Shown here: positions 1-64,000 of the stretch, piece by piece
Numbering within the stretch: the first letter of the stretch is position 1
Layout: each line of letters opens with the position of its first letter
From: Myxococcota bacterium
Lineage (GTDB): Bacteria > Myxococcota_A > UBA796 > UBA9615 > JAKLKC01
Assembly (NCBI GenBank): GCA_023150875.1
Contig: JAKLKC010000007.1
Coordinates: forward strand, 1 to 64,000
Reading direction: 5' to 3'
Length of the DNA: 64,000 nucleotides
Position numbers and translations under genes: made by a program
Notes under the pieces: generated by a model
Told to the model about the DNA's origin: nothing
Seen by the model: the letters and a program-made list of their open reading frames with translations, nothing else
The model's database searches: none

Positions 1-3000
1 GGTCTCCCCCCTCCTCGGTGAAGCCGTCGCCGTCGTCGTCCGAGGCGGCGGTGCCCTCGTCCATCCGGCCGTCACAGTCCTCGTCCCGGCCGTCCGCCGT
101 CTCGACGGCGCCGGGATGGATCGTCGGCTCGCCGTCGTGGCAGTCGCCTCCGTCCGTCGTGAACCCGTCGCCGTCGGCGTCTCCCGCTCCGCCGCCGGGG
201 ACGCCGTCACAGTCCCGGTCGAAGCCGTCCCCGGCCTCGGGGGCGCCGGGATGGACGGCGGGATCGGAGTCGTCGCAGTCCCCCGCGCAGGCGGCGTGGC
301 CGTCCCCGTCGGCGTCCACCGGCCCCCGGGCCGTGGTGCAGCCGTCGGCCCGGATCCGCGCGTCCAGGGGGGGCTCTCCCTCGAACACCACCCGGAGGAC
401 CACCTCGGGAGGGCCTCCCACCGCGGCCCCCTCGTAGCGGACGACGACGTCCCGCTCCTCCCCGGCCTCGACGGTGTGGCGGGCGAGGTCCGTCATCAGG
501 CGCCAGCCGGGCCCCGAGGGCAGGAGGGAGGCGGAGAGCACCCGGGCCGGGGCGATGGACTGGTTGCGGAGCCCCAGGGTGACGGTGGTCGCCCCCCCGG
601 CGCCGGCGTCCAGGACCACGAGGGGAGGCGCGAACTGGAGGCCCCCCTTGCGGGCGGCTCCCTGGAGGGTGACGACCTCGGCGCCGTCGTCCGCCGTCAG
701 GTGCAGGGTCCCGGAGCGCTCCCCCGCCGCCCGGGGCAGGAACCGCACGCCGATCTCCGCCTCCTCGCCGGGCCCGAGGGCGGCGGGCAACGCCGACGAC
801 AGGGTGAAGTTGGAGGGGAGTCCGCCGTCCCCGTCGGCCTCGATGGCCGCCCGGAGGGCCGTGGCCGCGCTCCCGGCGTTCCGTACCCGCACCACCGCGT
901 CCACGGGGACGTCGGGGCGGGTGGGCTCGAAGGTCACGGCGTGGCCCAGGACCACCAGGGCGGATGTGGGCTCCCCGGCGGCGGGCTCCGGCGCGCACCC
1001 CCCGCCCAGTAGGGTCGCCAGGGTGAGGAGGGTCGACGGCTTGGGGCGTGGGGCACGGGACACCGGTGCAGAGCCCGCGGCGCGCCTCCCCAACCCGAAG
1101 AGGGCGGCGAGGAGCAGGATGGCGTGCCCCCCACCGCGGGGAGGGCCGGGAGCCGCGGCGCATCCCGCGCTGCCCGCCGAGAGACGCTGCTCGGAGAGCG
1201 CCACGTCCACGCCGGTGTCGCACCCCCCGTCGGGGGTGCCGTCGCAGTCCTGGTCGACCCCGTCGTCGCAGTGATCGGCGCCTCCGGGCAGGCTGAAGGG
1301 ATCGGTGTCGTCGCAGTCCCCGGCGTCCTCGGAGAAGCCGTCGCCGTCGTCGTCGGAGGCGGCGGTGCCCTCGTCCACGACGCCGTCGCAGTCGTCGTCC
1401 CGCCCGTTCGCGGCCTCGCCCGCGCCCGGGTGGACCTCGGGATCGGCGTCGTCGCAGTCCCCGGCGTCCTCGGAGAAGCCGTCGCCGTCGTCGTCGGAGG
1501 CGGAGGTGCCCTCGTCCACCTCCCCGTCGCAGTCCTGGTCGCGTCCGTCGGGCGCCTCGGGCGCCCCCGGGGCGACCGCGGGATCGGTGTCGTCGCAGTC
1601 CCCGGCACCCTCGGAGAAGCCGTCGCCGTCGTCGTCGACGAGGGGAGTGCCCTCGTCGGCGATCCCGTCGCAGTCCTGGTCGCGCCCGTCGGCGACCTCG
1701 GCGGCGCCGGGCCGGACGGAAGCGTCGGTGTCGTCGCAGTCCCCGCCCCTCTCCGAGAACCCGTCGCCGTCGTCGTCGTACGCCTCCGTCCCCTCGTCGA
1801 CCGTCCCGTCGCAGTCGTCGTCGACGCCGTTGGCGACCTCGGCGGCGCCGGGATGGACGAGGGGATCCGAGTCGAGGCAGTCGTCGCCCCCCGCCCAGGC
1901 GGGCAGGTGGCCGTCTCCGTCCCCCTCGGCCAGGTCGGCGCCATCGCAGTCCTCGTCGACACCGTTGGCGGGGACCTCCGCCCCGCCGGGCCGGACGTCG
2001 GCCCGGGCGTCGTCGCAGTCGCCGTCGCAGGCGGAGTACCCGTCCCCGTCGGCGTCCAGCTCGGCGGGGGAGAGCGCGCCGTCGCAGTCCTCGTCCACTC
2101 CGCCGCACGCCTCCGCCGCCCCGGGGCGCCTCGCGGGATCGGCGTCGTCGCAGTCCCCGCCGCAGGCCGTGGATCCGTCCCCGTCGGCGTCGTGCCCCTC
2201 GTCCACCGCGCCGTCGCAGTCGTCGTCGACGCCGTCGCAGACCTCGGGAGCGCCCGGGAAGACGTCGGCCCGGGAGTCGTCGCAGTCGCCGGCGCACGAG
2301 GCGAACCCGTCCCCGTCGGCGTCGTGCCCCTCGTCGACCTCGCCGTCGCAGTCGTTGTCGGTGGCGTCGCAGGTCTCGGGGGCGCCCGGCAGGACATCGG
2401 CCCGCCCGTCGTCGCAGTCGCCGGCGCAGGGGCCGACCCCGTCGCCGTCCCCGTCGGGCGCGTCGTCGGTGACGCCGTTGCAGTCGTCGTCCCGGGCGTT
2501 GCAGGACTCCCGCGCCCCGGGGTAGACGCCGGACCGGGCGTCGCTGCAGTCCCCGGCGCACGTGGTGTAGCCGTCGCCGTCCCGGTCGTATCCCTCGTCC
2601 ACGGCGCCGTCGCAGTCCTCGTCGACGAAGTCGCAGGACTCGTCCGCGCCGGGGTGGACGGTGGGATCGGCGTCGTCGCAGTCGCCGCCGCATGAGGTCG
2701 CCCCATCGCCGTCCGCGTCGAAGTCCTCGTCCACGGCCCCGTCGCAGTCCTGGTCGACACCGTCGCACACCTCCGCCGCGGAGGCGTGCCGGCTGGGATC
2801 GGCGTCGTCGCAGTCGGAGCAGGTGGGGGTCCCGTCCCCGTCGCCGTCGAAGCCCTCGTCGACCTCGCCGTCGCAGTCCTGGTCCGCGCCGTCGCAGGTC
2901 TCGGGCGCCCCGGGAAGGACGTCTGCCCGGGAGTCGTCGCAGTCGCCGCCGCACGAGAGCACGCCGTCGCCGTCCTGGTCGAAGTCCTCGTCGATCAGGC

Positions 3001-4726
3001 CGTCGCAGTCCTGGTCCACGCCGTCGCACGCCTCGGGCGCGGCGGGGTGGCGCGTGGGATCGGCGTCGTCGCAGTCCCCGGCGCAGGGGGAGGAGCGGTC
3101 GCCGTCGGCGTCGTCCTCCTCGTCCACGGCCCCGTCGCAGTCGTCGTCGATGGCGTTGCAGACGTCCTCCGCCCCGTCGTGGACCGAGGGATCCCCGTCG
3201 TCGCAGTCCCGCGGCCCCCCGGCGGCCCCGGGCGCCTCGCCCAGCACCAGGGCGGCCAGCACCGGCGAGAAGCCGAAGGCGTCCAGGTACTCGGCGTTGA
3301 GGGTGGTGGCGAGGACCCCCCCCGCGGCGGGGAGCGAGGCCACCAGGAGAGGGTGGCCGTCGGGGCCCAGCAGGGGGGCTCGCAGCGCGGCGGGGGCGGG
3401 CGTGAAGGCGAAGTCCGCCGCCCAGGTGGCCCGCGAGAGGCGATCGGCGTCCAGGTCGTAGGGCCGGGACAGCCACGGGGCATCGGGATCGTCCAGGGAG
3501 ACGGTGCTGGTCGATCCGGGGGCGGTCGTCAGGCCCGCGGGCCAGGCGGGGGAGATCCCGCCGTTGCCGCCGTCGTCCCCCGCCAGGACCACCAGGGCGC
3601 GGCAGCGGTCGGCCCCCGCCCAGGCCTCCAGCTCGGGCCAGGAGGGCCCGAGGGCGTCGTAGACGGCCTGGCTCTGGTCCGACGCCACGACGATCCGGTC
3701 GTAGCTCGAGAGGTCGGACAGGGGCAGGTCCCCGGCGCCCAGGCGGTCCCAGGGGATCCCCCACTGCTCCAGGAGGGAGGCGATCCGGTCCAACCCCCCG
3801 AAGGGGAGGGCGTCCTGGACGAGACCGACCCGCTGGGGGCGGGCCGGACAGAGGGAGGTCCCGGTGGAGTCGCAGGCGAGGTGGCCGTCCCCGTCCTCGT
3901 CCACCTCGTCGCTCCCGGGCAGGCCGTCGCAGTCGTCGTCCATGGCGTTGCAGCGCTCGGGGGCGCCGGGGTAGCTCCCGGGATCCAGGTCGTCGCAGTC
4001 GCCGTCGCAGTCCCGGAAGCCGTCCCCGTCCCGGTCCAGGCAGGCGCCCGGCGGGGAGATCCGGACGGCGTACCCGTCGTCCAGGGACCCCCAGCCGCAG
4101 GAGACCTGCAGCGAGGCTCCCGGGCCGCCGGCGCCGACGGCGGCGGCGCCCCCGAAGTCGTCGTCGTCGGGCGCGCCGAGCCCGAAGGCCACGTCCTGGT
4201 AGTGGAACTCGATGGTGCCGTCGGGGAAGAGGACCACCTCGAAGGTGACGTTCCCGGTGCCCGCGTAGCGTCCGGTGCGGAACCACTCCACGACGAACCG
4301 GCCCTCACCGGCGCCGTCGACCTCCCCGAGCCACACGCTGTCGCTCCGGGGCCAGAGGTCGCTCCACAGGGGCGCGATCACGTCGCCGCCGGCCTCGGTC
4401 AAGGGGCAGACCGCCCGCCAGTCCGGCTCGAGGCCGTCGAACGAGAGGGTGCCGTTGGAGCCCACGATCACCGACTCGTGGACGGCGCCGCGGTAGGGGA
4501 AGGGGAAGGGGAGGGGGATCTCCGCCCAGTCCTCCTCGCCGAGGGCGATGGGGGTGGGGGCCAGGAGGTACTCGTACACGGGCCCCCCCGCCTCATCGGA
4601 GTCCATCCAGGAGTAGCCCTCCTCGTCGGGGCCGCCCCGAGCCCCGAAGGTCGGTGGCGAGGCGGCGAGCCCGAGGGCGGCGGCGAGGAGGGCGAGGCGA
4701 GCGCGGCGAGGCAGGGGCGGCGGCAT
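1..4726 (-). CDS. giant MopE-repeat surface protein (3' end beyond window)
   Basis: Partial: the frame is open through the left edge, giving about 1575 codons. The ATG at 4726 begins a signal peptide (two Arg, then a Leu/Ala-rich core, residues 1-24). A beta-rich domain (about 30-225) resembles the N-terminal domain of the second giant gene at 59.6 kb. From Cys229 come MopE-type repeats (PF11617-like: DCDD..P..HPGAPE.CDGVDQDCDG); I count 16 before residue 1186 and at least two more near the left edge. Repeats 1 and 2 are separated by about 215 residues resembling a glutamine-amidotransferase/ThuA-like fold. Cys1189, a Gly-rich stretch, a Leu/Ala helix and GRR (to about 1213) look like a MYXO-CTERM sorting tag but are internal. 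They are followed by LLTLATLLGGGC, a lipobox with Cys1244, then HYDIN/'choice-of-anchor'-like beta domains. Acidic Asp/Cys repeats suggest Ca2+ binding on the cell surface. Function unknown. Confidence 0.85.
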   Translation of the reverse strand, partial: MPPPLPRRARLALLAAALGLAASPPTFGARGGPDEEGYSWMDSDEAGGPVYEYLLAPTPIALGEEDWAEIPLPFPFPYRGAVHESVIVGSNGTLSFDGLEPDWRAVCPLTEAGGDVIAPLWSDLWPRSDSVWLGEVDGAGEGRFVVEWFRTGRYAGTGNVTFEVVLFPDGTIEFHYQDVAFGLGAPDDDDFGGAAAVGAGGPGASLQVSCGWGSLDDGYAVRISPPGACLDRDGDGFRDCDGDCDDLDPGSYPGAPERCNAMDDDCDGLPGSDEVDEDGDGHLACDSTGTSLCPARPQRVGLVQDALPFGGLDRIASLLEQWGIPWDRLGAGDLPLSDLSSYDRIVVASDQSQAVYDALGPSWPELEAWAGADRCRALVVLAGDDGGNGGISPAWPAGLTTAPGSTSTVSLDDPDAPWLSRPYDLDADRLSRATWAADFAFTPAPAALRAPLLGPDGHPLLVASLPAAGGVLATTLNAEYLDAFGFSPVLAALVLGEAPGAAGGPRDCDDGDPSVHDGAEDVCNAIDDDCDGAVDEEDDADGDRSSPCAGDCDDADPTRHPAAPEACDGVDQDCDGLIDEDFDQDGDGVLSCGGDCDDSRADVLPGAPETCDGADQDCDGEVDEGFDGDGDGTPTCSDCDDADPSRHASAAEVCDGVDQDCDGAVDEDFDADGDGATSCGGDCDDADPTVHPGADESCDFVDEDCDGAVDEGYDRDGDGYTTCAGDCSDARSGVYPGARESCNARDDDCNGVTDDAPDGDGDGVGPCAGDCDDGRADVLPGAPETCDATDNDCDGEVDEGHDADGDGFASCAGDCDDSRADVFPGAPEVCDGVDDDCDGAVDEGHDADGDGSTACGGDCDDADPARRPGAAEACGGVDEDCDGALSPAELDADGDGYSACDGDCDDARADVRPGGAEVPANGVDEDCDGADLAEGDGDGHLPAWAGGDDCLDSDPLVHPGAAEVANGVDDDCDGTVDEGTEAYDDDGDGFSERGGDCDDTDASVRPGAAEVADGRDQDCDGIADEGTPLVDDDGDGFSEGAGDCDDTDPAVAPGAPEAPDGRDQDCDGEVDEGTSASDDDGDGFSEDAGDCDDADPEVHPGAGEAANGRDDDCDGVVDEGTAASDDDGDGFSEDAGDCDDTDPFSLPGGADHCDDGVDQDCDGTPDGGCDTGVDVALSEQRLSAGSAGCAAAPGPPRGGGHAILLLAALFGLGRRAAGSAPVSRAPRPKPSTLLTLATLLGGGCAPEPAAGEPTSALVVLGHAVTFEPTRPDVPVDAVVRVRNAGSAATALRAAIEADGDGGLPSNFTLSSALPAALGPGEEAEIGVRFLPRAAGERSGTLHLTADDGAEVVTLQGAARKGGLQFAPPLVVLDAGAGGATTVTLGLRNQSIAPARVLSASLLPSGPGWRLMTDLARHTVEAGEERDVVVRYEGAAVGGPPEVVLRVVFEGEPPLDARIRADGCTTARGPVDADGDGHAACAGDCDDSDPAVHPGAPEAGDGFDRDCDGVPGGGAGDADGDGFTTDGGDCHDGEPTIHPGAVETADGRDEDCDGRMDEGTAASDDDGDGFTEEGGD

Positions 4727-4928
4727 GGGCGGCGGGCGGGGATCGGGCTCCGGATCTCCGCGTCCTCCGGCCTGCCTTTCGGCCCGGGATGGTCCGCCCT
4801 TGACCCGGCGAGGTGGGGGGCGGCTTGCCAGGCGCCCGCCGAGGTCGATCCTGGTCGGGTCGCCTCGGTGCGTTGGGCAGTCCCGCAGGCGTTCCCGTGC
4901 CTCTTCCCCTTCCCCCCGCCTGGGGAGC

Positions 4929-4976
4929 GGGCTCGGGCACGGGCTCGGGCACGGGCTCGGGCACGGGCACGGGCTC
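4929..4976. repeat. GGGCWC hexamer array, 8 units
   Basis: Eight tandem hexamers alternate between GGGCTC and GGGCAC. It is one member of a dispersed intergenic family (also at 7118, 27151 and 33108, with a short stub near 20672). It lies between two divergent genes. Confidence 0.9.
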
Positions 4977-5011
4977 GAAGGGGCGACGACGATGGCGGGG
5001 CCCTGGACGGA

Positions 5012-5041
5012 TTGCGGAGGAGGGGCGCCGCGGAATACGAT
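5012..5041 (+). promoter_or_regulatory. possible sigma-70-type promoter of the MBL gene
   Basis: TTGCGG (5012-5017), an 18-nt spacer and TACGAT (5036-5041). Transcription would begin at about 5048, right at the ATG at 5049, and no Shine-Dalgarno sequence precedes that ATG, so a leaderless message is possible. Prediction by eye only. Confidence 0.4.
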
Positions 5042-5048
5042 CCCGCCC

Positions 5049-5969
5049 ATGGCCGCCCTCGGGACCGCCCTCCACCGCCTGTTCACCCGTGCCGTCCCCC
5101 GGGACCTGCTCCACCGCGGCGGGTCGGACGACCCGTCCCCCGCCGGCGTGGACGAGGGGGTGGTGTTCCGGTTCCTGGGCACGGCGGGCTTCGAGGCGAG
5201 GGCGGCGGGGGAGTCCCTGCTGGTGGACCCCTACCTCTCCCGGCCGGGCCTATGGCGGACCCTCACCGCCCCGCTCGTGCCGGATCCCGAGGCGGTCCGG
5301 GCGCGGGTGAACGCCGCCCACCACGTCTTCGCCGGCCACTCCCACCACGACCACTCCTTGGACGTGCCGGAGATCGCCCGCCAGACGGGGGCACGGGTCT
5401 ACGGGTCCCCCACCACCCTCCACCTGGCCCGGGCCCAGGGAGCGCCCCCCGACCTGCTGCACCCGTTCCGGGCCGGCGACGAGCTGCGGGCCGGGGCGTT
5501 CCGGGCGCGGGTGGTGGAGTCCTGCCACGGCCTGGTGGCCTTCGGCCGCGTGCCCCTGCCCGGCGCCCTCCACGCGCCGCCGGAGGCCCCTCCTCGGCTG
5601 CGCCACTACCGCGAAGGGGGCACCTTCGGCTTGGTGTTCGAGGCGGCGGGCGTCACGTTCATGCACCTCGGGAGCGCGAACTTCCTTCCCGCGACGCTGG
5701 AGGTGCCGCCTCCGGACGTGCTCATGCTGTGCATCGTCGGACGGCAGAAAGTCCCGGACTTCACGCGCCGGGTCCTGGAGGCGCTGCGCCCCCGCTACCT
5801 GCTCCCCTGCCACTACGACGACTTCGCGCTCCCCTTCGACGAGCCTATGCGTCAGCTCCCGGGGGTGGCCCTGGAGCGCTTCATGGTGGAGGCGGAGAGG
5901 GCGAGGCCGGAGACGAAGGTGGTGCTCCTGGACTTCTTCCAGGAGTTCAGGGTGCGGGCGAACCGGTAG
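5049..5969 (+). CDS. metallo-beta-lactamase-fold hydrolase (UlaG/RomA-like)
   Basis: A 306-residue probable cytoplasmic metal-dependent hydrolase. The fold is shown by VVFRFLGTAGFE near residue 38, a strand ending LLVDPYLS (57-63), and the HSHHDH metal-binding motif at 97-102 (HxHxDH). Further His/Asp residues follow in ESCHG and the late CHYDDF motif. This layout fits the UlaG/RomA/NAPE-PLD-like branch rather than true beta-lactamases; the substrate cannot be read from sequence. The ATG at 5049 is chosen because the fold begins soon after it; a longer upstream frame is low-complexity Arg/Gly/Ser. The 3' end overlaps the convergent DHH phosphoesterase gene by 23 bp. Upstream is a hexamer array shared with the divergent MopE-repeat gene. 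Confidence 0.8.
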   Translation: MAALGTALHRLFTRAVPRDLLHRGGSDDPSPAGVDEGVVFRFLGTAGFEARAAGESLLVDPYLSRPGLWRTLTAPLVPDPEAVRARVNAAHHVFAGHSHHDHSLDVPEIARQTGARVYGSPTTLHLARAQGAPPDLLHPFRAGDELRAGAFRARVVESCHGLVAFGRVPLPGALHAPPEAPPRLRHYREGGTFGLVFEAAGVTFMHLGSANFLPATLEVPPPDVLMLCIVGRQKVPDFTRRVLEALRPRYLLPCHYDDFALPFDEPMRQLPGVALERFMVEAERARPETKVVLLDFFQEFRVRANR

Positions 5970-6969
5970 GGCGGGGGGGGAGCATCCCGGCGACCAGGGC
6001 GATCGCCCGGGGGACCAGCTCCGCCAGATCCCCCCGGAGGGTGACCCCCGAGGCGCGGTCGTGGCCGCCGCCGGTCGGGTCCAGCAGGCGGGCGGCCTCG
6101 GCGACGTTCACGGCCCCCCGGGAGCGGAAGGACACCTTCAGAACGCCGGCGTCCTTCTCGACGAAGAGCATCGCCACGTCCACGCCGGTGATGAAGATCA
6201 GGTGGTTGATCACCCCTTCCGTGGCGTCCCCACCCACGCCGAGCTCCCGGAACAGGGTGCGGGGGGCCACCGCCCACGCCACGCGGCCGTCGCCGCTCGT
6301 CCGCGTCTCGGCGAGGACCCGTCCCCGGAAGAGGGTGGCGGAGTAGGGGGTGTCCAGCAGGATCCTCTCGACGATCGCCTGGAAGTCGATCCCGGTCTCC
6401 ACCAGCCGGGCCGCCACCCGCAACGTGCCCGGGGTGGTGCAGGAGTACCGGAAGGTGCCGGTGTCGAAGATCATCCCGGCGTAGAGGTTCGTCGCCAGGT
6501 CGCGGTCGACCTCGGCGCCGAAGACCGGCGAGGTGGCCAGGTGGTAGACCAGCTCGCAGGTGGAGGACATGTCGGGTTCCAGCAGGGCGAGGTCGTACTC
6601 CGCAGGGTCCGTGGAGCGGTGGTGGTCCACCAGCACCCGCGCGCCCGCGGCGTCGAACGCGGACCCCACGTCACCCAGGCGGTGGCGCACCCCGTCCAGG
6701 AGCACGGCGAGGTCGTAGGGGCCGCGTCCCCCCGCCTCCTGGGCGGTCAGGACCCGGTCCGCCCCGGGCAGGAAGCGGTACCGCTCCGGCACGGGCGCGT
6801 GGTAGACGATGTCGACCCTCAGGTGGGGGAAGGTCCGGCGGAGCACCTGGGCCAGGCCGAGGCCCGCGCCGATGGAGTCGCCGTCGGCCTCGGACGGGCC
6901 GGTCAGCAGCACCGAGGTGGCGCGGGACGCCAGCGCGTGGAAGAGGCGGAACCCATCGTCGAGCGGCAT
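5947..6969 (-). CDS. nrnA: DHH/DHHA1 phosphoesterase, NrnA-type nanoRNase/pAp phosphatase
   Basis: A 340-residue protein with the full DHH-family layout: motif I as SEADGDSIG (residues 27-35, where P-D-x-D is usual), an LLDGV strand with Asp92, the DHH triad at 115-117 (VDHHRS), a later conserved Asp in MIFDTGTFRYS, and a C-terminal DHHA1 domain with GGGHDRASG (usually GGGHKxAAG). Members degrade 2-5-nt RNAs and dephosphorylate pAp in the cytoplasm with Mn2+. Length fits the family (310-340). Motif I has Glu-Ala where Pro-Asp is usual, which may weaken one metal ligand. The gene is transcribed leftward from a good sigma-70-like promoter at 7011-7037 and overlaps the convergent hydrolase gene by 23 bp. 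Confidence 0.85.
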   Translation of the reverse strand: MPLDDGFRLFHALASRATSVLLTGPSEADGDSIGAGLGLAQVLRRTFPHLRVDIVYHAPVPERYRFLPGADRVLTAQEAGGRGPYDLAVLLDGVRHRLGDVGSAFDAAGARVLVDHHRSTDPAEYDLALLEPDMSSTCELVYHLATSPVFGAEVDRDLATNLYAGMIFDTGTFRYSCTTPGTLRVAARLVETGIDFQAIVERILLDTPYSATLFRGRVLAETRTSGDGRVAWAVAPRTLFRELGVGGDATEGVINHLIFITGVDVAMLFVEKDAGVLKVSFRSRGAVNVAEAARLLDPTGGGHDRASGVTLRGDLAELVPRAIALVAGMLPPRPTGSPAP

Positions 6970-7010
6970 CCTTCAGCCCCAGCCCGGGCGACCGGCCCGG
7001 AAAAGCGGTC

Positions 7011-7037
7011 AGTATACATGGATCGGGGGCCGTGCAA
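7011..7037 (-). promoter_or_regulatory. sigma-70-type promoter of nrnA
   Basis: On the minus strand, TTGCAC (7037-7032), a 15-nt spacer (16 if CTTGCA is taken) and TATACT (7016-7011). The predicted start lies about 35 nt before the nrnA ATG. The local AT-rich patch is conspicuous in this GC-rich window. Confidence 0.5.
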
Positions 7038-7117
7038 GCTGGCGGCCCGGCCCGCACCGCCTCCGCCAGCGTCGATCTCGGGCGGGTCGTCGTGGAGTGT
7101 TGCATGCCACCCTGGAC

Positions 7118-7324
7118 GTGCCCGTGCCCGTGCCCGTGCCCGTGCCCGTGCCCGTGCCCGTGCCCGTGCCCGAGCCCGTGCCCGCCCCGGACGGGGCACG
7201 GGCACGTCGCACGAAGCACGAAGCACGGGGCACGAAGCACGAGGCACGGTCGCGAGGCGCAGGGCACGAGGCACGAAGCACGGGCACGGGCACGAAGCAC
7301 GGGACGCGGGCGCGGGGCGCGGGG
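7118..7324. repeat. inverted hexamer/heptamer array (GTGCCC arm, then GCACGRR arm)
   Basis: Left arm: nine perfect GTGCCC units, one GAGCCC and one GTGCCC (7118-7183). Right arm: imperfect GGGCAC/GCACGAA/GGCACGAG units (7193-7324). The two arms are roughly reverse complements, so the array could fold into a long hairpin. It sits between the divergent nrnA and beta-propeller genes, downstream of the nrnA promoter from the other gene's view. The rest of the 6970-7431 gap shows only the nrnA promoter and a possible TATTAT box at 7349-7354. Confidence 0.85.
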
Positions 7325-7431
7325 CTGGCCCCCGACCCGTGGGAGCGATATTATCCGGGGTCGCCGAGCGGCTCTGCCCGGGCGGGCCGCCGGGGCCACC
7401 GGCCGGCCCGGCGACGTGGGCTGACGTCCCC

Positions 7432-8718
7432 ATGCACCGCCCCTCTCCTGGAACCGTCCCGTGGGCGCTGGCCGGCCTGCTCGCCGTCCTTGCACCGGCC
7501 GCCGCCCGGGCCCACGGCGACCTTCCCCAGTCCACCGACGTGGTCTTCGAGGACCCGTCGGACCCCCTGCCCCTGGTCCTCACCACCTTCGGCGTCCTTG
7601 TGCCCCGGGCCGGGGACGATTGGGAGTGGGTCTGCGAGGACGTCGTGGGGTCCGGGGGGATCTCCGACTTCGAGGCCCTGCCTTCGGGGACCTGGCTGTT
7701 CGGCACCGCCCAGGGCCTGTGGCGCAGCGTCGACCGCTGCTCCTGGGAGCGGGTGGGTGGAGCGGTGGAAGACCTTGATTTCACTCAGGTATCCCGGGAC
7801 GTCGCCGAACCCGACGTGGTGTGGGCGGCGACCGCCAGCGGCGGCCGGGACAACGCCCTCTGGCGCTCCGGGGACGGAGGCTCCACCTTCGCGGCGTTCG
7901 CCTCCTTCGGCGAGGGCTCGACGGTCCGGGGCTTCCTCCAGGGTCCCGACGGCGCGAGCTTCTGGGTCTTCGGCTGGCGGGACCTCTCGCCCTGGCTGTG
8001 GCGCTCCGAGGACGGCCTGGTCTTCGACGAGCACCCCCTCCAGCCCATGGCGCCGGGGACCTCGGTGTACCCCCTGGGACTGGATCCCGCAGACCCCTCC
8101 GTCGCCTACGTCGCCTTGCGGGTCCTGGACCCTCCCCACGACGAGCTGGGAAGCGTGGCGGCCGACGGGACGATCGAGGCGTTGCTGGAGGTGCCCGACG
8201 AGATCGTCGCGTTCGCGGCGGGACCGGAGGAGGGGCGGATGGTCGCGGGGGGGCGGTACGCCGGGCTCTACGCCACGGCCGACGGGGGCGCGACGTGGAG
8301 CGGCCCCGACGACGCCGTCGAGGCGGGCTGCCTGGTGGACCGCGGAGGGGTGCGCTACCGGTGCACCCACCCCTTCGCCGACGGTGCCTCGGTGATGGCC
8401 GCGCTGGCGGGGGGCGGCGAGCTCCAGCCGGTGCAGGACTTCGCGGACGTGTGCCGCCCCTACGAGTGCCCGGCGGGCACCGAGGTGGCGGAGGTGTGCG
8501 GCCCCCTGTGGGAGGCGACCCGGGAGGAAGCCGGCCTGTGCCTGGGCGAGGCGGAGCAGGAGACCCCCGCCCCCGATCCGGGCTGCGATGGCGGTGGCTG
8601 CGCGGCGGCCGGCGGAGCGGAGCCCGGGGCCGGCACCCTCGCCCCCGCGCTGCTCCTGGGCCTGCGACGCCGCGCTCCCCCTGCGTCCCCGCGGGCGGCC
8701 GGGCCGAGGATCGGGTAG
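7432..8718 (+). CDS. exported beta-propeller (BNR/sortilin-like) protein with MYXO-CTERM-like tail
   Basis: A 428-residue protein with a clear signal peptide (hydrophobic core at 10-24, ending AAARAHG). The body has repeated blades typical of BNR/sortilin or photosystem-stability-factor-like propellers: WRSVDRCSWERV, WRSGDGGSTF, WRSEDGLVF and YATADGGATW, each with a Ser/Ala-x-Asp-x-Gly-x-x-(W/F) Asp-box. Cys pairs follow near 330-385. The C-terminus has Cys/Gly residues (CDGGGCAAAGG), a short Leu-rich helix and RRR, which resembles a MYXO-CTERM sorting tag. It is probably surface-exposed or periplasmic; ligand unknown. The ATG at 7432 is directly followed by the signal peptide. The YfhO-like gene starts 5 nt after its stop, so the two are likely co-transcribed with tyrS. 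Confidence 0.75.
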   Translation: MHRPSPGTVPWALAGLLAVLAPAAARAHGDLPQSTDVVFEDPSDPLPLVLTTFGVLVPRAGDDWEWVCEDVVGSGGISDFEALPSGTWLFGTAQGLWRSVDRCSWERVGGAVEDLDFTQVSRDVAEPDVVWAATASGGRDNALWRSGDGGSTFAAFASFGEGSTVRGFLQGPDGASFWVFGWRDLSPWLWRSEDGLVFDEHPLQPMAPGTSVYPLGLDPADPSVAYVALRVLDPPHDELGSVAADGTIEALLEVPDEIVAFAAGPEEGRMVAGGRYAGLYATADGGATWSGPDDAVEAGCLVDRGGVRYRCTHPFADGASVMAALAGGGELQPVQDFADVCRPYECPAGTEVAEVCGPLWEATREEAGLCLGEAEQETPAPDPGCDGGGCAAAGGAEPGAGTLAPALLLGLRRRAPPASPRAAGPRIG

Positions 8719-8722
8719 CCCC

Positions 8723-11179
8723 TTGGCCGCCCCCGCACCCCCCGAGGCCCGCGGGGAGCACCCCCCCCCCGCGCCGGTCCGCGTCCCCCCGGGGCTCGCC
8801 GTCGCCGGCCTGGTGGCCGTGTGCGCGGCGCTGGTGGGGGCCCTGTGGTTGCCGGGGCGCACCGTCGCCTACGGGGACCTCTTCCTGTACTTCCCGTCCC
8901 TGTACTCGGCGCTGGGGCACGCCTGGGACCCGTACCTCCAGGCCGGCACGCCGCTGCTGCCCAACCCCCAGGCGGGGTGGTTCTACCCCCCGGCCTGGCT
9001 GTTCGCCGGGGACTTCGTCTCGGGGATCGCCCCGTTCACGTTCCTGCACCTCCTCGTCGCCGCCGTGGCCACCTGGGCGTGGGCCCGGACCCGTTTCGGC
9101 GACGGGCTCGGCCCCTGGCTGGCGGCGGTGGCCTACGCCGCATCGGGGGCGACCTGGTCCCTGCTGGTCAACCCCGACAAGCTCCCGGGGCACGCGATGC
9201 TCCCCGTCGCCCTGCTGGGGTTGACGTGGTGGCTCTCCCATCCGCGGCCCGGACGGAGGGGAGCGGGGCTCGCCCTGGCCGCCGCCGCCGTCGGCGCGAG
9301 CTGGCTCGCGGGAAGCGTGGAGGCGGTCCTGCTGATGGGGGTGGTCCTCCCCGCGTGGGGTGCCGCGCTGCCGGGGGAGGAGGCGCGCCCGGCGGACCGG
9401 CTGAGAGGGGCCCTCGCCGGCCTGGTGGGGGTCGCCGGGGGGACCGCCCTGGCCGGCTGCGTCCTGGTGCCGTTCGCGGTGCTCCTTCCCGAGAGCAGCC
9501 GCAGCGAGGCCCTCTCCCTGGCCCAGCTCCTCTCCCGCGCCACCCACCCCGTGGACTGGCTGTCGTGGTGGGCGCCGGATCCCCTGGGGACATCCGGGGG
9601 CCTGGAGGCGGCGGATCCCTCGGTCGCTCCGCGCCCCCGCTACCTCCGGACCCTCTACGGCGGTGTGGTGGTCCTGCCCCTCGCGGCGACCGGCCTCGTC
9701 GCCCGGGGGGGGCGCCTCGGGCTGGCGGCCGCCACCGGCCTGCTCGCGTGCGCCGCCCTCGCCCTGGGCGACGCCAACCCCCTCTACCCCTGGCTCGTCA
9801 CCCACGTCCCGGGGCTGGGCGCGGTGCGCTACCCCGAGAAGTGGTGGCTGGGCACGGTCGCCTTCACGGCCTGGCTGGTGGCCGCCGGCTGGAGCGCCGT
9901 GGAGGAGGGGAGGCGGGGCCCTCGCGTCTTCGCGTCCCTGGCGGCCCTGAGCCTCGGGGCGGCGGCCCTGTGCGCGGGGGCGGCGGGAGGGGCGGCGGCC
10001 GAGGCGGGGAAGGCGGCCCTCGCGGCCTCCCCTGCGCTGGTGCTGGCCTGGGGGGCGGTGTCGGCGGGGGGGATCGGGCCGAGGGTGCGGGCGGCGGTGG
10101 TGGCGATGGTGGTGGTGGCGGACCTGCTCCCCGCGGCCTGGGCGGTGTTCGAGGTGGAGCGGGCCGGGGAGGTCTTCGCCGAGCCCCCCCTGGCGCGGGC
10201 GGTCCGTGCCGCCTGGGGGGACCGACCGGGGGTTCCCCGGCTCTGGGACGACTCGGTGCACGTGCTCGGGGGCTCGCCTCCCCGCCGCCCCGGCGAGTCG
10301 AGCGACGCCAGCCTGGTGCGGACCCTCGATCCCAACCTCGCCGTCGCCTACGGCATCGGCTACGTCGACGGGCGCCGCGCCATCGGCACCCTCCGCCACC
10401 AGCGGTACGCCATGCGCCTGGACGAGGTGGGGCCGCGGGACCGGCGGGCGCTGCTGCGCTCCATGGGCGCCGACTTCTGGGTGGTGTGGGACCCGGTGCG
10501 CGCCCTGGAGCTGGCCGCGGAGGCGGGCCTGGCGCCGGTGCCCGCCGCCCCCGGCTCCTCCCTCGACGTCGGCCTCCTGGCCGAGCCCGCCCCCCTGCCG
10601 CGGCTGCGCTGGGTCGGGGAGCGGCTGGACGCGGACGGGGAGGGCATGGCGATGGCGGCCATCCTGTCCCGGGACCCCACCCGGGCGGTGGTGGTGATCG
10701 CCGGGGATCCCGGCGCGCCCGACCTGGCGTCGCTGCCCCGGGGGGAGACGGGAGCGGCGGTGGGACGGAGCGACGGCGGCCCGGGGCGCGTCCTGGCGGT
10801 GGCCAACCCCGAGCCCGGCCGGTGGGAGGTCGCCTGGAGCGCCCCCCGGGACGGAGCCCTGGTGCTCCAGGAGGGCTGGGCCCCGGGCTGGGAGATCTCC
10901 GTCGACGGCGGCGCCTTCCGGCCGGCGGCGCGGGTGGACTTCATGCTGGTGGGCGCGGCGGCGCCGGCGGGGGAGCACCGCGCCGTGCTCCGCTACCGGG
11001 CCGCGGGCGCGGGGCTGGGCCTCGGACTCACGGCGGCGGCGGCGGCGGGGATCGCCCTGGCGGCGCTCCGGGTGGCCCGGCCGCGCCGTTCCCGCCCCCG
11101 GGCGCTTGACGCCCGGGGCGCCCATCGCCATACCGTTGCGTCCCGCGCCCGGGAGCGCGGACCCGGGGACGGGCGATGA
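8723..11179 (+). CDS. YfhO-like polytopic membrane protein
   Basis: About 818 residues with a TTG start at 8723, four bases after the preceding stop, with a GAGGAT ribosome-binding site upstream; the exact start is uncertain. The protein has 11 or more hydrophobic segments, an early periplasmic motif (AYGDLFLYFPSLYSALGHAWDPY) and PNPQAGWFYPPAWL, then a soluble C-terminal region with a beta-sandwich (LVLQEGWAPGWEISVDGG), and a last helix before an Arg-rich tail. This matches YfhO/GT-C-like proteins, which include lipoteichoic-acid glycosylation factors and many uncharacterised bacterial relatives. Its role is probably transfer of a lipid-linked sugar at the membrane, but no catalytic residue can be named. 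The stop overlaps the tyrS start (ATGA). Confidence 0.6.
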   Translation: MAAPAPPEARGEHPPPAPVRVPPGLAVAGLVAVCAALVGALWLPGRTVAYGDLFLYFPSLYSALGHAWDPYLQAGTPLLPNPQAGWFYPPAWLFAGDFVSGIAPFTFLHLLVAAVATWAWARTRFGDGLGPWLAAVAYAASGATWSLLVNPDKLPGHAMLPVALLGLTWWLSHPRPGRRGAGLALAAAAVGASWLAGSVEAVLLMGVVLPAWGAALPGEEARPADRLRGALAGLVGVAGGTALAGCVLVPFAVLLPESSRSEALSLAQLLSRATHPVDWLSWWAPDPLGTSGGLEAADPSVAPRPRYLRTLYGGVVVLPLAATGLVARGGRLGLAAATGLLACAALALGDANPLYPWLVTHVPGLGAVRYPEKWWLGTVAFTAWLVAAGWSAVEEGRRGPRVFASLAALSLGAAALCAGAAGGAAAEAGKAALAASPALVLAWGAVSAGGIGPRVRAAVVAMVVVADLLPAAWAVFEVERAGEVFAEPPLARAVRAAWGDRPGVPRLWDDSVHVLGGSPPRRPGESSDASLVRTLDPNLAVAYGIGYVDGRRAIGTLRHQRYAMRLDEVGPRDRRALLRSMGADFWVVWDPVRALELAAEAGLAPVPAAPGSSLDVGLLAEPAPLPRLRWVGERLDADGEGMAMAAILSRDPTRAVVVIAGDPGAPDLASLPRGETGAAVGRSDGGPGRVLAVANPEPGRWEVAWSAPRDGALVLQEGWAPGWEISVDGGAFRPAARVDFMLVGAAAPAGEHRAVLRYRAAGAGLGLGLTAAAAAGIALAALRVARPRRSRPRALDARGAHRHTVASRARERGPGDGR

Positions 11180-12465
11180 CCGACTTCGTGACCGAGCTCG
11201 AGCAACGTGGGTTGCTCTACCAGATCACCTCCCCCGCCGCCCGCGAGGCCCTGGCCTCGGGGACCGTCACCGGCTACACCGGCTTCGACCCCACCGCCCC
11301 GAGCCTCCACGTGGGCAGCCTCCTCCAGGTGACCGACCTGATGCGCCTGCAGCGCCACGGGCACCGCCCCATCGTGGTGGTGGGGGGCGCCACCGGCCTC
11401 ATCGGCGATCCCGGCGGCAAGGAGTCGGAGCGGCCCCTGATGGACTCCGACACCCTCGCCCGGAACCTCGCCGGGATGCGCGGCCAGTTGGAGCGCTTCC
11501 TGGACTTCTCCGGGCCCCGGGGTGCGCTGATGGTGGACAACGCCGAGTGGCTCGGCCGCCTGGACCTGCTGGGCTTCCTGCGGGACGTCGGCAAACACTT
11601 CTCGGTGAACGCCATGATCGCCCGGGACTCGGTGCGGACCCGGCTGGAGACCCGGGAGCACGGGATCTCCTTCACCGAGTTCTCCTACATGCTCCTGCAG
11701 GCCTACGACTTCCTCGCCCTCTACGAACGCTACGGCTGCACCCTCCAGCTCGGCGGCAGCGACCAGTGGGGGAACATCCTCTCGGGGGTCGACCTGGTGC
11801 GCCGGAAGCGGGGGGCCGAGGTCCACGGGATCACCGTGCCCCTGGTCACAAAGGCCGACGGCCGGAAGTTCGGCAAGTCCGAGCAGGGCAACGTGTGGCT
11901 GGACCCCGAGGCGACCTCCCCCTACGCGTTCTACCAGTTCTGGATCAACGTCGAGGACGCCGACGCTCCCAAGCTCATGCGGTACTTCAGCTTCCGGCCT
12001 CTGTCCGAGGTGGAGGAGCGGATCGCCGAGGGCCTGAAGGCCCCCGAGCGGCGGGAGGTCCAGCGGGCCCTCGCGGCGGAGGTCACCGACCTCGTCCACG
12101 GCGATGAGGCCAGGCGCCGGGCCGAGCGCACCGCCGAGGTCCTGTTCGGCGGCGGGGGCGGCGGTTGGGGCGATCTCTCACCCGACGACCTGCGCCAGGC
12201 CTTCGCCGCCTCTCCCTCGTCGGACCTCCCCCGGGAGGCCCTCGGAACCCCCGCGGCGGGGCTGGTGGCGGTCCTGGCCGAGTCGGGCCTGTGTCCCTCC
12301 CGGGGGCAGGCGAAGCAGGCCATCCAGAGCGGCGCGATCACCGTGAACGACCGCCGCGTCACCGATCTGGGGTACGCGCTGGGCCCGGCGGACCTGGTGG
12401 GGGACTCGTTCGTGGTGCTCCGCCGGGGCCGGAAGAGCTACCACGTCGTCCGGATCGCCCGCTGA
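11176..12465 (+). CDS. tyrS: tyrosyl-tRNA synthetase
   Basis: A 429-residue class I aminoacyl-tRNA synthetase that charges tRNA-Tyr in the cytoplasm. The HIGH-type signature is PSLHVGS (43-49), with GFDPTAPS before it. Tyrosine-pocket motifs are visible (SYMLLQAYDF; QLGGSDQWGNI), and the KMSKS-type loop is KFGKS at 231-235. The C-terminus (about 365-425) is an S4 RNA-binding domain (SRGQAKQAIQSGAITVNDRRV). Length and layout fit the bacterial TyrS of E. coli type. The ATG at 11176 overlaps the upstream membrane-protein stop by 4 nt. The convergent AIM24 gene begins only 5 bp past its stop, with no obvious terminator between them. Confidence 0.97.
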   Translation: MTDFVTELEQRGLLYQITSPAAREALASGTVTGYTGFDPTAPSLHVGSLLQVTDLMRLQRHGHRPIVVVGGATGLIGDPGGKESERPLMDSDTLARNLAGMRGQLERFLDFSGPRGALMVDNAEWLGRLDLLGFLRDVGKHFSVNAMIARDSVRTRLETREHGISFTEFSYMLLQAYDFLALYERYGCTLQLGGSDQWGNILSGVDLVRRKRGAEVHGITVPLVTKADGRKFGKSEQGNVWLDPEATSPYAFYQFWINVEDADAPKLMRYFSFRPLSEVEERIAEGLKAPERREVQRALAAEVTDLVHGDEARRRAERTAEVLFGGGGGGWGDLSPDDLRQAFAASPSSDLPREALGTPAAGLVAVLAESGLCPSRGQAKQAIQSGAITVNDRRVTDLGYALGPADLVGDSFVVLRRGRKSYHVVRIAR

Positions 12466-12470
12466 GGGGG

Positions 12471-13205
12471 TCAGGACCTCCCCGCCATCCGCCCCGACAC
12501 CTCGCGGGAGAGCTGCTGGAGCTCGCTGGCGTGGAGGCCGGTGAGCTGGGCGACGATGGATGCGAGGCGGCCGGGGCGCCCCAGCGCGTCCTCCGACGAC
12601 TGGACCAGCACCGTGCCGTTCCCGTAGAAGTCGAGCTGCTTCTCCTCGCCCGATCGGGTGATCCCGGCGGCGGCGCCGACGGCGGCCAGCGCCCCCTGGA
12701 CGTACTGGTAGTCGTAGCGGTACGACGGGCTCGGCAGGTCGGCCCAGCCGACGACGGCCTCCTCGTCCACCCGGCAGGGGGGCTCGACGAAGACCACGGG
12801 ACCGTTGGACGAGGCGAGGAGCCGGCCGCTGCCGATCAGGGTCAGGTAGCCCGGCAGGGTCGACTCCTGGCAGCGCAGCGTCCGCTGGAAGCCCAGGACG
12901 TGCTCGGCCTTGAGCGTGAACGTGGCGTCCTCCAGGTTGTAGGCCGCGATGTCCAGGCCGTTGTCCCCCAGCACCAGCTTGCCCTGCCCCTGCACCACCA
13001 CGAAGTCGTTCACGTGCATGGGGGCGTTCATCGCCTCCTTGAACAGGATGTCCACCAGGCTCGATCCCACCGCCTCGAACTTCATGGAGCCGAAGTAGGC
13101 GATCATCTTGCCCTTGCGGATGAACATCTCGCCGTCCACCCGGATGGAGTAGGCGAAGCGGCCGAGGTTGTCGTCGTCGGGGAGGGACTGGAAGGAGAGC
13201 CGCAT
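12471..13205 (-). CDS. AIM24 family protein (third of a tandem triplet)
   Basis: A 244-residue protein of the AIM24/DUF124 family (beta-prism-like folds; the mitochondrial member affects inner-membrane organisation). Family features include repeated beta hairpins with MFIRKGKMIAYFGSMKFEA, FVVVQGQGKLVLGDNG, LTLKAEHVLGF and GYLTLIGSGRLL. This copy differs from its neighbours: it has an insert around 150-190 (SYRYDYQYVQG...) and a C-terminal helix with LHASELQQLSREVSGRM. It is the last gene of a three-gene leftward unit, starting 3 bp after the second copy's stop. Molecular role unknown; membrane or stress homeostasis is suggested by the neighbouring ter genes and ion channel, which is inference. 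Confidence 0.8.
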   Translation of the reverse strand: MRLSFQSLPDDDNLGRFAYSIRVDGEMFIRKGKMIAYFGSMKFEAVGSSLVDILFKEAMNAPMHVNDFVVVQGQGKLVLGDNGLDIAAYNLEDATFTLKAEHVLGFQRTLRCQESTLPGYLTLIGSGRLLASSNGPVVFVEPPCRVDEEAVVGWADLPSPSYRYDYQYVQGALAAVGAAAGITRSGEEKQLDFYGNGTVLVQSSEDALGRPGRLASIVAQLTGLHASELQQLSREVSGRMAGRS

Positions 13206-13208
13206 CGC

Positions 13209-13847
13209 TTACCTCTCGCTGGCCTGGATGTAGACCGTGCCCTGCCCGGTGAAGCGGAGCTGGTAGCTCTCGCCCGAGGTCTGCCCCAGGAGGGTCTTCC
13301 AGTTCACGTCGGTGACGATGGTGGAGTCCAGGTTGCCCTTGTGGCCGAGGTACGCCTGGGGATCCACCGAGACCGGCCGGCTGGAGGTGACCTCCAGCCC
13401 GATGGCGTCGCCGTCGGACAGGAGGGCGACCTCGCCGTGGCCCTCGAAGGTGGAGGTGAACAGGCCCTGGCCCGCGGCGACCCCAGAGGCGAGGCCCCGG
13501 AGGCCCTGGCTGCCCAGGAAGGAGGTGCCCGCGCGCAGCCGGGCGTCGAAGGCGAGGACGTTGTCGGCTTCGACGCAGAGCCGCTCGCCCCGCAGGGGGA
13601 CCACGCTGACGTGGAGGCCCCGGTGCCCGTACCACACCTCCCCGTGGCCGCGAGCGGACATGAGCTGGATGCCCTCGTTGGTGACGGCCCGCATGGCCAA
13701 CTGCTGCACGCCGCCCCCGCCGAGGAAGGAGCGGGCGAAGAGCACGTCGCCCTTTGTCGCCACCATCGAGCCCTTCCGGGCGAAGACCTCCTCCCCCGCG
13801 AGGGTGACGTGGAGGACCTTCTCGTTCACCTGGGTGTAGACAGGCAC
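13209..13847 (-). CDS. AIM24 family protein (second of triplet)
   Basis: A 212-residue AIM24/DUF124 protein closely similar to the first copy: KVLHVTLAGEEVFARKGSMV, GVQQLAMRAVTNEGIQLM, NVLAFDARLRAG, GLFTSTFEGHGEVALLS and the C-terminal block DVNWKTLLGQTSGESYQL then GTVYIQASER. It has neither signal peptide nor membrane segment, so it is probably cytoplasmic or membrane-peripheral. The ATG at 13847 lies 10 bp after the first copy's stop and 3 bp separate its stop from the third copy, so translation is probably coupled. Tandem duplication followed by divergence is the simplest origin. Confidence 0.85.
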   Translation of the reverse strand: MPVYTQVNEKVLHVTLAGEEVFARKGSMVATKGDVLFARSFLGGGGVQQLAMRAVTNEGIQLMSARGHGEVWYGHRGLHVSVVPLRGERLCVEADNVLAFDARLRAGTSFLGSQGLRGLASGVAAGQGLFTSTFEGHGEVALLSDGDAIGLEVTSSRPVSVDPQAYLGHKGNLDSTIVTDVNWKTLLGQTSGESYQLRFTGQGTVYIQASER

Positions 13848-13857
13848 CGCTCCGCCC

Positions 13858-14478
13858 TCACTTCCGCTCGCTGGGCTGGACGTAGACCACGCCCGTCCCG
13901 GTGAACTTGAGCTGGTAGGACTCGCCCGAGGACTGGCCGACCATCGTCTTCCAATTCACGTCGAAGACGAACTCCTGGGCGAGGCTCCCGCGGTGGCCGA
14001 CGAAGGCGTCGGGGTCGACGAACAGGGGCTGGCCCGGGCCCACCTCGAACTCCAGCAGGTGCCCGAAGGACATCACCGCCACGTTCCCCGTGCCCTCGAC
14101 GGTGGTGGTGAACAGCCCGTGTCCCGAAGCGGCGCCCCTCAGCCCCGTGAAGACCGAGTCGGTCCGAAGCGAGGGATCGAAGGCGAGGAGGCTCCGGCTC
14201 TCGACGAAGAGCTTCTCGCCCCGCAGGGGCAGGATCGTCAGCTCCCGCGCCTGGTTGGCGAACCACACCGTCCCCGTGCCCGACGCCACCATCAGCGCCA
14301 TGCCCTCGTTGGTGACCCGGCGCTTGAGGGCCCCCAGCAGCCCCTCGCCGCCGGTCATCGACTTCTCGAAGCGGACGGACCCGTCGTAGGCGACCATGGC
14401 GCCGGCCAGGGCCATGACCTTCTCGCCTTGGAGGGAGACCTCCAGGAGGCGATCGTTGGTGAGTCGGAACGTCGTCAC
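13858..14478 (-). CDS. AIM24 family protein (first of triplet)
   Basis: A 206-residue AIM24/DUF124 protein and promoter-proximal member of the triplet. Visible family blocks are LLEVSLQGEKVMALAGAMVAY, LKRRVTNEGMALMVASGTGTVWF, LLAFDPSLRTDSVF, GLFTTTVEGTGNVAVMS and, at the end, DVNWKTMVGQSSGESYQL and VVYVQPSERK. No export signal is seen. A near-consensus sigma-70-type promoter (14551-14522) ends about 40 nt before its ATG. Its -10 box is identical to that of terD 5.5 kb away, suggesting common control. Confidence 0.85.
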   Translation of the reverse strand: MTTFRLTNDRLLEVSLQGEKVMALAGAMVAYDGSVRFEKSMTGGEGLLGALKRRVTNEGMALMVASGTGTVWFANQARELTILPLRGEKLFVESRSLLAFDPSLRTDSVFTGLRGAASGHGLFTTTVEGTGNVAVMSFGHLLEFEVGPGQPLFVDPDAFVGHRGSLAQEFVFDVNWKTMVGQSSGESYQLKFTGTGVVYVQPSERK

Positions 14479-14521
14479 GGGCAGCTCCGGCGAGGGCGCC
14501 GCGGGGCGACGCCGGGGGCCG

Positions 14522-14551
14522 ACTCTACGGTCCTGGGGCGGGCGGAGTCAA
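14522..14551 (-). promoter_or_regulatory. strong sigma-70-type promoter of the AIM24 operon
   Basis: On the minus strand, TTGACT (14551-14546), 18-nt spacer, TAGAGT (14527-14522). The predicted start is about 38 nt before the first AIM24 gene. The boxes closely match those before terD and terC. Confidence 0.6.
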
Positions 14552-14565
14552 GGCGCGGATCCCCC

Positions 14566-14595
14566 CTGCACCGGCGCCGCCGTCCCCTGTACTCT
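14566..14595 (+). promoter_or_regulatory. possible promoter of the sodium-channel gene
   Basis: CTGCAC (14566-14571), 18-nt spacer, TACTCT (14590-14595), 34 bp before the channel ATG. The -35 box is weak. It lies back-to-back with the AIM24 promoter. Confidence 0.3.
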
Positions 14596-14629
14596 TGCCG
14601 CTCCCCGTTGGAGGCTCGCCGCTACGCCC

Positions 14630-15526
14630 ATGGCCGCCCCCGCCCTTCACTCCTCCCCCGAGAGCGTCCCTCCCAGCGCCCTGACCTCCCGACGGCTCCG
14701 CCTCGCCGCTTGGGTCGAGAGCGCCCGGGTCCAACGGGTGGTCACCGCCCTCATCGTCCTGAACGCCGTCACCCTGGGGCTCGAGACCTCGCCCTCGGCG
14801 ACCTCGGCGGCGGGGCCCCTGCTCCACGGGCTGGACCGCGCCTTCCTGGCGGCCTTCGTTGTCGAGCTGGTGTTGAAGCTCCTCGGGCGGGGGGCCGGCT
14901 TCTTCCGCAGCTCCTGGAACGTCTTCGACCTGGCGGTGGTCGCCGTCTCCCTCGTGCCCGCGGCGGGCGCCCTCTCGGTGCTCCGGGCGCTGCGGGTCGT
15001 CCGGGTCTTCCGCCTGCTGACGGTGATCCCCAAGATGCGGATCGTGGTCTCGGGGCTGCTCAGCGCCATCCCCGGCCTGAGCTCGGTGGCGATGCTGATG
15101 GGGGTGGTGTTCTACGTGGCCGCCGTCATCGCCACCAACCTCTTCGGGCCCCACTTCCCCGACTGGTTCGGCAACGTCGGCCGGTCGATGTACACCCTCT
15201 TCCAGGTCATGACCCTGGAGAGCTGGTCCATGGGGATCGTCCGCCCGGTGATGGAGCGGTTCCCGTTCGCCTGGGTCTTCTTCGTCCCTTTCATCGTCGT
15301 CGCCACCTTCACGATGCTCAACCTGTTCATCGGGATCATCGTGAGCGCCATCCAGTCCTACGCCGCCGAGGAGGCCGCGGAGATCGCCGCCGCCGGCCCA
15401 CCCGAGCCGGGGCCCAGGGAGATCCTCGCCGAGATCGCCGAGCTCCGCCGGGTCGTGGAGGCCCTGGCCCCCGCTCAGGCCCGGACGTCCGATCCGCGCG
15501 GCGACGGCGTGACGCCGCCGGGCTGA
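14630..15526 (+). CDS. voltage-gated sodium channel, BacNav (NaChBac-type)
   Basis: A 298-residue single-domain six-helix channel of the inner membrane, which assembles as a tetramer in this family. S1-S4 span about 30-140; the S4 sensor runs LRALRVVRVFRLL from residue 118 with Arg every third position. The pore loop carries TLESWSM (195-201), almost identical to the TLESWAS selectivity filter of NaChBac, whose Glu and Ser ring gives Na+ selectivity. S6 (FIVVATFTMLNLFIGIIV) is followed by a charged C-terminal helix (EILAEIAELRRVVEAL) likely to be the tetramerising coiled coil. The ATG at 14630 precedes a short cytoplasmic N-terminus. It lies divergent from the AIM24 operon and convergent with terC; it may feed Na+ for motility or pH homeostasis, which is inference. 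Confidence 0.9.
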   Translation: MAAPALHSSPESVPPSALTSRRLRLAAWVESARVQRVVTALIVLNAVTLGLETSPSATSAAGPLLHGLDRAFLAAFVVELVLKLLGRGAGFFRSSWNVFDLAVVAVSLVPAAGALSVLRALRVVRVFRLLTVIPKMRIVVSGLLSAIPGLSSVAMLMGVVFYVAAVIATNLFGPHFPDWFGNVGRSMYTLFQVMTLESWSMGIVRPVMERFPFAWVFFVPFIVVATFTMLNLFIGIIVSAIQSYAAEEAAEIAAAGPPEPGPREILAEIAELRRVVEALAPAQARTSDPRGDGVTPPG

Positions 15527-15539
15527 CGCCTCGCCACCC

Positions 15540-16679
15540 TCAGGCGCCGTCGCCCCGACCGGCCCTGGACTCCGAGCCCGCCCCGGCGGTGGGCACGCCC
15601 TCCCCGGCGCCGGGCTCGGGGGCTTCGTCCTCCTTCTCGGGCCAGATGAAGGAAGCGATCACGCCGCCGGCCAGCACCGCGAGGATCACCACCAGGCTCT
15701 GCCCCGGCGTGATGTCGAACCCGGGCCAGTGGAAGAGGTGGTTGGTGGCGTGGATCAGGAGCTTGGCGGAGATGAAGAAGAGCAGGCCGATCACCGCCTT
15801 CTCCAGGTGCACCAGGTAACGGGTCAGGGCCGCGAGCACGAAGTACAGCGAGCGCAGGCCCAGGATCGCGAAGATCATCGCGGAGTATATCAGCAGGGGT
15901 TCCCGGGTGACGGCGATCACCGCCGGGACCGAGTCGAAGGCGAACATCACGTCCGAGGCCTCGATCAGGATCAGGCAGATGAAGGCCGGCGTGACGTACC
16001 AGGCGGCCCCGGGTCGGCCGAGGACCAGGGTCGGGTCCTTGCGGGCCATCTCCCGGGCCTCGTCCCCCCGGACGAAGAAACGGACGTCCAGCAGCCGGGG
16101 GAACACGGCGAAGACCCCCTGCGCCCACTTCACCACCCGGTGGTTGTCGTAGTCCTCGCCCTCGTCGTCGTCCCCACCGCGGCTGCTCAGCATCTTCCAG
16201 GCCGACCAGCCCACCACCGCGGCGAACAGGAGGTCCGCCCAGGGGCCGAGGAGGAGCAGGAAGTTGCCCGCGGCGACGAAGACGAGGCGGAACATCAGCG
16301 CCCCCAGGATCCCCCAGTAGAGGATGCGGTGCTGGAGGGCGCTCTGGATCCGGAAGTAGGAGAAGATGGCGATGAACACCATCAGGTTGTCCACCGAGAG
16401 CGTCTTCTCCAGCGTGTAGCCCGCCAGGAAGAGGGCCGCGGCGTCCGCGTTGAAGCGGTGCCGGAGGTAGAAGTAGAAGGCCCCCGCCAGGCCGATCCAG
16501 AACAGGGTCCAGATCGAGGCGTCCCGTATGGAGATCTCCTTGTGGCCCCGGTGCAGGAAGAGGTCCACGTAGACCGAGAGGGCCACCGTGCCGGCGAAGA
16601 TGGCCAGCACGTCCAGGGGAAACCCGACGTGCTCTCCGAGGGCGGTCCCGGCGGCGAGGGGCAGCATGGGCAGGGTCAT
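15540..16679 (-). CDS. TerC/Alx family integral membrane protein
   Basis: A 379-residue polytopic membrane protein, probably an Mn2+ or other metal exporter. TerC-family signatures include a first helix with Asp (VALSVYVDLFLHR), GYTLEKTLSVDNLMVF (the conserved E-x-x-L-S-x-D-N motif in helix 3), and LILIEASDVMFAFDSVPAVIAV (the second conserved Asp pair). About nine hydrophobic segments are visible, with a cytoplasmic Asp/Glu-rich loop (GGDDDEGEDYDN) and an acidic tail. The ATG at 16679 has a GGAG ribosome-binding site; a longer frame upstream is Pro/Arg-rich and not family-like. It is preceded by its own strong promoter at 16937-16909, implying a leader of about 220 nt, and follows the HAD-StiP-PRTase genes on the same strand. 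Confidence 0.9.
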   Translation of the reverse strand: MTLPMLPLAAGTALGEHVGFPLDVLAIFAGTVALSVYVDLFLHRGHKEISIRDASIWTLFWIGLAGAFYFYLRHRFNADAAALFLAGYTLEKTLSVDNLMVFIAIFSYFRIQSALQHRILYWGILGALMFRLVFVAAGNFLLLLGPWADLLFAAVVGWSAWKMLSSRGGDDDEGEDYDNHRVVKWAQGVFAVFPRLLDVRFFVRGDEAREMARKDPTLVLGRPGAAWYVTPAFICLILIEASDVMFAFDSVPAVIAVTREPLLIYSAMIFAILGLRSLYFVLAALTRYLVHLEKAVIGLLFFISAKLLIHATNHLFHWPGFDITPGQSLVVILAVLAGGVIASFIWPEKEDEAPEPGAGEGVPTAGAGSESRAGRGDGA

Positions 16680-16908
16680 CTCGGGACTCCGTGGTTGGGG
16701 GCGCGGCCGGGCCGCCGGCGCCCCGGAGCGCAGACGACACGGGAGGACCCCCGCACCTTCCGCCACCGCGGGCGAACGGGCTCGATTCCGGCGGGGCGGC
16801 GGGGGTCCGGGGGAGGGGGACTGGGGAAGGAGCGATGGGCGCGGGGGAGGGGACGGCCCCTTCGCGGGACCGCGCGCCCGCGCAAGCCCCGCTCCGTCCG
16901 ACCGGCGC
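16680..16908 (-). other. long untranslated leader of terC
   Basis: About 220 nt lie between the predicted transcription start and the terC ATG. Alx/TerC genes elsewhere are often controlled by a yybP-ykoY manganese riboswitch, but I do not find that motif's conserved strands here. The leader is rich in C and G runs that can pair (GCGCGGGCGCGCGG and CCGGCGGCCCGGCCG). Any regulatory role is inference. Confidence 0.35.
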
Positions 16909-16937
16909 ATTCTAGGCGCGGGCTTCCCCGGGGTCAA
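16909..16937 (-). promoter_or_regulatory. strong sigma-70-type promoter of terC
   Basis: On the minus strand, TTGACC (16937-16932), 17-nt spacer, TAGAAT (16914-16909), directly after the HAD gene stop. The -35 box is identical to that of terD. Confidence 0.6.
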
Positions 16938-16985
16938 CGAGGGTCCGGAGGGGCGAGACCCCGCGGTGGAGCGGTGGAGTCCCGA

Positions 16986-17744
16986 TCAGGCGAGGGCCTC
17001 CAGGCGCTCCAGGACCTCGGCCAGTCCCGCGTGGCCAGGTGCCCGGGACACGAGGCCGCCCGCCCCGAGGACCGCTTCGGTCGCCGCTGGCGACGCCCCG
17101 GCCAGGGTGCAGGGGAGGGCCACCCGGCGGAGCCAGACGAGGTCGTTCTCGCCGTCCCCGATCCCCGCCGCCCCCTCCGCTCCCTCCCCGAGGAGGGCCT
17201 GGAGGGCGCTCCACTTGTGGGCTCCCTCCCCGGCGACGTACACCTTGCGCCCGTCCCGGAACCCGCGCAGCGCGGCGTCGTGGCGGCGCGCCCGGTGGAG
17301 GAGGGTGGGGGCGAGGGCCGCCGCCTCCTCCCGCTCCACCGCCCGCGCCACCAGGCAGGACTCGAAGTCGTCCTGCCACTCGAAGGGGGGCCAGCCCCGC
17401 TCCCGCTCTCCCTCGAGGGCGGCCCGCAGGTCCCGCCAGCGTCGGTGGGGCTCCAGGGGGCGCACGGCACCGGGGGGGCCGCAGCGGCCGCCGTCCTCCA
17501 CCACCAGCCCCGCCACCCGCGCCCCCCGGGACTCCAGGGCCTCGGCCACGATCCGGGTGCCGGCCAGGGAACGCCCCGTCGCCAGGACCAGGTCGTAGCG
17601 CCGCCCCAGCCGGATCAGGGCGTCCAGGGTGGCGCCGGCGAGGAAGGAGGGCCGGGTGCGGCCGGGTACCGTCACCGCTCCTGGAGCGGGCTGGGTGTGG
17701 AGCAGCGTGCCGTCCAGGTCCAGGACGAGGGGGCGCAGACTCAC
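16986..17744 (-). CDS. HAD-superfamily hydrolase of the Ter-associated module
   Basis: A 252-residue Mg2+-dependent HAD phosphatase, Cof-like in layout. Motif I is LDLDGT with the nucleophile Asp9 and acid Asp11; motif II is the Thr in LATGRS; a C2-type cap lies between; the late Lys is in AHKWSAL and motif IV is GIGDGENDLVW. The start is the GTG at 17744, which overlaps the StiP-gene stop (GTGA). A PRTase_2-StiP-HAD order is typical of the Ter-dependent stress system, in which the HAD is thought to dephosphorylate an intermediate of a nucleoside-like metabolite; that role is from comparative genomics, not shown here. Confidence 0.8.
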   Translation of the reverse strand: MSLRPLVLDLDGTLLHTQPAPGAVTVPGRTRPSFLAGATLDALIRLGRRYDLVLATGRSLAGTRIVAEALESRGARVAGLVVEDGGRCGPPGAVRPLEPHRRWRDLRAALEGERERGWPPFEWQDDFESCLVARAVEREEAAALAPTLLHRARRHDAALRGFRDGRKVYVAGEGAHKWSALQALLGEGAEGAAGIGDGENDLVWLRRVALPCTLAGASPAATEAVLGAGGLVSRAPGHAGLAEVLERLEALA

Positions 17745-18790
17745 GAGCCGCTCATCCTCGCCGCCGCCGTCGCCCCCCAGGCGGCGACCTCGGCCCGGCG
17801 CCACGAGACCGGCACGCGCCGCAGGCGGCACAGGTGGAGCAGGGGGGCCAGGGGCTCCGCGGTCTCCTCGGGCCCCCCGGCCAGCCACACCTCCCGCGGC
17901 TGCCGGTTGATCAGCGCCCGGGCGACCTCGTTGACGTGGAGCCTCCACCCGGGCGGGGGCTCGCCGACCGCCTCGGGCGGTGGGGCGTCCAGGTCCTCGT
18001 CCGAGGGCGGACCCTCGCCGGCCCGGAGCCACGCCCCGACCAAGTCCTCCCGCCACAGGCCGCGGGGGAAAGTGTAGACCCGGAAGGGCTCCCCCTCCCC
18101 GGTCATGAAGCCCCGGGAGAAGCCCAGGGTGCGGGGGGCGGTGAAGGTGGAGCTGGGGACGAACCGGTCGGCCCGGGTCGCCGCGGCGTCCGCGAAGCCG
18201 CGGGGATCGCAGAGCACCGCCAGGCGGGGCCCCTCCCCGGAGGTGAAGTCGCCGCCGTCCGCCGCCAGCCACCCCGCGTGGGAGGCCCGCAGCTCCCGCG
18301 CCACGCCCCCGCCGCTGGTCCAGCCGTCGACGAACCACACGGGGCGGCCGGGCCAGCGGTCCAGTACCGACCGGAGGGCAGCGGCGTCCCAGCCGGCGCC
18401 GTGGAACAGGGAGAGGGCGGCCACGGGCACGGGCTCCCCCCACCTGGCCTCCAGGGCCCGGGACAGCAGGGCGGCCACGGGGACCCCCGCCCGGAGCACC
18501 GCCAGCAGCAGAGGCGGCGCGGCGTCGAGACCGGCCACCTGGTCGGCGAGGCGCGCCACGGCGGCGGAGATCCAGGGCGCCTCCCGGCGGATGGACGCCA
18601 GGACCAGGGCGTCGATCTCGGCGTCCAGCGCGGGTTCGGGGGAGGGGAGGGCCCAGCGGCGCCACCCGGTCACCTCGGGATCGAAGGCCTCCTCGCCCCG
18701 GAATCGCCCCGCCGCACCGGGATCGTGGGGATCGATGGGCCCTGCGTCCCGGGCGGCCACCACGAGGTCCGGCCAGGGGGTGGGGATCAC
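17741..18790 (-). CDS. StiP-type protein with C-terminal PELOTA-like RNA-binding domain
   Basis: A 349-residue protein. The N-terminal part is related to a phosphoribosyltransferase fold (LLLAVLRAGVPVAALLSRAL, 94-113; VWFVDGWTSGGGVARELR, 151-168; LAVLCDPRGFADAAATRADR, about 190-209, then VPSSTF and a SR pair). These blocks match the StiP family (PF11202, labelled a cysteine protease from computational work; the only cysteines I see are Cys194 and one in the C-terminal domain). The last 65 residues (LHVNEVARALINRQPREVWL, AEPLAPLLHLCRLRRVPV) look like the PELOTA RNA-binding domain found at this position. GTG at 18790 overlaps the PRTase stop; the stop overlaps the HAD start. The tight overlaps argue that the three proteins act together. 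Confidence 0.75.
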   Translation of the reverse strand: MIPTPWPDLVVAARDAGPIDPHDPGAAGRFRGEEAFDPEVTGWRRWALPSPEPALDAEIDALVLASIRREAPWISAAVARLADQVAGLDAAPPLLLAVLRAGVPVAALLSRALEARWGEPVPVAALSLFHGAGWDAAALRSVLDRWPGRPVWFVDGWTSGGGVARELRASHAGWLAADGGDFTSGEGPRLAVLCDPRGFADAAATRADRFVPSSTFTAPRTLGFSRGFMTGEGEPFRVYTFPRGLWREDLVGAWLRAGEGPPSDEDLDAPPPEAVGEPPPGWRLHVNEVARALINRQPREVWLAGGPEETAEPLAPLLHLCRLRRVPVSWRRAEVAAWGATAAARMSGS

Positions 18791-19857
18791 CTCGGCACGA
18801 TCCAGGTGCGGGCGCGCCCGCCCCGCCGCCGCCACCAGTCCGCCAGCGCCTCCGCGTGCCCCGCCGTCGAGGGGTGGCTGGCGATCCACGCCAGCCCGGG
18901 TGGGGAGGGGACGTCGGGGTTGTAGAGGAAGTGGGGGGGCGCGTCCCCCGCCGCCCCGAGGCGGAGCCGCCCGCGGATCCACGCCCCGTCGACGTGCCAG
19001 GGGCTGCGGGTGACGTGGCGGAAGACCGGCCGGTCCCCCTCGGGCCCGGCCCACAGGTCCAGCGGAGCGGACACGCACTCGCCGATGGCGAACACCGCCC
19101 GGGGCGGATCGGCGCGCCACGCCTCCTGGTCGGAAGGGTCGCCCCGGTCCGGGCGGGGGCGCGGGGCTCCGGGGCGGCCTGGTGGGAGGTCCTCGCGCGC
19201 CGCCCCACCTACCCGGCCCGAGGGAGGCGGCGAGGCCAGGGAGTGGACCCGCACGCTCAGACCCAGGTCGGTGGCCAGGGAGGAGAGGGCGAGGCGGGCG
19301 CCCGGGGGACGTCGGTCCTCCAGGGTGACGACGTCCAACACCGGGGCGACGTCCGCCAGGGCCCGCACCAGGTTGGCCAGGGTGGCGCCGGTGGTCAGCT
19401 CGTCCTCGACGACCACGACGCGGCGGAAGGGAGCGCCCTCCGGGAGGACCACGTGGTGGTGGGGGCCGTGGGAGTGGGGCTCGTCGAAGCGTCGCGCGAG
19501 GCCCCCCACCGGCTCCTCCCGGGAAGAGAAGGCCAAGCGGGAGCCCTCCGGCAGGTGGGGCAGCAGGAACCACGCGGGGATCAGCGACGACTCGGCGAGG
19601 CCGATCGCCAGGACCGGCTCGGTCAGCGCCGGGAGCCGCGCCGCCATCGCCGCCGCCGCGGCGCCCAGGGCCCCACCGTCCAGGGGACCGAGCTTCCCCG
19701 CGACGAGGGAGGCGTACCCCTCCCGCCGCAGCGGATTGCCGTCACGCCGGACCCGCACCAGCGTCGGGGGCCCCACCGGAGGCGCGCCGTGGGGAGAGGG
19801 GGATGGGGAGTCGAGACCGCGGGGAGGGATGGGAGGGGAGACTGTAGGCGCGGGCAA
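18787..19857 (-). CDS. PRTase_2-TRSP orotate-phosphoribosyltransferase-like enzyme of the Ter module
   Basis: A 356-residue protein. The N-terminal domain is a type I phosphoribosyltransferase with the PRPP-binding motif VVVVEDELTTGAT (147-159). A His-rich loop (EPHSHGPHHH) precedes it. The C-terminal domain contains the exact TRSP tetrad (283-286, in HVTRSPWHVDG) that names the TRSP domain (PF12500) always found after PRTase_2 (PF15609). These enzymes are predicted to attach or remove ribose-phosphate on a base-like substrate in the Ter-linked pathway. Start is the ATG at 19857, although a GTG near residue 34 (TLVRVRRDGN) is possible because the first 30 residues are Pro/Ser-rich. First gene of a leftward unit, divergent from terD across a 225-bp region. 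Confidence 0.8.
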   Translation of the reverse strand: MPAPTVSPPIPPRGLDSPSPSPHGAPPVGPPTLVRVRRDGNPLRREGYASLVAGKLGPLDGGALGAAAAAMAARLPALTEPVLAIGLAESSLIPAWFLLPHLPEGSRLAFSSREEPVGGLARRFDEPHSHGPHHHVVLPEGAPFRRVVVVEDELTTGATLANLVRALADVAPVLDVVTLEDRRPPGARLALSSLATDLGLSVRVHSLASPPPSGRVGGAAREDLPPGRPGAPRPRPDRGDPSDQEAWRADPPRAVFAIGECVSAPLDLWAGPEGDRPVFRHVTRSPWHVDGAWIRGRLRLGAAGDAPPHFLYNPDVPSPPGLAWIASHPSTAGHAEALADWWRRRGGRARTWIVPR

Positions 19858-19934
19858 CGGTCGATCCCTCCCGGTGGCCCTCCCCAGCGCGCGCCATCGC
19901 CGGACGGCGCGCCGAGCGGGCTCGGGCGCGGCCG

Positions 19935-19964
19935 ATCATAGCGGAGGGCCGGCTCGGGCGCGAA
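19935..19964 (-). promoter_or_regulatory. probable promoter of the PRTase-StiP-HAD unit
   Basis: On the minus strand, TTCGCG (19964-19959), 18-nt spacer, TATGAT (19940-19935). The -10 is good, the -35 weak. It is back-to-back with the terD promoter. Confidence 0.4.
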
Positions 19965-19986
19965 CGCCCCGGTCCCGGAGGCGCGA

Positions 19987-20015
19987 TTGACCACCCCCGC
20001 CGCCTGGAATAGAGT
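19987..20015 (+). promoter_or_regulatory. strong sigma-70-type promoter of terD
   Basis: TTGACC (19987-19992), 17-nt spacer, TAGAGT (20010-20015). The predicted leader is about 60 nt. The same -10 hexamer precedes the AIM24 operon and the same -35 precedes terC. Confidence 0.6.
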
Positions 20016-20082
20016 CGCGGGCCAACGTGGATGGAGCCGCGCCCAGGGTCGCCGGGGCGCCGGCCCGGGAGGGAGAGCGAGC

Positions 20083-20664
20083 ATGGGAATCACGCTGACC
20101 AAGGGGCAGAAGATCTCGCTGGACAAGGAGGCCGGCACCCGCCTGGCGAAGGTGGTGATGGGCCTCGGCTGGGACCCCATCAAGACCAAGGGTTTCCTGG
20201 GCTTCGGCGCCAAGCAGCTCGAGGTGGACCTGGACGCCTCCTGCCTGATGTTCGACGCCGCGAAGACCCTGGTGGACGCGGTGTGGTTCCGCCAGCTCGC
20301 CAGCAAGGACGGCAGCATCCGGCACACCGGCGACAACCGGACCGGCGCAGGCGACGGCGACGACGAGCAGATCGTCGTGGACCTCTCCGCCGTCCCCGCG
20401 GGGATCCAGACCCTGGTCTTCGTGGTCAACAGCTTCACGGGCCAGAACTTCAGCCAGATCGAGAACGCCTCCTGCCGGATCCTCGACCAGAGCAGCGGCC
20501 GGGAGATCGCCAAGTACGACCTGAGCTGCCAGGGCAGCCATAACGCCCAGGTCATGGCGAAGCTCTACCGGCACAACGGCGAGTGGAAGATGCACGCCAT
20601 CGGCGAGAACGCCTCGGGGCGCACGTTCCACGAGCTGCTGCCGGCGATCAACGGCTGGTTGTAG
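20083..20664 (+). CDS. TerD family Ca2+-binding stress protein
   Basis: A 193-residue single-domain TerD/TerZ/TerE-type protein, usual length for the family. Visible signatures are GITLTKGQKISL at the N-terminus, GLGWD, DLDASCLMFD (49-58, Ca2+-site Asp residues), the GDGDDEQIVVDLS block, LVFVVNSF and the C-terminal MHAIGENASGRT. TerD proteins are cytoplasmic or membrane-associated Ca2+ binders linked to tellurite, phage and membrane stress. The ATG at 20083 has a GGGAG ribosome-binding site. It stands alone on this strand, divergent from the biosynthetic genes, and faces the thiC 3' end. Confidence 0.95.
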   Translation: MGITLTKGQKISLDKEAGTRLAKVVMGLGWDPIKTKGFLGFGAKQLEVDLDASCLMFDAAKTLVDAVWFRQLASKDGSIRHTGDNRTGAGDGDDEQIVVDLSAVPAGIQTLVFVVNSFTGQNFSQIENASCRILDQSSGREIAKYDLSCQGSHNAQVMAKLYRHNGEWKMHAIGENASGRTFHELLPAINGWL

Positions 20665-20719
20665 ACAGGCCGGGCACGGGCTCGGGCGCGGTCCCGGGGG
20701 GCGGGCGGGGGAGGCGCGA

Positions 20720-23669
<2,950 letters not shown>

Positions 23670-23795
23670 GGGGACCTCCGGGGCGCCCGGGCGGCGCCGA
23701 GCGCGACAAGGTAGCAGGCGCCGTCCCCGAAGGGGAGGGGCCGGGTCCGGGGCCCGCTTGTGCGTCGGAGCCGCGGGGCAGACGATGTCGCCACC

Positions 23796-25001
23796 GTGGA
23801 CAACGTCACCCACACCCTCTTCGGCGCCCTCCTGGGGGCCACCCTCGTCCCCCCCGGCTCCCGCCTCCACCGGGGCGCGGTGGTGGCGGCGATGGTGGGC
23901 AGCAACCTGCCCGACGCGGACCTCGTCGTCTACCTGCTGCCCCCGCCCGCGGGGGGCGACTCCCTGGCGTACCTGCTCCACCACCGGGGCTGGACCCACG
24001 TCCTGCTGGCCGCGCCCGTGCTGGCTCCCGTCGCCGTCTGGGCGGGGATCCGCGCCGGGGGGCTGGGCCGCGGCGCCTGGCCGGCCCTCGCGGGCGTCGC
24101 CCTGGCCGCGGGCCTGCTCCACGTGGGCGCCGACGCGCTGAACGACTACGGGGTCCACCCCTTCTCGCCCTTCGACCACCGCTGGATTTACGGCGACACC
24201 CTCTTCATCGCCGAGCCCGCGATCTGGCTGGCCCTGCTGCCCTTCGCCGCCGCCGCCGCGCCGTCCCGGGCGGCGCGGGTCCTTTGCCTCGCCCTGGCCG
24301 CCATCCCGCTGGGGCTCGCCTGGGGGGGCGTGCTGGGCACGCTGCCCACGGCCCTGGGCCTGACCGCATGGGCGGTCCTGGCCCTCTTCGCGCAGTCCCG
24401 CCTCGGGGGGGTGCTCCCCGCCTGGGCCGGGCTCCTGGCGGTGGTCCTGGCCTTCGCCGCCGGGGCCCGCGCCGCCCGTACTCTGGTGTCGGAAGCCCTC
24501 GCCCGGGCCGCCCCCGGGGAGCGGATCGCGCAGGTCGTCGTCTCCCCGGCCCCCGGCAACCCCGCGTGCGCGCGGGTGATCGCCGCCTCCGTGGACGGCG
24601 CGGACTGGCGACTTCGCCTGGGCACCGTGGACCTCCTTCGGCGGCGCGGCGACGCCCCGGCCTGCCATCCCTTCGCCCACCGGCCCCGCACCCTGGCCCT
24701 CGAGCCCCCCTCCACGCCGGTGCCCGAGGGGGTCGTCTGGCTCGGGGAGTACTCCGTCCCCCTCGCGGAGATCCGGGCCGCATCGGCGGAGGACTGCCGC
24801 CTCGCGGCTCTGCTGCGATTCGCGCGGGTGCCCTTCCTGGCCGACCCTCCCGAGGGGCGGATCGCCGGGGACCTCCGCTACGACATTGAGCCGGGCCTCG
24901 GCTTCGCCGAGATCCCCCTGGACGGCGCCGGCCCCTGCCCCTCGCCGGTCCCGCCCTGGGAGACGCCGGCCCTGGGCCTCCTCGCGCCGGCCGGCCGCTG
25001 A
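23796..25001 (+). CDS. membrane-bound metal-dependent hydrolase-like protein (DUF457/YdjM type)
   Basis: A 401-residue polytopic protein. It begins with the family's typical [14 protein letters not shown], followed by SNLPDADLV (Asp pair), [10 protein letters not shown] and [22 protein letters not shown], i.e. the His/Asp set of the YdjM/DUF457 phospholipase-C-like group. Four to six more hydrophobic segments follow, then a soluble C-terminal region that varies in this group. The GTG at 23796 is chosen because family members start at this Asp-Asn; a GTG at 23760 is in frame. It is divergent from thiG and shares a 126-bp promoter region. Substrate unknown. Confidence 0.7.
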
Positions 25002-25076
25002 CCGGCTTGGGGGCGGGAGCGGGGCGGCGTATCCTCCCGGAGTCCGCTTCCCGGCGGACGCCCCGGGGGAGTGCCC

Positions 25077-26105
25077 ATGTCCGGCTCCGCGGTCCTCGAC
25101 ATCGCCCTGTGCCTGTCGTTCGTGTACCTCGCCCTCAGCCTGGTCTGCTCGGCCCTCAACGAGCTCCTGGCGAACCTCCTGGCGCTGCGGGCGAAGACCC
25201 TGGCCGAGGGGGTGCGGGCCCTGCTCCGGGACGACGGCCTGGTGGAGGACTTCTTCGCCCACCCCCTGGTGGGATCCCTCATGCGGCCGGGATCCGGGCG
25301 GGGGCCCTCCTACATCCCCTCCCGGACCTTCGCCGTCGCCGCCCTGGACGCCATCGGCAAGCGGTTCCCGGACGGCGGGACCCTGGTGGAGCGGATCGAG
25401 GCCGCCCGCCGGGCCCGGCGCATCGACGCCGGGACGGCGCGGGCCCTGAAGGCGCTGGTCCGGGACGCCGGGAGGGACGTCCGCAAGATGCGCCGGAACC
25501 TCGGCCGGGGCTTCGACGACACCATGGACCGCGCCTCGGGCTGGTACCGGCGGCGCACCCAGCACGCCATCGGGGGGATCGCCCTGGTGGTGACCCTCGT
25601 CGCCAACGCCGACACCCTGGCCATCGCCAACCAGCTCTACCGGGACGCCGGGCTCCGGGCGGCCCTGGCCGCCTCGGCGACCGAGGCGGCGGGGGCCCCC
25701 TCGGCGGCGGATGCCGGTGCCTCCCCGGCGGCCGGCGCCGCGGCGGACGCGCTGCTGGGGTGGGGGAGCGAGGACGCGGCCCTGCGCCCCCTCGCGGATC
25801 CCCTGGGCTTCGCCGCCCGCCTCGCCGGGCTCCTGTTCACCGCCGTCGCCGCCTCCCTGGGCGCCCCCTTCTGGTTCGACACCCTCTCCCGCCTGGCTCG
25901 CCTCCGGGGGGCAGGCTCCCTCCCGGCGCCCTCGGGCGGTTCCGAGCCGGACACTCGCGGGGGGAACGCCGCCCGCCCGCCCGAGGAAGAGGACGGCGGC
26001 GAGGCGCTGGACGAGGCGGAGTGGCTGGGCCGCCTGGACGCCGAGGCGGCGGAGGAGGCGGTGGCGGACCCGGCGCCCCGGGTCCCCGTCCCCGCCGGCC
26101 GGTAG
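25077..26105 (+). CDS. uncharacterised inner-membrane protein
   Basis: A 342-residue protein, not assigned to a named family. It has an N-terminal membrane helix with two Cys ([23 protein letters not shown]), a long amphipathic, Arg/Lys-rich region to about 165, a second helix ([21 protein letters not shown]), a low-complexity Ala/Gly loop, a third helix before WFDTLSRL, and an acidic, Pro-rich tail. Similar proteins with an N-terminal 'FVYL.LSL.CSALNE' segment occur widely without known function. The ATG at 25077 has GGGGGAG six bases upstream. It follows the DUF457-like gene by 75 bp and may be co-transcribed. Confidence 0.6.
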
Positions 26106-26111
26106 CGACTC

Positions 26112-26618
26112 TCAGCGGTCCGGAGCCCCCCGGGCCCGGGCCGCCGCCACCACGCCGTCCCGCAGCTCCTCCACCACGCCCCTACCGGGCAGGTCCAGGG
26201 CGCGGGCCCCCAGGTCGACCCGGGCGCCCAGGGGACGCAGCACGTTCAGCCCCAGGAGGGATCCCGATCCCCCCGGGAGGACCACCGCCTCCACGTCCCG
26301 GACCTCCCTCCCGCCGATCCGCAGCGAGGGCAGGGTGACCACCGGCAGGCGCACCGTCGCGGTCAACCCCTGGACCGCGCGGGTGGGGGCGCCGTCTCCG
26401 GGGGCGAGGCCGAGGGCGGCCGCCATCGCCTCGGGCACCACGGTGACGGTGGCGGCGGTGTCCACCAGGAAGGGCTCCGTGAGCCACCCGTCGACGGTGA
26501 CCTCCACGGAGTGGCCCCCGGGGTGGTCCAGCAGGGGGACGCTCGCCGTGGGCTCCCGGACCGCAAGGGCGGGGACCAGCGAGACGGCGAGCAGGGCCAG
26601 GGGGACTCGGAGCGACAA
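26112..26618 (-). CDS. exported retropepsin-like aspartic protease
   Basis: A 168-residue protein with a signal peptide (core at 5-19). The body has the clan AA single-domain layout: strand then PFLVDTAATVTVVP (Asp53-Thr54-Ala55 at the catalytic position), a flap region, and the hydrophobic-hydrophobic-Gly motif SLLGLNVL. Proteases of this type act as dimers in the periplasm or membrane. The usual third residue is Gly (DTG); Ala here is seen in some relatives but may reduce activity. Convergent with the preceding membrane-protein gene (6-bp gap) and upstream of bcp in the leftward direction. Confidence 0.65.
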   Translation of the reverse strand: MSLRVPLALLAVSLVPALAVREPTASVPLLDHPGGHSVEVTVDGWLTEPFLVDTAATVTVVPEAMAAALGLAPGDGAPTRAVQGLTATVRLPVVTLPSLRIGGREVRDVEAVVLPGGSGSLLGLNVLRPLGARVDLGARALDLPGRGVVEELRDGVVAAARARGAPDR

Positions 26619-26672
26619 GGCGACCTCGCCCGGGCCTGTCGTCGCTCCGCCGCCGGAACTTGAGCGAGAGGC

Positions 26673-27134
26673 TCAGCCGGGGATCGCCTCCAGGACCTTC
26701 CGGGCGTGGCCGTCCACGGTCACCTTCGGCCAGACCCTCGCCACGTTCCCGTGGGGGTCCACCAGCACCGTCGAGCGGACGATCCCCTGGACCTCCTTCC
26801 CGTACATCTTCTTGATACCGAACGCCCCGTAAGCCTGGAGGGTCGCCTTCCCGGGGTCCGACAGCAGGGGGAAGGTCAGGCCCTGCCGGTCGCGGAACCC
26901 CTGGTGGCTCCGCACCGAGTCGGCGCTCACGCCGAGGACCTCGGCGCCCCGGGCCAGGAACTCCGGGTAGAGGTCGCGGAACTGCTGGGCCTCCAGGGTG
27001 CAGCCCGGGGTGTTGTCCTTGGGATAGAAGAAGAGGACCACCCACTTCCCGGCGAAGTCCGCGAGGGACACCGGCCCGGCGTCGCCGTCGAGGGTGAAGG
27101 GGGGAGCGGGTTCGCCGACGGTGGGGTGGGGCAT
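26673..27134 (-). CDS. bcp: Bcp-type thiol peroxidase
   Basis: A 153-residue atypical peroxiredoxin (AhpC/TSA superfamily, PrxQ/Bcp group) that reduces hydroperoxides in the cytoplasm. The peroxidatic Cys45 lies in YPKDNTPGCTLEAQQFRD; the Thr at P-x-x-T positions (TPGCT) and a late Arg complete the active site. The resolving Cys that many Bcp proteins have five residues later is Gln here, and no other Cys is present, so it should work as a 1-Cys enzyme. The ATG at 27134 has an AGGAG site 7 nt upstream. A hexamer repeat array begins just upstream. Confidence 0.9.
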   Translation of the reverse strand: MPHPTVGEPAPPFTLDGDAGPVSLADFAGKWVVLFFYPKDNTPGCTLEAQQFRDLYPEFLARGAEVLGVSADSVRSHQGFRDRQGLTFPLLSDPGKATLQAYGAFGIKKMYGKEVQGIVRSTVLVDPHGNVARVWPKVTVDGHARKVLEAIPG

Positions 27135-27150
27135 GGGGTACTCCTGGGAA

Positions 27151-27292
27151 AGCACGAGCGCGGGCACGGGCACGGGCACGAACACGAGGCGCGGGCACGA
27201 ACAGGAGGCGCGAGCACGAGCACGAGCGCGAACACGAGGCGCGGGCACGGGCACGGGCACGGGCACGATCGCGAACACGAGGCACGGGCACC
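27151..27292. repeat. imperfect GGGCACG/AACACGAG repeat array
   Basis: About 140 bp of hexamers of the form C(A/G)CG(A/G)(A/G): GGGCAC, GAACAC, GAGCAC, GAGCGC. It is in the divergent gap between bcp and the flagellar activator, the same setting as the arrays at 4929 and 7118. Confidence 0.85.
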
Positions 27293-27771
27293 ATAGCCGG
27301 GGATGGGGGGAGTGGGGAGGGGGTGCCGCGGGGACTCCGGCGCGGGGCCAACTTCGGGCGCTCTCCTTCCAACTGTCTCATGGTAGTTTTCGCCGCCGGT
27401 GGCGTGACCGGCGGGGGGCGGCGGATCTGCTCGGAAATGGGGGCATCCCCATGCTCCCGCGACAGCAATGGCGCGTACGTCTGGGACGGTCTCCGTAAGG
27501 CGCTGCACCCCTGTTCAGGCGCGGGCCGGACCGGGAGAAATCGCGTCGGACAGCGGAGAACCGACTTGACGGACGATTGGACGGTTGGCTACAACCTGCA
27601 CCGATAGCGGTCATGAAGACCGCCGACTTGCGGAACCGAGGGAAGGGACCGCCAGGGGACCGCCCAGGACGGGCAGCGGGTGACGCGGGATCCGGCACGG
27701 GGCCGGGAGCGCGCCGCCTGGAGCACCGTCGTCGTCGGCACCCGGGGGTCCACACCCGCGGAGAGGGCCAC
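27293..27771. other. 478-bp gap before the flagellar activator
   Basis: No convincing gene. It contains a less GC-rich stretch (27360-27600), a self-complementary ATGGGGGCATCCCCAT (about 27437-27452), a 6-bp hairpin (GCGGTC/GACCGC, about 27606-27622) and a possible promoter at 27566-27595. An unrecognised structured RNA or a regulated leader of about 170 nt is possible. Confidence 0.4.
27566..27595 (+). promoter_or_regulatory. possible promoter of the sigma-54 activator gene
   Basis: TTGACG (27566-27571), 18-nt spacer, TACAAC (27590-27595). This would leave about 170 nt of leader before the ATG at 27772. Confidence 0.4.
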
Positions 27772-29205
27772 ATGAAGGTGCTCATCGCCGGCGCCACGTC
27801 CATCGCCAGCGCCGTGGCGAAGTGGCTGGAGGGGATCGCGTCCCCCGGCCTGGAATGCGCGCTCACCCCGGGCGCCCACCCCTTGGAGGAGATCGAGGGG
27901 GAGCCGGCGGACCTCCTGGTGGCGGTCCTGCCCGACGCCCCGCCGGACTCCCCGCTGCTGCGCTGGTTGCGACAGAGGGAGCGGGCGACGCCCCGGGTGC
28001 TCCTGCTGACCACCCCCCGGGTGCAGGCGGCCTGGGGCGAGGCTCCGCCGGGAGTGGAGGTCCTGAGGTTCCCCGCGGACCCCGCCCGGGTGAGGTCCGC
28101 CGTGGAGGAGGCCCTCCAGGACATCGAGCGGGACATCGCCCTGCGCTTCGACGGGCCCCCCGCCGCCGAGGCCTTCGCGGGGCTCATCGTGGGGCGGACC
28201 CCCGCGCTGCGCCGGGCCCTCCAGGTGGTGGCCCGGGTGGCCCGCACCGACGCCGCCTGCCTCGTCACCGGCGAGACCGGCACGGGAAAGGAGCTGATCG
28301 CCCGCGCGATCCACCTCCTGAGCGCCCGGAAGGGGGGCAACTACGTCGCGGTGAACTGCGGCGCCATCCCCACGGAGCTGCTGGAGTCGGAGCTGTTCGG
28401 GCACGTGAAGGGGGCGTTCACCAGCGCCCACGCCGCCCGCCAGGGGCGGTTCGCCCTCGCAGACAAGGGCACCCTGGTGCTGGACGAGATCGGCGAGATG
28501 CCCATGGCGATGCAGGTCAAGCTCCTGCGGGCCCTCCAGGAGGGGGTGATCGAGCCCGTTGGCGCGAGCCGCCCCGTGCCCGTGGACGTGCGGATCGTCG
28601 CCATGACCCACCGGGACCTCAAGGCCGAGGTGGCGGCGGGCCGGTTCCGCGAGGACCTCTACTTCCGCCTCAACGTGATCCCCATCGAGGTGCCGCCCCT
28701 GCGGGCGAGGGCCGAGGACTTCGACGACCTCGTCCGCCACTTTGGCCGGCAGATCGCCGCCCGCAACGGCCTCGCCGTCCGCGGGATCGGGAGGGAGGGG
28801 CTGGCGGCGCTGCGGAGCTACGGGTGGCCCGGGAACATCCGGGAGCTCCACAACAAGCTGGAGCACGTCATGACCCTGGCTGCGGGCTCGGTGATCCAGG
28901 TCTCCGACATCCCCTGGCAGCTCCGGGAGCCGCGGCCGTCCCGGGGGGCGTCCCTCCCCGAGGACTTCCGGATCCCCAGCGAAGGGCTCGACTTCTACGG
29001 CGCCCGGGACCGCTTCGAGACCCGGCTGCTGCTGGGGGCCCTGGACCGTTGCGGGTGGAACAAGAACCAGGCGGCCCAGCTCCTGCGGATGAAGCGGACC
29101 ACCCTCGTGGAGAAGCTCAAGAAGCTGGGGATCGCCGATCCCGACTCCGCGTCGGCCGAGATCGAGGACGACGACCTGGCGGCCCGCCCGGTCGCCCGGG
29201 CCTGA
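27772..29205 (+). CDS. sigma-54-dependent flagellar activator (FleQ/FlrC-like)
   Basis: A 477-residue enhancer-binding protein. The N-terminal 120 residues look like a divergent receiver/FleQ-type domain without a clear phospho-acceptor Asp. The AAA+ domain has Walker A GETGTGKE (167-174), the sigma-54 contact loop GAFTSA (214-219; GAFTGA is the usual form), Walker B TLVLDEIGEMP (233-243) and the arginine-finger region FREDLYFRLNV. The C-terminus has a Fis-type helix-turn-helix (NKNQAAQLLRMKRTTLVEKL). The ATG at 27772 follows GAGAGG. Its position 2.7 kb upstream of flgB and the sigma-54 promoter at 31841 make it the probable master activator of the flagellar genes. Confidence 0.88.
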   Translation: MKVLIAGATSIASAVAKWLEGIASPGLECALTPGAHPLEEIEGEPADLLVAVLPDAPPDSPLLRWLRQRERATPRVLLLTTPRVQAAWGEAPPGVEVLRFPADPARVRSAVEEALQDIERDIALRFDGPPAAEAFAGLIVGRTPALRRALQVVARVARTDAACLVTGETGTGKELIARAIHLLSARKGGNYVAVNCGAIPTELLESELFGHVKGAFTSAHAARQGRFALADKGTLVLDEIGEMPMAMQVKLLRALQEGVIEPVGASRPVPVDVRIVAMTHRDLKAEVAAGRFREDLYFRLNVIPIEVPPLRARAEDFDDLVRHFGRQIAARNGLAVRGIGREGLAALRSYGWPGNIRELHNKLEHVMTLAAGSVIQVSDIPWQLREPRPSRGASLPEDFRIPSEGLDFYGARDRFETRLLLGALDRCGWNKNQAAQLLRMKRTTLVEKLKKLGIADPDSASAEIEDDDLAARPVARA

Positions 29206-29213
29206 GGGATCCC

Positions 29214-31763
29214 GTGGCCGCGACGTCCGGAGCACGCTCCCCCCGGGGATGGGCCTGGCTCGCCGCCGCAAGCCTGGCGGCGGTCTCGCCGCTGGTGCGG
29301 GGCGCCCCCGGGCCGGGAGAGGCCACTCCTCCCCGGCGCGGGCCCGACGCCGAACCGGTCCCCCCGGCCCCCGCCCCCCGCACCGCCTCCACGGTGACCC
29401 TGCGCCTGTCCCCGGGGGCGACCTGGGACATGGACCCCCACCCCACCTTCGGCGGCCTGGCGGTGCGCCTGTGGGGGAGCGGGGCCCTCCCGTCCACCCT
29501 CGCGACCCTGCCCTCCGACCTCGTGGAGGGGATCGGGATCCGCCGCGAGGCGGACGGGGTGTCCGTGGTCACCTTCCGCCTCTCTCCCCGGGTGGTCCGC
29601 ACCGTCGCCGAGGAGCTCTCCGATCCGCCACGGCTGCGCCTCCGCTTCCTGGAGGACCCCGGCGAGGTCGCCGCGACGCCGCCCGAGGGTGGCGCGGGGG
29701 GGCCGGACCTGCGGGCGCTGCTGGACCGGCCCCCCGCGCCGGCCCCCCCCGTCCGCTGGGGGTGGATCCCCATGCTGGTGGGGGAGGACAGCCTGGTCTC
29801 GCCGGACGTCGCCCCAGAGGCCCCCATCCCCGCCGTGCGGGACGGCCTGCCCCCCGGCCTCCGGGCCGACCTCGCCCGAAGGCCCGAGCTGTCGGCGGCC
29901 TTCTTCGGGCCGCCCTCGGGCGGATCCCCCCTGCGGGCCCTGGTGGACGCCCGGCCTCCCCCCGGGTCGCCCCCCTACGGGCCGGAGCTGGACTTCGCCC
30001 TGGCCTGGGCGGCGTTCCGGGCGGCGGAGGCCCCCGGGGAGGTCACCTGGTTGGACGCCGCGGCGCTGTGCGCGGTGGCGGCACGGGTCGCCCCGTCGGC
30101 CCCCCTGGCCCGGGAGGCGAGGGCGATGGCCGGGATCGCATACGCCCGGGCGGGTTTCCGGGACGAGGCGATCCCCTACCTGGAGGAGTCCCTCGCCGAG
30201 GCCCCCGACGCCCCCGAGGCGGGACGGATCCGGGCGGCGCTGGCGGCGGTGCGCCTCGCCCGGGGGGCGTCGGAGGCGGACGCCCGGGCCCTGGCGGGCC
30301 TGCTGCCGGCCCTGCCCCCCGAGGACGCCTTCCTGGCGGCCCGCTTCCTGGCCTGGACCCGAATGCGGGACGGGCGCCCGGACCAGGGGGCCGCCATCCT
30401 GGACGCGATCCGGCCGAGGTGGAGCGCCGCCCTGGCCCTGCCGCGCCTGGCCGGTCTCCACGCCGAGGTCTACTACCGCGCCGGCCGCTGGGCCGACGCC
30501 CAGGACCTCTTCGCCCGCGCCGCCGAGAGGGACACCCCGCTGACCCCCTACGCCCTGTCCCGGCGGGTGGACTGCGCGGCGGCCCTGTCGGACCGGGAGG
30601 GACTGGTCCAGGCCCGCCGCGCCCTGGTGGCGTTCGAGCCCACGGGGCCCCGGGGAGACCTGGACGCGCTGCGGGACCTGGCCGAGCTGCGGGAGGTGGC
30701 CGCGCGCCTCGGGGACGGGAGCACCCACCGGCTGGTGACGGGCCTTGGGGAGCTGCGGCGCGTCGCCGCCCGGGGACCGGGGGGGCCCGCGGCGGTGGAG
30801 GAGGCCCTGGTGGAGGCGGAGCTGGCCCTGCGCCAGGGGGATCTCCACCCCGCCCTGGACCTCGCCTCCCGGGCGCTGCGGGGCGATCTCCCCGCTCCCC
30901 TTCGGGCGCGGTGGCGGGGGTGGCTCTGCGGCGCCGCCCACGACCGCCTGAGGGAGGCCGCCGCCTCCGACGACCCGGCGGAGGTGGCGCGGGTCTGGGA
31001 GCGGGCCATCGCCCCCGGCCCCGACGAGCCCTGCGACCGGGTGGAGGCGCTGCCGCTCGTGGCGGCGGCCTACCAGTCGCTGGGGCTCCCGGGACGGGCC
31101 GCGGAGGTCCTGGCCCCCGCCCTGGCGCGGCCCCTCCCCGACGCGACGCGTCTCGCCCTGGGGGGAGCCCTGGCGCGGGCGCTGCTGGACGAGGCCAGGC
31201 CCACCGACGCGGAGCAGGTGGCGGGGACCCTTCTGGAGGGGCGCTCGCCCCGGGACCCCGGGGTGGCGGAGCTGATGCTCGTCCGGGGCAGGGCGCGCCT
31301 CGCCCTGGGCCGGACCGCGGGGGGGGAGGCGGACCTGGAGGCGGCCGTCGGCGCGGGGGCTCCCGGAGCGCGGGCCGAGGCCCGCCGGGCCCTCGCCGCC
31401 GCCCGGATCGCCGCCCGCCGCTTCGCCGAGGCGGCGGCGCTGCTGGCCGAGGTCGTGGGCCCTTCCCCCTTCCGCGAGGCGCGGCCCGAGGACCTCCTGG
31501 ACCACGGGCGGTGCCTGTTGCGCTCCGGGCGTCCCGCGGAGGCCCTGAGCCCCCTCGCCGCCGCCATGACCCGCTCCGGGGACGGCGACGGCGCGGGGGA
31601 GGCGGCCCGGGGGGCGGCCTGGCTGCTGGCCCAGGCCCTGGAGGGGGCGGGGCGCGCCGGGGAGGCCCGGGCCCTCCTGATCCGGACCGCGGAGGGGGAG
31701 GACGCCTGGGCCCGCCTCGCCCGGGGGCGCCTCGCCGAGATGGACGGGGCGTCGGAACTTTGA
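29214..31763 (+). CDS. large TPR-repeat exported protein linked to the flagellar locus
   Basis: An 849-residue protein starting at GTG 29214, 9 bp after the activator stop, so probably in the same transcript. An N-terminal hydrophobic segment (AWLAAASLAAVSPL) is a likely signal or anchor. Residues about 55-150 form a beta-rich unit with an AMIN-like look (VTLRLSPGATWDMDPHPTFG; VVTFRLSPRVVRTV). From about 250 to the end there are tandem TPR-type helices (AGIAYARAGFRDEAIPYLEE; HAEVYYRAGRWADAQDLFARA; RGRARLALGRTAGGEADLEAA). This architecture fits periplasmic scaffold proteins of polar flagellar systems (FlgT/FlaK-like or PflA-like), but the family cannot be named from sequence alone. Confidence 0.65.
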   Translation: MAATSGARSPRGWAWLAAASLAAVSPLVRGAPGPGEATPPRRGPDAEPVPPAPAPRTASTVTLRLSPGATWDMDPHPTFGGLAVRLWGSGALPSTLATLPSDLVEGIGIRREADGVSVVTFRLSPRVVRTVAEELSDPPRLRLRFLEDPGEVAATPPEGGAGGPDLRALLDRPPAPAPPVRWGWIPMLVGEDSLVSPDVAPEAPIPAVRDGLPPGLRADLARRPELSAAFFGPPSGGSPLRALVDARPPPGSPPYGPELDFALAWAAFRAAEAPGEVTWLDAAALCAVAARVAPSAPLAREARAMAGIAYARAGFRDEAIPYLEESLAEAPDAPEAGRIRAALAAVRLARGASEADARALAGLLPALPPEDAFLAARFLAWTRMRDGRPDQGAAILDAIRPRWSAALALPRLAGLHAEVYYRAGRWADAQDLFARAAERDTPLTPYALSRRVDCAAALSDREGLVQARRALVAFEPTGPRGDLDALRDLAELREVAARLGDGSTHRLVTGLGELRRVAARGPGGPAAVEEALVEAELALRQGDLHPALDLASRALRGDLPAPLRARWRGWLCGAAHDRLREAAASDDPAEVARVWERAIAPGPDEPCDRVEALPLVAAAYQSLGLPGRAAEVLAPALARPLPDATRLALGGALARALLDEARPTDAEQVAGTLLEGRSPRDPGVAELMLVRGRARLALGRTAGGEADLEAAVGAGAPGARAEARRALAAARIAARRFAEAAALLAEVVGPSPFREARPEDLLDHGRCLLRSGRPAEALSPLAAAMTRSGDGDGAGEAARGAAWLLAQALEGAGRAGEARALLIRTAEGEDAWARLARGRLAEMDGASEL

Positions 31764-31840
31764 CCCCCGCGTCGCCGCGCCGACGGAGAGGGGACCTTCG
31801 TGCGACACGAGAACCATTGGTAACACTGGAAACCCCGTCC

Positions 31841-31856
31841 TGGCACATCCGTTGCT
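31841..31856 (+). promoter_or_regulatory. sigma-54 promoter of flgBC-fliE
   Basis: Exact consensus: TGGCAC (31841-31846), 5-nt spacer, TTGCT (31852-31856), with the GG at -24 and GC at -12 in register. Transcription would start about 12 nt on, near 31868, just before the flgB ribosome-binding site. The activator at 27772 is the obvious partner. Confidence 0.85.
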
Positions 31857-31880
31857 GAGACGATCGAGGCAGGAGGCGCC

Positions 31881-32288
31881 ATGAGCGGAAGGATGGTCCT
31901 GGACGATCCCGCGACCCGGGCCCTGGGCCGGGTGCTGGACCTGAGGGCCCAGCAGCACGCGACCATCGTGGGCAACCTGGCCCACGCGGACACCCCGGGG
32001 TTCAAGGCCCGACGGCTGGACTTCCGGGACGCCCTCGCCGAGGTCGTCTCGTCCCTGGAGAAGGGCCCGGACGGTGCCCCCCGCCCCTTCGGGGGCTTCG
32101 CCGCCGAGGCGAGGGTGGACCTCCAGGAGGCTCCGCCGTGGTCCGCCGACGGGAACTCCGTGAACCGGGAGCAGGAGGCGATGCTCCTGAACGAGAACAA
32201 CGTGATGTACGGGGCGGCCGCCGAGCTGGTGCGCCGCCGCTTCGCCTCGCTGGAGTACGCGATCTCCGGCGGCCACGGCGGAGGGTGA
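31881..32288 (+). CDS. flgB: flagellar basal-body proximal rod protein
   Basis: A 135-residue FlgB, one of the proximal rod subunits connecting the MS ring to the distal rod. The N-terminal rod signature is present (ALGRVLDLRAQQHATIVGNLAHADTPGFKARRLDFRDAL, shown in parts: residues about 10-48). The C-terminal helix has EQEAMLLNENNVMYGAAAELVRRRF. Like most rod proteins it lacks a Sec signal, being exported by the flagellar type III system. The ATG follows AGGAGG 5 nt upstream and lies about 13 nt after the predicted sigma-54 start site. First gene of the structural operon. Confidence 0.95.
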   Translation: MSGRMVLDDPATRALGRVLDLRAQQHATIVGNLAHADTPGFKARRLDFRDALAEVVSSLEKGPDGAPRPFGGFAAEARVDLQEAPPWSADGNSVNREQEAMLLNENNVMYGAAAELVRRRFASLEYAISGGHGGG

Positions 32289-32296
32289 GGAGGAAC

Positions 32297-32737
32297 GTGA
32301 ACGTCACCGACCTGCTCCAGATCAGCGGCAGCGCCCTGCAGGCCCAGCAGGTGCGGATCCAGGTGGGCGCGAGCAACCTCGCCAACGCCGACGCCACCCG
32401 GAGCACCGACGGCGGGCCCTACGTCCGCCGCCAGGTGGTCTTCCGCGCCGGGGAGCTGCGGAGCCTCCACCCCGGAGCTTCCCGGAGCCCCTTCGAGGAG
32501 ACCCTGCGGGCGGTCCAGGTCACGGGGATCCAGAGGGACGAGGCGACGCCGCTCCGGAGGGTCCACGATCCCGGCCACGCCGACGCCGGGGCGGACGGCT
32601 ACGTCCTGCTGCCCAACGTCGACCCCGTGACGGAGATGGTGGACCTGATCCAGGCATCCCACTCCTACGAGGCGAACCTCACGGCGGCCACCACCACCCG
32701 GGCCATGGCCATGAAGGCCCTGGAAATCGGCCGGTAG
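32297..32737 (+). CDS. flgC: flagellar basal-body rod protein
   Basis: A 146-residue FlgC proximal rod subunit, usual length. The N-terminal ANLANADATRSTDGGPYVRR carries the FlgB/C 'NiANa.T....PY' motif; the C-terminal helices (YVLLPNVDPVTEMVDLIQAS and SYEANLTAATTTRAMAMKAL) match the FlgC tail. The GTG at 32297 has GGAGGAAC immediately upstream and lies 8 bp after flgB, so translation is coupled. Confidence 0.95.
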   Translation: MNVTDLLQISGSALQAQQVRIQVGASNLANADATRSTDGGPYVRRQVVFRAGELRSLHPGASRSPFEETLRAVQVTGIQRDEATPLRRVHDPGHADAGADGYVLLPNVDPVTEMVDLIQASHSYEANLTAATTTRAMAMKALEIGR

Positions 32738-32759
32738 CGCGGGGAGAGGGGAGGACGAG

Positions 32760-33092
32760 ATGAGGATCCCTTCCGATCCCGCGCGCTTCCTCCAAGGGGC
32801 TACGCCGGCCACGGGCGCGGCTCCCCCCGGCGGGGCGCTCGGAGAGGCGCGACCCTCCGCCGCGGCGGGCGGCGGGGGCTTCGCCGACCGGGTGCTGGAG
32901 TCGGTGCGGGCGGTCAACGAGAAGCAGGGGGAGGCCGGCGAGGCGGCGATGGCGATGGTCACCGGCCAGGACGTCGGGATCCACGAGGCGATGATCGCCC
33001 TGGAGGAGGCGGGCCTCGCCTTCAAGCTGATGGTCCAGGTGCGGAACAAGGCCATCGAGGCGTACCAGGAGGTCATGCGGACGCAGGTGTGA
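32760..33092 (+). CDS. fliE: flagellar hook-basal body adapter FliE
   Basis: A 110-residue FliE, the adapter between the MS ring and the rod. The C-terminal half carries the family block (FADRVLESVRAVNEKQGEAG, VTGQDVGIHEAMIALEEAGL, FKLMVQVRNKAIEAYQEVM). The N-terminal 40 residues are Gly/Pro-rich and variable. It starts 22 bp after flgC. After its stop the operon is interrupted by 560 bp of repeat-rich non-coding DNA before fliF. Confidence 0.93.
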   Translation: MRIPSDPARFLQGATPATGAAPPGGALGEARPSAAAGGGGFADRVLESVRAVNEKQGEAGEAAMAMVTGQDVGIHEAMIALEEAGLAFKLMVQVRNKAIEAYQEVMRTQV

Positions 33093-33107
33093 CGGGGCTG
33101 GCGCGGG

Positions 33108-33232
33108 CGGCGCGGGCACGGGCTCGGGTCCCGTGGCACGGACACGAACACGAACACGGGCACGAGCACGAACGCGAACACGGGCACGAGCACGAGCGCG
33201 GGTCCCGTGGCACGGACACGAAGACGGGCATG
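33108..33232. repeat. GGGCACG/AACACGAG array with a 24-bp direct repeat
   Basis: Imperfect hexamers of the same family as the arrays at 7118 and 27151. Inside it, a 24-bp sequence beginning CGGGTCCCGTGGCACG occurs at 33125-33148 and again at 33199-33222, suggesting slippage or segmental duplication. It begins 16 bp after the fliE stop. Confidence 0.85.
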
Positions 33233-33260
33233 GGCCCCGTATTGCGGGGTGATACAGTTG

Positions 33261-33430
33261 AAACTACGAAATGCGCGAAACACGCGAAAAGGTTCTTGCA
33301 GGCGTATAGCCGGGTAGAGACGGGAATGTACGGATCGGGGGGTCGCGGGCCAGCCCGGTTCGCGGACCGCGTGACAGACCCCCTGAACGTTTACAGTTTT
33401 TTTTCGCGCCTTTCGCGTGTTTCGTAGTTC
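33261..33430. repeat. 170-bp element with inverted 9-mer arms
   Basis: Left arm 33261-33291 (AACTACGAAA then 9-mers NNCGCGAAA) and right arm 33397-33430 (T8, then TTTCGCGNN 9-mers ending TTTCGTAGTTC) are inverted copies about 105 bp apart. The element is visibly less GC-rich than its surroundings. It may be a small non-autonomous mobile element or a structured RNA. The remaining 33431-33653 shows no gene that I can support. Confidence 0.6.
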
Positions 33431-33653
33431 CTTGCCTAACCGCTTGGGCCTTGTCCGGTACAGATCGGCGTGGGATCCGTGCCCGTGCCCGATCCGGCCG
33501 GGACACCATCCTGCCCACGAGCCAACAGGAATCGCCTGGGCGGGCCGGTGTCGTCGGGTGGCATCCGGACAGGCATGCATGATTCGGCCTGCGGGCCGGG
33601 GAACGTGACCGGGGCCATGAAGCGCCCGTGAGCCAGGAAGGCGACCGGCATCG

Positions 33654-35288
33654 ATGGACCTGAACGAGCGTCTCATCCGGCCCCTGCGGGAGCTCCTCTC
33701 GCGGCGGACGCCGGCCCAACGGTACGCCCTGCTCGGCGGGGTCGCGGCGGTGGTCGCGGCCCTGCTGGGCGTGGTGGTGCTGGCCGGCCGCACGCCGTGG
33801 GAGACGGTGTACCCCGCCGAGGGGGGCGCCGCGGCGGTGGTGCTGGACGGGCTCCGGCGCGGAGGCTTCGAGGCCCGTTCCACCGCCAGCGGGATCCAGG
33901 TCACCGCCGACCGGGCCAGCGAGGCGAGGCTCCGGATCGCCGCCGGCACCGGCTTCGACCCCCAGACCCCGGGATGCGACGAGGAGGGGTCGTCCTTGAC
34001 GGCTCCCCCGGCGGTGCTGGCCGAGAGGCTCATCCGGTGTCGCGAGTCGGCCCTGAGCCAGCTCGTCTCGGAGATGCGACCGCTGGAGTGGGGGCGGGTC
34101 AAGCTCGCCATGCCCAAGGAGTCCCCCTTCATCGAGGACTCCCGCCCGGCCAAGGCGTCGGTGGTGGTCAAGCCCCGGGAGGGCTACGCCCTCACCGACG
34201 GGATGGTGCGGGCGATCCAGGTCCAGGTGGCGGGGGCCGTGGAGGGGCTCAACCCCGAGCAGGTCGGCGTCACCGACGTCGCCATGCGGCTCTACACCAA
34301 GCCCCCCCAGGGCTCGGAGATCGCCGCCGTATCGGACCTGATGGAGGCCCGCACGGCGCTGGAGGCGGCGCTGCGGGAGAAGGCCCGGGAGATCGTCGAG
34401 ACCCGCTTCGGGATCGGGCGCAACGTGGTCCAGGTCAACGTGGAGCTGGACCCCGCCAGCGAGGAGGTCCGGGAGTCGGACCTCCGGGCCGACGGAGCGG
34501 TCCCGGTCACCGAGAGGCTGGTGGAGGACATCGACAGCCGGGGGGGCGCGTCGGACGGAGGCGTGCCCGGGGCGACGGCGAACCTCCCCGGGGGCGTGGG
34601 GGCGACCTCCACGTCCAGCGGTGCCGCCTCCAGCCGCGTCGAGGAGCAGCGGACCAACGAAGTGCCCCGGACCCTGCGCCGGACCGAGAGGCCGGCGGGG
34701 GGGCTGAAGCGGATCACGGTGGCGGTGCTGGTCAGCGGCGAGTGGACCGGCGAGGGCGACAAGAAGGCCTACGCCGCCCCCCCGGACGACGACCTCCGGA
34801 AGATCGAGAAGCTGGTCAAGGCGGCGGTGGGTTTCGACGCCGCCCGGGGCGACCAGGTGACCGTGGAGCACGCCCCCTTCGCCGAGGTGGCCGCCCCCGC
34901 GCCCGTCACCGCCCGGAGCGCCCTGGACCGGGTGCCGTGGAGTCGCGTCCTGCCCTACGGGGCGGGCGCGCTCCTCCTGGTGGCGGCGTGGGCGGCGCTG
35001 GTGCGGCCGGTCACCCGGGCCCTGGGGGAGCCCGGGGGAGCCGGCGCCGGGAGCACCACCGCCCTCGCCGGGCCGGCCGGGGGGGCGCTCGCCGCCGCGT
35101 CGGCGGGCGGGGAGGAAGGGAGGGGCCCGGTCCCCACCTTCCAGGACCGGCTCCGCCTCCTGACCGAGGGCAGCGCCGAGGCCAACCGGGACGAGCTGTC
35201 CCGCCTCCTGCTGGAGGACGTGGGTCACACGGTGGCCACGCTGCGGAACTGGATCGCCGACGAGACGGTGCCGAGGAGCCGAGACTGA
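33654..35288 (+). CDS. fliF: flagellar MS-ring protein FliF
   Basis: A 544-residue inner-membrane ring protein on which the flagellum is assembled. The first membrane helix is at about 25-45 and the second at about 420-440 (VLPYGAGALLLVAAWAAL). Between them are the ring-building motifs (ERLIRCRESALSQLVSEMRP, a secretin-like SRPAKASVVVKPREGYALTDGMVRAIQ block, and EARTALEAALREKAREIVE). The cytoplasmic C-terminus (FQDRLRLL...DELSRLLLEDVGHTVATLRNWI) is the FliG-binding helix. The ATG at 33654 lacks a close ribosome-binding site. fliG begins 1 bp after the stop. Confidence 0.95.
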   Translation: MDLNERLIRPLRELLSRRTPAQRYALLGGVAAVVAALLGVVVLAGRTPWETVYPAEGGAAAVVLDGLRRGGFEARSTASGIQVTADRASEARLRIAAGTGFDPQTPGCDEEGSSLTAPPAVLAERLIRCRESALSQLVSEMRPLEWGRVKLAMPKESPFIEDSRPAKASVVVKPREGYALTDGMVRAIQVQVAGAVEGLNPEQVGVTDVAMRLYTKPPQGSEIAAVSDLMEARTALEAALREKAREIVETRFGIGRNVVQVNVELDPASEEVRESDLRADGAVPVTERLVEDIDSRGGASDGGVPGATANLPGGVGATSTSSGAASSRVEEQRTNEVPRTLRRTERPAGGLKRITVAVLVSGEWTGEGDKKAYAAPPDDDLRKIEKLVKAAVGFDAARGDQVTVEHAPFAEVAAPAPVTARSALDRVPWSRVLPYGAGALLLVAAWAALVRPVTRALGEPGGAGAGSTTALAGPAGGALAAASAGGEEGRGPVPTFQDRLRLLTEGSAEANRDELSRLLLEDVGHTVATLRNWIADETVPRSRD

Positions 35289-35289
35289 C

Positions 35290-36342
35290 GTGGCCGAGTC
35301 GCTTCCCGCCCCCATCCCCGCCGGCCGAGAGAGGCCCGCCCACGACGAGGTCCACCTCTCGCCCCTCCAGAAGGCGGCGATCCTGTTCATGTACCTCGAC
35401 GAGGAGACGGTGCGGACCCTCTTCGGCGAGCTGGACGAGGAGGAGATCCGGCGGGTGGGGACGGCCATCGCGCACCTGCCCGAGGTGAGGCCCGACGTCA
35501 TCCAGCAGGTGGTCATCGAGTTCTGCCAGGAGCTGGCCGCCGAGGCGTGGCTCCCGGCCCAGGGGCGGGACTACCTGGTGCGGATCTTCCCCAAGGTGGT
35601 GGGGGAGGAGAGGGCCCGGGAGATCGTCCGGGGGATCGGCGGCCTCAACGCCAACCGGTTCCGCCAGCGCCTCCAGGCCATGGCGCCCTCGGCCCTGGCG
35701 GCGGTGGTGCGGCGCGAACACCCCCAGACCATCGCCGTGATCTGCGCCATCGTCGGCCCCCAGGCCGCCTCGGGGCTCCTGGCCCAGCTCGACGAGGAGC
35801 TGCGGACCGAGGTGTTCTTCCGCCTGGCGACCCTCAAGAAGATCCCCGTGGAGGTGCTCTCGGAGATCGAGGAGGTCCTGGACGAGCGCTTCCCGGACCA
35901 GTCCTCCCCCATGCCCCAGCTCGAGGGGACCCAGCTCGCCGCCGACGCCCTGAAGCGCATGGACAAGGAGGCCAAGGAGGGGATCCTGGCCAACCTCGGG
36001 CAGTACAGCGCCGAGCTGGCGGGGGAGATCACCAAGAGCATGTTCGGGTTCTCGGCCCTGTCCCAGGCGGACGACCGGGGGATCCAGAACCTCCTCAAGG
36101 AGGTCCAGCGGCGGGACCTCACCCTCGCGCTGAAGGCGGCGGACGACGAGATCAAGGACCGCTTCTTCCGGAACATGAGCGACCGTGCGGCGCAGTTTCT
36201 CAAGGACGACCTGGCGGTCCTGGGGCCGGTGCGCCTGAAGGACGTGGAGGAGGCGCAGCAGGCGATCGTCGCCGTGGCGCTGCGGCTGGAGGAGGACGGC
36301 AAGCTCGTCTTCCTCGGATCGAGCAACGACGTGGTGATGTGA
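35290..36342 (+). CDS. fliG: flagellar rotor/switch protein FliG
   Basis: A 350-residue C-ring protein that binds FliF, FliM and the stator. The N-terminal domain starts at LSPLQKAAILFMYLDEETV; the middle domain carries EHPQTIA (143-149), and the C-terminal torque helix contains alternating charges (RRDLTLALKAADDEIKDRFF, then MSDRAAQFLKDDL). It is a few residues longer than E. coli FliG because of the N-terminal 20 residues. The GTG at 35290 follows the fliF stop by one base. Confidence 0.97.
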   Translation: MAESLPAPIPAGRERPAHDEVHLSPLQKAAILFMYLDEETVRTLFGELDEEEIRRVGTAIAHLPEVRPDVIQQVVIEFCQELAAEAWLPAQGRDYLVRIFPKVVGEERAREIVRGIGGLNANRFRQRLQAMAPSALAAVVRREHPQTIAVICAIVGPQAASGLLAQLDEELRTEVFFRLATLKKIPVEVLSEIEEVLDERFPDQSSPMPQLEGTQLAADALKRMDKEAKEGILANLGQYSAELAGEITKSMFGFSALSQADDRGIQNLLKEVQRRDLTLALKAADDEIKDRFFRNMSDRAAQFLKDDLAVLGPVRLKDVEEAQQAIVAVALRLEEDGKLVFLGSSNDVVM

Positions 36343-36367
36343 GGCGCGGAGCCCAGGAGGACCCGAT

Positions 36368-37168
36368 TTGGCGTTCCAACCACTTGGAAAGAACGAGGCG
36401 ACCTTCGCGGCGGGCTGGGGGAGGACCGCCGCCCCGGACGCTTCCGAGGCGGGGTTCGTCGCGTGGGAGGTCCCCTCTCCGGGGGGGCAGCCTCCCTCCC
36501 TGGCGGCGAACCAGGCCGAGCCCGAGGCGGCGCCCCGGGGCCGGCGCGGGGTTCCGGCGGCGCACGCCGCCCCTCCGCGGGACGAGGACGGGGCGCAGAT
36601 CGCCGGCCCCGCCGTGGCCGCCAACGACGCTCCCCCGGAGCCGCCCCGGCCGGAGCCTCCACCCCCCCCCGCGCCGCGGATCGACGAGCTGCTCGCGCCC
36701 CTCAGGGCCCAGGTCGAGGCCGAGCGGGACCGAGCCCGGGCCGTGCTGGAGGACGTCGCCACGTTGCGGGAGCGGATCGTCGCGGCCTCCCGCCGGGACA
36801 TGCTGGACGCGGTGTGGCTGATCGTGAGCCGGGTGCTCTCCGGCGAGGTCCGGACCGACCGGGGACTGGTGGAGCGCATCGTGGACGCCGTCGCCGACGA
36901 GCTCGCCCGGGAGGAGACGGTGGTCCTGCGGGTCCACCCCCGGGACCACGCCTGGCTCGCCCCCCGGCAGGGCGAGCTGGCGGACCGGGTCGGGGCCCGG
37001 CGCCTCCTCGTGGAGCCGGACCGGGCCCTGGAGGCCGGCGGCTGCGTGATCGACGCCTCCTTCGGGCGGATCGACGCCGCCGTGTCCACCCAGCTCGACG
37101 CCTTCCGGGGGGAGCTGGACCGCTACCTGCGCGCCGAGGGAAGCGGGAGGGGAGGGCGGGATGGCTGA
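36368..37168 (+). CDS. fliH: flagellar export regulator FliH
   Basis: A 266-residue FliH/YscL-type protein that restrains the FliI ATPase and links it to the C ring. The N-terminal 110 residues are Pro/Ala-rich and unique; the coiled-coil region is DELLAPLRAQVEAERDRARA onward, and the C-terminal domain is VVLRVHPRDHAWL, ARRLLVEPDRALEAGGCVID and FGRIDAAVSTQLDAF, the FliH signature. The TTG at 36368 has AGGAGG upstream. The 3' end overlaps the fliI start by 8 nt. Confidence 0.88.
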   Translation: MAFQPLGKNEATFAAGWGRTAAPDASEAGFVAWEVPSPGGQPPSLAANQAEPEAAPRGRRGVPAAHAAPPRDEDGAQIAGPAVAANDAPPEPPRPEPPPPPAPRIDELLAPLRAQVEAERDRARAVLEDVATLRERIVAASRRDMLDAVWLIVSRVLSGEVRTDRGLVERIVDAVADELAREETVVLRVHPRDHAWLAPRQGELADRVGARRLLVEPDRALEAGGCVIDASFGRIDAAVSTQLDAFRGELDRYLRAEGSGRGGRDG

Positions 37169-38570
37169 ACGCCGCGCCGCCGCCTCCGCCCGGATCGCCC
37201 GCCCCGGGGAGGAGGACCCCGCCCGCGACCCCGCCGTGGCGGCCGTGGCGAGCGCCCTGGACGGCCTCCCCGCCCGGCTGCGGGAGGTGGCCCCCCTGTC
37301 CCGGAGCGGGAGGGTCACCGACGTCATCGGGACCCTGGTGGAGGGCACCGTGCCCGGCACGGCCCTCGGGGGGCTGTGCAGGATCCAGCCGGCGGGCGGG
37401 GGCCGCCCCGTGCTGGCGGAGGTGGTCGGGTTCCGCGAGAAGCGGGTCCTGATGATGCCCTACGACGACCCGGTCGGGCTCTCCCACGGCAGCCCGGTGA
37501 TCCCGGTGAGGCGGGACTTCGAGATCCCCGTAGGGCGGGAGCTGCTCGGGCGGGTGCTGGACGGGCTCGGGGAGCCCATGGACGGCCGGGGTCCGGCGCG
37601 GGGGGTGGAGCGGGTGCCGGTGCGGGAGGGGGCGCCGCCTCCCCTGGAGAGGACGCGGATCCGCGAGCCCCTGGACATCGGCGTGCGGGCCATCGACGCC
37701 GCCCTCACCACCGCCAAGGGGCAGCGGGTGGGGATCATGGCCGGCTCGGGGGTGGGCAAGAGCACCCTCCTCGGGATGATCGCCCGGAACGTGAAGGCGG
37801 ACGTGAACGTCATCGGCCTCGTCGGCGAGCGGGGCCGCGAGGTGCGGGAGTTCCTGGAGCGGGACCTGGGCCCGGAGGGGATGGCGAGGTCGGTGGTGGT
37901 GTGCGCCACCTCGGACCGCTCGCCGGTGCTGCGGGTGAAGGCGGCCTTCGTGGCCACCCGGATCTCGGAGTGGTTCCGGGACCAGGGGGCGGACGTGCTG
38001 CTGATGATGGACTCCCTCACGCGGTTCTGCATGGCCCAGCGGGAGGTGGGCCTCGCCGTCGGGGAGCCGCCGACGGCGCGGGGCTACACGCCGTCGGTCT
38101 TCTCGCTGCTCCCCCGGCTGCTGGAGCGGGCGGGGACGGCGGCCCGGGGCTCCATCACCGGCTTCTACACGGTGCTGGTGGAGGGGGACGACCACCACGA
38201 CCCCGTCGCCGACGCGGCGCGTTCGATCCTCGACGGGCACCTGGTGCTGACCCGGGAGCTGGCGGACCGCAACCACTTCCCCCCCATCGACGTGCTCCGG
38301 AGCAAGAGCCGGGTGATGAACGACGTGGTGGGGGAGGAGCACCGGGACGCCGCGGGGGCCCTCCGGGAGGTCCTGGCCGACTACGCCGAGGCCGAGGACC
38401 TGGTGAACCTGGGGGCCTACCGCGAGGGCAGCAACCCGCGGATCGACCGGGCCCTGGAGCGGATGCCGGGGATCCGGAGCTTCCTGCGGCAGGGGATCCT
38501 GGAGCGGTCCTCCCTGCCGGAGGCGGTGGCGGCGATGCGGGCCCTGGTGGGTGGCGGGGAGGCCGGGTGA
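37161..38570 (+). CDS. fliI: flagellar type III export ATPase FliI
   Basis: A 469-residue hexameric ATPase energising flagellar protein export. The Walker A motif is GSGVGKST (195-202); VIGLVGERGREVREFLE and LLMMDSLTRFCMAQREVGLA are the F1-beta-like and Walker B blocks, and GEPPTARGYTPSVFSLLP follows, as in all FliI proteins. Length is standard with a slightly longer N-terminus. Start ATG overlaps fliH by 8 nt. Confidence 0.97.
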   Translation: MAERRAAASARIARPGEEDPARDPAVAAVASALDGLPARLREVAPLSRSGRVTDVIGTLVEGTVPGTALGGLCRIQPAGGGRPVLAEVVGFREKRVLMMPYDDPVGLSHGSPVIPVRRDFEIPVGRELLGRVLDGLGEPMDGRGPARGVERVPVREGAPPPLERTRIREPLDIGVRAIDAALTTAKGQRVGIMAGSGVGKSTLLGMIARNVKADVNVIGLVGERGREVREFLERDLGPEGMARSVVVCATSDRSPVLRVKAAFVATRISEWFRDQGADVLLMMDSLTRFCMAQREVGLAVGEPPTARGYTPSVFSLLPRLLERAGTAARGSITGFYTVLVEGDDHHDPVADAARSILDGHLVLTRELADRNHFPPIDVLRSKSRVMNDVVGEEHRDAAGALREVLADYAEAEDLVNLGAYREGSNPRIDRALERMPGIRSFLRQGILERSSLPEAVAAMRALVGGGEAG

Positions 38571-38634
38571 CGGGCCACCGCGAGGTTTCGGGACGTTCGG
38601 TGCCGGCGACCTCGCCGGCCGTGGAGGAGCCAGG

Positions 38635-39072
38635 ATGGCGATCCCCCTGGAGAAGGTCAGGAAGATGCTCCGCTGGTCGCGCCTGGAGCGGGACGCCGCC
38701 CGGCGGGACCACCTGCGGCTGGTGGGGGTGGAGGCGGAGCGCCGGGCCGAGAGCGCCCGCTCCGAGGCGTTCGCCCAGGAGGTGGCGGGCTGGACCGGCG
38801 AGGCCGAGGCCGCGGCGGACCGGGCCTTCTTCGAGCGCTACGAACAGGCCCTCCAGGCGAGGCTGGAGGGGGATCGGAGCCGGCTGCGGCGGGCGGAGGG
38901 AGAGGCGGAGCGCCAGCAGGGGCGCGTCGTGGAGGCCCACGGGCGGGTGCGGACCTGGGAGCGGTTCGTGGACCGGCGGGTGGATAGGGAGCGGGACGAG
39001 GAGCGGCGCGCGTGGATGACCGAGATGGACGAGGCGGCCCTGCGCCGCGGCCCCCCGAAGGGGGCCCTGTGA
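38635..39072 (+). CDS. fliJ: flagellar export chaperone FliJ
   Basis: A 145-residue, almost wholly helical, Arg/Glu-rich protein of FliJ length and position. It begins PLEKVRKMLRWSRLERDAAR and continues as an antiparallel coiled coil. FliJ sits in the FliI ring and couples export to the proton motive force. The ATG at 38635 has GGAGGAGC upstream. The stop overlaps the next gene's GTG. Sequence similarity in this family is low, so position is the main evidence. Confidence 0.85.
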   Translation: MAIPLEKVRKMLRWSRLERDAARRDHLRLVGVEAERRAESARSEAFAQEVAGWTGEAEAAADRAFFERYEQALQARLEGDRSRLRRAEGEAERQQGRVVEAHGRVRTWERFVDRRVDRERDEERRAWMTEMDEAALRRGPPKGAL

Positions 39073-39788
39073 CGGCCGCCCGGCGGAAGGCGGGCCTCGG
39101 GATCCTGCTGGCCCTGTCCCTGGTGGGGGGGCTCGCCGTCGCCAGCTCCGCGGGCGGGGGCGGAGGGGCCAAGGCGCCGGCCCCGCCGCCCCCCGCGGCG
39201 GCCCCGCCGTGCCCCGAGCCCGAGCCCGACGGGCGCGCCCTCCTGCGGGCGGTCTCGGAGCGCAACGCCGCCCTGGACTCCCGGGAGAGGCTGCTGGCGA
39301 TGCGGGAGCAGGAGATCGAACTCCGGCAGGAGGAGCTGGATGCCCGGGTCCGCGCCCTGGGCGTCCTCCGCTCCGAGGCGGGCCGTGCCGGGGCCCTGGA
39401 GGCGGCGGCCGGGGCGGAGCGGGCACGGGAGGAGGCGAAGCGGGCCGAGGAGAGGGTCGCCTCCCTGGGGAAGGTGGTGTCGCAGATGAAGGCGGCCCCC
39501 GCCGCCGCCTTCCTGGAGGGGCTGGAGCCCGAGACCGCCCGGGCCCTGCTGGGCCGCCTCCCGCCCCGGCAGGGGGCCAAGGTGCTGGAGAAGCTCGCGC
39601 CCGCGTACCGGGAGGTTCTCGGCGCGGCCCTGGTGGGGGCCCCCGCGGTCCCTCCCCGGGGCGCGGGTCCGGCGGCTCCGGTGGCGCCGCCCGCCGCCGC
39701 GCCGGCGCCCCCCGCGGCGGGAGCGGACCTCGCCCCGGCACCGGAAGGGATCCCCCGGGCCGAGGCCCCGCCCGGGGTGGGGCCATGA
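39069..39788 (+). CDS. MotE-like flagellar protein
   Basis: A 239-residue protein: a short cytoplasmic start, one membrane helix (AGLGILLALSLVGGLAVAS), a Pro-rich spacer, a long coiled coil (about 70-150) and an MgtE-N-like domain (AAAFLEGLEPETARALLGRL, then AKVLEKLAPAYREVL). This is the layout of MotE, a periplasmic chaperone of the stator protein MotB in some bacteria; relatives are common between fliJ and fliK. The C-terminal 70 residues are Pro/Ala-rich. GTG at 39069 overlaps fliJ; its stop overlaps the fliK ATG. Confidence 0.75.
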   Translation: MTAARRKAGLGILLALSLVGGLAVASSAGGGGGAKAPAPPPPAAAPPCPEPEPDGRALLRAVSERNAALDSRERLLAMREQEIELRQEELDARVRALGVLRSEAGRAGALEAAAGAERAREEAKRAEERVASLGKVVSQMKAAPAAAFLEGLEPETARALLGRLPPRQGAKVLEKLAPAYREVLGAALVGAPAVPPRGAGPAAPVAPPAAAPAPPAAGADLAPAPEGIPRAEAPPGVGP

Positions 39789-40957
39789 GGGGCGCGGCCC
39801 TGGCTCCGATCCCGCTCCTGGCGGGCGGTGGAGCGCCCCTCCCGAGCCCCGGCGACGCCCCGGAGGGCCCGAGGCCGCCCGGCAGGGACGGCGGCGGGGA
39901 GTTCGAGCGCCTCGTGGCGGAGGCGGGGCAGGCCCCGCCCCCCGGGGCGGGGCGGCGGGCCGCCCGGGGCGAGGGGAAGGCCGGGGTCCGGCACGGCGAT
40001 CCGCCGGGGAAGCTCCCGGCGAGGGTGGAGGTCCCGCCGTGGCGGGAGGAGGTCGCCGAACTCCCCGGGGCGCTCCTGGCCCTGGGAGACGGGGATCCGG
40101 CCCAGGGGAGGATCCCGGAGGAGGACCGCCCGGAGCCGGTGGCCCCCGCCCACGCCGCGCCCGCGCCGCCGGACCCGTCCCCTCCGCCGGCTCCCGTGGC
40201 GATGGCGGTGGCGGAGCCGGGCGGGGGCCCGCCTCCCGACCCGTCCGTCCCGGTGGGGGTGGAGCAGGCCGCGGGGGCGGGGGAGGGCGTGGACCGCCGG
40301 TGTGGCAGGGAAGGGGAGGTCGCCGAGCCCCGGGTCCCGGACTCCCGGTCTGCCGGGGAGGAGGGGCGCGCCCCCGGGGCGACGGGGATCGAGGCCGCCC
40401 CGGTGGCTGGCGCAGAGGCGGACCCCGTCCCGCCGCACGCGGCCGGAGGCGCGGGCGGGGTGGAGGTGTCGGGGCCTTCGTCCCCCGCGGCCCCGCCCCC
40501 AGCCCCCGCGCCCGGGTCCCTCCCGGGGCGGTCCCCCGAGCCGCCCGCGCCCCTCCCCGGGGGTCACCTGGGACCGGACGATACCGAGGTGCGCCTAGGC
40601 GCTGCGGGGTGGGCGACCCTGCGGATCGAAGACGACGAGGGCCCCCTGGAGGCCCGGCTGCGGGTGCGGGACCAGTCCGTGGAGCTGGAGCTGGCCCTGC
40701 CCGAGCCCCTGAGGGTCCGGGCGGAGGGGGAGGCCGATCGGCTCCGGGCCCACCTCGCGGACGCGGGCCTGGACCTCGCCCGCATGGCGTTCCGGGAGGC
40801 GGGGAGCGGGCCCGCCGGGGGGAGGTCCGGGGGCCCGGCGAGCGCCGGGGCGGACCGGGGAGGGGAGGGGCGGGAGGGACCGGAGGATGGGGGCGCGGGG
40901 AGTGAGGGACCGGCACCGGGACGCGCCGGGACGGGGTTGCTGTATCGCGTCGCGTGA
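39785..40957 (+). CDS. fliK: flagellar hook-length control protein FliK
   Basis: A 390-residue FliK-like protein. The first 280 residues are Pro/Gly/Ala-rich and low in complexity, as expected for the ruler part. The C-terminal domain (VRLGAAGWATLRIEDDEGPL, then VELELALPEPLRVRAEGEADRLRAHLADAGLDLARM, given here in parts) is the Flg_hook substrate-switch domain. The ATG at 39785 overlaps the MotE stop. Position between motE and flgD supports the call. Confidence 0.85.
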   Translation: MRGAALAPIPLLAGGGAPLPSPGDAPEGPRPPGRDGGGEFERLVAEAGQAPPPGAGRRAARGEGKAGVRHGDPPGKLPARVEVPPWREEVAELPGALLALGDGDPAQGRIPEEDRPEPVAPAHAAPAPPDPSPPPAPVAMAVAEPGGGPPPDPSVPVGVEQAAGAGEGVDRRCGREGEVAEPRVPDSRSAGEEGRAPGATGIEAAPVAGAEADPVPPHAAGGAGGVEVSGPSSPAAPPPAPAPGSLPGRSPEPPAPLPGGHLGPDDTEVRLGAAGWATLRIEDDEGPLEARLRVRDQSVELELALPEPLRVRAEGEADRLRAHLADAGLDLARMAFREAGSGPAGGRSGGPASAGADRGGEGREGPEDGGAGSEGPAPGRAGTGLLYRVA

Positions 40958-41008
40958 GACGCGGAACCGGATCGAGCCGGCCCCGCGAGGCCGGCGGGAG
41001 GGAGCGGG

Positions 41009-41908
41009 ATGTCCAGCATCGACGTCGGCGCCGCGACGGCGCTCTATGGGACCGGACAGGGCGCGGGGACGGCGCCGGAGGTGGCGGGGGCCGAGCTGGG
41101 GCAGGACCAGTTCCTGACGCTGCTGGTCACCCAGCTCCAGTCCCAGGACCCCCTGAACCCCCAGGACCCCCAGGAGTTCGTGGCCCAGCTCGCCCAGTTC
41201 AGCCAGGTGGAGCAGCTCATGGCCGCCAACGCCCGCCTGGACGGGGTGATGCAGGGGATGCTGGCGCTGAACAACCTCGCCGCCCTGGACCTGGTGGGGA
41301 CCGAGGTGGTGGCCGTGTCCGACCAGATCACCCTGGGCGGCGAGGGTGGAGGCGACCTGGCGTTCCACTCCGGTGGGGCGGGCACGGCGACCGTGGTGGT
41401 GACGGACTCCGCGGGGGACGTGGTCTACACCCGCACCGTGGACGCCCAGGAGGGCCTCAACGAGCTGCCGTGGGACGGCCGCGACTCCGAGGGGGACCTC
41501 CTGCCCGCCGGGGAGTACGGCGTCTCGGTCACGGTGACGGGTGCCGACGGCGAGGCCGTGGACGCCCAACCCTGCCGGGTGGGCACGGTGGAGGGGGTGT
41601 CGTTCGAGAGCGGCACCGCGGAGCTGCTGGTGGACGGGGTCGCGGTGGCCCTGTCGGACATCGTGTCGGTGCGGCCCGTGGACGGGGGCGAGCCGGAGGG
41701 GGCGGCCGGCGAGGACGCCCAGGACGGGGGCGAGCCGGGGGAGGAGGAGGCCGTGGCGGGGGCGGACCCGGCCGCGGCCGGCGAGGCCAAGGTGAAGGGC
41801 GGGATCGACGCGCCGGCCCGCCAGGAGGCCGGGGGGATCGCCGCCCGGGCCGCCTACGCATACCAGGAGTTCGTCGACCTCGGGGCCCTGCTCGGGGGCA
41901 GGATGTAG
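41009..41908 (+). CDS. flgD: flagellar hook scaffolding protein FlgD
   Basis: A 299-residue hook-cap protein. The N-terminal export/cap region carries the FlgD signature (LGQDQFLTLLVTQLQSQDPL, then FVAQLAQFSQVEQL). The middle has the FlgD Ig-like/FLG_D domains (LAFHSGGAGTATVVVTDSAG; GLNELPWDGRDSEGDLLPAGEY). The C-terminus has an unusual Glu/Asp/Gly-rich extension of about 60 residues (239-298) beyond the typical 220-240-residue length. ATG at 41009 follows GGAGGG. Confidence 0.95.
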   Translation: MSSIDVGAATALYGTGQGAGTAPEVAGAELGQDQFLTLLVTQLQSQDPLNPQDPQEFVAQLAQFSQVEQLMAANARLDGVMQGMLALNNLAALDLVGTEVVAVSDQITLGGEGGGDLAFHSGGAGTATVVVTDSAGDVVYTRTVDAQEGLNELPWDGRDSEGDLLPAGEYGVSVTVTGADGEAVDAQPCRVGTVEGVSFESGTAELLVDGVAVALSDIVSVRPVDGGEPEGAAGEDAQDGGEPGEEEAVAGADPAAAGEAKVKGGIDAPARQEAGGIAARAAYAYQEFVDLGALLGGRM

Positions 41909-41980
41909 GGGGAGAGGCGGAGACGGACGGGAACGGACCACGAGGCCGCCCGAGGAAGGGCGGTGAGGAAGGACGGGAAG

Positions 41981-43297
41981 ATGTCGGTGTTCACTGCGCT
42001 CAACACGGGGGTGACCGGGCTCGGCTCCAACGGGCTGGCCCTCGAGGTCATCGGGGACAACATCGCGAACCTCAACACCACCGCCTTCAAGAGCGGTCGC
42101 GCGGAGTTCCGGGACCTGATGTTCCAGGACGTCGCCGTCGCCGGTGCCCGGGGACAGCTCGGCCTCGGCTCCTTCCTCGGGGGGATCGGCGAGACCTTCG
42201 GGCAGGGATCCCTCCAGACCACCAGCCGGGACACGGACTTCGCGGTCAACGGCGACGGCTTCTTCGTCTTCCGCGACGCCGCCGGGACTCCCCTCTACAG
42301 CCGCGCCGGAGCGCTGACCCTGGCCGCCGACGGGACGCTGGTGAACGGGGCTGGCATGGTGCTCCAGGGCTACCCCGCCGACGCCTCGGGCAACGTCTCG
42401 TCGAGCCTGGGGGACCTGGTGATCGACCGCACCCCCCTGGCGGCCCAGGCCACCACCGAGGTGGTGATCGACGGGAACCTCGATCCCGACGCCGACGTCG
42501 TCGCATCGTGGGTCGGCGCCCTGCCCACGACCCTGGAGGAGGCGGACGCCTCGGCGACGGCCCGCACCTCCATGACGATCTACGACAGCCTGGGGGCCGC
42601 CCACACCCTCGACGTGTACTTCGTCAAGACCGGCTCCGACACCTGGGAGTACTACGCCGCCGTGGACGCCTCGGAGATCGATCCCCCCGGGACCGAGGGG
42701 GACCTGGCCCTGGTGGCCCAGGGGGACCTCACCTTCGACGGGGACGGGAACCTGACGTCGCTGAACGAGGTCGTCCCGCCGTCCGTGACCTTCGAGGGCG
42801 CGTCGCCCCTGAGCTTCGATCTGGACCTGGGCGATCCCGCCGACACCTCCTCCGAGGGCTCCCTGACCCACTACGGGGACGGCGCGGCGGGGGGCGACAG
42901 CGCCAACGCGTTCACCCGGCTCCACCAGGACGGATACGCCTCGGGGGACTACGCCAGCTTCACCCTGGAGCCCGACGGCACGGTGACGGCGGTGTACGAC
43001 AACGGCGAGACCCGCACCATCGGCAGGCTCGCCCTGGCGACCTTCGCCAGCACCGCCGGCCTGGAGCGGGCCGGCAACTCGATGTACGCCGCGGGCAAGG
43101 CGTCGGGGGAGCCTCTCCTGGGGGCGGCCGGCGAGGGGGGCCGCGGGGACGTCTACGCCTACATGCTGGAGGCGAGCAACGTCGACCTGGAGGAGCAGTT
43201 CGTCCAGATGATCACCGCCCAGCGCGGCTACGAGGCCTCCGCGAAGGTGATCAGCACCGCCGACGAGATGCTCCAGACCCTGACCAACGTGCTGTGA
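41981..43297 (+). CDS. flgE: flagellar hook protein FlgE
   Basis: A 438-residue hook subunit. The N-terminal motif (SVFTALNTGVTGLGSNGLAL, then NIANLNTTAFKSGRAEF) and C-terminal YMLEASNVDLEEQFVQMITAQRGYEAS are the universal rod/hook signatures; the central D1/D2 region contains TTSRDTDFAVNGDGFFV. The ATG at 41981 has GAGGAAGGACGGGAAG upstream; a GTG at 41963 is in frame but less family-like. It is the last gene of the flagellar cluster in this window; 25 bp separate it from a convergent lipoprotein gene. Confidence 0.96.
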   Translation: MSVFTALNTGVTGLGSNGLALEVIGDNIANLNTTAFKSGRAEFRDLMFQDVAVAGARGQLGLGSFLGGIGETFGQGSLQTTSRDTDFAVNGDGFFVFRDAAGTPLYSRAGALTLAADGTLVNGAGMVLQGYPADASGNVSSSLGDLVIDRTPLAAQATTEVVIDGNLDPDADVVASWVGALPTTLEEADASATARTSMTIYDSLGAAHTLDVYFVKTGSDTWEYYAAVDASEIDPPGTEGDLALVAQGDLTFDGDGNLTSLNEVVPPSVTFEGASPLSFDLDLGDPADTSSEGSLTHYGDGAAGGDSANAFTRLHQDGYASGDYASFTLEPDGTVTAVYDNGETRTIGRLALATFASTAGLERAGNSMYAAGKASGEPLLGAAGEGGRGDVYAYMLEASNVDLEEQFVQMITAQRGYEASAKVISTADEMLQTLTNVL

Positions 43298-43322
43298 CCG
43301 CCCGGCGCCCGCCCACCTGCCG

Positions 43323-44879
43323 TCAGAACAGCTCCGCACCCGAGTACACGTAGACCGCACCCGCCCCCGCGTAAGGGTCGTCCGCCGACGGCACCCCCAG
43401 GATCACGTCCGTCCTGCCGTCCCCGTCCACGTCCGCCCCCCCGATCACCTGCCCGACCTGGTCCCCCGGGGCGGTCCCGAGGAAGCAGACCGGGGAGGAG
43501 GCGAGGGAGACGTCGCCCCGGGCGCTGCCGGAGACCAGGTAGGCGATCCCGGCGTTGCTGGCGCCGGGGCTGGCGCTGGGCGCGCCCACCAGGACGTCCC
43601 CCGAGCCGTCGCCGTCCACGTCCCCCGCGAACGCCACCGCGAAGCCGGCCTGGTCGGCCGTCTCGACGCCGGCGAGGCGCGCGTCGGCGTCGACGAGCGT
43701 CCCGCTGCCCGTGACGGGGCCGAGGAGCACGTAGGCCATCCCGGCGTCCACGGCGACGGTGTTGCGACCGGGGGCCCCCGCGAGCACGTCCGCGAGCCCG
43801 TCCCCGTCCACGTCCCCCACAGCCACCGAGATCCCCGCCCGGTCGTCCGCCGCCTCCCCGAGGAGGACCGCGTCGGCGTCGGCGAGGTCCACGGTCCCCG
43901 CGATGGGTCCGAGGACGACGTAGACGGCCCCCGCGTCGGACCCGCCGCTGTCCCGCCCCGGCGCCCCCACGACGACGTCGGCGATCCCGTCCCCGTCCAC
44001 GTCCCCCACCGCCAGCGCGGACCCCGCGGAGTCCTCCGCGGACTCGCCGGCGAGGGTCCCGCTGGCCGAGTCCGGGCCCATCGACCCCGCGGCCGGGCCG
44101 GAGAACACGTAGACCGCCCCCGAGCCGGTCCCGCCGGGCCGTGCGCCGGGAGCGGACACCACCAGGTCCGGGACCCCGTCCCCGTCGACGTCCCCCGCGG
44201 CGACGGCGGTGCCGGCGTGATCGTCCCCCTCGCCGCCGTAGGTCCGGGCGGCCCCCGCGGTGAGGGCGTGGTCGGGGGCCAGGGGACCGGCGAGCAGGTA
44301 GGCCGCCCCCGCCTGCGCCAGCGTGCTGCCCCCCAGGCGGTTCGAGGCCCCGGGGGACCCCACCAGGGCGTCGGCCACCCCGTCGCCGTCGACGTCCCCG
44401 GCGAGGGCCACCGACCAGCCCGCGCGGGCCTCGCCCTCCTCGCCGTAGGACCACGCGGGAGCATCGGACAGCGAAGCATCGGCGGTGATGGGGCCGGGCA
44501 CCAGGTACACGACGCCGGTGTCGGTGCCGTGGGCGTCCACGTTGATGGCGCCCACGAGCAGGTCCGCCACGCCGTCTCCGTCCAGGTCGCCCGCGGCGAC
44601 GGACCAGCCGGCGAAGTCGTTCACCGCCCCGCCCCGGAGGACCGCCGAGGCGTCGTCCAGGCCCATGAGCTTGCCCTCGTGGGTGGGGGGCGAGGAGTCG
44701 TCGTCCGCCGCGGTGTCGTCGTCCGCCGCCGAGTCGTCGTCCGCGCCGGAGTCGTCGTCGCCGGCGGTGTCGTCGTCGACCGCCGCCGAGTCGTCGTCGG
44801 GTCCGTCGTCCCCCGGCGGGCACGCGGCCAGGGGGAACAGGAGCGCGCAGGCCGCCCGCGCGAGCCAGGATCGATGCAC
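43323..44879 (-). CDS. FG-GAP (integrin-alpha-like) beta-propeller lipoprotein
   Basis: A 518-residue lipoprotein: Arg-rich start, hydrophobic core, then the lipobox LLFPLAAC with Cys20. An Asp/Ser/Ala-rich linker (24-62) of repeated DDDS/DDDT units follows. The remainder has about seven FG-GAP blades with the Ca2+-binding D-x-D-x-D-G motif, e.g. AAGDLDGDGVADLLVGA, GDVDGDGVADALVGSPGA and GDVDGDGIADVVVGAPG. It should sit at the outer membrane and bind Ca2+; the linker resembles myxobacterial lipoproteins. No partner is evident from the neighbours. Confidence 0.88.
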   Translation of the reverse strand: MHRSWLARAACALLFPLAACPPGDDGPDDDSAAVDDDTAGDDDSGADDDSAADDDTAADDDSSPPTHEGKLMGLDDASAVLRGGAVNDFAGWSVAAGDLDGDGVADLLVGAINVDAHGTDTGVVYLVPGPITADASLSDAPAWSYGEEGEARAGWSVALAGDVDGDGVADALVGSPGASNRLGGSTLAQAGAAYLLAGPLAPDHALTAGAARTYGGEGDDHAGTAVAAGDVDGDGVPDLVVSAPGARPGGTGSGAVYVFSGPAAGSMGPDSASGTLAGESAEDSAGSALAVGDVDGDGIADVVVGAPGRDSGGSDAGAVYVVLGPIAGTVDLADADAVLLGEAADDRAGISVAVGDVDGDGLADVLAGAPGRNTVAVDAGMAYVLLGPVTGSGTLVDADARLAGVETADQAGFAVAFAGDVDGDGSGDVLVGAPSASPGASNAGIAYLVSGSARGDVSLASSPVCFLGTAPGDQVGQVIGGADVDGDGRTDVILGVPSADDPYAGAGAVYVYSGAELF

Positions 44880-44954
44880 GTCGCCTCCCGGGCGGCCCGG
44901 GCCGCCCGCTCCCGGTGGGGGACCGGGGCGCCAGTCTACACTCCGGGCTCCCGC

Positions 44955-45227
44955 TCAGTCCTTCCCGCCTCGCCCCCCAAGCAGCCCCAGGACGGCGACG
45001 AAGAGCGCCGAGCCCGCCACCGCCCACACGATGGGGAACCGCTCGCCTCCGACCGTCACCTCGTAGAAGCGGGGCAGCTCGGCGGCGTCGGCGATCATCC
45101 GGCCCAGCACCGCCCCGATGAACCCCAGCACGATGGAGCCGAGGCACCCGATCCGACTCCGGCCCGCGATGCGCGCCCCCACCGATCCCGTCAAGAACGC
45201 GATGGTCAGCAAGACGACGACGCCCAT
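44955..45227 (-). CDS. GlsB/YeaQ/YmgE-like small membrane protein
   Basis: A 90-residue protein with three hydrophobic segments (VVLLTIAFLTGSVGARIAG; GCLGSIVLGFIGAVLGRMIA; PIVWAVAGSALFVAVLGLL). The first two match the transglycosylase-associated GlsB/YeaQ/YmgE family, a group of small stress-induced membrane proteins of unknown function. The ATG at 45227 is chosen; a GTG at 45236 (VSPMG) with GGAGG before it is equally possible. It lies upstream of the FG-GAP lipoprotein gene on the same strand (75 bp). Confidence 0.7.
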   Translation of the reverse strand: MGVVVLLTIAFLTGSVGARIAGRSRIGCLGSIVLGFIGAVLGRMIADAAELPRFYEVTVGGERFPIVWAVAGSALFVAVLGLLGGRGGKD

Positions 45228-45432
45228 GGGACTCACGGCCTCCCTCCTCCCCTTCCCCGCCCGGCCGGACCGGGGCGCCCCGGAGGCCGGAGCGGCGGCG
45301 GTCACGGAGGCGGGCGAGGCGCGAAGGGTATCACGGCCCGGCGCGGGGGGGCGGCGGGCCGGAGCTCGGGCGTGCCCACCGGCTGTGGAACCGTGGTATG
45401 TTCGAACCCGCCCGCTCCCGTGGAGCGCACCG

Positions 45433-47166
45433 ATGCCGCTGAACGACGTGTCCGGCAGTCCCGAAGAGCAGATCCTCGAGTTCCCGGTGCTGCCACGCGG
45501 GCCCCAGGCCGACGATCCCGAGGCCCTCCGGGAGGAGGTGATCGCCCTCCACGGCCGGCTCAAGCAGGCCAGGGCGCGGCTCCGGGAGTACGACGGGGCC
45601 GCCCGCGCCTACCGGGGCGAGAGGGAGCTGTACCGCTCCATCTGCAACCACATGGTCTCCCTCGGGGGGGAGCGCTCCCTCGGCCCCTTCCTGGAGGGCG
45701 CACTCCAGGCCATCCACCGGATGACCCGCGCCGAGCGCGGTTGCATCGTCGTCTACCACGCCGGCGCCGGCGGCGCCGCGACCACGGTCCTCAAGACGAT
45801 CCAGTTCGCCGAGAGCGACGCCGGCTTCCTCCACGACCAGATCAGCGGCGGGATCATCGGCGAGGTCCGCACCACCGGCCGGACCGTCCACTCCCGCTGC
45901 GCGGTCGAGGACGACCAGTTCCGCGGGTACGCCTCGGTGCACCGCATGGCCCTGCGGTCGGTGCTCTGCGTCCCCATCCCGGCGCCGTCGGGGGGGGCAG
46001 GCTCCCAGGTCCTGGGCGCCCTCTACCTGGACAACCGCCACGTCGAGGACGTCTTCTCGCAGGAGGCCCGCCAGGCCATAGAGCTGTTCGGCCGCTACCT
46101 CGGCCTGTGGATCGATCAGCACGCCCGGGGCGTCTCCACGCGGTCCGACGACCCCACCCGCCCGTTCCGGACGGGCGGGCAGTTCAAGGAGGTGGTGGGG
46201 CGCTCCCCCGCCGTCGCCGCGCTGCTCGAAGAGATGGACCGCATCGTCCGCAAGGGGATCTTCGAGAACACCCTGATCACCGGCGAGACCGGCACCGGCA
46301 AGGACCTGGTCGCCCGGTGCCTGCACGCCTACAGCGGCCGCCGGGACCAGCCCTTCGTAGCCATCAACTGTGCCGCCCTGCCCGAGAACCTGCTGGAGAG
46401 CGAGCTGTTCGGGTCCGTCGCCGGGGCCTTCACCCACGCCCGGACCCGCCGCGGCCTGCTGGAGGAGGCCACCGGGGGCGTGTGCTTCCTGGACGAGATC
46501 GGCGAGCTGCCCCTGCACCTCCAGGCGAAGCTCCTCCGGGCCCTGCAGGAGCGCCGCGTGAGGCGGGTAGGGTCGAACCGCGAGGTGGCCGTAGACATCT
46601 GGCTGATGGCCGCCACCAACCGCGACCTGGAGCAGGAGGTCCGGGAGGGCAGGTTCCGGACCGATCTCTTCTATCGACTGAACGTCATCCGGCTGTCGAT
46701 CCCGCCGCTCCGGGACCGCCCCGACGACAGCGTCGAGCTCGCCCGGGTATTCCTCCAGCGGGAGGTCACCAAGCCCTACGTGAGCGCCCGCTTCCTCTCG
46801 CCGGAGGCGGCGGAGGCCATCCGGTCGCACCCGTGGCCGGGCAACGCCCGGGAGCTGGAGCACGCCGTGCAGAAGGCCGCGGTGCGGGCCACCGGTCCCT
46901 ACGTCACCCCCGGGGACCTGGACCTCGACGACGGCACCGCCGCCCCCCCGGCCCGGGCGGCGGGACCGAGCTGGAAGGAGGCGAACTCCGACTTCCAGAG
47001 GCGCTACCTCGTCTGGGCCATCGAGGAGTGGGGGCCGGGGATCACCGAGATCGCCCGCAAGCTGGGTCTGCACCGCACGTACCTATACAAGCTCCTCCAG
47101 AAGCACGGTCTGTCGGGGGTCGTCGCCGCCGAGGAGCCGGACCCCGCGGCACCCGGGCGGGGGTAG
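45433..47166 (+). CDS. GAF-AAA+ regulator with a variant GAFTHA loop
   Basis: A 577-residue regulator. A short coiled region leads into a GAF domain (about 65-225). The AAA+ domain has Walker A GETGTGKD (284-291), the surface loop GAFTHA (331-336) where GAFTGA is needed for sigma-54 contact, Walker B GVCFLDEIGELP and FRTDLFYRLNVIRLSIPPLR. The C-terminal HTH is Fis-like (TEIARKLGLHRTYLYKLLQK). The Gly-to-His change is in the sigma-54-contacting loop, so it may act on a different target or be impaired. It is 6 bp upstream of a Ser/Thr kinase, so the two are probably a signalling pair. Confidence 0.85.
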   Translation: MPLNDVSGSPEEQILEFPVLPRGPQADDPEALREEVIALHGRLKQARARLREYDGAARAYRGERELYRSICNHMVSLGGERSLGPFLEGALQAIHRMTRAERGCIVVYHAGAGGAATTVLKTIQFAESDAGFLHDQISGGIIGEVRTTGRTVHSRCAVEDDQFRGYASVHRMALRSVLCVPIPAPSGGAGSQVLGALYLDNRHVEDVFSQEARQAIELFGRYLGLWIDQHARGVSTRSDDPTRPFRTGGQFKEVVGRSPAVAALLEEMDRIVRKGIFENTLITGETGTGKDLVARCLHAYSGRRDQPFVAINCAALPENLLESELFGSVAGAFTHARTRRGLLEEATGGVCFLDEIGELPLHLQAKLLRALQERRVRRVGSNREVAVDIWLMAATNRDLEQEVREGRFRTDLFYRLNVIRLSIPPLRDRPDDSVELARVFLQREVTKPYVSARFLSPEAAEAIRSHPWPGNARELEHAVQKAAVRATGPYVTPGDLDLDDGTAAPPARAAGPSWKEANSDFQRRYLVWAIEEWGPGITEIARKLGLHRTYLYKLLQKHGLSGVVAAEEPDPAAPGRG

Positions 47167-47172
47167 GCGGTC

Positions 47173-49932
47173 GTGACTCCCGATCCCCCGCGACTGACGT
47201 CGTTCGCCCCGGACTCCGACCTCGACGACTGGCCCGACGGACCTCCGAGCGACGACCTCAGCAAGCTCGCCCTGACCGGCGAGTTCGTGGACGAGGGGCT
47301 CGGCACCCTCTCCGAGGCGGCGCGCACCGCCGGGGGGACCGGGACGGCGGGCCAGGCCACCCCCCGCCTGACGGGTGCCGAGGACCTGGACAGCGCGCTG
47401 CGGCTCCTGGGTCGGCCCGGGCGGTACCGCCTGGTGCGGGTGCTGGGGGAGGGGGGCATGGGGACCGTCTTCGAGTACGAGGACGTGCTCCTCCGGCGCT
47501 CCATCGCCCTGAAGGTGCCCCACGCCGAGATGGCGGGGTCGACGTCCTTCGTGCGCCGGTTCATCCGCGAGGCCCAGATCACCGCGCAGCTCGAGCACCC
47601 GAACATCGTGCCCCTCCACGACCTGGTGAGGGCCCCCGACGGGAACCTCGCCTACGTGATGAAGAGGGTCGAGGGTCAGCCCCTCTCCGAGGTGCTGGAG
47701 AAGCACCGCCGGGGCGATCCCGAGGCGCGGCGGCGGTGGGGGTCCCGGGCGTTGCTCCTGGTCTTCCGGCAGGTGTGCGGCGCTCTGGCCTTCGCCCACG
47801 ACCGCGGCGTGATCCACCGGGACGTGAAGCCGGACAACGTCCTGGTGGGCCAGTACGGCGAGGTGCTGCTTACCGACTGGGGGCTGGCGAAGCCCTACGG
47901 CGTGGAGGGGGGGGACATCCCCTCGGACGAGGTCCAGACGTCGCTGCACGGCACCGGGCGGACGTGGCCCGGAGGCGGGAGGACCGGCCCGCCGGCGGTC
48001 ATGTCCGTGGACCGGACCCGGGTCAAGGGGGTGCTGGGGGCCCTCCGTTTCGTGGCCCCCGAGCAGATCGAGGGCTCCTCCGATCCCATGGGGCCCCCCT
48101 CGGACGTCTACTCCCTGGGGGTGATCCTCTACTGCATCCTGACGGGGCAGACGCCGTTCACGCCGGGCCGCACCGAGGACATCGAGGCGTTCAAGGTCCG
48201 GGTCCGCTCCTACCCGCCGCCGCCCCCGAGCCGCCGCAGCCAGTGGGGGTCCATCGACCCCGCCCTGGAGCGGATCTGCCTGCGGTGCCTCGAGAAGAAG
48301 CCCGCCGACCGGTACCCCCACGCCGGGGCCCTGTACGAGGACCTGGAGGTCTTCCTGGAGGGGGTGAAGGAGAAGGAGCGCCGGCAGGAGCTGGCCTCCG
48401 CGGCCATCGACCGCGCCCGCGCCCAGCGGCGGAGGTACGAGGAGCTGACGACCTGGCTCGCCCAAGCGCGCCGGCAGGCCAAGGAGCTGGAGTCGAGGAC
48501 GCCTCCTTTCGCGGCGGCCGAGCAGAAGAGGGGCTTCTGGGAGGCCCAGGACCGGGCCCAGCAGCTCGGCGTGGTGCGGATCCACGTCTTCGGCGAGATC
48601 GTGAACGCCCTCCGGGAGGCGCTGGGCCACGACCCGGCGAGCCGCGACGCGCGCCACCTCCTCGCCGAGGGTTACCTCGACCGCGCCCTGGAGGCCGAGG
48701 AGGCGGGGGACCTGCTCCAGCGGGCCTACTACGAGGACCTCCTCCGCGCCTGCGAGGACGCCCGGGTGTGGGCCCGGTGGAAGTCGGGGGGGCGGTTCAC
48801 GGTGACCTCCCACCCCCCCGGGGCCCTGGTGCGGGTGGCGCGGTACCACGAGGAGCAGCGGGTCCTGGTGCCGGGGGAGGCGCAGGTGCGGGGGATCACC
48901 CCGGTGGCCGAGTTCGAGCTGGCGCAGGGCAGCTACCTGGTGACCCTGGAGGCGCCGGGGATGGCCCCCGCGCGGCTGCCGGTCTCCGTCGGGCGGGGCG
49001 AGCGGCGCCAGGCCGACGTGCCCCTGTTCACGGCCGAGGAGATCGGGGAGGGCTACGCCTACGTGCCCCCGGGCCCCTACTACTCGGGGGGGGATCCCGA
49101 GTGGGACGCCACCCCCCGGGAGGAGATCCACGTCGGCGCCTTCGCCATGGGCGTCCTGCCGGTGACCGCCGAGCAGTACCGGGACTTCCTCAACGCCCTC
49201 GCGGAGCGGGACCCCGCCGAGGCCCAGGCCCGGGCCCCCCGGGACCCCGTGGAGGGGGCGCCCCTGTGGACCGCCGACGCGGCGGGACGGTTCCACGTGC
49301 CGGAGGTGGACGCCCGGGGCAACCGCTGGCAGGGGCGCCTGCCGATCTTCCTGGTCAGCGCCCTGGACGCCGATGCGTACTGCCGCTGGCGCAGCGAGGT
49401 GGAGGGCGCCGAGGTGAGGCTCCCCACGCGGTGGGAGTGGGAGAAGGCCGGTCGGGGCACCGACGGCCGCTACTTCCCCTGGGGGAACACCTTCGACCCC
49501 GGCTTCTGCAAGATGCGGGAGTCCCGGCCGGGCAACAACCCCGAGCCCGAGCCCGTCGGGGCCTTCCCCACCGACGAGTCCCCGTACGGCGTGCGGGACC
49601 TCGCGGGGGGGATCGCCGAGTGGTGCGGCTCGTGGGAGAGCGAGGAGCAGGGGAGGCGCTTCCTGGGCGGGGGGGCCTGGTTCACCCACGCCCGGAACTG
49701 CCGCCTGGGGCGCCGGTTCGGCTTCAAGCACACCGACGTCTCCGGCGGAGTGGGGTTCCGGGTGTGCAAGACCATGGGGGGCGCGGGGGCGGGGGCGCGG
49801 GAGGCGAGGGAGAGTTTCCCTCAGCGTGCGGACTCCGCGGGCCCGCCCGCCGCCCCGTCCTCGTCGTCCCCGGGGCCCGACTCCACCAGGGCGATGGCGG
49901 CCCGCACCTGGTCCCTGTTGCCGACGAGGTAG
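47173..49932 (+). CDS. Ser/Thr protein kinase fused to an FGE-sulfatase domain
   Basis: A 919-residue protein. The kinase domain (about 80-400) has GEGGMGTVFEYED, the ALK lysine, HRDVKPDN (215-222, with catalytic Asp217) and DWG at 235-237 instead of DFG, common in this bacterial kinase group; an insert of about 50 residues precedes the APE-like VAPEQIEG. Then come a helical coiled region (400-550), a PEGA-like beta domain (RFTVTSHPPGALVRVARY) and an FGE-sulfatase/SUMF1-like domain (about 620-865: AYVPPGPYYSGG, MGVLPVTAEQYRDFLN, RLPTRWEWEKAGRG, GVRDLAGGIAEWC, GFRVCK). GTG at 47173, 6 bp after the GAF-AAA+ regulator. The last 112 bp overlap the convergent antiporter gene. Confidence 0.88.
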   Translation: MTPDPPRLTSFAPDSDLDDWPDGPPSDDLSKLALTGEFVDEGLGTLSEAARTAGGTGTAGQATPRLTGAEDLDSALRLLGRPGRYRLVRVLGEGGMGTVFEYEDVLLRRSIALKVPHAEMAGSTSFVRRFIREAQITAQLEHPNIVPLHDLVRAPDGNLAYVMKRVEGQPLSEVLEKHRRGDPEARRRWGSRALLLVFRQVCGALAFAHDRGVIHRDVKPDNVLVGQYGEVLLTDWGLAKPYGVEGGDIPSDEVQTSLHGTGRTWPGGGRTGPPAVMSVDRTRVKGVLGALRFVAPEQIEGSSDPMGPPSDVYSLGVILYCILTGQTPFTPGRTEDIEAFKVRVRSYPPPPPSRRSQWGSIDPALERICLRCLEKKPADRYPHAGALYEDLEVFLEGVKEKERRQELASAAIDRARAQRRRYEELTTWLAQARRQAKELESRTPPFAAAEQKRGFWEAQDRAQQLGVVRIHVFGEIVNALREALGHDPASRDARHLLAEGYLDRALEAEEAGDLLQRAYYEDLLRACEDARVWARWKSGGRFTVTSHPPGALVRVARYHEEQRVLVPGEAQVRGITPVAEFELAQGSYLVTLEAPGMAPARLPVSVGRGERRQADVPLFTAEEIGEGYAYVPPGPYYSGGDPEWDATPREEIHVGAFAMGVLPVTAEQYRDFLNALAERDPAEAQARAPRDPVEGAPLWTADAAGRFHVPEVDARGNRWQGRLPIFLVSALDADAYCRWRSEVEGAEVRLPTRWEWEKAGRGTDGRYFPWGNTFDPGFCKMRESRPGNNPEPEPVGAFPTDESPYGVRDLAGGIAEWCGSWESEEQGRRFLGGGAWFTHARNCRLGRRFGFKHTDVSGGVGFRVCKTMGGAGAGAREARESFPQRADSAGPPAAPSSSSPGPDSTRAMAARTWSLLPTR

Positions 49933-51851
49933 AGCACGTCCGCGGCACGGATCCGCTCGTTGGGCTGGACGTGGGTGCCCACCTCGCCCCCCCGGGAGAT
50001 GGCGATGAGCGTCGCCCCGGTGCGCTTGCGGAGCTCCGACTCGGCGATGGAGCGCCCGTCCACCCAGGCCGACTCCCGGACCAGCACGCTCTCCACCTTG
50101 AGCTCGCTGAGGTCCCGGATCTCCCCCAGCTTCCGGCGGGGCATCGTCACGGCGCGCACGACGGGCGTGCCCCGCAGGCGCGCGTGCTCCACCCGGTCGT
50201 CGATGACGTTGCGGGGCATGTCGGAGCGCCTGAGGACCCGGGCGATCACCTCCAGGGACGCTTCGAACTCCTGGGCCACCACGTCGTCGGCGCCGGCCTT
50301 CTCCAGAGAGGCGATCTCCGCCAGGTAGCGGGTCCGCACCGTCAGGGGCACCGTGGGGGAGATCCTTCGGACCGTCTGGACGGCGCGGCGGGTGGCGTCG
50401 GGGTCGTTCAGCAGGACCACCACCGAGCGGGCGGTGGCGACGCCGACGCGCTCCAGGATCTCCTCGCTGGTGACGTCGCCGTACCGGACGGGCTCTCCCC
50501 TCTCCCGGGAGGCCCGCACCCGCTCCACGGCGATGTCCACGGCGACGCACGGGATCTCGGCGTCGCCGAGTGCCTCCACCAGGAGCTGCCCCCCGAGGCC
50601 GTAGCCGAGGACGACGACGTGGTCCCGGGTCCCCGCCTGCCCCGGGCGCTCCGGGGTCGGCCGGAGGCCGAGGACGCCCTCGATCCCCCGCAGGCGCGCC
50701 GCTCCCGCCGCCAGGTGGGGCCCCATCCGGACCAGCAGGGGGGTGAGGGTCATGGTGATCACGCTGGCGGCGACGAACAGGCGCCCGTGGGCGGCGGCGA
50801 GCAGGCCCACGTCCGCCCCCAGTCGGGCGAGGACGAAGGAGAACTCCCCGATCTGGGCCAGCGCGGTCCCGGCGAGGACCGCCACCCGGATGGGGAAGCG
50901 CATCACCATGGAGGCGAGGCCGACGATGGACGCCTTCCCCACCAGGACGGCCAGCACCCCCGCGCCGACCGCCACGGGGCTCTCGACGATCACCGAGGCG
51001 TCCAGGAGCATGCCGATGGAGACGAAGAACAGGCTCGACAGGATGTCCCGCAAGGGCAGCACGTCCGCCAGGGCCTGGTTCCCGTACTCCGAGTCGGCCA
51101 GGGCGAGGCCCGCCAGGAAGGCGCCCAGGGCCAGGGAGAGGCCCACCAGCGAGGTGAGCCAGGCGACCCCCGCCCCGATCAGCAGCACGGCCAGGACGAA
51201 CACGTCCCGCTTCCGGGTGGCCGCCACCAGCCCCAGCACCCGGGGGATGGCGATCCGCCCGAGGAACAGGGTCCCCACCACCACCGCCGCGGCCTTCAGC
51301 AGGGCCAGGGCGATGGCGCCCAGCCCCGAGCCGGCGCCGGCGAGCAGCGGCGTGAGCAGCATCATCGGCACCACGCACAGGTCCTGGAACAGCAGGACGC
51401 CGAGGATCACCCGGCCGTGGGGAGCGTCGGTCTCGCCCCGCTCGTCGAGGGCGCGGAGCACGATGGCGGTGCTGGACAGGGCCACCAGGAAGCCCAGGAA
51501 GAGGCCCGACGCCACCGTCGCCCCCGCCAGCGCCGCGATGGCGACGCAGGCGAGGAGGGTGAGGCCGACCTGGAGGCTGCCCCCGAGGGCGATGTACCGC
51601 CCGATCCGGCGCAGGTGCTCCAGGGAGAACTCCAGGCCGATGGTGAACAGCAGGAGCGCGACGCCGATCTCGGCCATCGCCTCGATGCGGTGGGGATCGG
51701 TCACCCAGCCGACCCCGCTCGGCCCGATGATGGCCCCCGCCACCACCAGGCCCGCGATGGTGGGGAAGCGGATCCGGTCCAGCAGCAGCACCACCACCAC
51801 CGCGGCGCCGAAGACGACGACCAGTTGCCCGAGGAGCGGTGTGATGTCCAT
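49821..51851 (-). CDS. Kef-type monovalent cation/H+ antiporter with TrkA-N and TrkA-C domains
   Basis: A 676-residue CPA2 antiporter. About 12 membrane helices (PF00999) include DRIRFPTIAGLVVAGAIIGP, GLEFSLEHLRRIG and the functional FLVALSSTAIVLRALDE region. A cytoplasmic TrkA-N/RCK domain follows (HVVVLGYGLGGQLLVEAL, nucleotide-binding GxGxxG) with VVLLNDPDATRRAVQTVRR, then a TrkA-C domain (LVRESAWVDGRSIAE). It exchanges K+ or Na+ for H+, gated by a nucleotide or glutathione-like ligand. The 3' end overlaps the kinase-FGE gene by 112 bp in the opposite direction. Confidence 0.92.
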   Translation of the reverse strand: MDITPLLGQLVVVFGAAVVVVLLLDRIRFPTIAGLVVAGAIIGPSGVGWVTDPHRIEAMAEIGVALLLFTIGLEFSLEHLRRIGRYIALGGSLQVGLTLLACVAIAALAGATVASGLFLGFLVALSSTAIVLRALDERGETDAPHGRVILGVLLFQDLCVVPMMLLTPLLAGAGSGLGAIALALLKAAAVVVGTLFLGRIAIPRVLGLVAATRKRDVFVLAVLLIGAGVAWLTSLVGLSLALGAFLAGLALADSEYGNQALADVLPLRDILSSLFFVSIGMLLDASVIVESPVAVGAGVLAVLVGKASIVGLASMVMRFPIRVAVLAGTALAQIGEFSFVLARLGADVGLLAAAHGRLFVAASVITMTLTPLLVRMGPHLAAGAARLRGIEGVLGLRPTPERPGQAGTRDHVVVLGYGLGGQLLVEALGDAEIPCVAVDIAVERVRASRERGEPVRYGDVTSEEILERVGVATARSVVVLLNDPDATRRAVQTVRRISPTVPLTVRTRYLAEIASLEKAGADDVVAQEFEASLEVIARVLRRSDMPRNVIDDRVEHARLRGTPVVRAVTMPRRKLGEIRDLSELKVESVLVRESAWVDGRSIAESELRKRTGATLIAISRGGEVGTHVQPNERIRAADVLYLVGNRDQVRAAIALVESGPGDDEDGAAGGPAESAR

Positions 51852-51989
51852 CCTGTCCCTGGGCGTCCGGTCCGGCCGCGACCCCGGCGACGGGGAGGCC
51901 GCGGGGGGCGGTGGAGCGCGCCCATGCTATCCTATCCGCCGCGCCGCGTCGCACGCGGCGAGGGCCTCGACGTTCTCAGGAGGTGTCTC

Positions 51990-52478
51990 GTGGGTCTCGG
52001 CATCCGTTCCAAGCTGCGGAGCCTCAGTCACATGATCATGGGCGATCCGCCCGCGTCCGGGCGCCCCGCGGGGGGCGCCCCCCCGGCGGACTCCGGCCCT
52101 CCTCGGCCCCGGCCCTCGTCCGCCCCGCCCGCCCCCCCGGCACCCGCGGAGCGGGGACCCGACGAGGTGGACGCCTTCATCACGGGGGAGATCGCGAAGG
52201 CCCGCCTGGTGATCTTCATGAAGGGCAACCCCGCGGAGCCCCGGTGCGGGTTCTCGGCCGCGGCGGTGGAGATCGCCCAGGCCTCCGGGGTCGGGTTCCA
52301 CACCGTCGACGTGCTGTCGGAGCCGGGCGTGCGGGACGGCGTCAAGGCCCGCACCCAGTGGCCGACCATCCCCCAGGTCTTCATCGACGGGAAGTTCGTG
52401 GGGGGCTCCGACATCTTCCGCGAGATGTGGGAGAGCGGCGAGGTCCGGCGGACCCTCTCCGGACCTCCGGTGGGCTGA
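51990..52478 (+). CDS. monothiol glutaredoxin, CGFS type (Grx4-like)
   Basis: A 162-residue protein. The C-terminal 105 residues are a monothiol glutaredoxin with CGFS at 86-89 (NPAEPRCGFSAAAVEI), KARTQWPTIPQVFIDGKFVGG and SDIFREMWESGEV, the Grx4/GrxD signature for [2Fe-2S] transfer. The 55-residue N-terminal extension is Pro-rich and short compared with fused forms. The GTG at 51990 has AGGAGG 8 nt upstream. It opens a rightward unit with the hexokinase gene (73-bp gap), divergent from the antiporter. Confidence 0.93.
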   Translation: MGLGIRSKLRSLSHMIMGDPPASGRPAGGAPPADSGPPRPRPSSAPPAPPAPAERGPDEVDAFITGEIAKARLVIFMKGNPAEPRCGFSAAAVEIAQASGVGFHTVDVLSEPGVRDGVKARTQWPTIPQVFIDGKFVGGSDIFREMWESGEVRRTLSGPPVG

Positions 52479-52551
52479 GCCCGGCGCGACCCCTGGCGCG
52501 CCCGTCGCCGGAGCGCAGGACATCCGCCCGACACCCCGGGGGGGCAGGCAC

Positions 52552-53772
52552 ATGGACTCGTTGCGGGAGCGCCTCCGGGACCTCGGCCTCGCCCCCACGC
52601 CCGACGCCCTCGGGCGCGCCCGGGAGGCCATGGCGGCGCGCCTGCGGGAGGGGGCCGCCGCCGACGGCGGGGAGGCGGCGATGCTGCCGGCGTGGCTCGC
52701 TCCGCCGCGGCCGGGGCTCCGGGGCGAGGCGGTGGCCGTCGACGCGGGCGGCACCCACCTGAGGGCCGCCCGGGTGGTGGTGGGGGGGGCGGGAGCGGTG
52801 GAGCCCCGGATCCTCCAGGCCCCCCTGCCCGGCGCGGCGGGCTCGGGGACCGCCACCGCCGCGGAGTTCTTCGGCGCCCACGCGGGCCTGGTGGGGCGCC
52901 TCGGGGCGCCGCCGGGCACCCCCATCGGCTACTGCTTCTCGTACCCCAGCCGGGTGCTGCCCGACGGGGACGCGGTGCTGCTGCGCTGGACCAAGGAGGT
53001 CCGGGTCCCCGGCGTGGAGGGGCGGAGGGTGGGGACCCTGTTGTCGGAGGCCCTCGCGGCCGCGGGGATCGTCCCCGGTCCCGTCTTCGTGCTCAACGAC
53101 ACCATCGCCGCCCTGGCCGCGGGCTCCATCGGGCCGGGGGTCGATCCGGCGCGGGCGGTGGGCCTGGTGGTGGGCACGGGGACGAACATGGGCGCGTTCC
53201 TGCCCACCGCCGCCGTCGGGAAGCTGCCCCCCGGGGCGTGGCCCCACGACCGGATCGCGGTGAACTTCGAGTCCGGCGGCCTCGTGCCCCCATGCCTCGG
53301 GCCCGTGGACGACGAGGTGGACCGCTCGTCGCTCCAGCCCGGCCTCCAGCGCTTCGAGAAGGCGGTGTCCGGCGCCTACCTGGGGCGGATCTTCCGCGCC
53401 GCGGCCCCGCGCCTGGGCGCCGACCTGCCGGTGCTGGAGGGGGAGGGGGCCGAGGTCTCCGCCCTGGCGGAGGCGGAGCCCCGCTCCGTCCGCGGCCTGC
53501 TGGCGCGGGCGGTCCTGGACCGATCGGCCGACCTCGTCGCGGCGGCCCTGGCGGCGGCCGCGGACGTGATCGGGGCGGAGGGGAGCCTCCACGTCTGCGC
53601 CGAGGGGAGTCTGGTGGAGCGGGCCCCGGGCTACCGGCAGCGGGTGCTGGCCACCCTGGGGGGACTGCTTCCGGGCGCCCGGATCACCCTCCGATCCGAG
53701 GGCCACGCGAACCTGAGGGGAGGCGGGCTGGCGGTGCTGGCCCACGCCGCCGCGATCCGGGGGGACCGGTAA
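52552..53772 (+). CDS. eukaryotic-type hexokinase
   Basis: A 406-residue sugar kinase of the hexokinase family rather than bacterial ROK. Phosphate-1 loop [15 protein letters not shown] (Asp64), [10 protein letters not shown] (the FSFP motif), [13 protein letters not shown] with catalytic Asp183, [21 protein letters not shown] (usually N-x-E-W/S-G), [21 protein letters not shown] (in parts) and [11 protein letters not shown] near the C-terminus. The N-terminal 50 residues form the short helix of the family. It phosphorylates glucose or a related hexose with ATP in the cytoplasm. It lies 34 bp from the convergent pyrophosphatase gene. Confidence 0.85.
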
Positions 53773-53806
53773 CGCGGGGCGGGCCGGTGGAGCGGGCGGA
53801 GGCGGG

Positions 53807-55891
<2,085 letters not shown>

Positions 55892-55945
55892 CTCGCGCGA
55901 CCTCTGGTTGTGTCGGGCCGCCGGTTCCGGCGCGGCGGGCGCGCG

Positions 55946-55951
55946 AATATA
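55946..55951 (-). promoter_or_regulatory. possible -10 box of hppA
   Basis: Minus-strand TATATT, about 55 bp before the hppA start, in a short AT-rich patch. No good -35 box is evident. Confidence 0.3.
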
Positions 55952-56083
55952 GCAGAAACGTCCCCGAGGGAAGCCCGGATCCTGCGCCCTGGTGCAGCGC
56001 GGGCGCACCCCGGCGCCGCCCGGGCGCGGAGGGCGGCGGGGAAGGGCGAGGAGGGCGGGGCATCCGGGGTCCCGGTTCCCCCC

Positions 56084-56974
56084 TCAGCGGGCGATCCGCG
56101 AAGGTGGCGCCCCGTCGGGGCGGCGCTGGTGGTGGAGCCGGGCCGAGCCGCTGCCCTCGACGCGGATCGTCATGCCGTCCTGCCCCGCCTCGCCGCTGAC
56201 GGTGACTGGGCCGGCCATCCGGATGGATCCGAAGCGGACGTCGTCGGCGTAGACCTCCATCTTCCCCAACAGGTCGATGTCCAGGCCGAAGCCCGCCGGA
56301 TCCCTCATGGACATCCGCACCGAGGCATCGAAGAGGGCGATCTCCCGCCCCTCCTCCCTCCGGGACCCGGTCCGCACCAGGCCGAAGTCGGACACGGCGG
56401 CGTCCTCTTCGTACACGTCCAGGACGCCCCGGGCCACGGCGTCGGGAAGGACCACCCGCTCACCCGGGGGGAAGTCCATCCCGGCGAGGACGTCCTGGAA
56501 GGGAGCGGGTCCGCCCAGGCCGCCGTTCCGGCCCCGGACCGCCTCCGCCTCGGGCCCCGGCACGGGCTTCCCCTCGGGATCGGCGACCACGAGGGCCCCT
56601 CCCTCCCGGGCCACGAGGTAGGTCCTGCCCTGGATGGGAGAGGCCGCTTCCTGCTCGGCGGCTCCGTTCGAGCAGGCGGCCTGCCGGGCGACGTCGTAGG
56701 TGACCCGCACCCGGCTCGCCCGCCCGCCGGCGGCGTCCAGGACGACCGACCGGCCCCGGGTGGTCTCGGTGCTGGACAGGGACTGCCGCATGATCTCGTG
56801 GCCGCCCACCGTGGCGGTCACGGAGATCTCCATGTGCAGCTCCGAGTCCTCGACGAACGAGTCGCCCACCCGGTCCGGCCGCCGCGCCATGCGCCCCTCC
56901 GCGCCGGTGGCGGGGGGCGGCGCGAGGGCGAGCCCCCCGAAGAGGGCCAGCGCGGTCCAGGCCAGGTGTCGCAA
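56084..56974 (-). CDS. exported protein of unknown function
   Basis: A 296-residue secreted protein with a signal peptide (core LAWTALALFGGLALA, residues 4-18, cleavage near ATGAEG). The rest is beta-rich with no family I recognise: an N-terminal strand-rich part (LHMEISVTATVGGHEIMRQS), one Cys, and C-terminal strands (ASVRMSMRDPAGFGLDIDLL, IRMAGPVTVSG). It follows the radical SAM gene on the same strand (18 bp between the genes), so the two may be co-transcribed. A periplasmic lipid- or ligand-binding role is only a guess. Confidence 0.6.
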   Translation of the reverse strand: MRHLAWTALALFGGLALAPPPATGAEGRMARRPDRVGDSFVEDSELHMEISVTATVGGHEIMRQSLSSTETTRGRSVVLDAAGGRASRVRVTYDVARQAACSNGAAEQEAASPIQGRTYLVAREGGALVVADPEGKPVPGPEAEAVRGRNGGLGGPAPFQDVLAGMDFPPGERVVLPDAVARGVLDVYEEDAAVSDFGLVRTGSRREEGREIALFDASVRMSMRDPAGFGLDIDLLGKMEVYADDVRFGSIRMAGPVTVSGEAGQDGMTIRVEGSGSARLHHQRRPDGAPPSRIAR

Positions 56975-56992
56975 TCGAGACCTCCTCGTCGT

Positions 56993-58438
56993 TCAGGCGG
57001 TGAGCCCGGCCGCCCACCAGCGCGCCACCCGGAGCCCCAGCCGCGCCCGCACGGGGAGGGCGCCGCCCCGCGCCGCGCGCGCCGCCTGGCGGGCGAGATA
57101 GGACGGACGAAAATAGAAACGCGCGTATGCAGAACGGACGACGCGCCGCAGGTCGGCCTCGGTCCAGCCCGGGGGGATCAGGGTCTCCCGCCACTCCTCG
57201 GCGTCCGCGGGGTTGCGGACCCGGGTCGTCCGAAGCCACCCCTCCCGGACGGCCTCCTCGTAGATGGGCGTGCCCGGGAAGGGGGACAGCGTCGAGAACT
57301 GCACGAAGTCCGCGCCGATCTCCCGGCACCAGTCCATGGACGCCAGGGACTCCTCGGGGGTCTCGCCCGGGATCCCCAGCAGCACGTAAGCCACCGACTC
57401 CAGGCCCGCCTCCCGCACCTGGCGGAAGACCTCCCGGGTCCGGGCGACGGTCTGGGTCTTCCGCAGGCGGTCCAGGCTCTTCTGGTGGCCGGACTCCACG
57501 CCGAAGGCCACGGTGCGGCACCCCGCCCGGCGCATCAGGCGGAGCAGCTCCGGGTCGACGCCGTCCACCCTCGCCTCGCACTTCCACTCCAGCCGGGTGC
57601 CGGCCCGCGCCAGCCCCTCGCAGATCGCCAACACCCGGTCCCGGCGGAGGGTGAAGTTGTCGTCGAAGAGCACGGCGTAGCCGAGCCCGTACCGCCGCTC
57701 CGCCTCCAGCACCTCGCCCACCACCCGCTCCGGCGAGTGCCACCGGTACCGGGATCCCGAGACCGTCTTGTCGCAGAAGGTGCAGCGGAAGGGGCAGCCC
57801 CGACTCGTGATCAGGGTGGTCACCCCCGGGCGGGTCTGGAAGAGGTAGCCGTAGAGCGGGTTGGGGACGAGGTGCAGCGCCGGGGCCGGGAGGGCGTCGA
57901 GGTCCCGGGGGGAGGCGGCCTCGCGGAAGGGCGCCCCCCGGGTCATCACCCCCGGCGGCGGGTCCCCGCGGCCCCCCGAGGCGAGGTACGCCATCAGCTC
58001 CGCGACCGGCCCCTCCCCCTCGCCGATCACCAGGGCGTCGGCCTCGGGGACCTCATCCAGCGCGCGCTCGCGGAAGCGGGTGGCGTGGACGCCCCCCAGC
58101 ACGAGGCGGGGGACGTGGGGCCGCAGCAGCCGCGCCGCCGTCCGGACGGGCTCCATCACCGGCGTCATTCCCCCCAGGCCCAGGACCTCGGGGCGCGCCG
58201 CCTTCACCCGGGCCTCCAGCGCCGGCCAGGAGAGCCCCTCGGCCTCGGCGTCCACCACGGCGACGCGGTGGCCCGCCCTCTCGGCGGCGGCGGCGACGTA
58301 CAGCAGCCCCACGGGGGGGACCACCAGGCGCCGGCCGGGCCGAAGGTCCGGGGGCCGCACGAGGAGGAGGTCGACCCCCCTCCGCCCGGCGCCGAGACCG
58401 CGGAGACCGTACGAAGACCCGTTCGCGACCGTGACCAT
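56993..58438 (-). CDS. B12-binding radical SAM enzyme
   Basis: A 481-residue protein. The N-terminal cobalamin-binding fold (VDLLLVRPPDLRPGRRLVVP, PPVGLLYVAAAAERAGHRVAVV, EADALVIGEGEGPVAELMAYL) precedes a radical SAM core with the cluster motif C-x3-C-x2-C at Cys215, Cys219, Cys222 (SRGCPFRCTFCDKTVSG) and LFDDNFTLRRDRVLAICEGL, GVESGHQKSL and VLLGIPGETPEESL. It belongs to the large BchE/methyltransferase class. The substrate is unknown; the C-terminal tail is Arg/Ala-rich. ATG at 58438 is preferred, as the fold begins about 20 residues later; an upstream ATG at 58534 is in frame. Confidence 0.88.
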   Translation of the reverse strand: MVTVANGSSYGLRGLGAGRRGVDLLLVRPPDLRPGRRLVVPPVGLLYVAAAAERAGHRVAVVDAEAEGLSWPALEARVKAARPEVLGLGGMTPVMEPVRTAARLLRPHVPRLVLGGVHATRFRERALDEVPEADALVIGEGEGPVAELMAYLASGGRGDPPPGVMTRGAPFREAASPRDLDALPAPALHLVPNPLYGYLFQTRPGVTTLITSRGCPFRCTFCDKTVSGSRYRWHSPERVVGEVLEAERRYGLGYAVLFDDNFTLRRDRVLAICEGLARAGTRLEWKCEARVDGVDPELLRLMRRAGCRTVAFGVESGHQKSLDRLRKTQTVARTREVFRQVREAGLESVAYVLLGIPGETPEESLASMDWCREIGADFVQFSTLSPFPGTPIYEEAVREGWLRTTRVRNPADAEEWRETLIPPGWTEADLRRVVRSAYARFYFRPSYLARQAARAARGGALPVRARLGLRVARWWAAGLTA

Positions 58439-58575
58439 GTCGGACCCACTGTACCGCGGATGGCTTTCCGCGGCAGGACCCCATCGCTGTCGAAGCTGGT
58501 GGGGACCCGCGACCTTGGCGCAGAGCGATGGCACGCGGGCCGGGGGAGGACTACACTGGGCTCGGGAGATTGGTG

Positions 58576-58929
58576 ATGAGTCGCTACACGCTCACCGAGC
58601 TCAAGCGGGAGACGGCCCGGCTGGTCGAGGATCTCGACGGAGGGCACGCGGTGACGCTGACCCGTCGAGGACGACCCGTCGGGGTCCTGGTGCCCGTAGA
58701 GGCCGTGACTCGTGGACAGGCCAGCGCCCACGCCGTAGCGGCGCTCTACGCCGACGGACAGATCGGTCCCGGGCCAGCCTGCAAGCTGCTCGGACTCGGG
58801 TACGTCGAGTTCCTGGACCTGGTGGGCCACCTCGGCTACGGCGTATACGATGAGGCGGCATGGCGCGAAGACCTCAAGACCGCTCGCCGCCTCCCGCCGC
58901 GCTCGTCGTCGCGGACGCTTCCCCGCTGA
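58576..58929 (+). CDS. antitoxin with Phd/YefM-like and UPF0175-like parts
   Basis: A 117-residue protein. The N-terminal 45 residues (SRYTLTELKRETARLVEDLD, then GHAVTLTRRGRPVGVLVPVE) are Phd/YefM-like, a DNA-binding antitoxin fold. The remainder (AALYADGQIGPGPACKLLGL, GYVEFLDLVGHLGYGVYD) resembles UPF0175, which elsewhere pairs with DUF3368 PIN-like toxins. ATG at 58576 with GGAGAT upstream. It overlaps the downstream toxin by 70 bp. The base composition looks less extreme than neighbours, compatible with transfer. Confidence 0.75.
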   Translation: MSRYTLTELKRETARLVEDLDGGHAVTLTRRGRPVGVLVPVEAVTRGQASAHAVAALYADGQIGPGPACKLLGLGYVEFLDLVGHLGYGVYDEAAWREDLKTARRLPPRSSSRTLPR

Positions 58930-59421
58930 TCTGGCTGGCCCGCATCGCTCAACTCGGCGCCCTGACCGCGGTCTTCGACCAGGTCGTCGCCCCCGGTTCA
59001 GGTGATAGAGGAGGTGACCCGCCGGCCGAAGGCGCCCGGCGCGCTGCTCCTCGCCGAAGCGGTGGAGTCCGAGCGGATCCGCCGCGTCGTCGTCACCGAC
59101 GAACGTCGGGTCGCGGAGTTGTGCCTGCTTCGCCTCCATGCCGGCGAGGCGGAGGCCATTGCGCTGGCCGAGGAACTCGGTGGCGTGACGTTGCTCATCG
59201 ATGAGCGACTCGGGCGTCAGGTTGCCGCCGACGCGGGGCTGCCGGTGCTTGGGACCCTCGGAGCTCTGGCGGCTGCCGCCGATCGGGGATGGCCGGTGCC
59301 ACCAGCGGTCATCGAGCATCTTCACTCCCTCGGCTTCTACGCCACGCCGGGCCTGTTGCGGGCCGTTCGCACACGCCTGGCTGCCGCTGCCAGGCGGCGG
59401 CGGTCATGGCATGGCTCGTAG
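58860..59421 (+). pseudogene. DUF3368/PIN-like toxin, broken by a +1 frameshift
   Basis: The first frame gives VVADASPLIWLARIAQLGAL and TAVFDQVVAP (PIN-like active site Asp, then the usual start of DUF3368). At a run of five C (58990-58994) the frame changes: with one C removed it continues VQVIEEVTRRPKAPGALLLA, then RLHAGEAEAIALAEELGG, LLIDERLGRQVAADAGLPVL and GTLGALAAAADRGW to a stop at 59421, a full DUF3368 C-terminus. It is therefore one gene with a single-base insertion, or a sequencing error in the homopolymer. Unrepaired, the first frame runs on to 59204 with unrelated residues. The ATG at 58860 lies within the antitoxin gene. Confidence 0.8.
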
Positions 59422-59557
59422 GATCTCTTCGCCGCCGAGTCCAGGACATCGGCCGGGAGTGACCGAGCGGAGGGTATGGGCGGAGCGGTGCGTCGTCGGG
59501 TAGTCTGGAGGCGCCGCGAGCGGCCTCGTCCCGGCCCGCCGCGGCGGGGAGGGTCCC

Positions 59558-62500
59558 GTGCTCGTGCCGCGCTCCTCGGCTGCGTTCCTCGCCACCCTCC
59601 TCGCCGCCCTCGCCCCGGCGCTCCCCGCCCGGGCCGGAGGGGGCCCCGATGCCTACGGCTACACCTGGCTCGACTCCCTGGACCCCGGTGGCCCCGCCTA
59701 CGACTCCGGGAGCCAGCCGCCCTGGGCGGGGGGCGGTCTGTGCGAAGACGAGTGGTACACCGTCAACATCGGCTTCACGTTCCCGTTCTACGGACAGGAC
59801 TACTCCAAGGCCGTGATCTCCGCCAACGGCGCCCTGTACCTCTCGAACTCCACGGTGAACACGGCCGCCGGGGGCGACGACGCCAACGCCTGCCCCCTCA
59901 CCGCCGCCTCCCGCCCGCGGATCGCCGCCCTGTGGGACGACTACTTCGGGAACAACGAGTACGTGCTCTGCGGCGGGAGCACCCTGTTCATCACGTCGAT
60001 CATCGGCTGGGCCACAGCCGGGGCCGCGGGGAGCCGGGTCTTCGAGCTCTCCTGGATCGACAACGAGCACTTCTCGTGCGGGACGAACGGCGCGACCTTC
60101 ACGCTCAAGCTCTTCGAGGGGACGGGGGTGGTGGAGGTCCACTACCAGGACGTCACCCTCGGGAGCGCCACCTGTGACGGCGGGGCCTCGGCCACGGTGG
60201 GGATCTCCGACGCCGCGGCCCCCTCGGGCACCGGGAGCGCGCTCCAGGTCGACTGCGGCGCGGCGGGTCTGGTCGCGGCGGGCTACGCCGTGCGCTTCGT
60301 CCCCCCCGGGGCGGGGTGCGCCGACGCCGACGGGGACGGTCACGAGTCCTGGGACTGCGGCGGCGACGACTGCGCCGACACGGCGGCCTCCATCCACCCC
60401 GGCGCCGCCGAGGCGTGCAACGGGATCGACGACGACTGCGACGGGGGGATCGACGAGGGGTTCGACGCCGACGGGGACGGCGCCTCGTCCTGTGGCGGCC
60501 TGCCGGACTGCTGGGAGGGGGATCCCGGGACCCACCCGGGGGCGGCGGAGGTCGCGGACCACGTCGACAACGACTGCGACGGGGTGGTGGACGAGGGCAC
60601 CGCCTCCTACGACGACGACGGGGATGGCTTCACCGAGGCCGGGGGCGACTGCGACGACGCCGATCCCGGGCGCCACCCGGGGGCTCCGGAGTCCCCGGAC
60701 GGCGTGGACGACGACTGCGACGGCGTCGTCGACGAGGGGACCGCCGCCTGGGACGACGACGGAGACGGCTTCAGCGAGGACCAGGGGGACTGCGACGACT
60801 CCGACCCCGGGGCGTGGCCCGGGGCGGCGGAGGTGGCGAACGGCGCCGACGACGACTGCGACGGGACCGCCGACGACGGCCTCGGGGACGGCGACGGGGA
60901 CGGGCGCCTGGCCCCTGCGGACTGCGACGACGCCGATCCCGGGGTCCACCCGGGGGCGGCGGAAGTCCCCAACGGCGTGGACGACGACTGCGACGGCCTC
61001 GTGGACGAGGGCACCGCCGCCCGGGACGACGACGGGGACGGCTTCAGCGAGGACCAGGGGGACTGCGCGGACGCCGACGCCTCCGTCCGGCCCGGTGGGA
61101 AGGAGACGGAGAACGGCGTCGACGACGACTGCGACGGGGTGGTGGACGAGGGCACCGCCGGCTCCGACGACGACGGGGACGGGTTCACCGAGAGGGGGGG
61201 AGACTGCGACGACGGCGATCCCGGTGTCCACCCGGGGGCCGCCGAGGCCGCGGACGGCGTGGACGGCGACTGCGACGGGGTGGTGGACGAGGGGACTTCC
61301 GGCTACGACGACGACGGAGACGGGGTGAGCGAGGACGGGGGCGACTGCGACGACGCCGATCCGTGGTCGGCGGCGGGGCTCGCCGAGGTGTGCGACCGGG
61401 CCGACAACGACTGCGACGGCGACGTGGACGAGGGGTGCTCGGAGGGGGAGGGGAAGGCGGAGGAGCCGGAGGGGGGCTGCGCCTGCGGGGCGGCCGGGGG
61501 ACGCGGCGGTGGCGCTGCGGGCGGCCTCGGGATCGGCCTGGCCGCGCTGGTCGCCCTGGGGCGGCGCCGACGGCTGGCGGGGGGCGGTGCGGGGCTGGTG
61601 GCGATGGGCCTTCTGGCGGGGAGCTGCGGCTCCGACATCGCCCTGGTGGAGGGGGAGGGGGCCCTCACCGTCACCCCCGGCGTGCTGGACCTGGGGGCGG
61701 TGCTGATCGGGGGAGAGGGGAGGGGGACGGTGCTCCTGGACAACACCGGCCGCGCCGAGGTGAACATCGCCAGCGTGTCGGTGCAGGGGGATCCCGACGC
61801 GGCCTTCGCGGTGGAGGGGGATCCCGGGGGGGCCCTGCCCCGGGGGGAGGGCCTGGAGGTGGCGGTGCGGTTCGTCCCCGGGTCCGCGGGGCTGTTCGAG
61901 GCGGTCCTCTCCATCAACTCCGACGCCCCGGAGACCCCCCACGTGGAGGTGCTGCTCCGGGGGCAGGGGGCCTCGTCGCGGCTGGTGGTCTCCCCCCCGG
62001 CGCTGGACTTCGGGCTTGTGCCTCCGGGGGACGAGGTCTCGGCGGCGCTGACCCTGGCCGCGGAGGGGGAGGTCGCCGTCGAGGTCGACGCGCTGGAGCT
62101 GGAGGATGCCTCGGAGGCCTTCCGGCTGGTCCTGCCGGGCTCGGTGGGGGAGGCCCCCTTCGCGGTCCCGGCGTGGGGCGAGGTGGAGGTCCAGGTGTGG
62201 TTCGCGCCAGGGGACGACGGGCCGGCGGAGGCGCAACTCCGCGTGTCGTCAAGCGATCTGGCCTCGCCCGAGGTCCTCGTGCCCCTGCTGGGGAACTCCT
62301 GCGAGGAGGGGACGGCGGCGGCGGCGGACGCCGACGGGGACGGCTACTCGGCGTGCGCCGGGGACTGCGACGACGACGTGGGCCAGGCCCACCCCGGCGC
62401 CATCGAGACCCTGGACGGTCTGGACAACGACTGCGACGGGGTCGTGGACGAGGAGACGGAGGGCTACGACGACGACGGCGACGGCCACACCGAGGTGGCG

Positions 62501-63019
62501 GGGGACTGCGACGACACCGATCCCGGGATCCACCCGGGCGCGGCGGAGAGCGCCGACGGGGTGGACGAGGACTGCGACGGGATCATCGACGACGGCACCT
62601 CGGCCTACGACGACGATGGCGACGGAGCCTCGGAGGCGGGGGGCGACTGCGACGACGCCGATCCCGCGGTCCACCCCGGCGCCGCCGAGGCGGCGAACGG
62701 CGTGGACGACGACTGCGACGGCGTGGTGGACGAGGGCACGGAGGGCTACGACGACGACGGCGACGGCTTCAGCGAGCTGAACGGCGACTGCCACGACGCC
62801 GACCCCAGCATCCACCCCGGCGCCCCCGAGCTCGCCGACGGCGTGGACCAGGACTGCGACGGCGCGGTGGACGAGGGCACGGCGTGGGGGGACGACGACG
62901 GGGACGGCTTCGCCGAGGCGGGGGGCGACTGCGACGACACCCGGGCGACGGTCCACCCCGGGGCGACGGAGGTCGTCGGCAACGGGCGGGACGACGACTG
63001 TGACGGGGAGGTGGAGTGA
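59558..63019 (+). CDS. giant MopE-repeat surface protein
   Basis: 1153 residues from GTG 59558 (GGGGAGG upstream). A signal peptide (residues 1-24) leads to a beta-rich domain (about 30-250; IGFTFPFYGQDYSKAVISAN, WDDYFGNNEYV) with paired Cys. Eight MopE-type repeats follow (about 255-630; e.g. DCDDADPGVHPGAAEVPNG), then Cys-x-Cys and a Gly-rich stretch, a hydrophobic helix (GLGIGLAALVALG) and RRRR, i.e. a MYXO-CTERM-like tag at about 641-673, then LVAMGLLAGSC, a lipobox with Cys690. After this come two HYDIN/choice-of-anchor-like beta domains (ALTVTPGVLDLGAVLIGGEG and LVVSPPALDFGLVPPGDE) and five more MopE repeats to the end. It is the same architecture as the gene at the left edge. Its role on the cell surface is unknown. 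Confidence 0.88.
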   Translation: MLVPRSSAAFLATLLAALAPALPARAGGGPDAYGYTWLDSLDPGGPAYDSGSQPPWAGGGLCEDEWYTVNIGFTFPFYGQDYSKAVISANGALYLSNSTVNTAAGGDDANACPLTAASRPRIAALWDDYFGNNEYVLCGGSTLFITSIIGWATAGAAGSRVFELSWIDNEHFSCGTNGATFTLKLFEGTGVVEVHYQDVTLGSATCDGGASATVGISDAAAPSGTGSALQVDCGAAGLVAAGYAVRFVPPGAGCADADGDGHESWDCGGDDCADTAASIHPGAAEACNGIDDDCDGGIDEGFDADGDGASSCGGLPDCWEGDPGTHPGAAEVADHVDNDCDGVVDEGTASYDDDGDGFTEAGGDCDDADPGRHPGAPESPDGVDDDCDGVVDEGTAAWDDDGDGFSEDQGDCDDSDPGAWPGAAEVANGADDDCDGTADDGLGDGDGDGRLAPADCDDADPGVHPGAAEVPNGVDDDCDGLVDEGTAARDDDGDGFSEDQGDCADADASVRPGGKETENGVDDDCDGVVDEGTAGSDDDGDGFTERGGDCDDGDPGVHPGAAEAADGVDGDCDGVVDEGTSGYDDDGDGVSEDGGDCDDADPWSAAGLAEVCDRADNDCDGDVDEGCSEGEGKAEEPEGGCACGAAGGRGGGAAGGLGIGLAALVALGRRRRLAGGGAGLVAMGLLAGSCGSDIALVEGEGALTVTPGVLDLGAVLIGGEGRGTVLLDNTGRAEVNIASVSVQGDPDAAFAVEGDPGGALPRGEGLEVAVRFVPGSAGLFEAVLSINSDAPETPHVEVLLRGQGASSRLVVSPPALDFGLVPPGDEVSAALTLAAEGEVAVEVDALELEDASEAFRLVLPGSVGEAPFAVPAWGEVEVQVWFAPGDDGPAEAQLRVSSSDLASPEVLVPLLGNSCEEGTAAAADADGDGYSACAGDCDDDVGQAHPGAIETLDGLDNDCDGVVDEETEGYDDDGDGHTEVAGDCDDTDPGIHPGAAESADGVDEDCDGIIDDGTSAYDDDGDGASEAGGDCDDADPAVHPGAAEAANGVDDDCDGVVDEGTEGYDDDGDGFSELNGDCHDADPSIHPGAPELADGVDQDCDGAVDEGTAWGDDDGDGFAEAGGDCDDTRATVHPGATEVVGNGRDDDCDGEVE

Positions 63020-63040
63020 GGGGGGGCGAAGGGGAGGAGG

Positions 63041-63075
63041 AAACGCAGAGACGCGGAGACGCGGAGGCGCAGAGG
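63041..63075. repeat. dispersed ACGCAGAG/ACGCGGAG repeat
   Basis: Tandem near-8-mers (ACGCAGAG, ACGCGGAG, ACGCGGAG, GCGCAGAG) just after the giant gene. This type of repeat is dispersed in many unrelated bacterial genomes. Confidence 0.7.
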
Positions 63076-63165
63076 GGGGCCTCGTTCTGGTGGATGCCTG
63101 GTTCGGTGCCCGGGCGATTCCTCGATGGCACACCCAATGAACCGATTCAACGGCTCATCGAATCA

Positions 63166-63194
63166 TCCTTCGTGTCCTTCGTGCTCTTCGTGGT
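63166..63194. repeat. CCTTCGTGN 9-mer repeat
   Basis: Three 9-mers with the core CTTCGTG (CCTTCGTGT, CCTTCGTGC, TCTTCGTGG). They share the TTCG(T/C)G core with the 9-mers that form the arms of the element at 33261-33430. No gene is seen in 63020-63293. Confidence 0.65.
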
Positions 63195-63293
63195 GAATTC
63201 TGCCCGATCCTCCTGGTATCGCGAACGCTTCCCTTCAGCGGCACGCCACGGAGCGGATCGTCCGCTGCAACGCGTGTTCAGAGCGCCGTCATC

Positions 63294-63779
63294 TCAGCCG
63301 CGGCGCGCCGCCTCGATGGTGGCGATGTCGATCTTCCGCATCGTCATCATCGCATCGAACGCGCGCCTGGCGGCGGCGGGATCGGGATCGGTGATCGCGT
63401 CCGTCAGGGCCAGCGGCGTGATCTGCCAGGACAGTCCCCACTTGTCCTTGCACCAGCCGCAGGCGCTCTCCTGGCCGCCGTTGCCGACGATCGCGTTCCA
63501 GTAGCGGTCCGTCTCCGCCTGGTCCGTGGTCGCCACCTGGAACGAGAACGCCTCGCTCGGCTTGAACGCAGACCCTCCGTTGAGACCGAGACACGGGATG
63601 CCCATCACGGTGAAGAGCACCGTCAACACATCCCCCTCCTTCCCGGATGGATAGTCCCCCGGCGCACGGTGCACGGCGTCGACGGAGGAGTCCGGGAAGG
63701 TCGCGGCGTAGAACCGCGCCGCCTCCTCGGCGGTCCCGTCATACCAGAGGCACACCGTGTTCTTTGCAGTCCTGGTCAT
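63294..63779 (-). CDS. VOC-fold protein (PhnB/DUF1428-like)
   Basis: A 161-residue vicinal-oxygen-chelate protein. It has NTVCLWYDGTAEEAARFYAA at the N-terminus, TFPDSSVDAVHRAPGDYP, VLTVLFTVMGIPCLGLNGGS, FKPSEAFSFQVATTDQAE, and GWCKDKWGLSWQITPLAL at the C-terminus, matching the PF06983 '3-demethylubiquinone-9 3-methyltransferase'-like group, whose members are usually of unknown substrate. The base composition is lower in GC than neighbours, suggesting transfer. The ATG at 63779 starts directly at the domain. Confidence 0.85.
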   Translation of the reverse strand: MTRTAKNTVCLWYDGTAEEAARFYAATFPDSSVDAVHRAPGDYPSGKEGDVLTVLFTVMGIPCLGLNGGSAFKPSEAFSFQVATTDQAETDRYWNAIVGNGGQESACGWCKDKWGLSWQITPLALTDAITDPDPAAARRAFDAMMTMRKIDIATIEAARRG

Positions 63780-64000
63780 GTCGCCGCTCCTTCCTCTCGC
63801 CGTACTTGGAGGGGTGTCCAGGCTCGATCAGGTCCCGGGCTCCACCCTCGGCCTGTCCCACGGCGATGCCGCACAGTGTCGGCCCGCCACGGTGGATGTC
63901 GTCCCCGTCGAGGCGTGGCCCCAGGCCGAGAGTGGTCGGCCGTGCTCAACCGGCGCACCGACGCAGGCGCTAGTACGTCGTTCCAGAGCGAGTTCCCCAG
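63780..64000. other. right edge, no supported gene
   Basis: Short open frames on both strands only; none has a recognisable domain or a ribosome-binding site. It includes the upstream region of the VOC gene and may hold its promoter. Confidence 0.5.

What the first reader, a model, noticed from the sequence alone, without database searches (positions are those of the whole stretch)
16986..19857. Ter-associated biosynthetic module: PRTase_2-TRSP, StiP-PELOTA and HAD in one overlapping unit
The three genes overlap by 4 nt at both junctions. The exact TRSP tetrad, the PRPP motif and the StiP VDGWT block identify the module that Anantharaman, Iyer and Aravind linked to TerC/TerD and proposed to produce a nucleoside-like metabolite. 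No product is known. The commonly linked ATP-grasp and HpcH-like genes are absent from this neighbourhood, so this is a minimal version useful for testing what the core does.
Basis: partly seen in the sequence, partly recalled or inferred. Interest (0 to 1): 0.65.

Follow-up and report, generated by a model that had tools for sequence, protein, structure and literature searches.

The report
Divergent minimal Ter phosphoribosyltransferase gene trio
Three tightly packed genes beside stress genes terC and terD form a rare, divergent, stripped-down version of a known but uncharacterised set of enzymes thought to make a nucleoside-like signal, so it is a useful small test case for an open question and not a new kind of system.

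Summary
Two details are weaker than stated. Pfam's TRSP (PF12500) and PELOTA (PF15608) profiles do not detect this copy; homology of those ends rests on profile-profile comparison. TerC was found beside no other copy examined.
New here: the trio belongs to a divergent clade with three members found: this genome, an uncultured Myxococcales MAG and a Gammaproteobacteria MAG. PRTase_2 and StiP trees both give it 100/100 support. Its gene order is PRTase_2-StiP-HAD, not PRTase_2-HAD-StiP, and the canonical HAD profile misses its HAD. The window genome (98% complete) has no Ter C-C lyase and only CarB as an ATP-grasp match. PRPP-loop, EPHSH and TRSP residues are conserved. Best reading: PRTase_2 makes a nucleotide-like compound, StiP is a second or regulatory PRTase-fold protein, HAD dephosphorylates. 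The reaction is inferred. New variant of a known kind.

The parts
18787..19758 (-). PRTase_2-type phosphoribosyltransferase (323 aa, probable GTG start) with C-terminal TRSP-type region
   Evidence: PF15609 63.9 bits; model matches APRT/OPRT at residues 25-178, VIA Z 12.8, rmsd 2.8 over 140 residues; TRSP region homologous by hhalign; start from relatives
17741..18790 (-). StiP-type PRTase-fold protein (349 aa) with a divergent PELOTA-like C-terminus
   Evidence: PF11202 94.3 bits; hhalign to canonical StiP 99.83%, E=9.2e-30, and PELOTA region 87%, E=3.9e-6; PyrR/HPRT-like core, VIA Z 11.2, in a low-confidence model
16986..17744 (-). HAD-superfamily hydrolase (252 aa)
   Evidence: PF08282 29.5 bits; TIGR01484 27.6 bits, below its cut-off 41.8; DLDGT and GDGEND motifs read from the sequence; 60% identical to the partial G202 copy and 35% to the L037 copy
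20083..20664 (+). terD (193 aa, ATG start), divergent from the trio
   Evidence: PF02342 180.8 bits; start and stop codons
15540..16679 (-). terC, Alx-type, downstream on the same strand
   Evidence: PF03741 132.9 bits; TIGR03718 316 bits, cut-off 246.4; ATG start
13858..14478 (-). AIM24-family gene 1 of 3
   Evidence: PF01987 142.8 bits
13209..13847 (-). AIM24-family gene 2 of 3
   Evidence: PF01987 121.7 bits
12471..13205 (-). AIM24-family gene 3 of 3 (most divergent)
   Evidence: PF01987 45.2 bits
19987..20015 (+). promoter-like TTGACC-N17-TAGAGT upstream of terD
16909..16937 (-). promoter-like TTGACC-N17-TAGAAT upstream of terC
14522..14551 (-). promoter-like TTGACT-N18-TAGAGT upstream of the AIM24 genes

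Best explanation
The trio is a divergent, self-contained version of the Ter-linked nucleotide-chemistry module. Shown: family relationships, three-gene conservation in three genomes, conserved PRTase residues, and absence of the Ter C-C lyase and of any dedicated ATP-grasp in this genome. Inferred: PRTase_2 uses PRPP to put a phosphoribosyl group on a base-like acceptor drawn from ordinary metabolism. StiP, a second PRTase-fold protein with an intact RAGxP loop, a one-acid PRPP loop and a small PELOTA-like end, either performs a second phosphoribosyl step or holds the product or an RNA. HAD removes the phosphate to give a nucleoside-like compound. TerD, a presumed ligand-binding protein, and the Alx-type TerC with the AIM24 proteins would be the downstream stress responders. 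That this is a divergent member of the Ter PRTase module I hold at about 0.93; the reaction scheme at about 0.5.
For: Family hits. PRTase_2 keeps GNPxR, EPHSH, (E/D)DExTTG and TRSP, shared with canonical copies, and its model matches APRT/OPRT. StiP keeps RAGxP and VDGWT. The variant clade is one group, 100/100, in both trees. Same gene order in three of three members found. TerD sits next to PRTase_2 in this window and in L023, L024 and L025, and beside the ATP-grasp gene in L026. The Gammaproteobacteria copy lies between a 5'-nucleotidase/metallophosphatase gene and a kinase gene. The literature passage assigns PRTases and HADs of Ter systems to nucleoside/nucleotide synthesis.
Against: No substrate, product or expression datum exists here. 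The StiP PRPP loop has only one acidic residue in all 15 rows, so its catalysis is doubtful. Pfam TRSP and PELOTA do not fire. The variant HAD is only weakly tied to the canonical HAD (84.6%, E=6.8e-6), so it may be a separate recruitment with another substrate. The Gammaproteobacteria copy has no TerD or TerC within its 17 kb stretch. The trio lacks the promoter-like site its Ter neighbours share. The StiP model has mean pLDDT 49.7.
Confidence: 0.55

Rival explanations
1. StiP is not an enzyme but a PyrR-like, nucleotide-sensing RNA-binding regulator; only PRTase_2 and HAD do chemistry.
For: Top VIA rows for the StiP model are PyrR chains, Z 11.2. The PRPP loop has a single acid, (V/I)D(G/T)W, in 15 of 15 rows. 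Its C-terminus is related to a family Pfam names an RNA-binding domain.
Against: PyrR and HPRT rows differ by about 1 Z or less and are tied or nearly so; the model is poor; the RAGxP loop is kept; from recall, UPRT enzymes also have one acid in this loop; the PELOTA region of this copy is below Pfam detection.
Confidence: 0.25
2. The trio is an ordinary nucleobase salvage or nucleotide-detoxifying set that merely sits beside ter genes.
For: The PRTase_2 model is closest to APRT/OPRT. TerC adjacency is seen only here. The Gammaproteobacteria copy has no ter genes nearby. The promoter-like pattern is absent upstream of the trio.
Against: A paired second PRTase-fold gene and a TRSP region are not part of known salvage enzymes (recalled). 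TerD lies beside this family in the window and three other stretches.
Confidence: 0.15
3. The module modifies RNA or DNA bases (base exchange or ribosylation) rather than making a free metabolite.
For: PRTase fold coupled to a PELOTA-related end.
Against: No nucleic-acid-modifying partner was identified next to the trio; the HAD favours small phosphorylated substrates (family knowledge).
Confidence: 0.07
4. StiP is a cysteine protease, as its Pfam name says.
For: Pfam title of PF11202.
Against: No cysteine column is conserved: the best column has Cys in 8 of 15 rows and no other column reaches 4; the window has Tyr there, and the three variants share no invariant Cys. The fold is PRTase-like.
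Confidence: 0.02

Closest known systems
Ter-linked biosynthetic module: ATPgrasp_Ter, PRTase_2-TRSP, HAD, StiP-PELOTA, HpcH-like lyase (e.g. Deinococcus sp. QL22 plasmid, locus L055)
   Same: PRTase_2, StiP and HAD partners; shared catalytic-type motifs; TerD neighbourhood in Myxococcota copies
   Different: Separate 100/100 clade; order PRTase_2-StiP-HAD; TRSP and PELOTA below Pfam detection; HAD not found by the canonical HAD profile; no linked ATP-grasp or HpcH gene
   Same: Three-gene core beside divergent terD genes, no C-C lyase in the genome
   Different: Canonical sequences and gene order; an unlinked ATP-grasp gene above the PF15632 cut-off is present
Adenine/orotate phosphoribosyltransferases
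   Same: Type I PRTase fold and PRPP loop of PRTase_2
   Different: Low identity (11-23% in the 50 VIA rows shown), EPHSH loop and an extra TRSP region
PyrR
   Same: PRTase core of the low-confidence StiP model
   Different: One-acid PRPP loop and additional C-terminal region

Membership tests
PRTase_2 (PF15609) | profile score above the curated cut-off | tested here: met
   63.9 vs 28.8 bits
TRSP (PF12500) | profile score above the curated cut-off | tested here: not met
   no match at E<=10, whole protein or C-terminal piece
TRSP (PF12500) | TRSP tetrad in a homologous C-terminal region | tested here: met
   TRSP letters in 3 of 3 variants; hhalign to canonical C-termini 95.95%, E=5e-9
StiP (PF11202) | profile score above the curated cut-off | tested here: met
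   94.3 vs 28.7 bits; three canonical relatives score 286-324 bits
PELOTA_1 (PF15608) | profile score above the curated cut-off | tested here: not met
   no match for the window copy at E<=10; 14.9 bits, below cut-off 25, for the L037 copy
Ter biosynthetic module | PRTase_2, StiP and HAD genes together | tested here: met
Ter biosynthetic module | ATP-grasp and HpcH-like lyase linked | tested here: not met
   none in this genome beyond CarB and a 25.5-bit PF03328 match in a 667-codon frame
Ter biosynthetic module | linked to terD | tested here: met
   terD at 20083-20664; also adjacent in L023, L024, L025
Ter biosynthetic module | linked to terC | tested here: inconclusive
   true in the window, 0 of 13 other fetched stretches and not in L037; several stretches are short or truncated
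Ter biosynthetic module | makes a nucleoside-like metabolite | not testable with these tools
   needs biochemistry
Type I phosphoribosyltransferase | PRPP-binding loop and fold in PRTase_2 | tested here: met
   VVVVEDELTTGATL; VIA Z 12.8, rmsd 2.8, 140 residues
Known anti-phage defence systems | match in PADLOC-DB | tested here: inconclusive
   0 of 8 proteins matched at E<=0.01; a library holds only described systems

The most novel reading that the evidence does not exclude
The three-gene clade is a complete pathway on its own: two PRTase-fold proteins and a HAD turn PRPP and a common base into a free nucleoside-like signal. In the Gammaproteobacteria copy that signal is processed by the upstream 5'-nucleotidase-like protein, which has a signal-peptide-like start, and read by the 7TMR-DISM hybrid kinase whose gene overlaps the HAD gene by 4 nt. 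The ter module would then be a signalling system whose product and sensor could be identified from one operon.
Probability: 0.12. Interest if true: 0.75.

Novelty: new variant of a known kind. Interest (0 to 1): 0.42.

Why it matters
The product of the Ter biosynthetic module is described as only predicted, and its link to the TerC complex as unclear, in a passage I read (PMC8115787). A clade that keeps only PRTase_2, StiP and HAD, with catalytic-type residues conserved over very large sequence distance, says that these three are the chemical core and that the ATP-grasp and C-C lyase are accessory or replaceable. It also shows which residues matter, and that 'cysteine protease StiP' is a misleading name. 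Three genes are easy to express and assay.

Tried and rejected
Viral contigs scan with the variant StiP pair: no relative. Phages: one weak 25.6% match in an unannotated record. Plasmids: five Deinococcus records, all under 60% identity. PADLOC and PHROGs: nothing. Rfam on 12000-24000: nothing at gathering score. Solved structures by sequence: only sub-threshold PRTase matches (best E 0.025 for PRTase_2, 0.06 for StiP) and weak HAD matches. No VIA row told anything about the TRSP part of the PRTase_2 model or the C-terminal part of the StiP model; those parts are barely tested.

Considered and dropped: chance ORFs (same trio in two other genomes); StiP as a protease (no conserved Cys); a ter-specific regulon from the shared promoter-like sites. 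The pattern was drawn from the three sites themselves, and its three other genomic matches lie upstream of a CarD/CdnL-like gene, an XPB-like helicase gene and an enoyl-CoA-hydratase-like gene, as I read the translations, so it looks like a general strong promoter. The statement that canonical G116 and G240 lack all extra partners was withdrawn after searches showed unlinked ATP-grasp genes there; G202 has one too.

Rows and limits: the StiP tree has 15 rows and the PRTase_2 tree 12. L028 was left out of the canonical PRTase_2 set. The HAD comparison used 8 canonical rows, leaving out L028 and L032, and the G202 HAD is cut by the contig end at 149 aa. Early calls with window:17741-18823 (3, 11, 18, 26, 30) include 11 codons upstream of the probable StiP start. 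The phylum search drew 377 genomes from a larger group. The genome-contig scan used two short peptide patterns, so it can miss relatives.
Full report
Anatomy. On the minus strand the window encodes PRTase_2 (18787-19758), StiP (17741-18790) and HAD (16986-17744), with two 4-nt GTGA overlaps. Downstream on the same strand follow an Alx-type terC (TIGR03718, 316 bits) and three AIM24 genes; divergent upstream is terD. AIM24 genes are reported to neighbour terD often (PMC5822837, passage), so I read the whole block 12471-20664 as a Ter locus. An ion-channel gene (14396-15526 +) lies inside it.

Family tests. PF15609, PF11202 and PF08282 are met. PF12500 and PF15608 are not met, even at E<=10. Profile-profile comparison with canonical copies supports homology of the whole PRTase_2 (99.85%, E=1e-30) and of its TRSP region alone (95.95%, E=5e-9), and of whole StiP (99.83%, E=9.2e-30) and, more weakly, its PELOTA region alone (87%, E=3.9e-6). 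StiP scores 95 bits here against 286-324 bits in the three other genomes with a match, of 141 searched.

A divergent clade. A protein search of 377 genomes of the phylum gave 14 genomes with any match, the window's own included; one other (G202) is close, at 62%. The genome-contig scan gave two loci: a contig of an uncultured Myxococcales MAG, of the same length and match position as the G202 contig and taken to be the same, and a Gammaproteobacteria MAG contig (L037). A profile search of 71 genomes of the same class found no further close member (two canonical ones only); of two genomes in the family of the Gammaproteobacteria MAG only that MAG itself matched. In trees of StiP (15 rows) and PRTase_2 (12 rows) the three variants form one group with 100/100 support, separated by a long branch; long branches and uneven composition are flagged there. 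From the G202 record title, and since G202 shares the window's phylum, I infer that the window is from a Myxococcota genome.

What differs from the canonical module. Canonical order, as annotated in Deinococcus sp. QL22, is ATP-grasp, PRTase_2, HAD, StiP, HpcH-like. The variants have PRTase_2, StiP, HAD in all three genomes. A profile of canonical HADs finds a HAD in ten stretches with canonical or related modules but none of the variant HADs; hhalign gives 84.6%, E=6.8e-6, so a separate recruitment within the HAD superfamily is possible.

Missing partners. In the window genome (6.92 Mb, 97.99% complete) PF15617 has no match, PF03328 one match of 25.5 bits inside a 667-codon frame, and PF15632 one match which is carbamoyl-phosphate synthase large subunit. 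Across 12 genomes, PF15617 is present in 5 and absent from G000, G202, G377, G116, G240, G053 and G282, of which G053 and G282 are only 81 and 75% complete. PF15632 has matches in all 12, but above 70 bits only in G060, G201, G194 and G206. G202, G240 and G116 keep unlinked ATP-grasp genes whose best Pfam match is PF15632, at 41.0, 40.1 and 34.2 bits, so absence of an ATP-grasp is firm only for G000 and, with unknown completeness, G377 (CarB only).

Residues. In PRTase_2, GNPxR or NPxR, F..E.HSH, the (D/E)DE.(T/S)(T/S)G.T loop, GE and (T/S/V)R(S/A)P are shared between variants and canonical copies, apart from the deviant L028 (G240b) copy, which lacks TRSP. In StiP, RAGxP, (V/I)D(G/T)WT and the E..R...R.P core of the C-terminus are shared, with single exceptions (RGG in the Deinococcus ficus row, WI for WT in G240b). 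No cysteine column is conserved (one column reaches 8 of 15 rows, no other reaches 4), so the Pfam title 'cysteine protease' has no support here. The PRTase_2 model (mean pLDDT 73.1) matches APRT/OPRT over residues 25-178. The StiP model is poor (49.7), but its core matches PyrR and HPRT chains at Z 9.7-11.2.

Neighbourhoods. With the window's own terD as query, terD is found in L023, L024, L025 and L026, 4 of 13 fetched stretches (two of the 13, L034 and L035, carry no module). It is immediately beside PRTase_2 in the first three; in L026 it is beside the ATP-grasp gene. terC and AIM24 queries hit none of the 13 and not L037. In L037 the trio lies 24 nt downstream of a 5'-nucleotidase/metallophosphatase gene (PF02872, PF00149) with a hydrophobic signal-peptide-like start, and the HAD gene overlaps by 4 nt a 7TMR-DISM hybrid histidine kinase gene.

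Promoter-like sites. The generic scan found 2 sigma-70-like sites in 15400-20800 against 0.1 in shuffles. A TTGAC/TANNNT pattern with spacing of 16-18 plus one base occurs 3 times in 64 kb (0.03 expected), all upstream of AIM24, terC and terD. A tighter pattern drawn from these three occurs 6 times in the whole genome, control 0. The other three precede unrelated genes, so I read it as a strong general promoter, not a regulon mark. The trio has no such site; a TATGAT at about 19945 on the minus strand is only suggestive.

Mechanism. Best-supported scheme: PRPP-dependent phosphoribosyl transfer by PRTase_2, a second catalytic or a sensing role for StiP, dephosphorylation by HAD, response through TerD and TerC. 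The literature passage that describes Ter systems this way (PMC7824862, passage) is itself a prediction. Shown here are homology, conservation and gene content; every reaction step is inferred.

Verdict. A real, rare, divergent and reduced form of a known but biochemically uncharacterised module: a new variant of a known kind, of moderate interest. In my paper searches (open-licence library only) I saw no listing that reports this variant, but most of those papers were not opened.

Noticed in passing
L028 (G240:C56), 7108-13943, minus strand: Another unusual module: StiP-PELOTA, then a PRTase_2 that lacks the TRSP motif, then an HMGL/homocitrate-synthase-like gene, with two ABC-transporter ATPase genes upstream and a HAD-like match at 6407-8023. 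An HMGL enzyme may stand in for the HpcH-like lyase.
   Followed up: partly
14522-14551 -, 16909-16937 -, 19987-20015 +: Half (3 of 6) of the genome's matches to TTGACY-N17/18-TAGART lie in one 5.5 kb stretch, upstream of AIM24, terC and terD.
   Followed up: partly
L065 (G000:C147:141645-142791): A second terD-type pair elsewhere in the same genome, next to a sodium:sulfate symporter-like gene.
   Followed up: no
L024 2089-3351 and L066 8931-10343: TerD domain fused to a trypsin-like peptidase in two ter clusters of the same phylum.
   Followed up: no
14396-15526 +: Voltage-gated-type ion channel gene (PF00520) inside the Ter block, its frame overlapping the first AIM24 gene on the other strand.
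   Followed up: no
27094-27300 and roughly 7.1 kb: Low-complexity GC-rich repeats (runs such as Arg-Ala in translation) upstream of a peroxiredoxin-like frame and inside the frame 6061-8718.
   Followed up: no

Follow-up and report, generated by a model that had tools for sequence, protein, structure and literature searches.

We found that a single open reading frame in the 64,000-nucleotide stretch of Myxococcota DNA analysed here (the window) carries in its middle a MYXO-CTERM sorting tag that passes directly into a lipoprotein signal peptide. We propose, with a probability of about 0.72, that this gene encodes a two-product surface polyprotein whose junction would form a membrane hairpin cut by a myxosortase-type protease and by LspA. 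Two anchored proteins made as one polypeptide, as an earlier sequence-only reading of this DNA had suggested, is the best-supported account of the gene. Several elements of this account can be read directly in the DNA, namely the continuous coding frame, both signals in the right order and orientation, the recurrence of the joint, the genes for the enzymes and, in another protein family, the conservation of the joint.

A sorting tag and a lipobox within one reading frame

The fused frame begins at GTG 59558, just downstream of the stretch GGGGAGGG, and ends at a stop codon at 63017-63019 (59558-63019, + strand; 1153 aa), with a GC3 of 0.88-1.00 throughout. Residues 1-26 (59558-59635, +; ending in ALPARA, followed by GGG) form a predicted signal peptide of the signal-peptidase-I type for export of the N-half, and residues 8-22 within it are the most hydrophobic segment of the whole protein by hydropathy; here and throughout, signal peptides were called by rules on hydropathy and motifs instead of by a trained predictor. 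The N-half then carries MopE metal-binding-motif repeats (PF11617; approximately 60317-61432, +), a family that matches the whole protein in 13 stretches (402 bits, cut-off 27, E = 2.7e-123).

The internal MYXO-CTERM tag (61469-61573, +) consists, by sequence and hydropathy, of the motif CAC (Cys641-x-Cys643, the Cys641 codon at 61478), the Gly/Ala-rich hydrophobic helix GLGIGLAALVAL and the arginine cluster RRRR (residues 669-672; 61562-61573). In a six-frame search of the genome the tag scored 20.3 bits with TIGR03901 against a curated cut-off of 20, and it was absent from an NCBIfam scan of the whole 1153-aa protein; it is a marginal but real match. The tag is followed by 481 in-frame residues and so is an internal variant rather than a standard C-terminal member of the MYXO-CTERM family. 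A second, internal signal peptide with the lipobox LLAGSC comes next (61574-61627, +; Cys690 codon at 61625-61627), with 18 residues separating the end of RRRR (672) from Cys690. Unlike the N-terminal signal of an ordinary lipoprotein, this cysteine sits 690 residues into the polypeptide, and RRRR is the only basic n-region available to the signal. The segment RRRR...LVAMGLLAGSC satisfies our lipoprotein signal criterion (strict lipobox plus h-region) and aligns with the starts of stand-alone lipoproteins, although Ala at -3 and the Gly-rich h-region are not ideal.

The C-half, 463 residues after Cys690, comprises two Ig-like domains, of which the first is of the choice-of-anchor D/HYDIN-like type (61658-61933, +; NF012200 78.8 bits, cut-off 45; PF22544 33.4 bits) and was modeled by AlphaFold as all-beta with a pLDDT of about 95, and the second is an ASH domain (61982-62272, +; PF15780 31.2 bits, cut-off 27). 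MopE repeats (PF11617) then reach the C-terminus (approximately 62303-63016, +). For the junction hairpin, the AlphaFold model gave no confident structure. Codon-position composition stays uniform through the junction (GC3 0.88-0.97, 0.96 overall), which indicates that one coding frame spans it. We found no in-frame ATG, GTG or TTG between Cys641 and RRRR; a GTG (residue 680) and an ATG (682) after RRRR stand only 10 and 8 residues before Cys690 with no basic residue, and are therefore useless as signal-peptide starts.

These results bear out most of what had been read from the letters of the gene. Its sequence, coordinates and residue numbers (Cys641/643, RRRR, Cys690), counted from GTG 59558, proved exact, and the MYXO-CTERM-like tag placed at residues of about 641-673 exceeds the TIGR03901 cut-off. 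The continuation said to run unbroken past Cys690 is indeed a run of Ig-like domains and MopE repeats of uniform GC3, and the statement that no start codon precedes RRRR holds, the two later ones being unusable.

A lipobox arising here by chance could be rejected given the background, as, of 28,734 stop-free 50-codon stretches drawn at random from the window, only 55 (0.19%) contained a lipobox with a hydrophobic stretch. The same combination followed none of 46 terminal tags read beyond their stop codons, and a lipobox followed 11 extended tags when judged by eye (9 of the 11 by the strict rule). Further, a scan of 194 coding-like frames (124,014 codons) showed no credible internal lipobox signal other than those that follow a MYXO-CTERM; the remaining matches, judged by eye, were ambiguous starts or ordinary membrane or soluble proteins. 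The frames came from loci chosen around MYXO-CTERM matches, so that the sample is not neutral. Within this tag-centred sample, we rejected a general tendency of the genome to fuse genes, since credible internal lipobox signals stood only behind MYXO-CTERMs.

Recurrence of the joint in the genome

The genome (6.92 Mb, 180 contigs) has 90 listed TIGR03901 matches, of which we read the first 70 and most of the weaker ones to their stop codons. Most tags end within about 15 residues past the Arg cluster, as a C-terminal tag should; at least about 15 frames among the 90 listed tags meet no stop past the MYXO-CTERM and continue into a second signal peptide. Eleven of these junctions are of the lipoprotein type (L071, L072 with two, L073, L074, L034, L077, L059, L061, and the window at 61.5 kb (+) and 1.1 kb (-)) and four are of an apparent signal-peptidase-I type (L035, L053, L084, L085). 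The C-halves are of at least six kinds, including Ig-like (anchor D/ASH) domains with MopE repeats, GH13 alpha-amylase, N-acetylmuramoyl-L-alanine amidase, OmpA/TraB-like proteins, TPR proteins and FG-GAP/MopE proteins, while two or more have no family assignment.

The second example in the window (995-1174, -) has an internal MYXO-CTERM at 1082-1174, which at 18.7 bits is just below the cut-off of 20, followed by a lipobox Cys at 995-997. It lies in a 1743-aa frame (2-5230, -) that runs off the start of contig C158, with a weak anchor-D domain after the lipobox. A contrast to the internal tags is offered by a weak 14.5-bit MYXO-CTERM at window positions 8587-8673 (+), which has the ordinary C-terminal position in a 1135-aa frame.

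Several other frames deserve mention in their own right. L034:2076-7592 (+) joins a GH15-containing tagged N-half to a GH13 alpha-amylase lipoprotein, so that two starch enzymes are predicted in one frame, the first part of which looks non-coding. Two MYXO-CTERM-like tags, one internal and one further on, occur in L073:3823-8508 (+), where the 110 residues that follow the second tag resemble the result of a frameshift or a lost stop, and L085:4838-9319 (-) has an internal tag and a second tag-like sequence at its C-terminus. The order adhesin, MYXO-CTERM, signal-peptidase-I-type signal and OmpA was seen in frames from three genera: L035:3135-6488 (+), L237:2-3040 (+) and L244:3666-8138 (-). 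We dropped four candidates for internal tags, L089 and L090 for lack of a tag Cys, and L060 and the second tag of contig C123 (L056) because their tails look out of frame.

A separate lipoprotein gene comes next after 6 of 46 terminal-tag genes, and in four of these six its start overlaps the stop codon of the tag gene, in some by 4 nt. These overlapping pairs (L004, L029, L065, L078) are possible precursors of fused frames. The genome thus gives a natural series of separate genes, overlapping genes and fused frames.

Relatives across the class and phylum

A first junction model (A1), built from seven anchor-D junctions, gave full-span, stop-free matches in other genera of the same order and class. 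We then ran a second model (A2, 15 junctions) on 60 genomes of the class and 285 of the phylum. Ordinary tags mostly cover only the first 40 to 50 positions of A2 and contain a stop, whereas fused ones reach its end without one. We read about 30 more fused junctions among the A2 matches; two of these come from genomes assembled as a single contig (8.05 Mb for G159, 5.05 Mb for G074). In five others (L246, L247, L248, L288, L289) the two halves are split by a stop codon behind the Arg cluster. The search that the sequence-only reading had proposed for homologues with the same internal order of tag and lipobox therefore places the fusion in more than one assembly. The fusion also occurs in named records, reached with a single-protein query, among them JAQXDW010000009.1 'Myxococcota bacterium' (L135/L238), PBPL01000189.1 (L124), SYKL01000385.1 (L128), BJHF01000073.1 (L141) and CAMBIK010000243.1 (L146).

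Most relatives of the C-half are stand-alone lipoproteins with the lipobox Cys at the place of Cys690. When 59 anchor-D domains were placed on a tree, the sister group of the window protein was made up of stand-alone lipoproteins; the fused state needs 8 changes, and branches with good support force at least 4 of these. The junction alignment keeps both signal cysteines in 15 of 15 rows. Since many genes of the genome share this join, and it recurs across the phylum, it seems to be an evolved means of producing surface proteins in pairs and not an error.

Two further observations were made among these genomes. L278:2887-18165 (-) (contig C33 of genome G101) encodes a very large fused protein, with a frame 5204 aa long that has a MYXO-CTERM and a lipobox in its interior. 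Six loci (L142, L146, L151, L153, L164, L195) come from MAG records titled 'Klebsiella pneumoniae' or 'Bifidobacterium breve' and have Myxococcota-typical MopE/anchor-D proteins, suggesting that the titles are probably wrong.

A fused family conserved across genera

Our search for a close relative of the window gene, needed for a selection test on its own junction, found none. A fused family unrelated to it (L276 and kin) occurs in 16 of 21 genomes of one bacterial family (f16), covering 11 genera, nearly always as frames of 1100-1500 aa without stops, and the tag Cys and the lipobox Cys are both kept in 19 of 19 junctions. In three species of one genus, the dN/dS of the L276-family junction was about 0.26, 0.26 and 0.14, as compared to N-part values of 0.16, 0.09 and 0.12 and C-part values of 0.07, 0.11 and 0.08. 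These low ratios (about 0.14-0.26), together with the invariant cysteines, indicate that the joint in this family is translated and constrained, slightly more loosely than its flanks. Signal sequences are usually somewhat less constrained than the parts that flank them.

Processing machinery and proposed mechanism

The genome encodes a myxosortase-family CPBP protease (L091:1390-2178, 263 aa; Mrt_core NF040914 109.9 bits, cut-off 100) with the motifs EELFYR (EExxxR) and HALAN (HxxxN), answering the earlier suggestion to look for a myxosortase gene. The protease scores below the MrtX cut-off (125 vs 180 bits) and also below the MrtP cut-off. MrtX itself is reported to cut MYXO-CTERM when co-expressed in E. 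coli (PMC11980579), a host with its own LspA. LspA (PF01252 135.6 bits, cut-off 25) and the type II secretin GspD (TIGR02517 538 bits, cut-off 351) are encoded as well.

From the scheme published for terminal tags (PMC11980579), where lipidation of the tag is itself a proposal, we infer the following membrane topology, cleavages and lipidation for the window protein. The N-terminal signal peptide would start Sec export of the N-half, and the hydrophobic helix of the tag would stop transfer, keeping RRRR on the cytoplasmic side. RRRR would then serve as n-region to the hydrophobic stretch that follows, which would restart export as a lipoprotein signal peptide, so that the junction would be lodged in the inner membrane as a hairpin. 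Lgt and LspA would then lipidate and cut at Cys690 to give a lipoprotein of Ig-like domains and MopE repeats, while the myxosortase-type protease would cut behind the tag Cys, and the N-half would be sorted to the cell surface by type II secretion; a short hairpin would remain behind. Tag-based sorting of the N-part had been part of the sequence-only reading and agrees with this scheme; however, that reading had the N-part released, and by the published model it would be left lipid-anchored at its C-terminal Cys (PMC11980579). The purpose of such a fusion may be to provide equal amounts and a shared site of assembly for two surface proteins.

More broadly, we see a slightly better than even chance that a reusable 'sorting-tag/signal-peptide hairpin' joint exists across the Myxococcota, giving two independently anchored surface proteins per frame that would be cut apart by two unrelated intramembrane peptidases, one of the myxosortase type and LspA.

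Alternative explanations

The same topology could belong to one uncut protein, whose two exported domains are held by a two-helix membrane hairpin while both signals stay unprocessed. For this, hydrophobic segments would be enough, and the window tag and lipobox are both modest matches. However, such a protein would have no need for the cysteines, yet both are invariant in all 19 L276-family homologues and all 15 alignment rows, and those relatives of the C-half that stand alone start as normal lipoproteins at this Cys; we consider this explanation unlikely. Less probable again is the use of one signal only, where, for instance, the tag has decayed and LspA cuts alone, or the reverse, which in the first case would give a lipoprotein and an N-half left on an uncut helix. 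Some tags do fall below the cut-off, as with the 18.7-bit tag at window 1082-1174, but tag Cys, helix and Arg cluster are retained beside the lipobox in nearly all junctions over long divergence.

We think it improbable to a high degree that ribosomes restart inside the frame and make the C-half independently. Several junctions do have an ATG, GTG or TTG in the tag helix (for example the ATG of L059, MARRGRGGAGPGRR..., and the GTG of the window junction at 1.1 kb), and the separate gene pairs with 4-nt overlaps would be in keeping with such initiation. However, in six genes, the window gene among them, the whole interval between tag Cys and lipobox lacks a usable start, and of 39 lipobox junctions 34 have no start from the Arg cluster onward. 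Nor would internal initiation account for every fused frame being free of stops. Least credible of all is an assembly or binning artefact, or a recent functionless loss of a stop codon. The genome is a 180-contig assembly, but the joint is found in about 15 of its genes, in many other genomes and in the two single-contig genomes, and the L276-family fusion is kept across 11 genera with constrained junction codons. Recurrence, single-contig genomes, junction composition and conserved homologues led us to reject assembly error or chance readthrough as a general explanation.

Relation to known systems and implications

Internal tags as such are already known, from MXAN_5598 and HVO_0405. Internal MYXO-CTERM motifs have been called rare, and one case, MXAN_5598 of Myxococcus xanthus, has been discussed as a probable gene fusion with a tag in the middle of its ORF, together with the proposal that its N-part is processed and anchored at the surface (Guo, Haft and Wall 2025, PMC11980579). 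The mid-ORF tag is shared with the frames described here, and L035, L237 and L244, fusions of the MXAN_5598/TraA-TraB type, also share the order adhesin, tag and OmpA. However, MXAN_5598 goes on into a beta-barrel/OmpA protein whereas the window gene goes straight into a lipoprotein signal, and internal tags, rare in that report (PMC11980579), are numerous, varied and conserved here. HVO_0405 of Haloferax volcanii is a fusion of two formerly separate genes with a central archaeosortase cleavage site, and its internal cleavage was demonstrated by immunoblot and depends on the archaeosortase pathway (PMC7157517). It resembles the window gene in being a two-gene fusion with an internal tag site, but its archaeal tag and enzyme are unrelated to myxosortase, it is a strain-specific fusion rather than a recurrent class, and, unlike the window gene, it has no lipobox after the tag mentioned in the text consulted (PMC7157517).

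Myxobacterial TraA/TraB is another comparison, with a MYXO-CTERM surface protein and then a second exported protein encoded by overlapping ORFs (PMC11980579). TraA and TraB are two separate overlapping genes, whereas the window gene lacks the stop and runs through both parts as a single frame. Eukaryotic viral envelope polyproteins work alike, in that one helix halts transfer, a following helix resumes it, and the products are then separated by enzymes. They share no homology with the fused frames, and are cut by host signal peptidase and other host or viral proteases as opposed to the myxosortase-type protease and LspA proposed here. In the literature searched, which left most subscription papers outside its reach, we found no description of the direct joint of tag and lipobox, its abundance in one genome, its spread through the phylum with many partners or its conservation. 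Within that literature the tag-plus-lipobox form, its recurrence and its conservation are new.

A recurrent, conserved class in the Myxococcota shows that the C-terminal tag need not be terminal, and gene callers and localisation predictors will misread such fused proteins. The fusions are good test substrates for myxosortase since a cut gives a large change in size, as HVO_0405 did for archaeosortase, and they let lipidation of the tag Cys, and the part of Lgt in it, be probed with a normal Lgt site in the same chain as a control. For the cell, fusion can force two surface proteins into equal amounts and a shared assembly site. To our knowledge, bacteria rarely make exported proteins as polyproteins; if the proposal is true, the reusable hairpin joint, with an Arg cluster that serves both signals, would amount to a general way for bacteria to produce exported proteins in polyprotein form.
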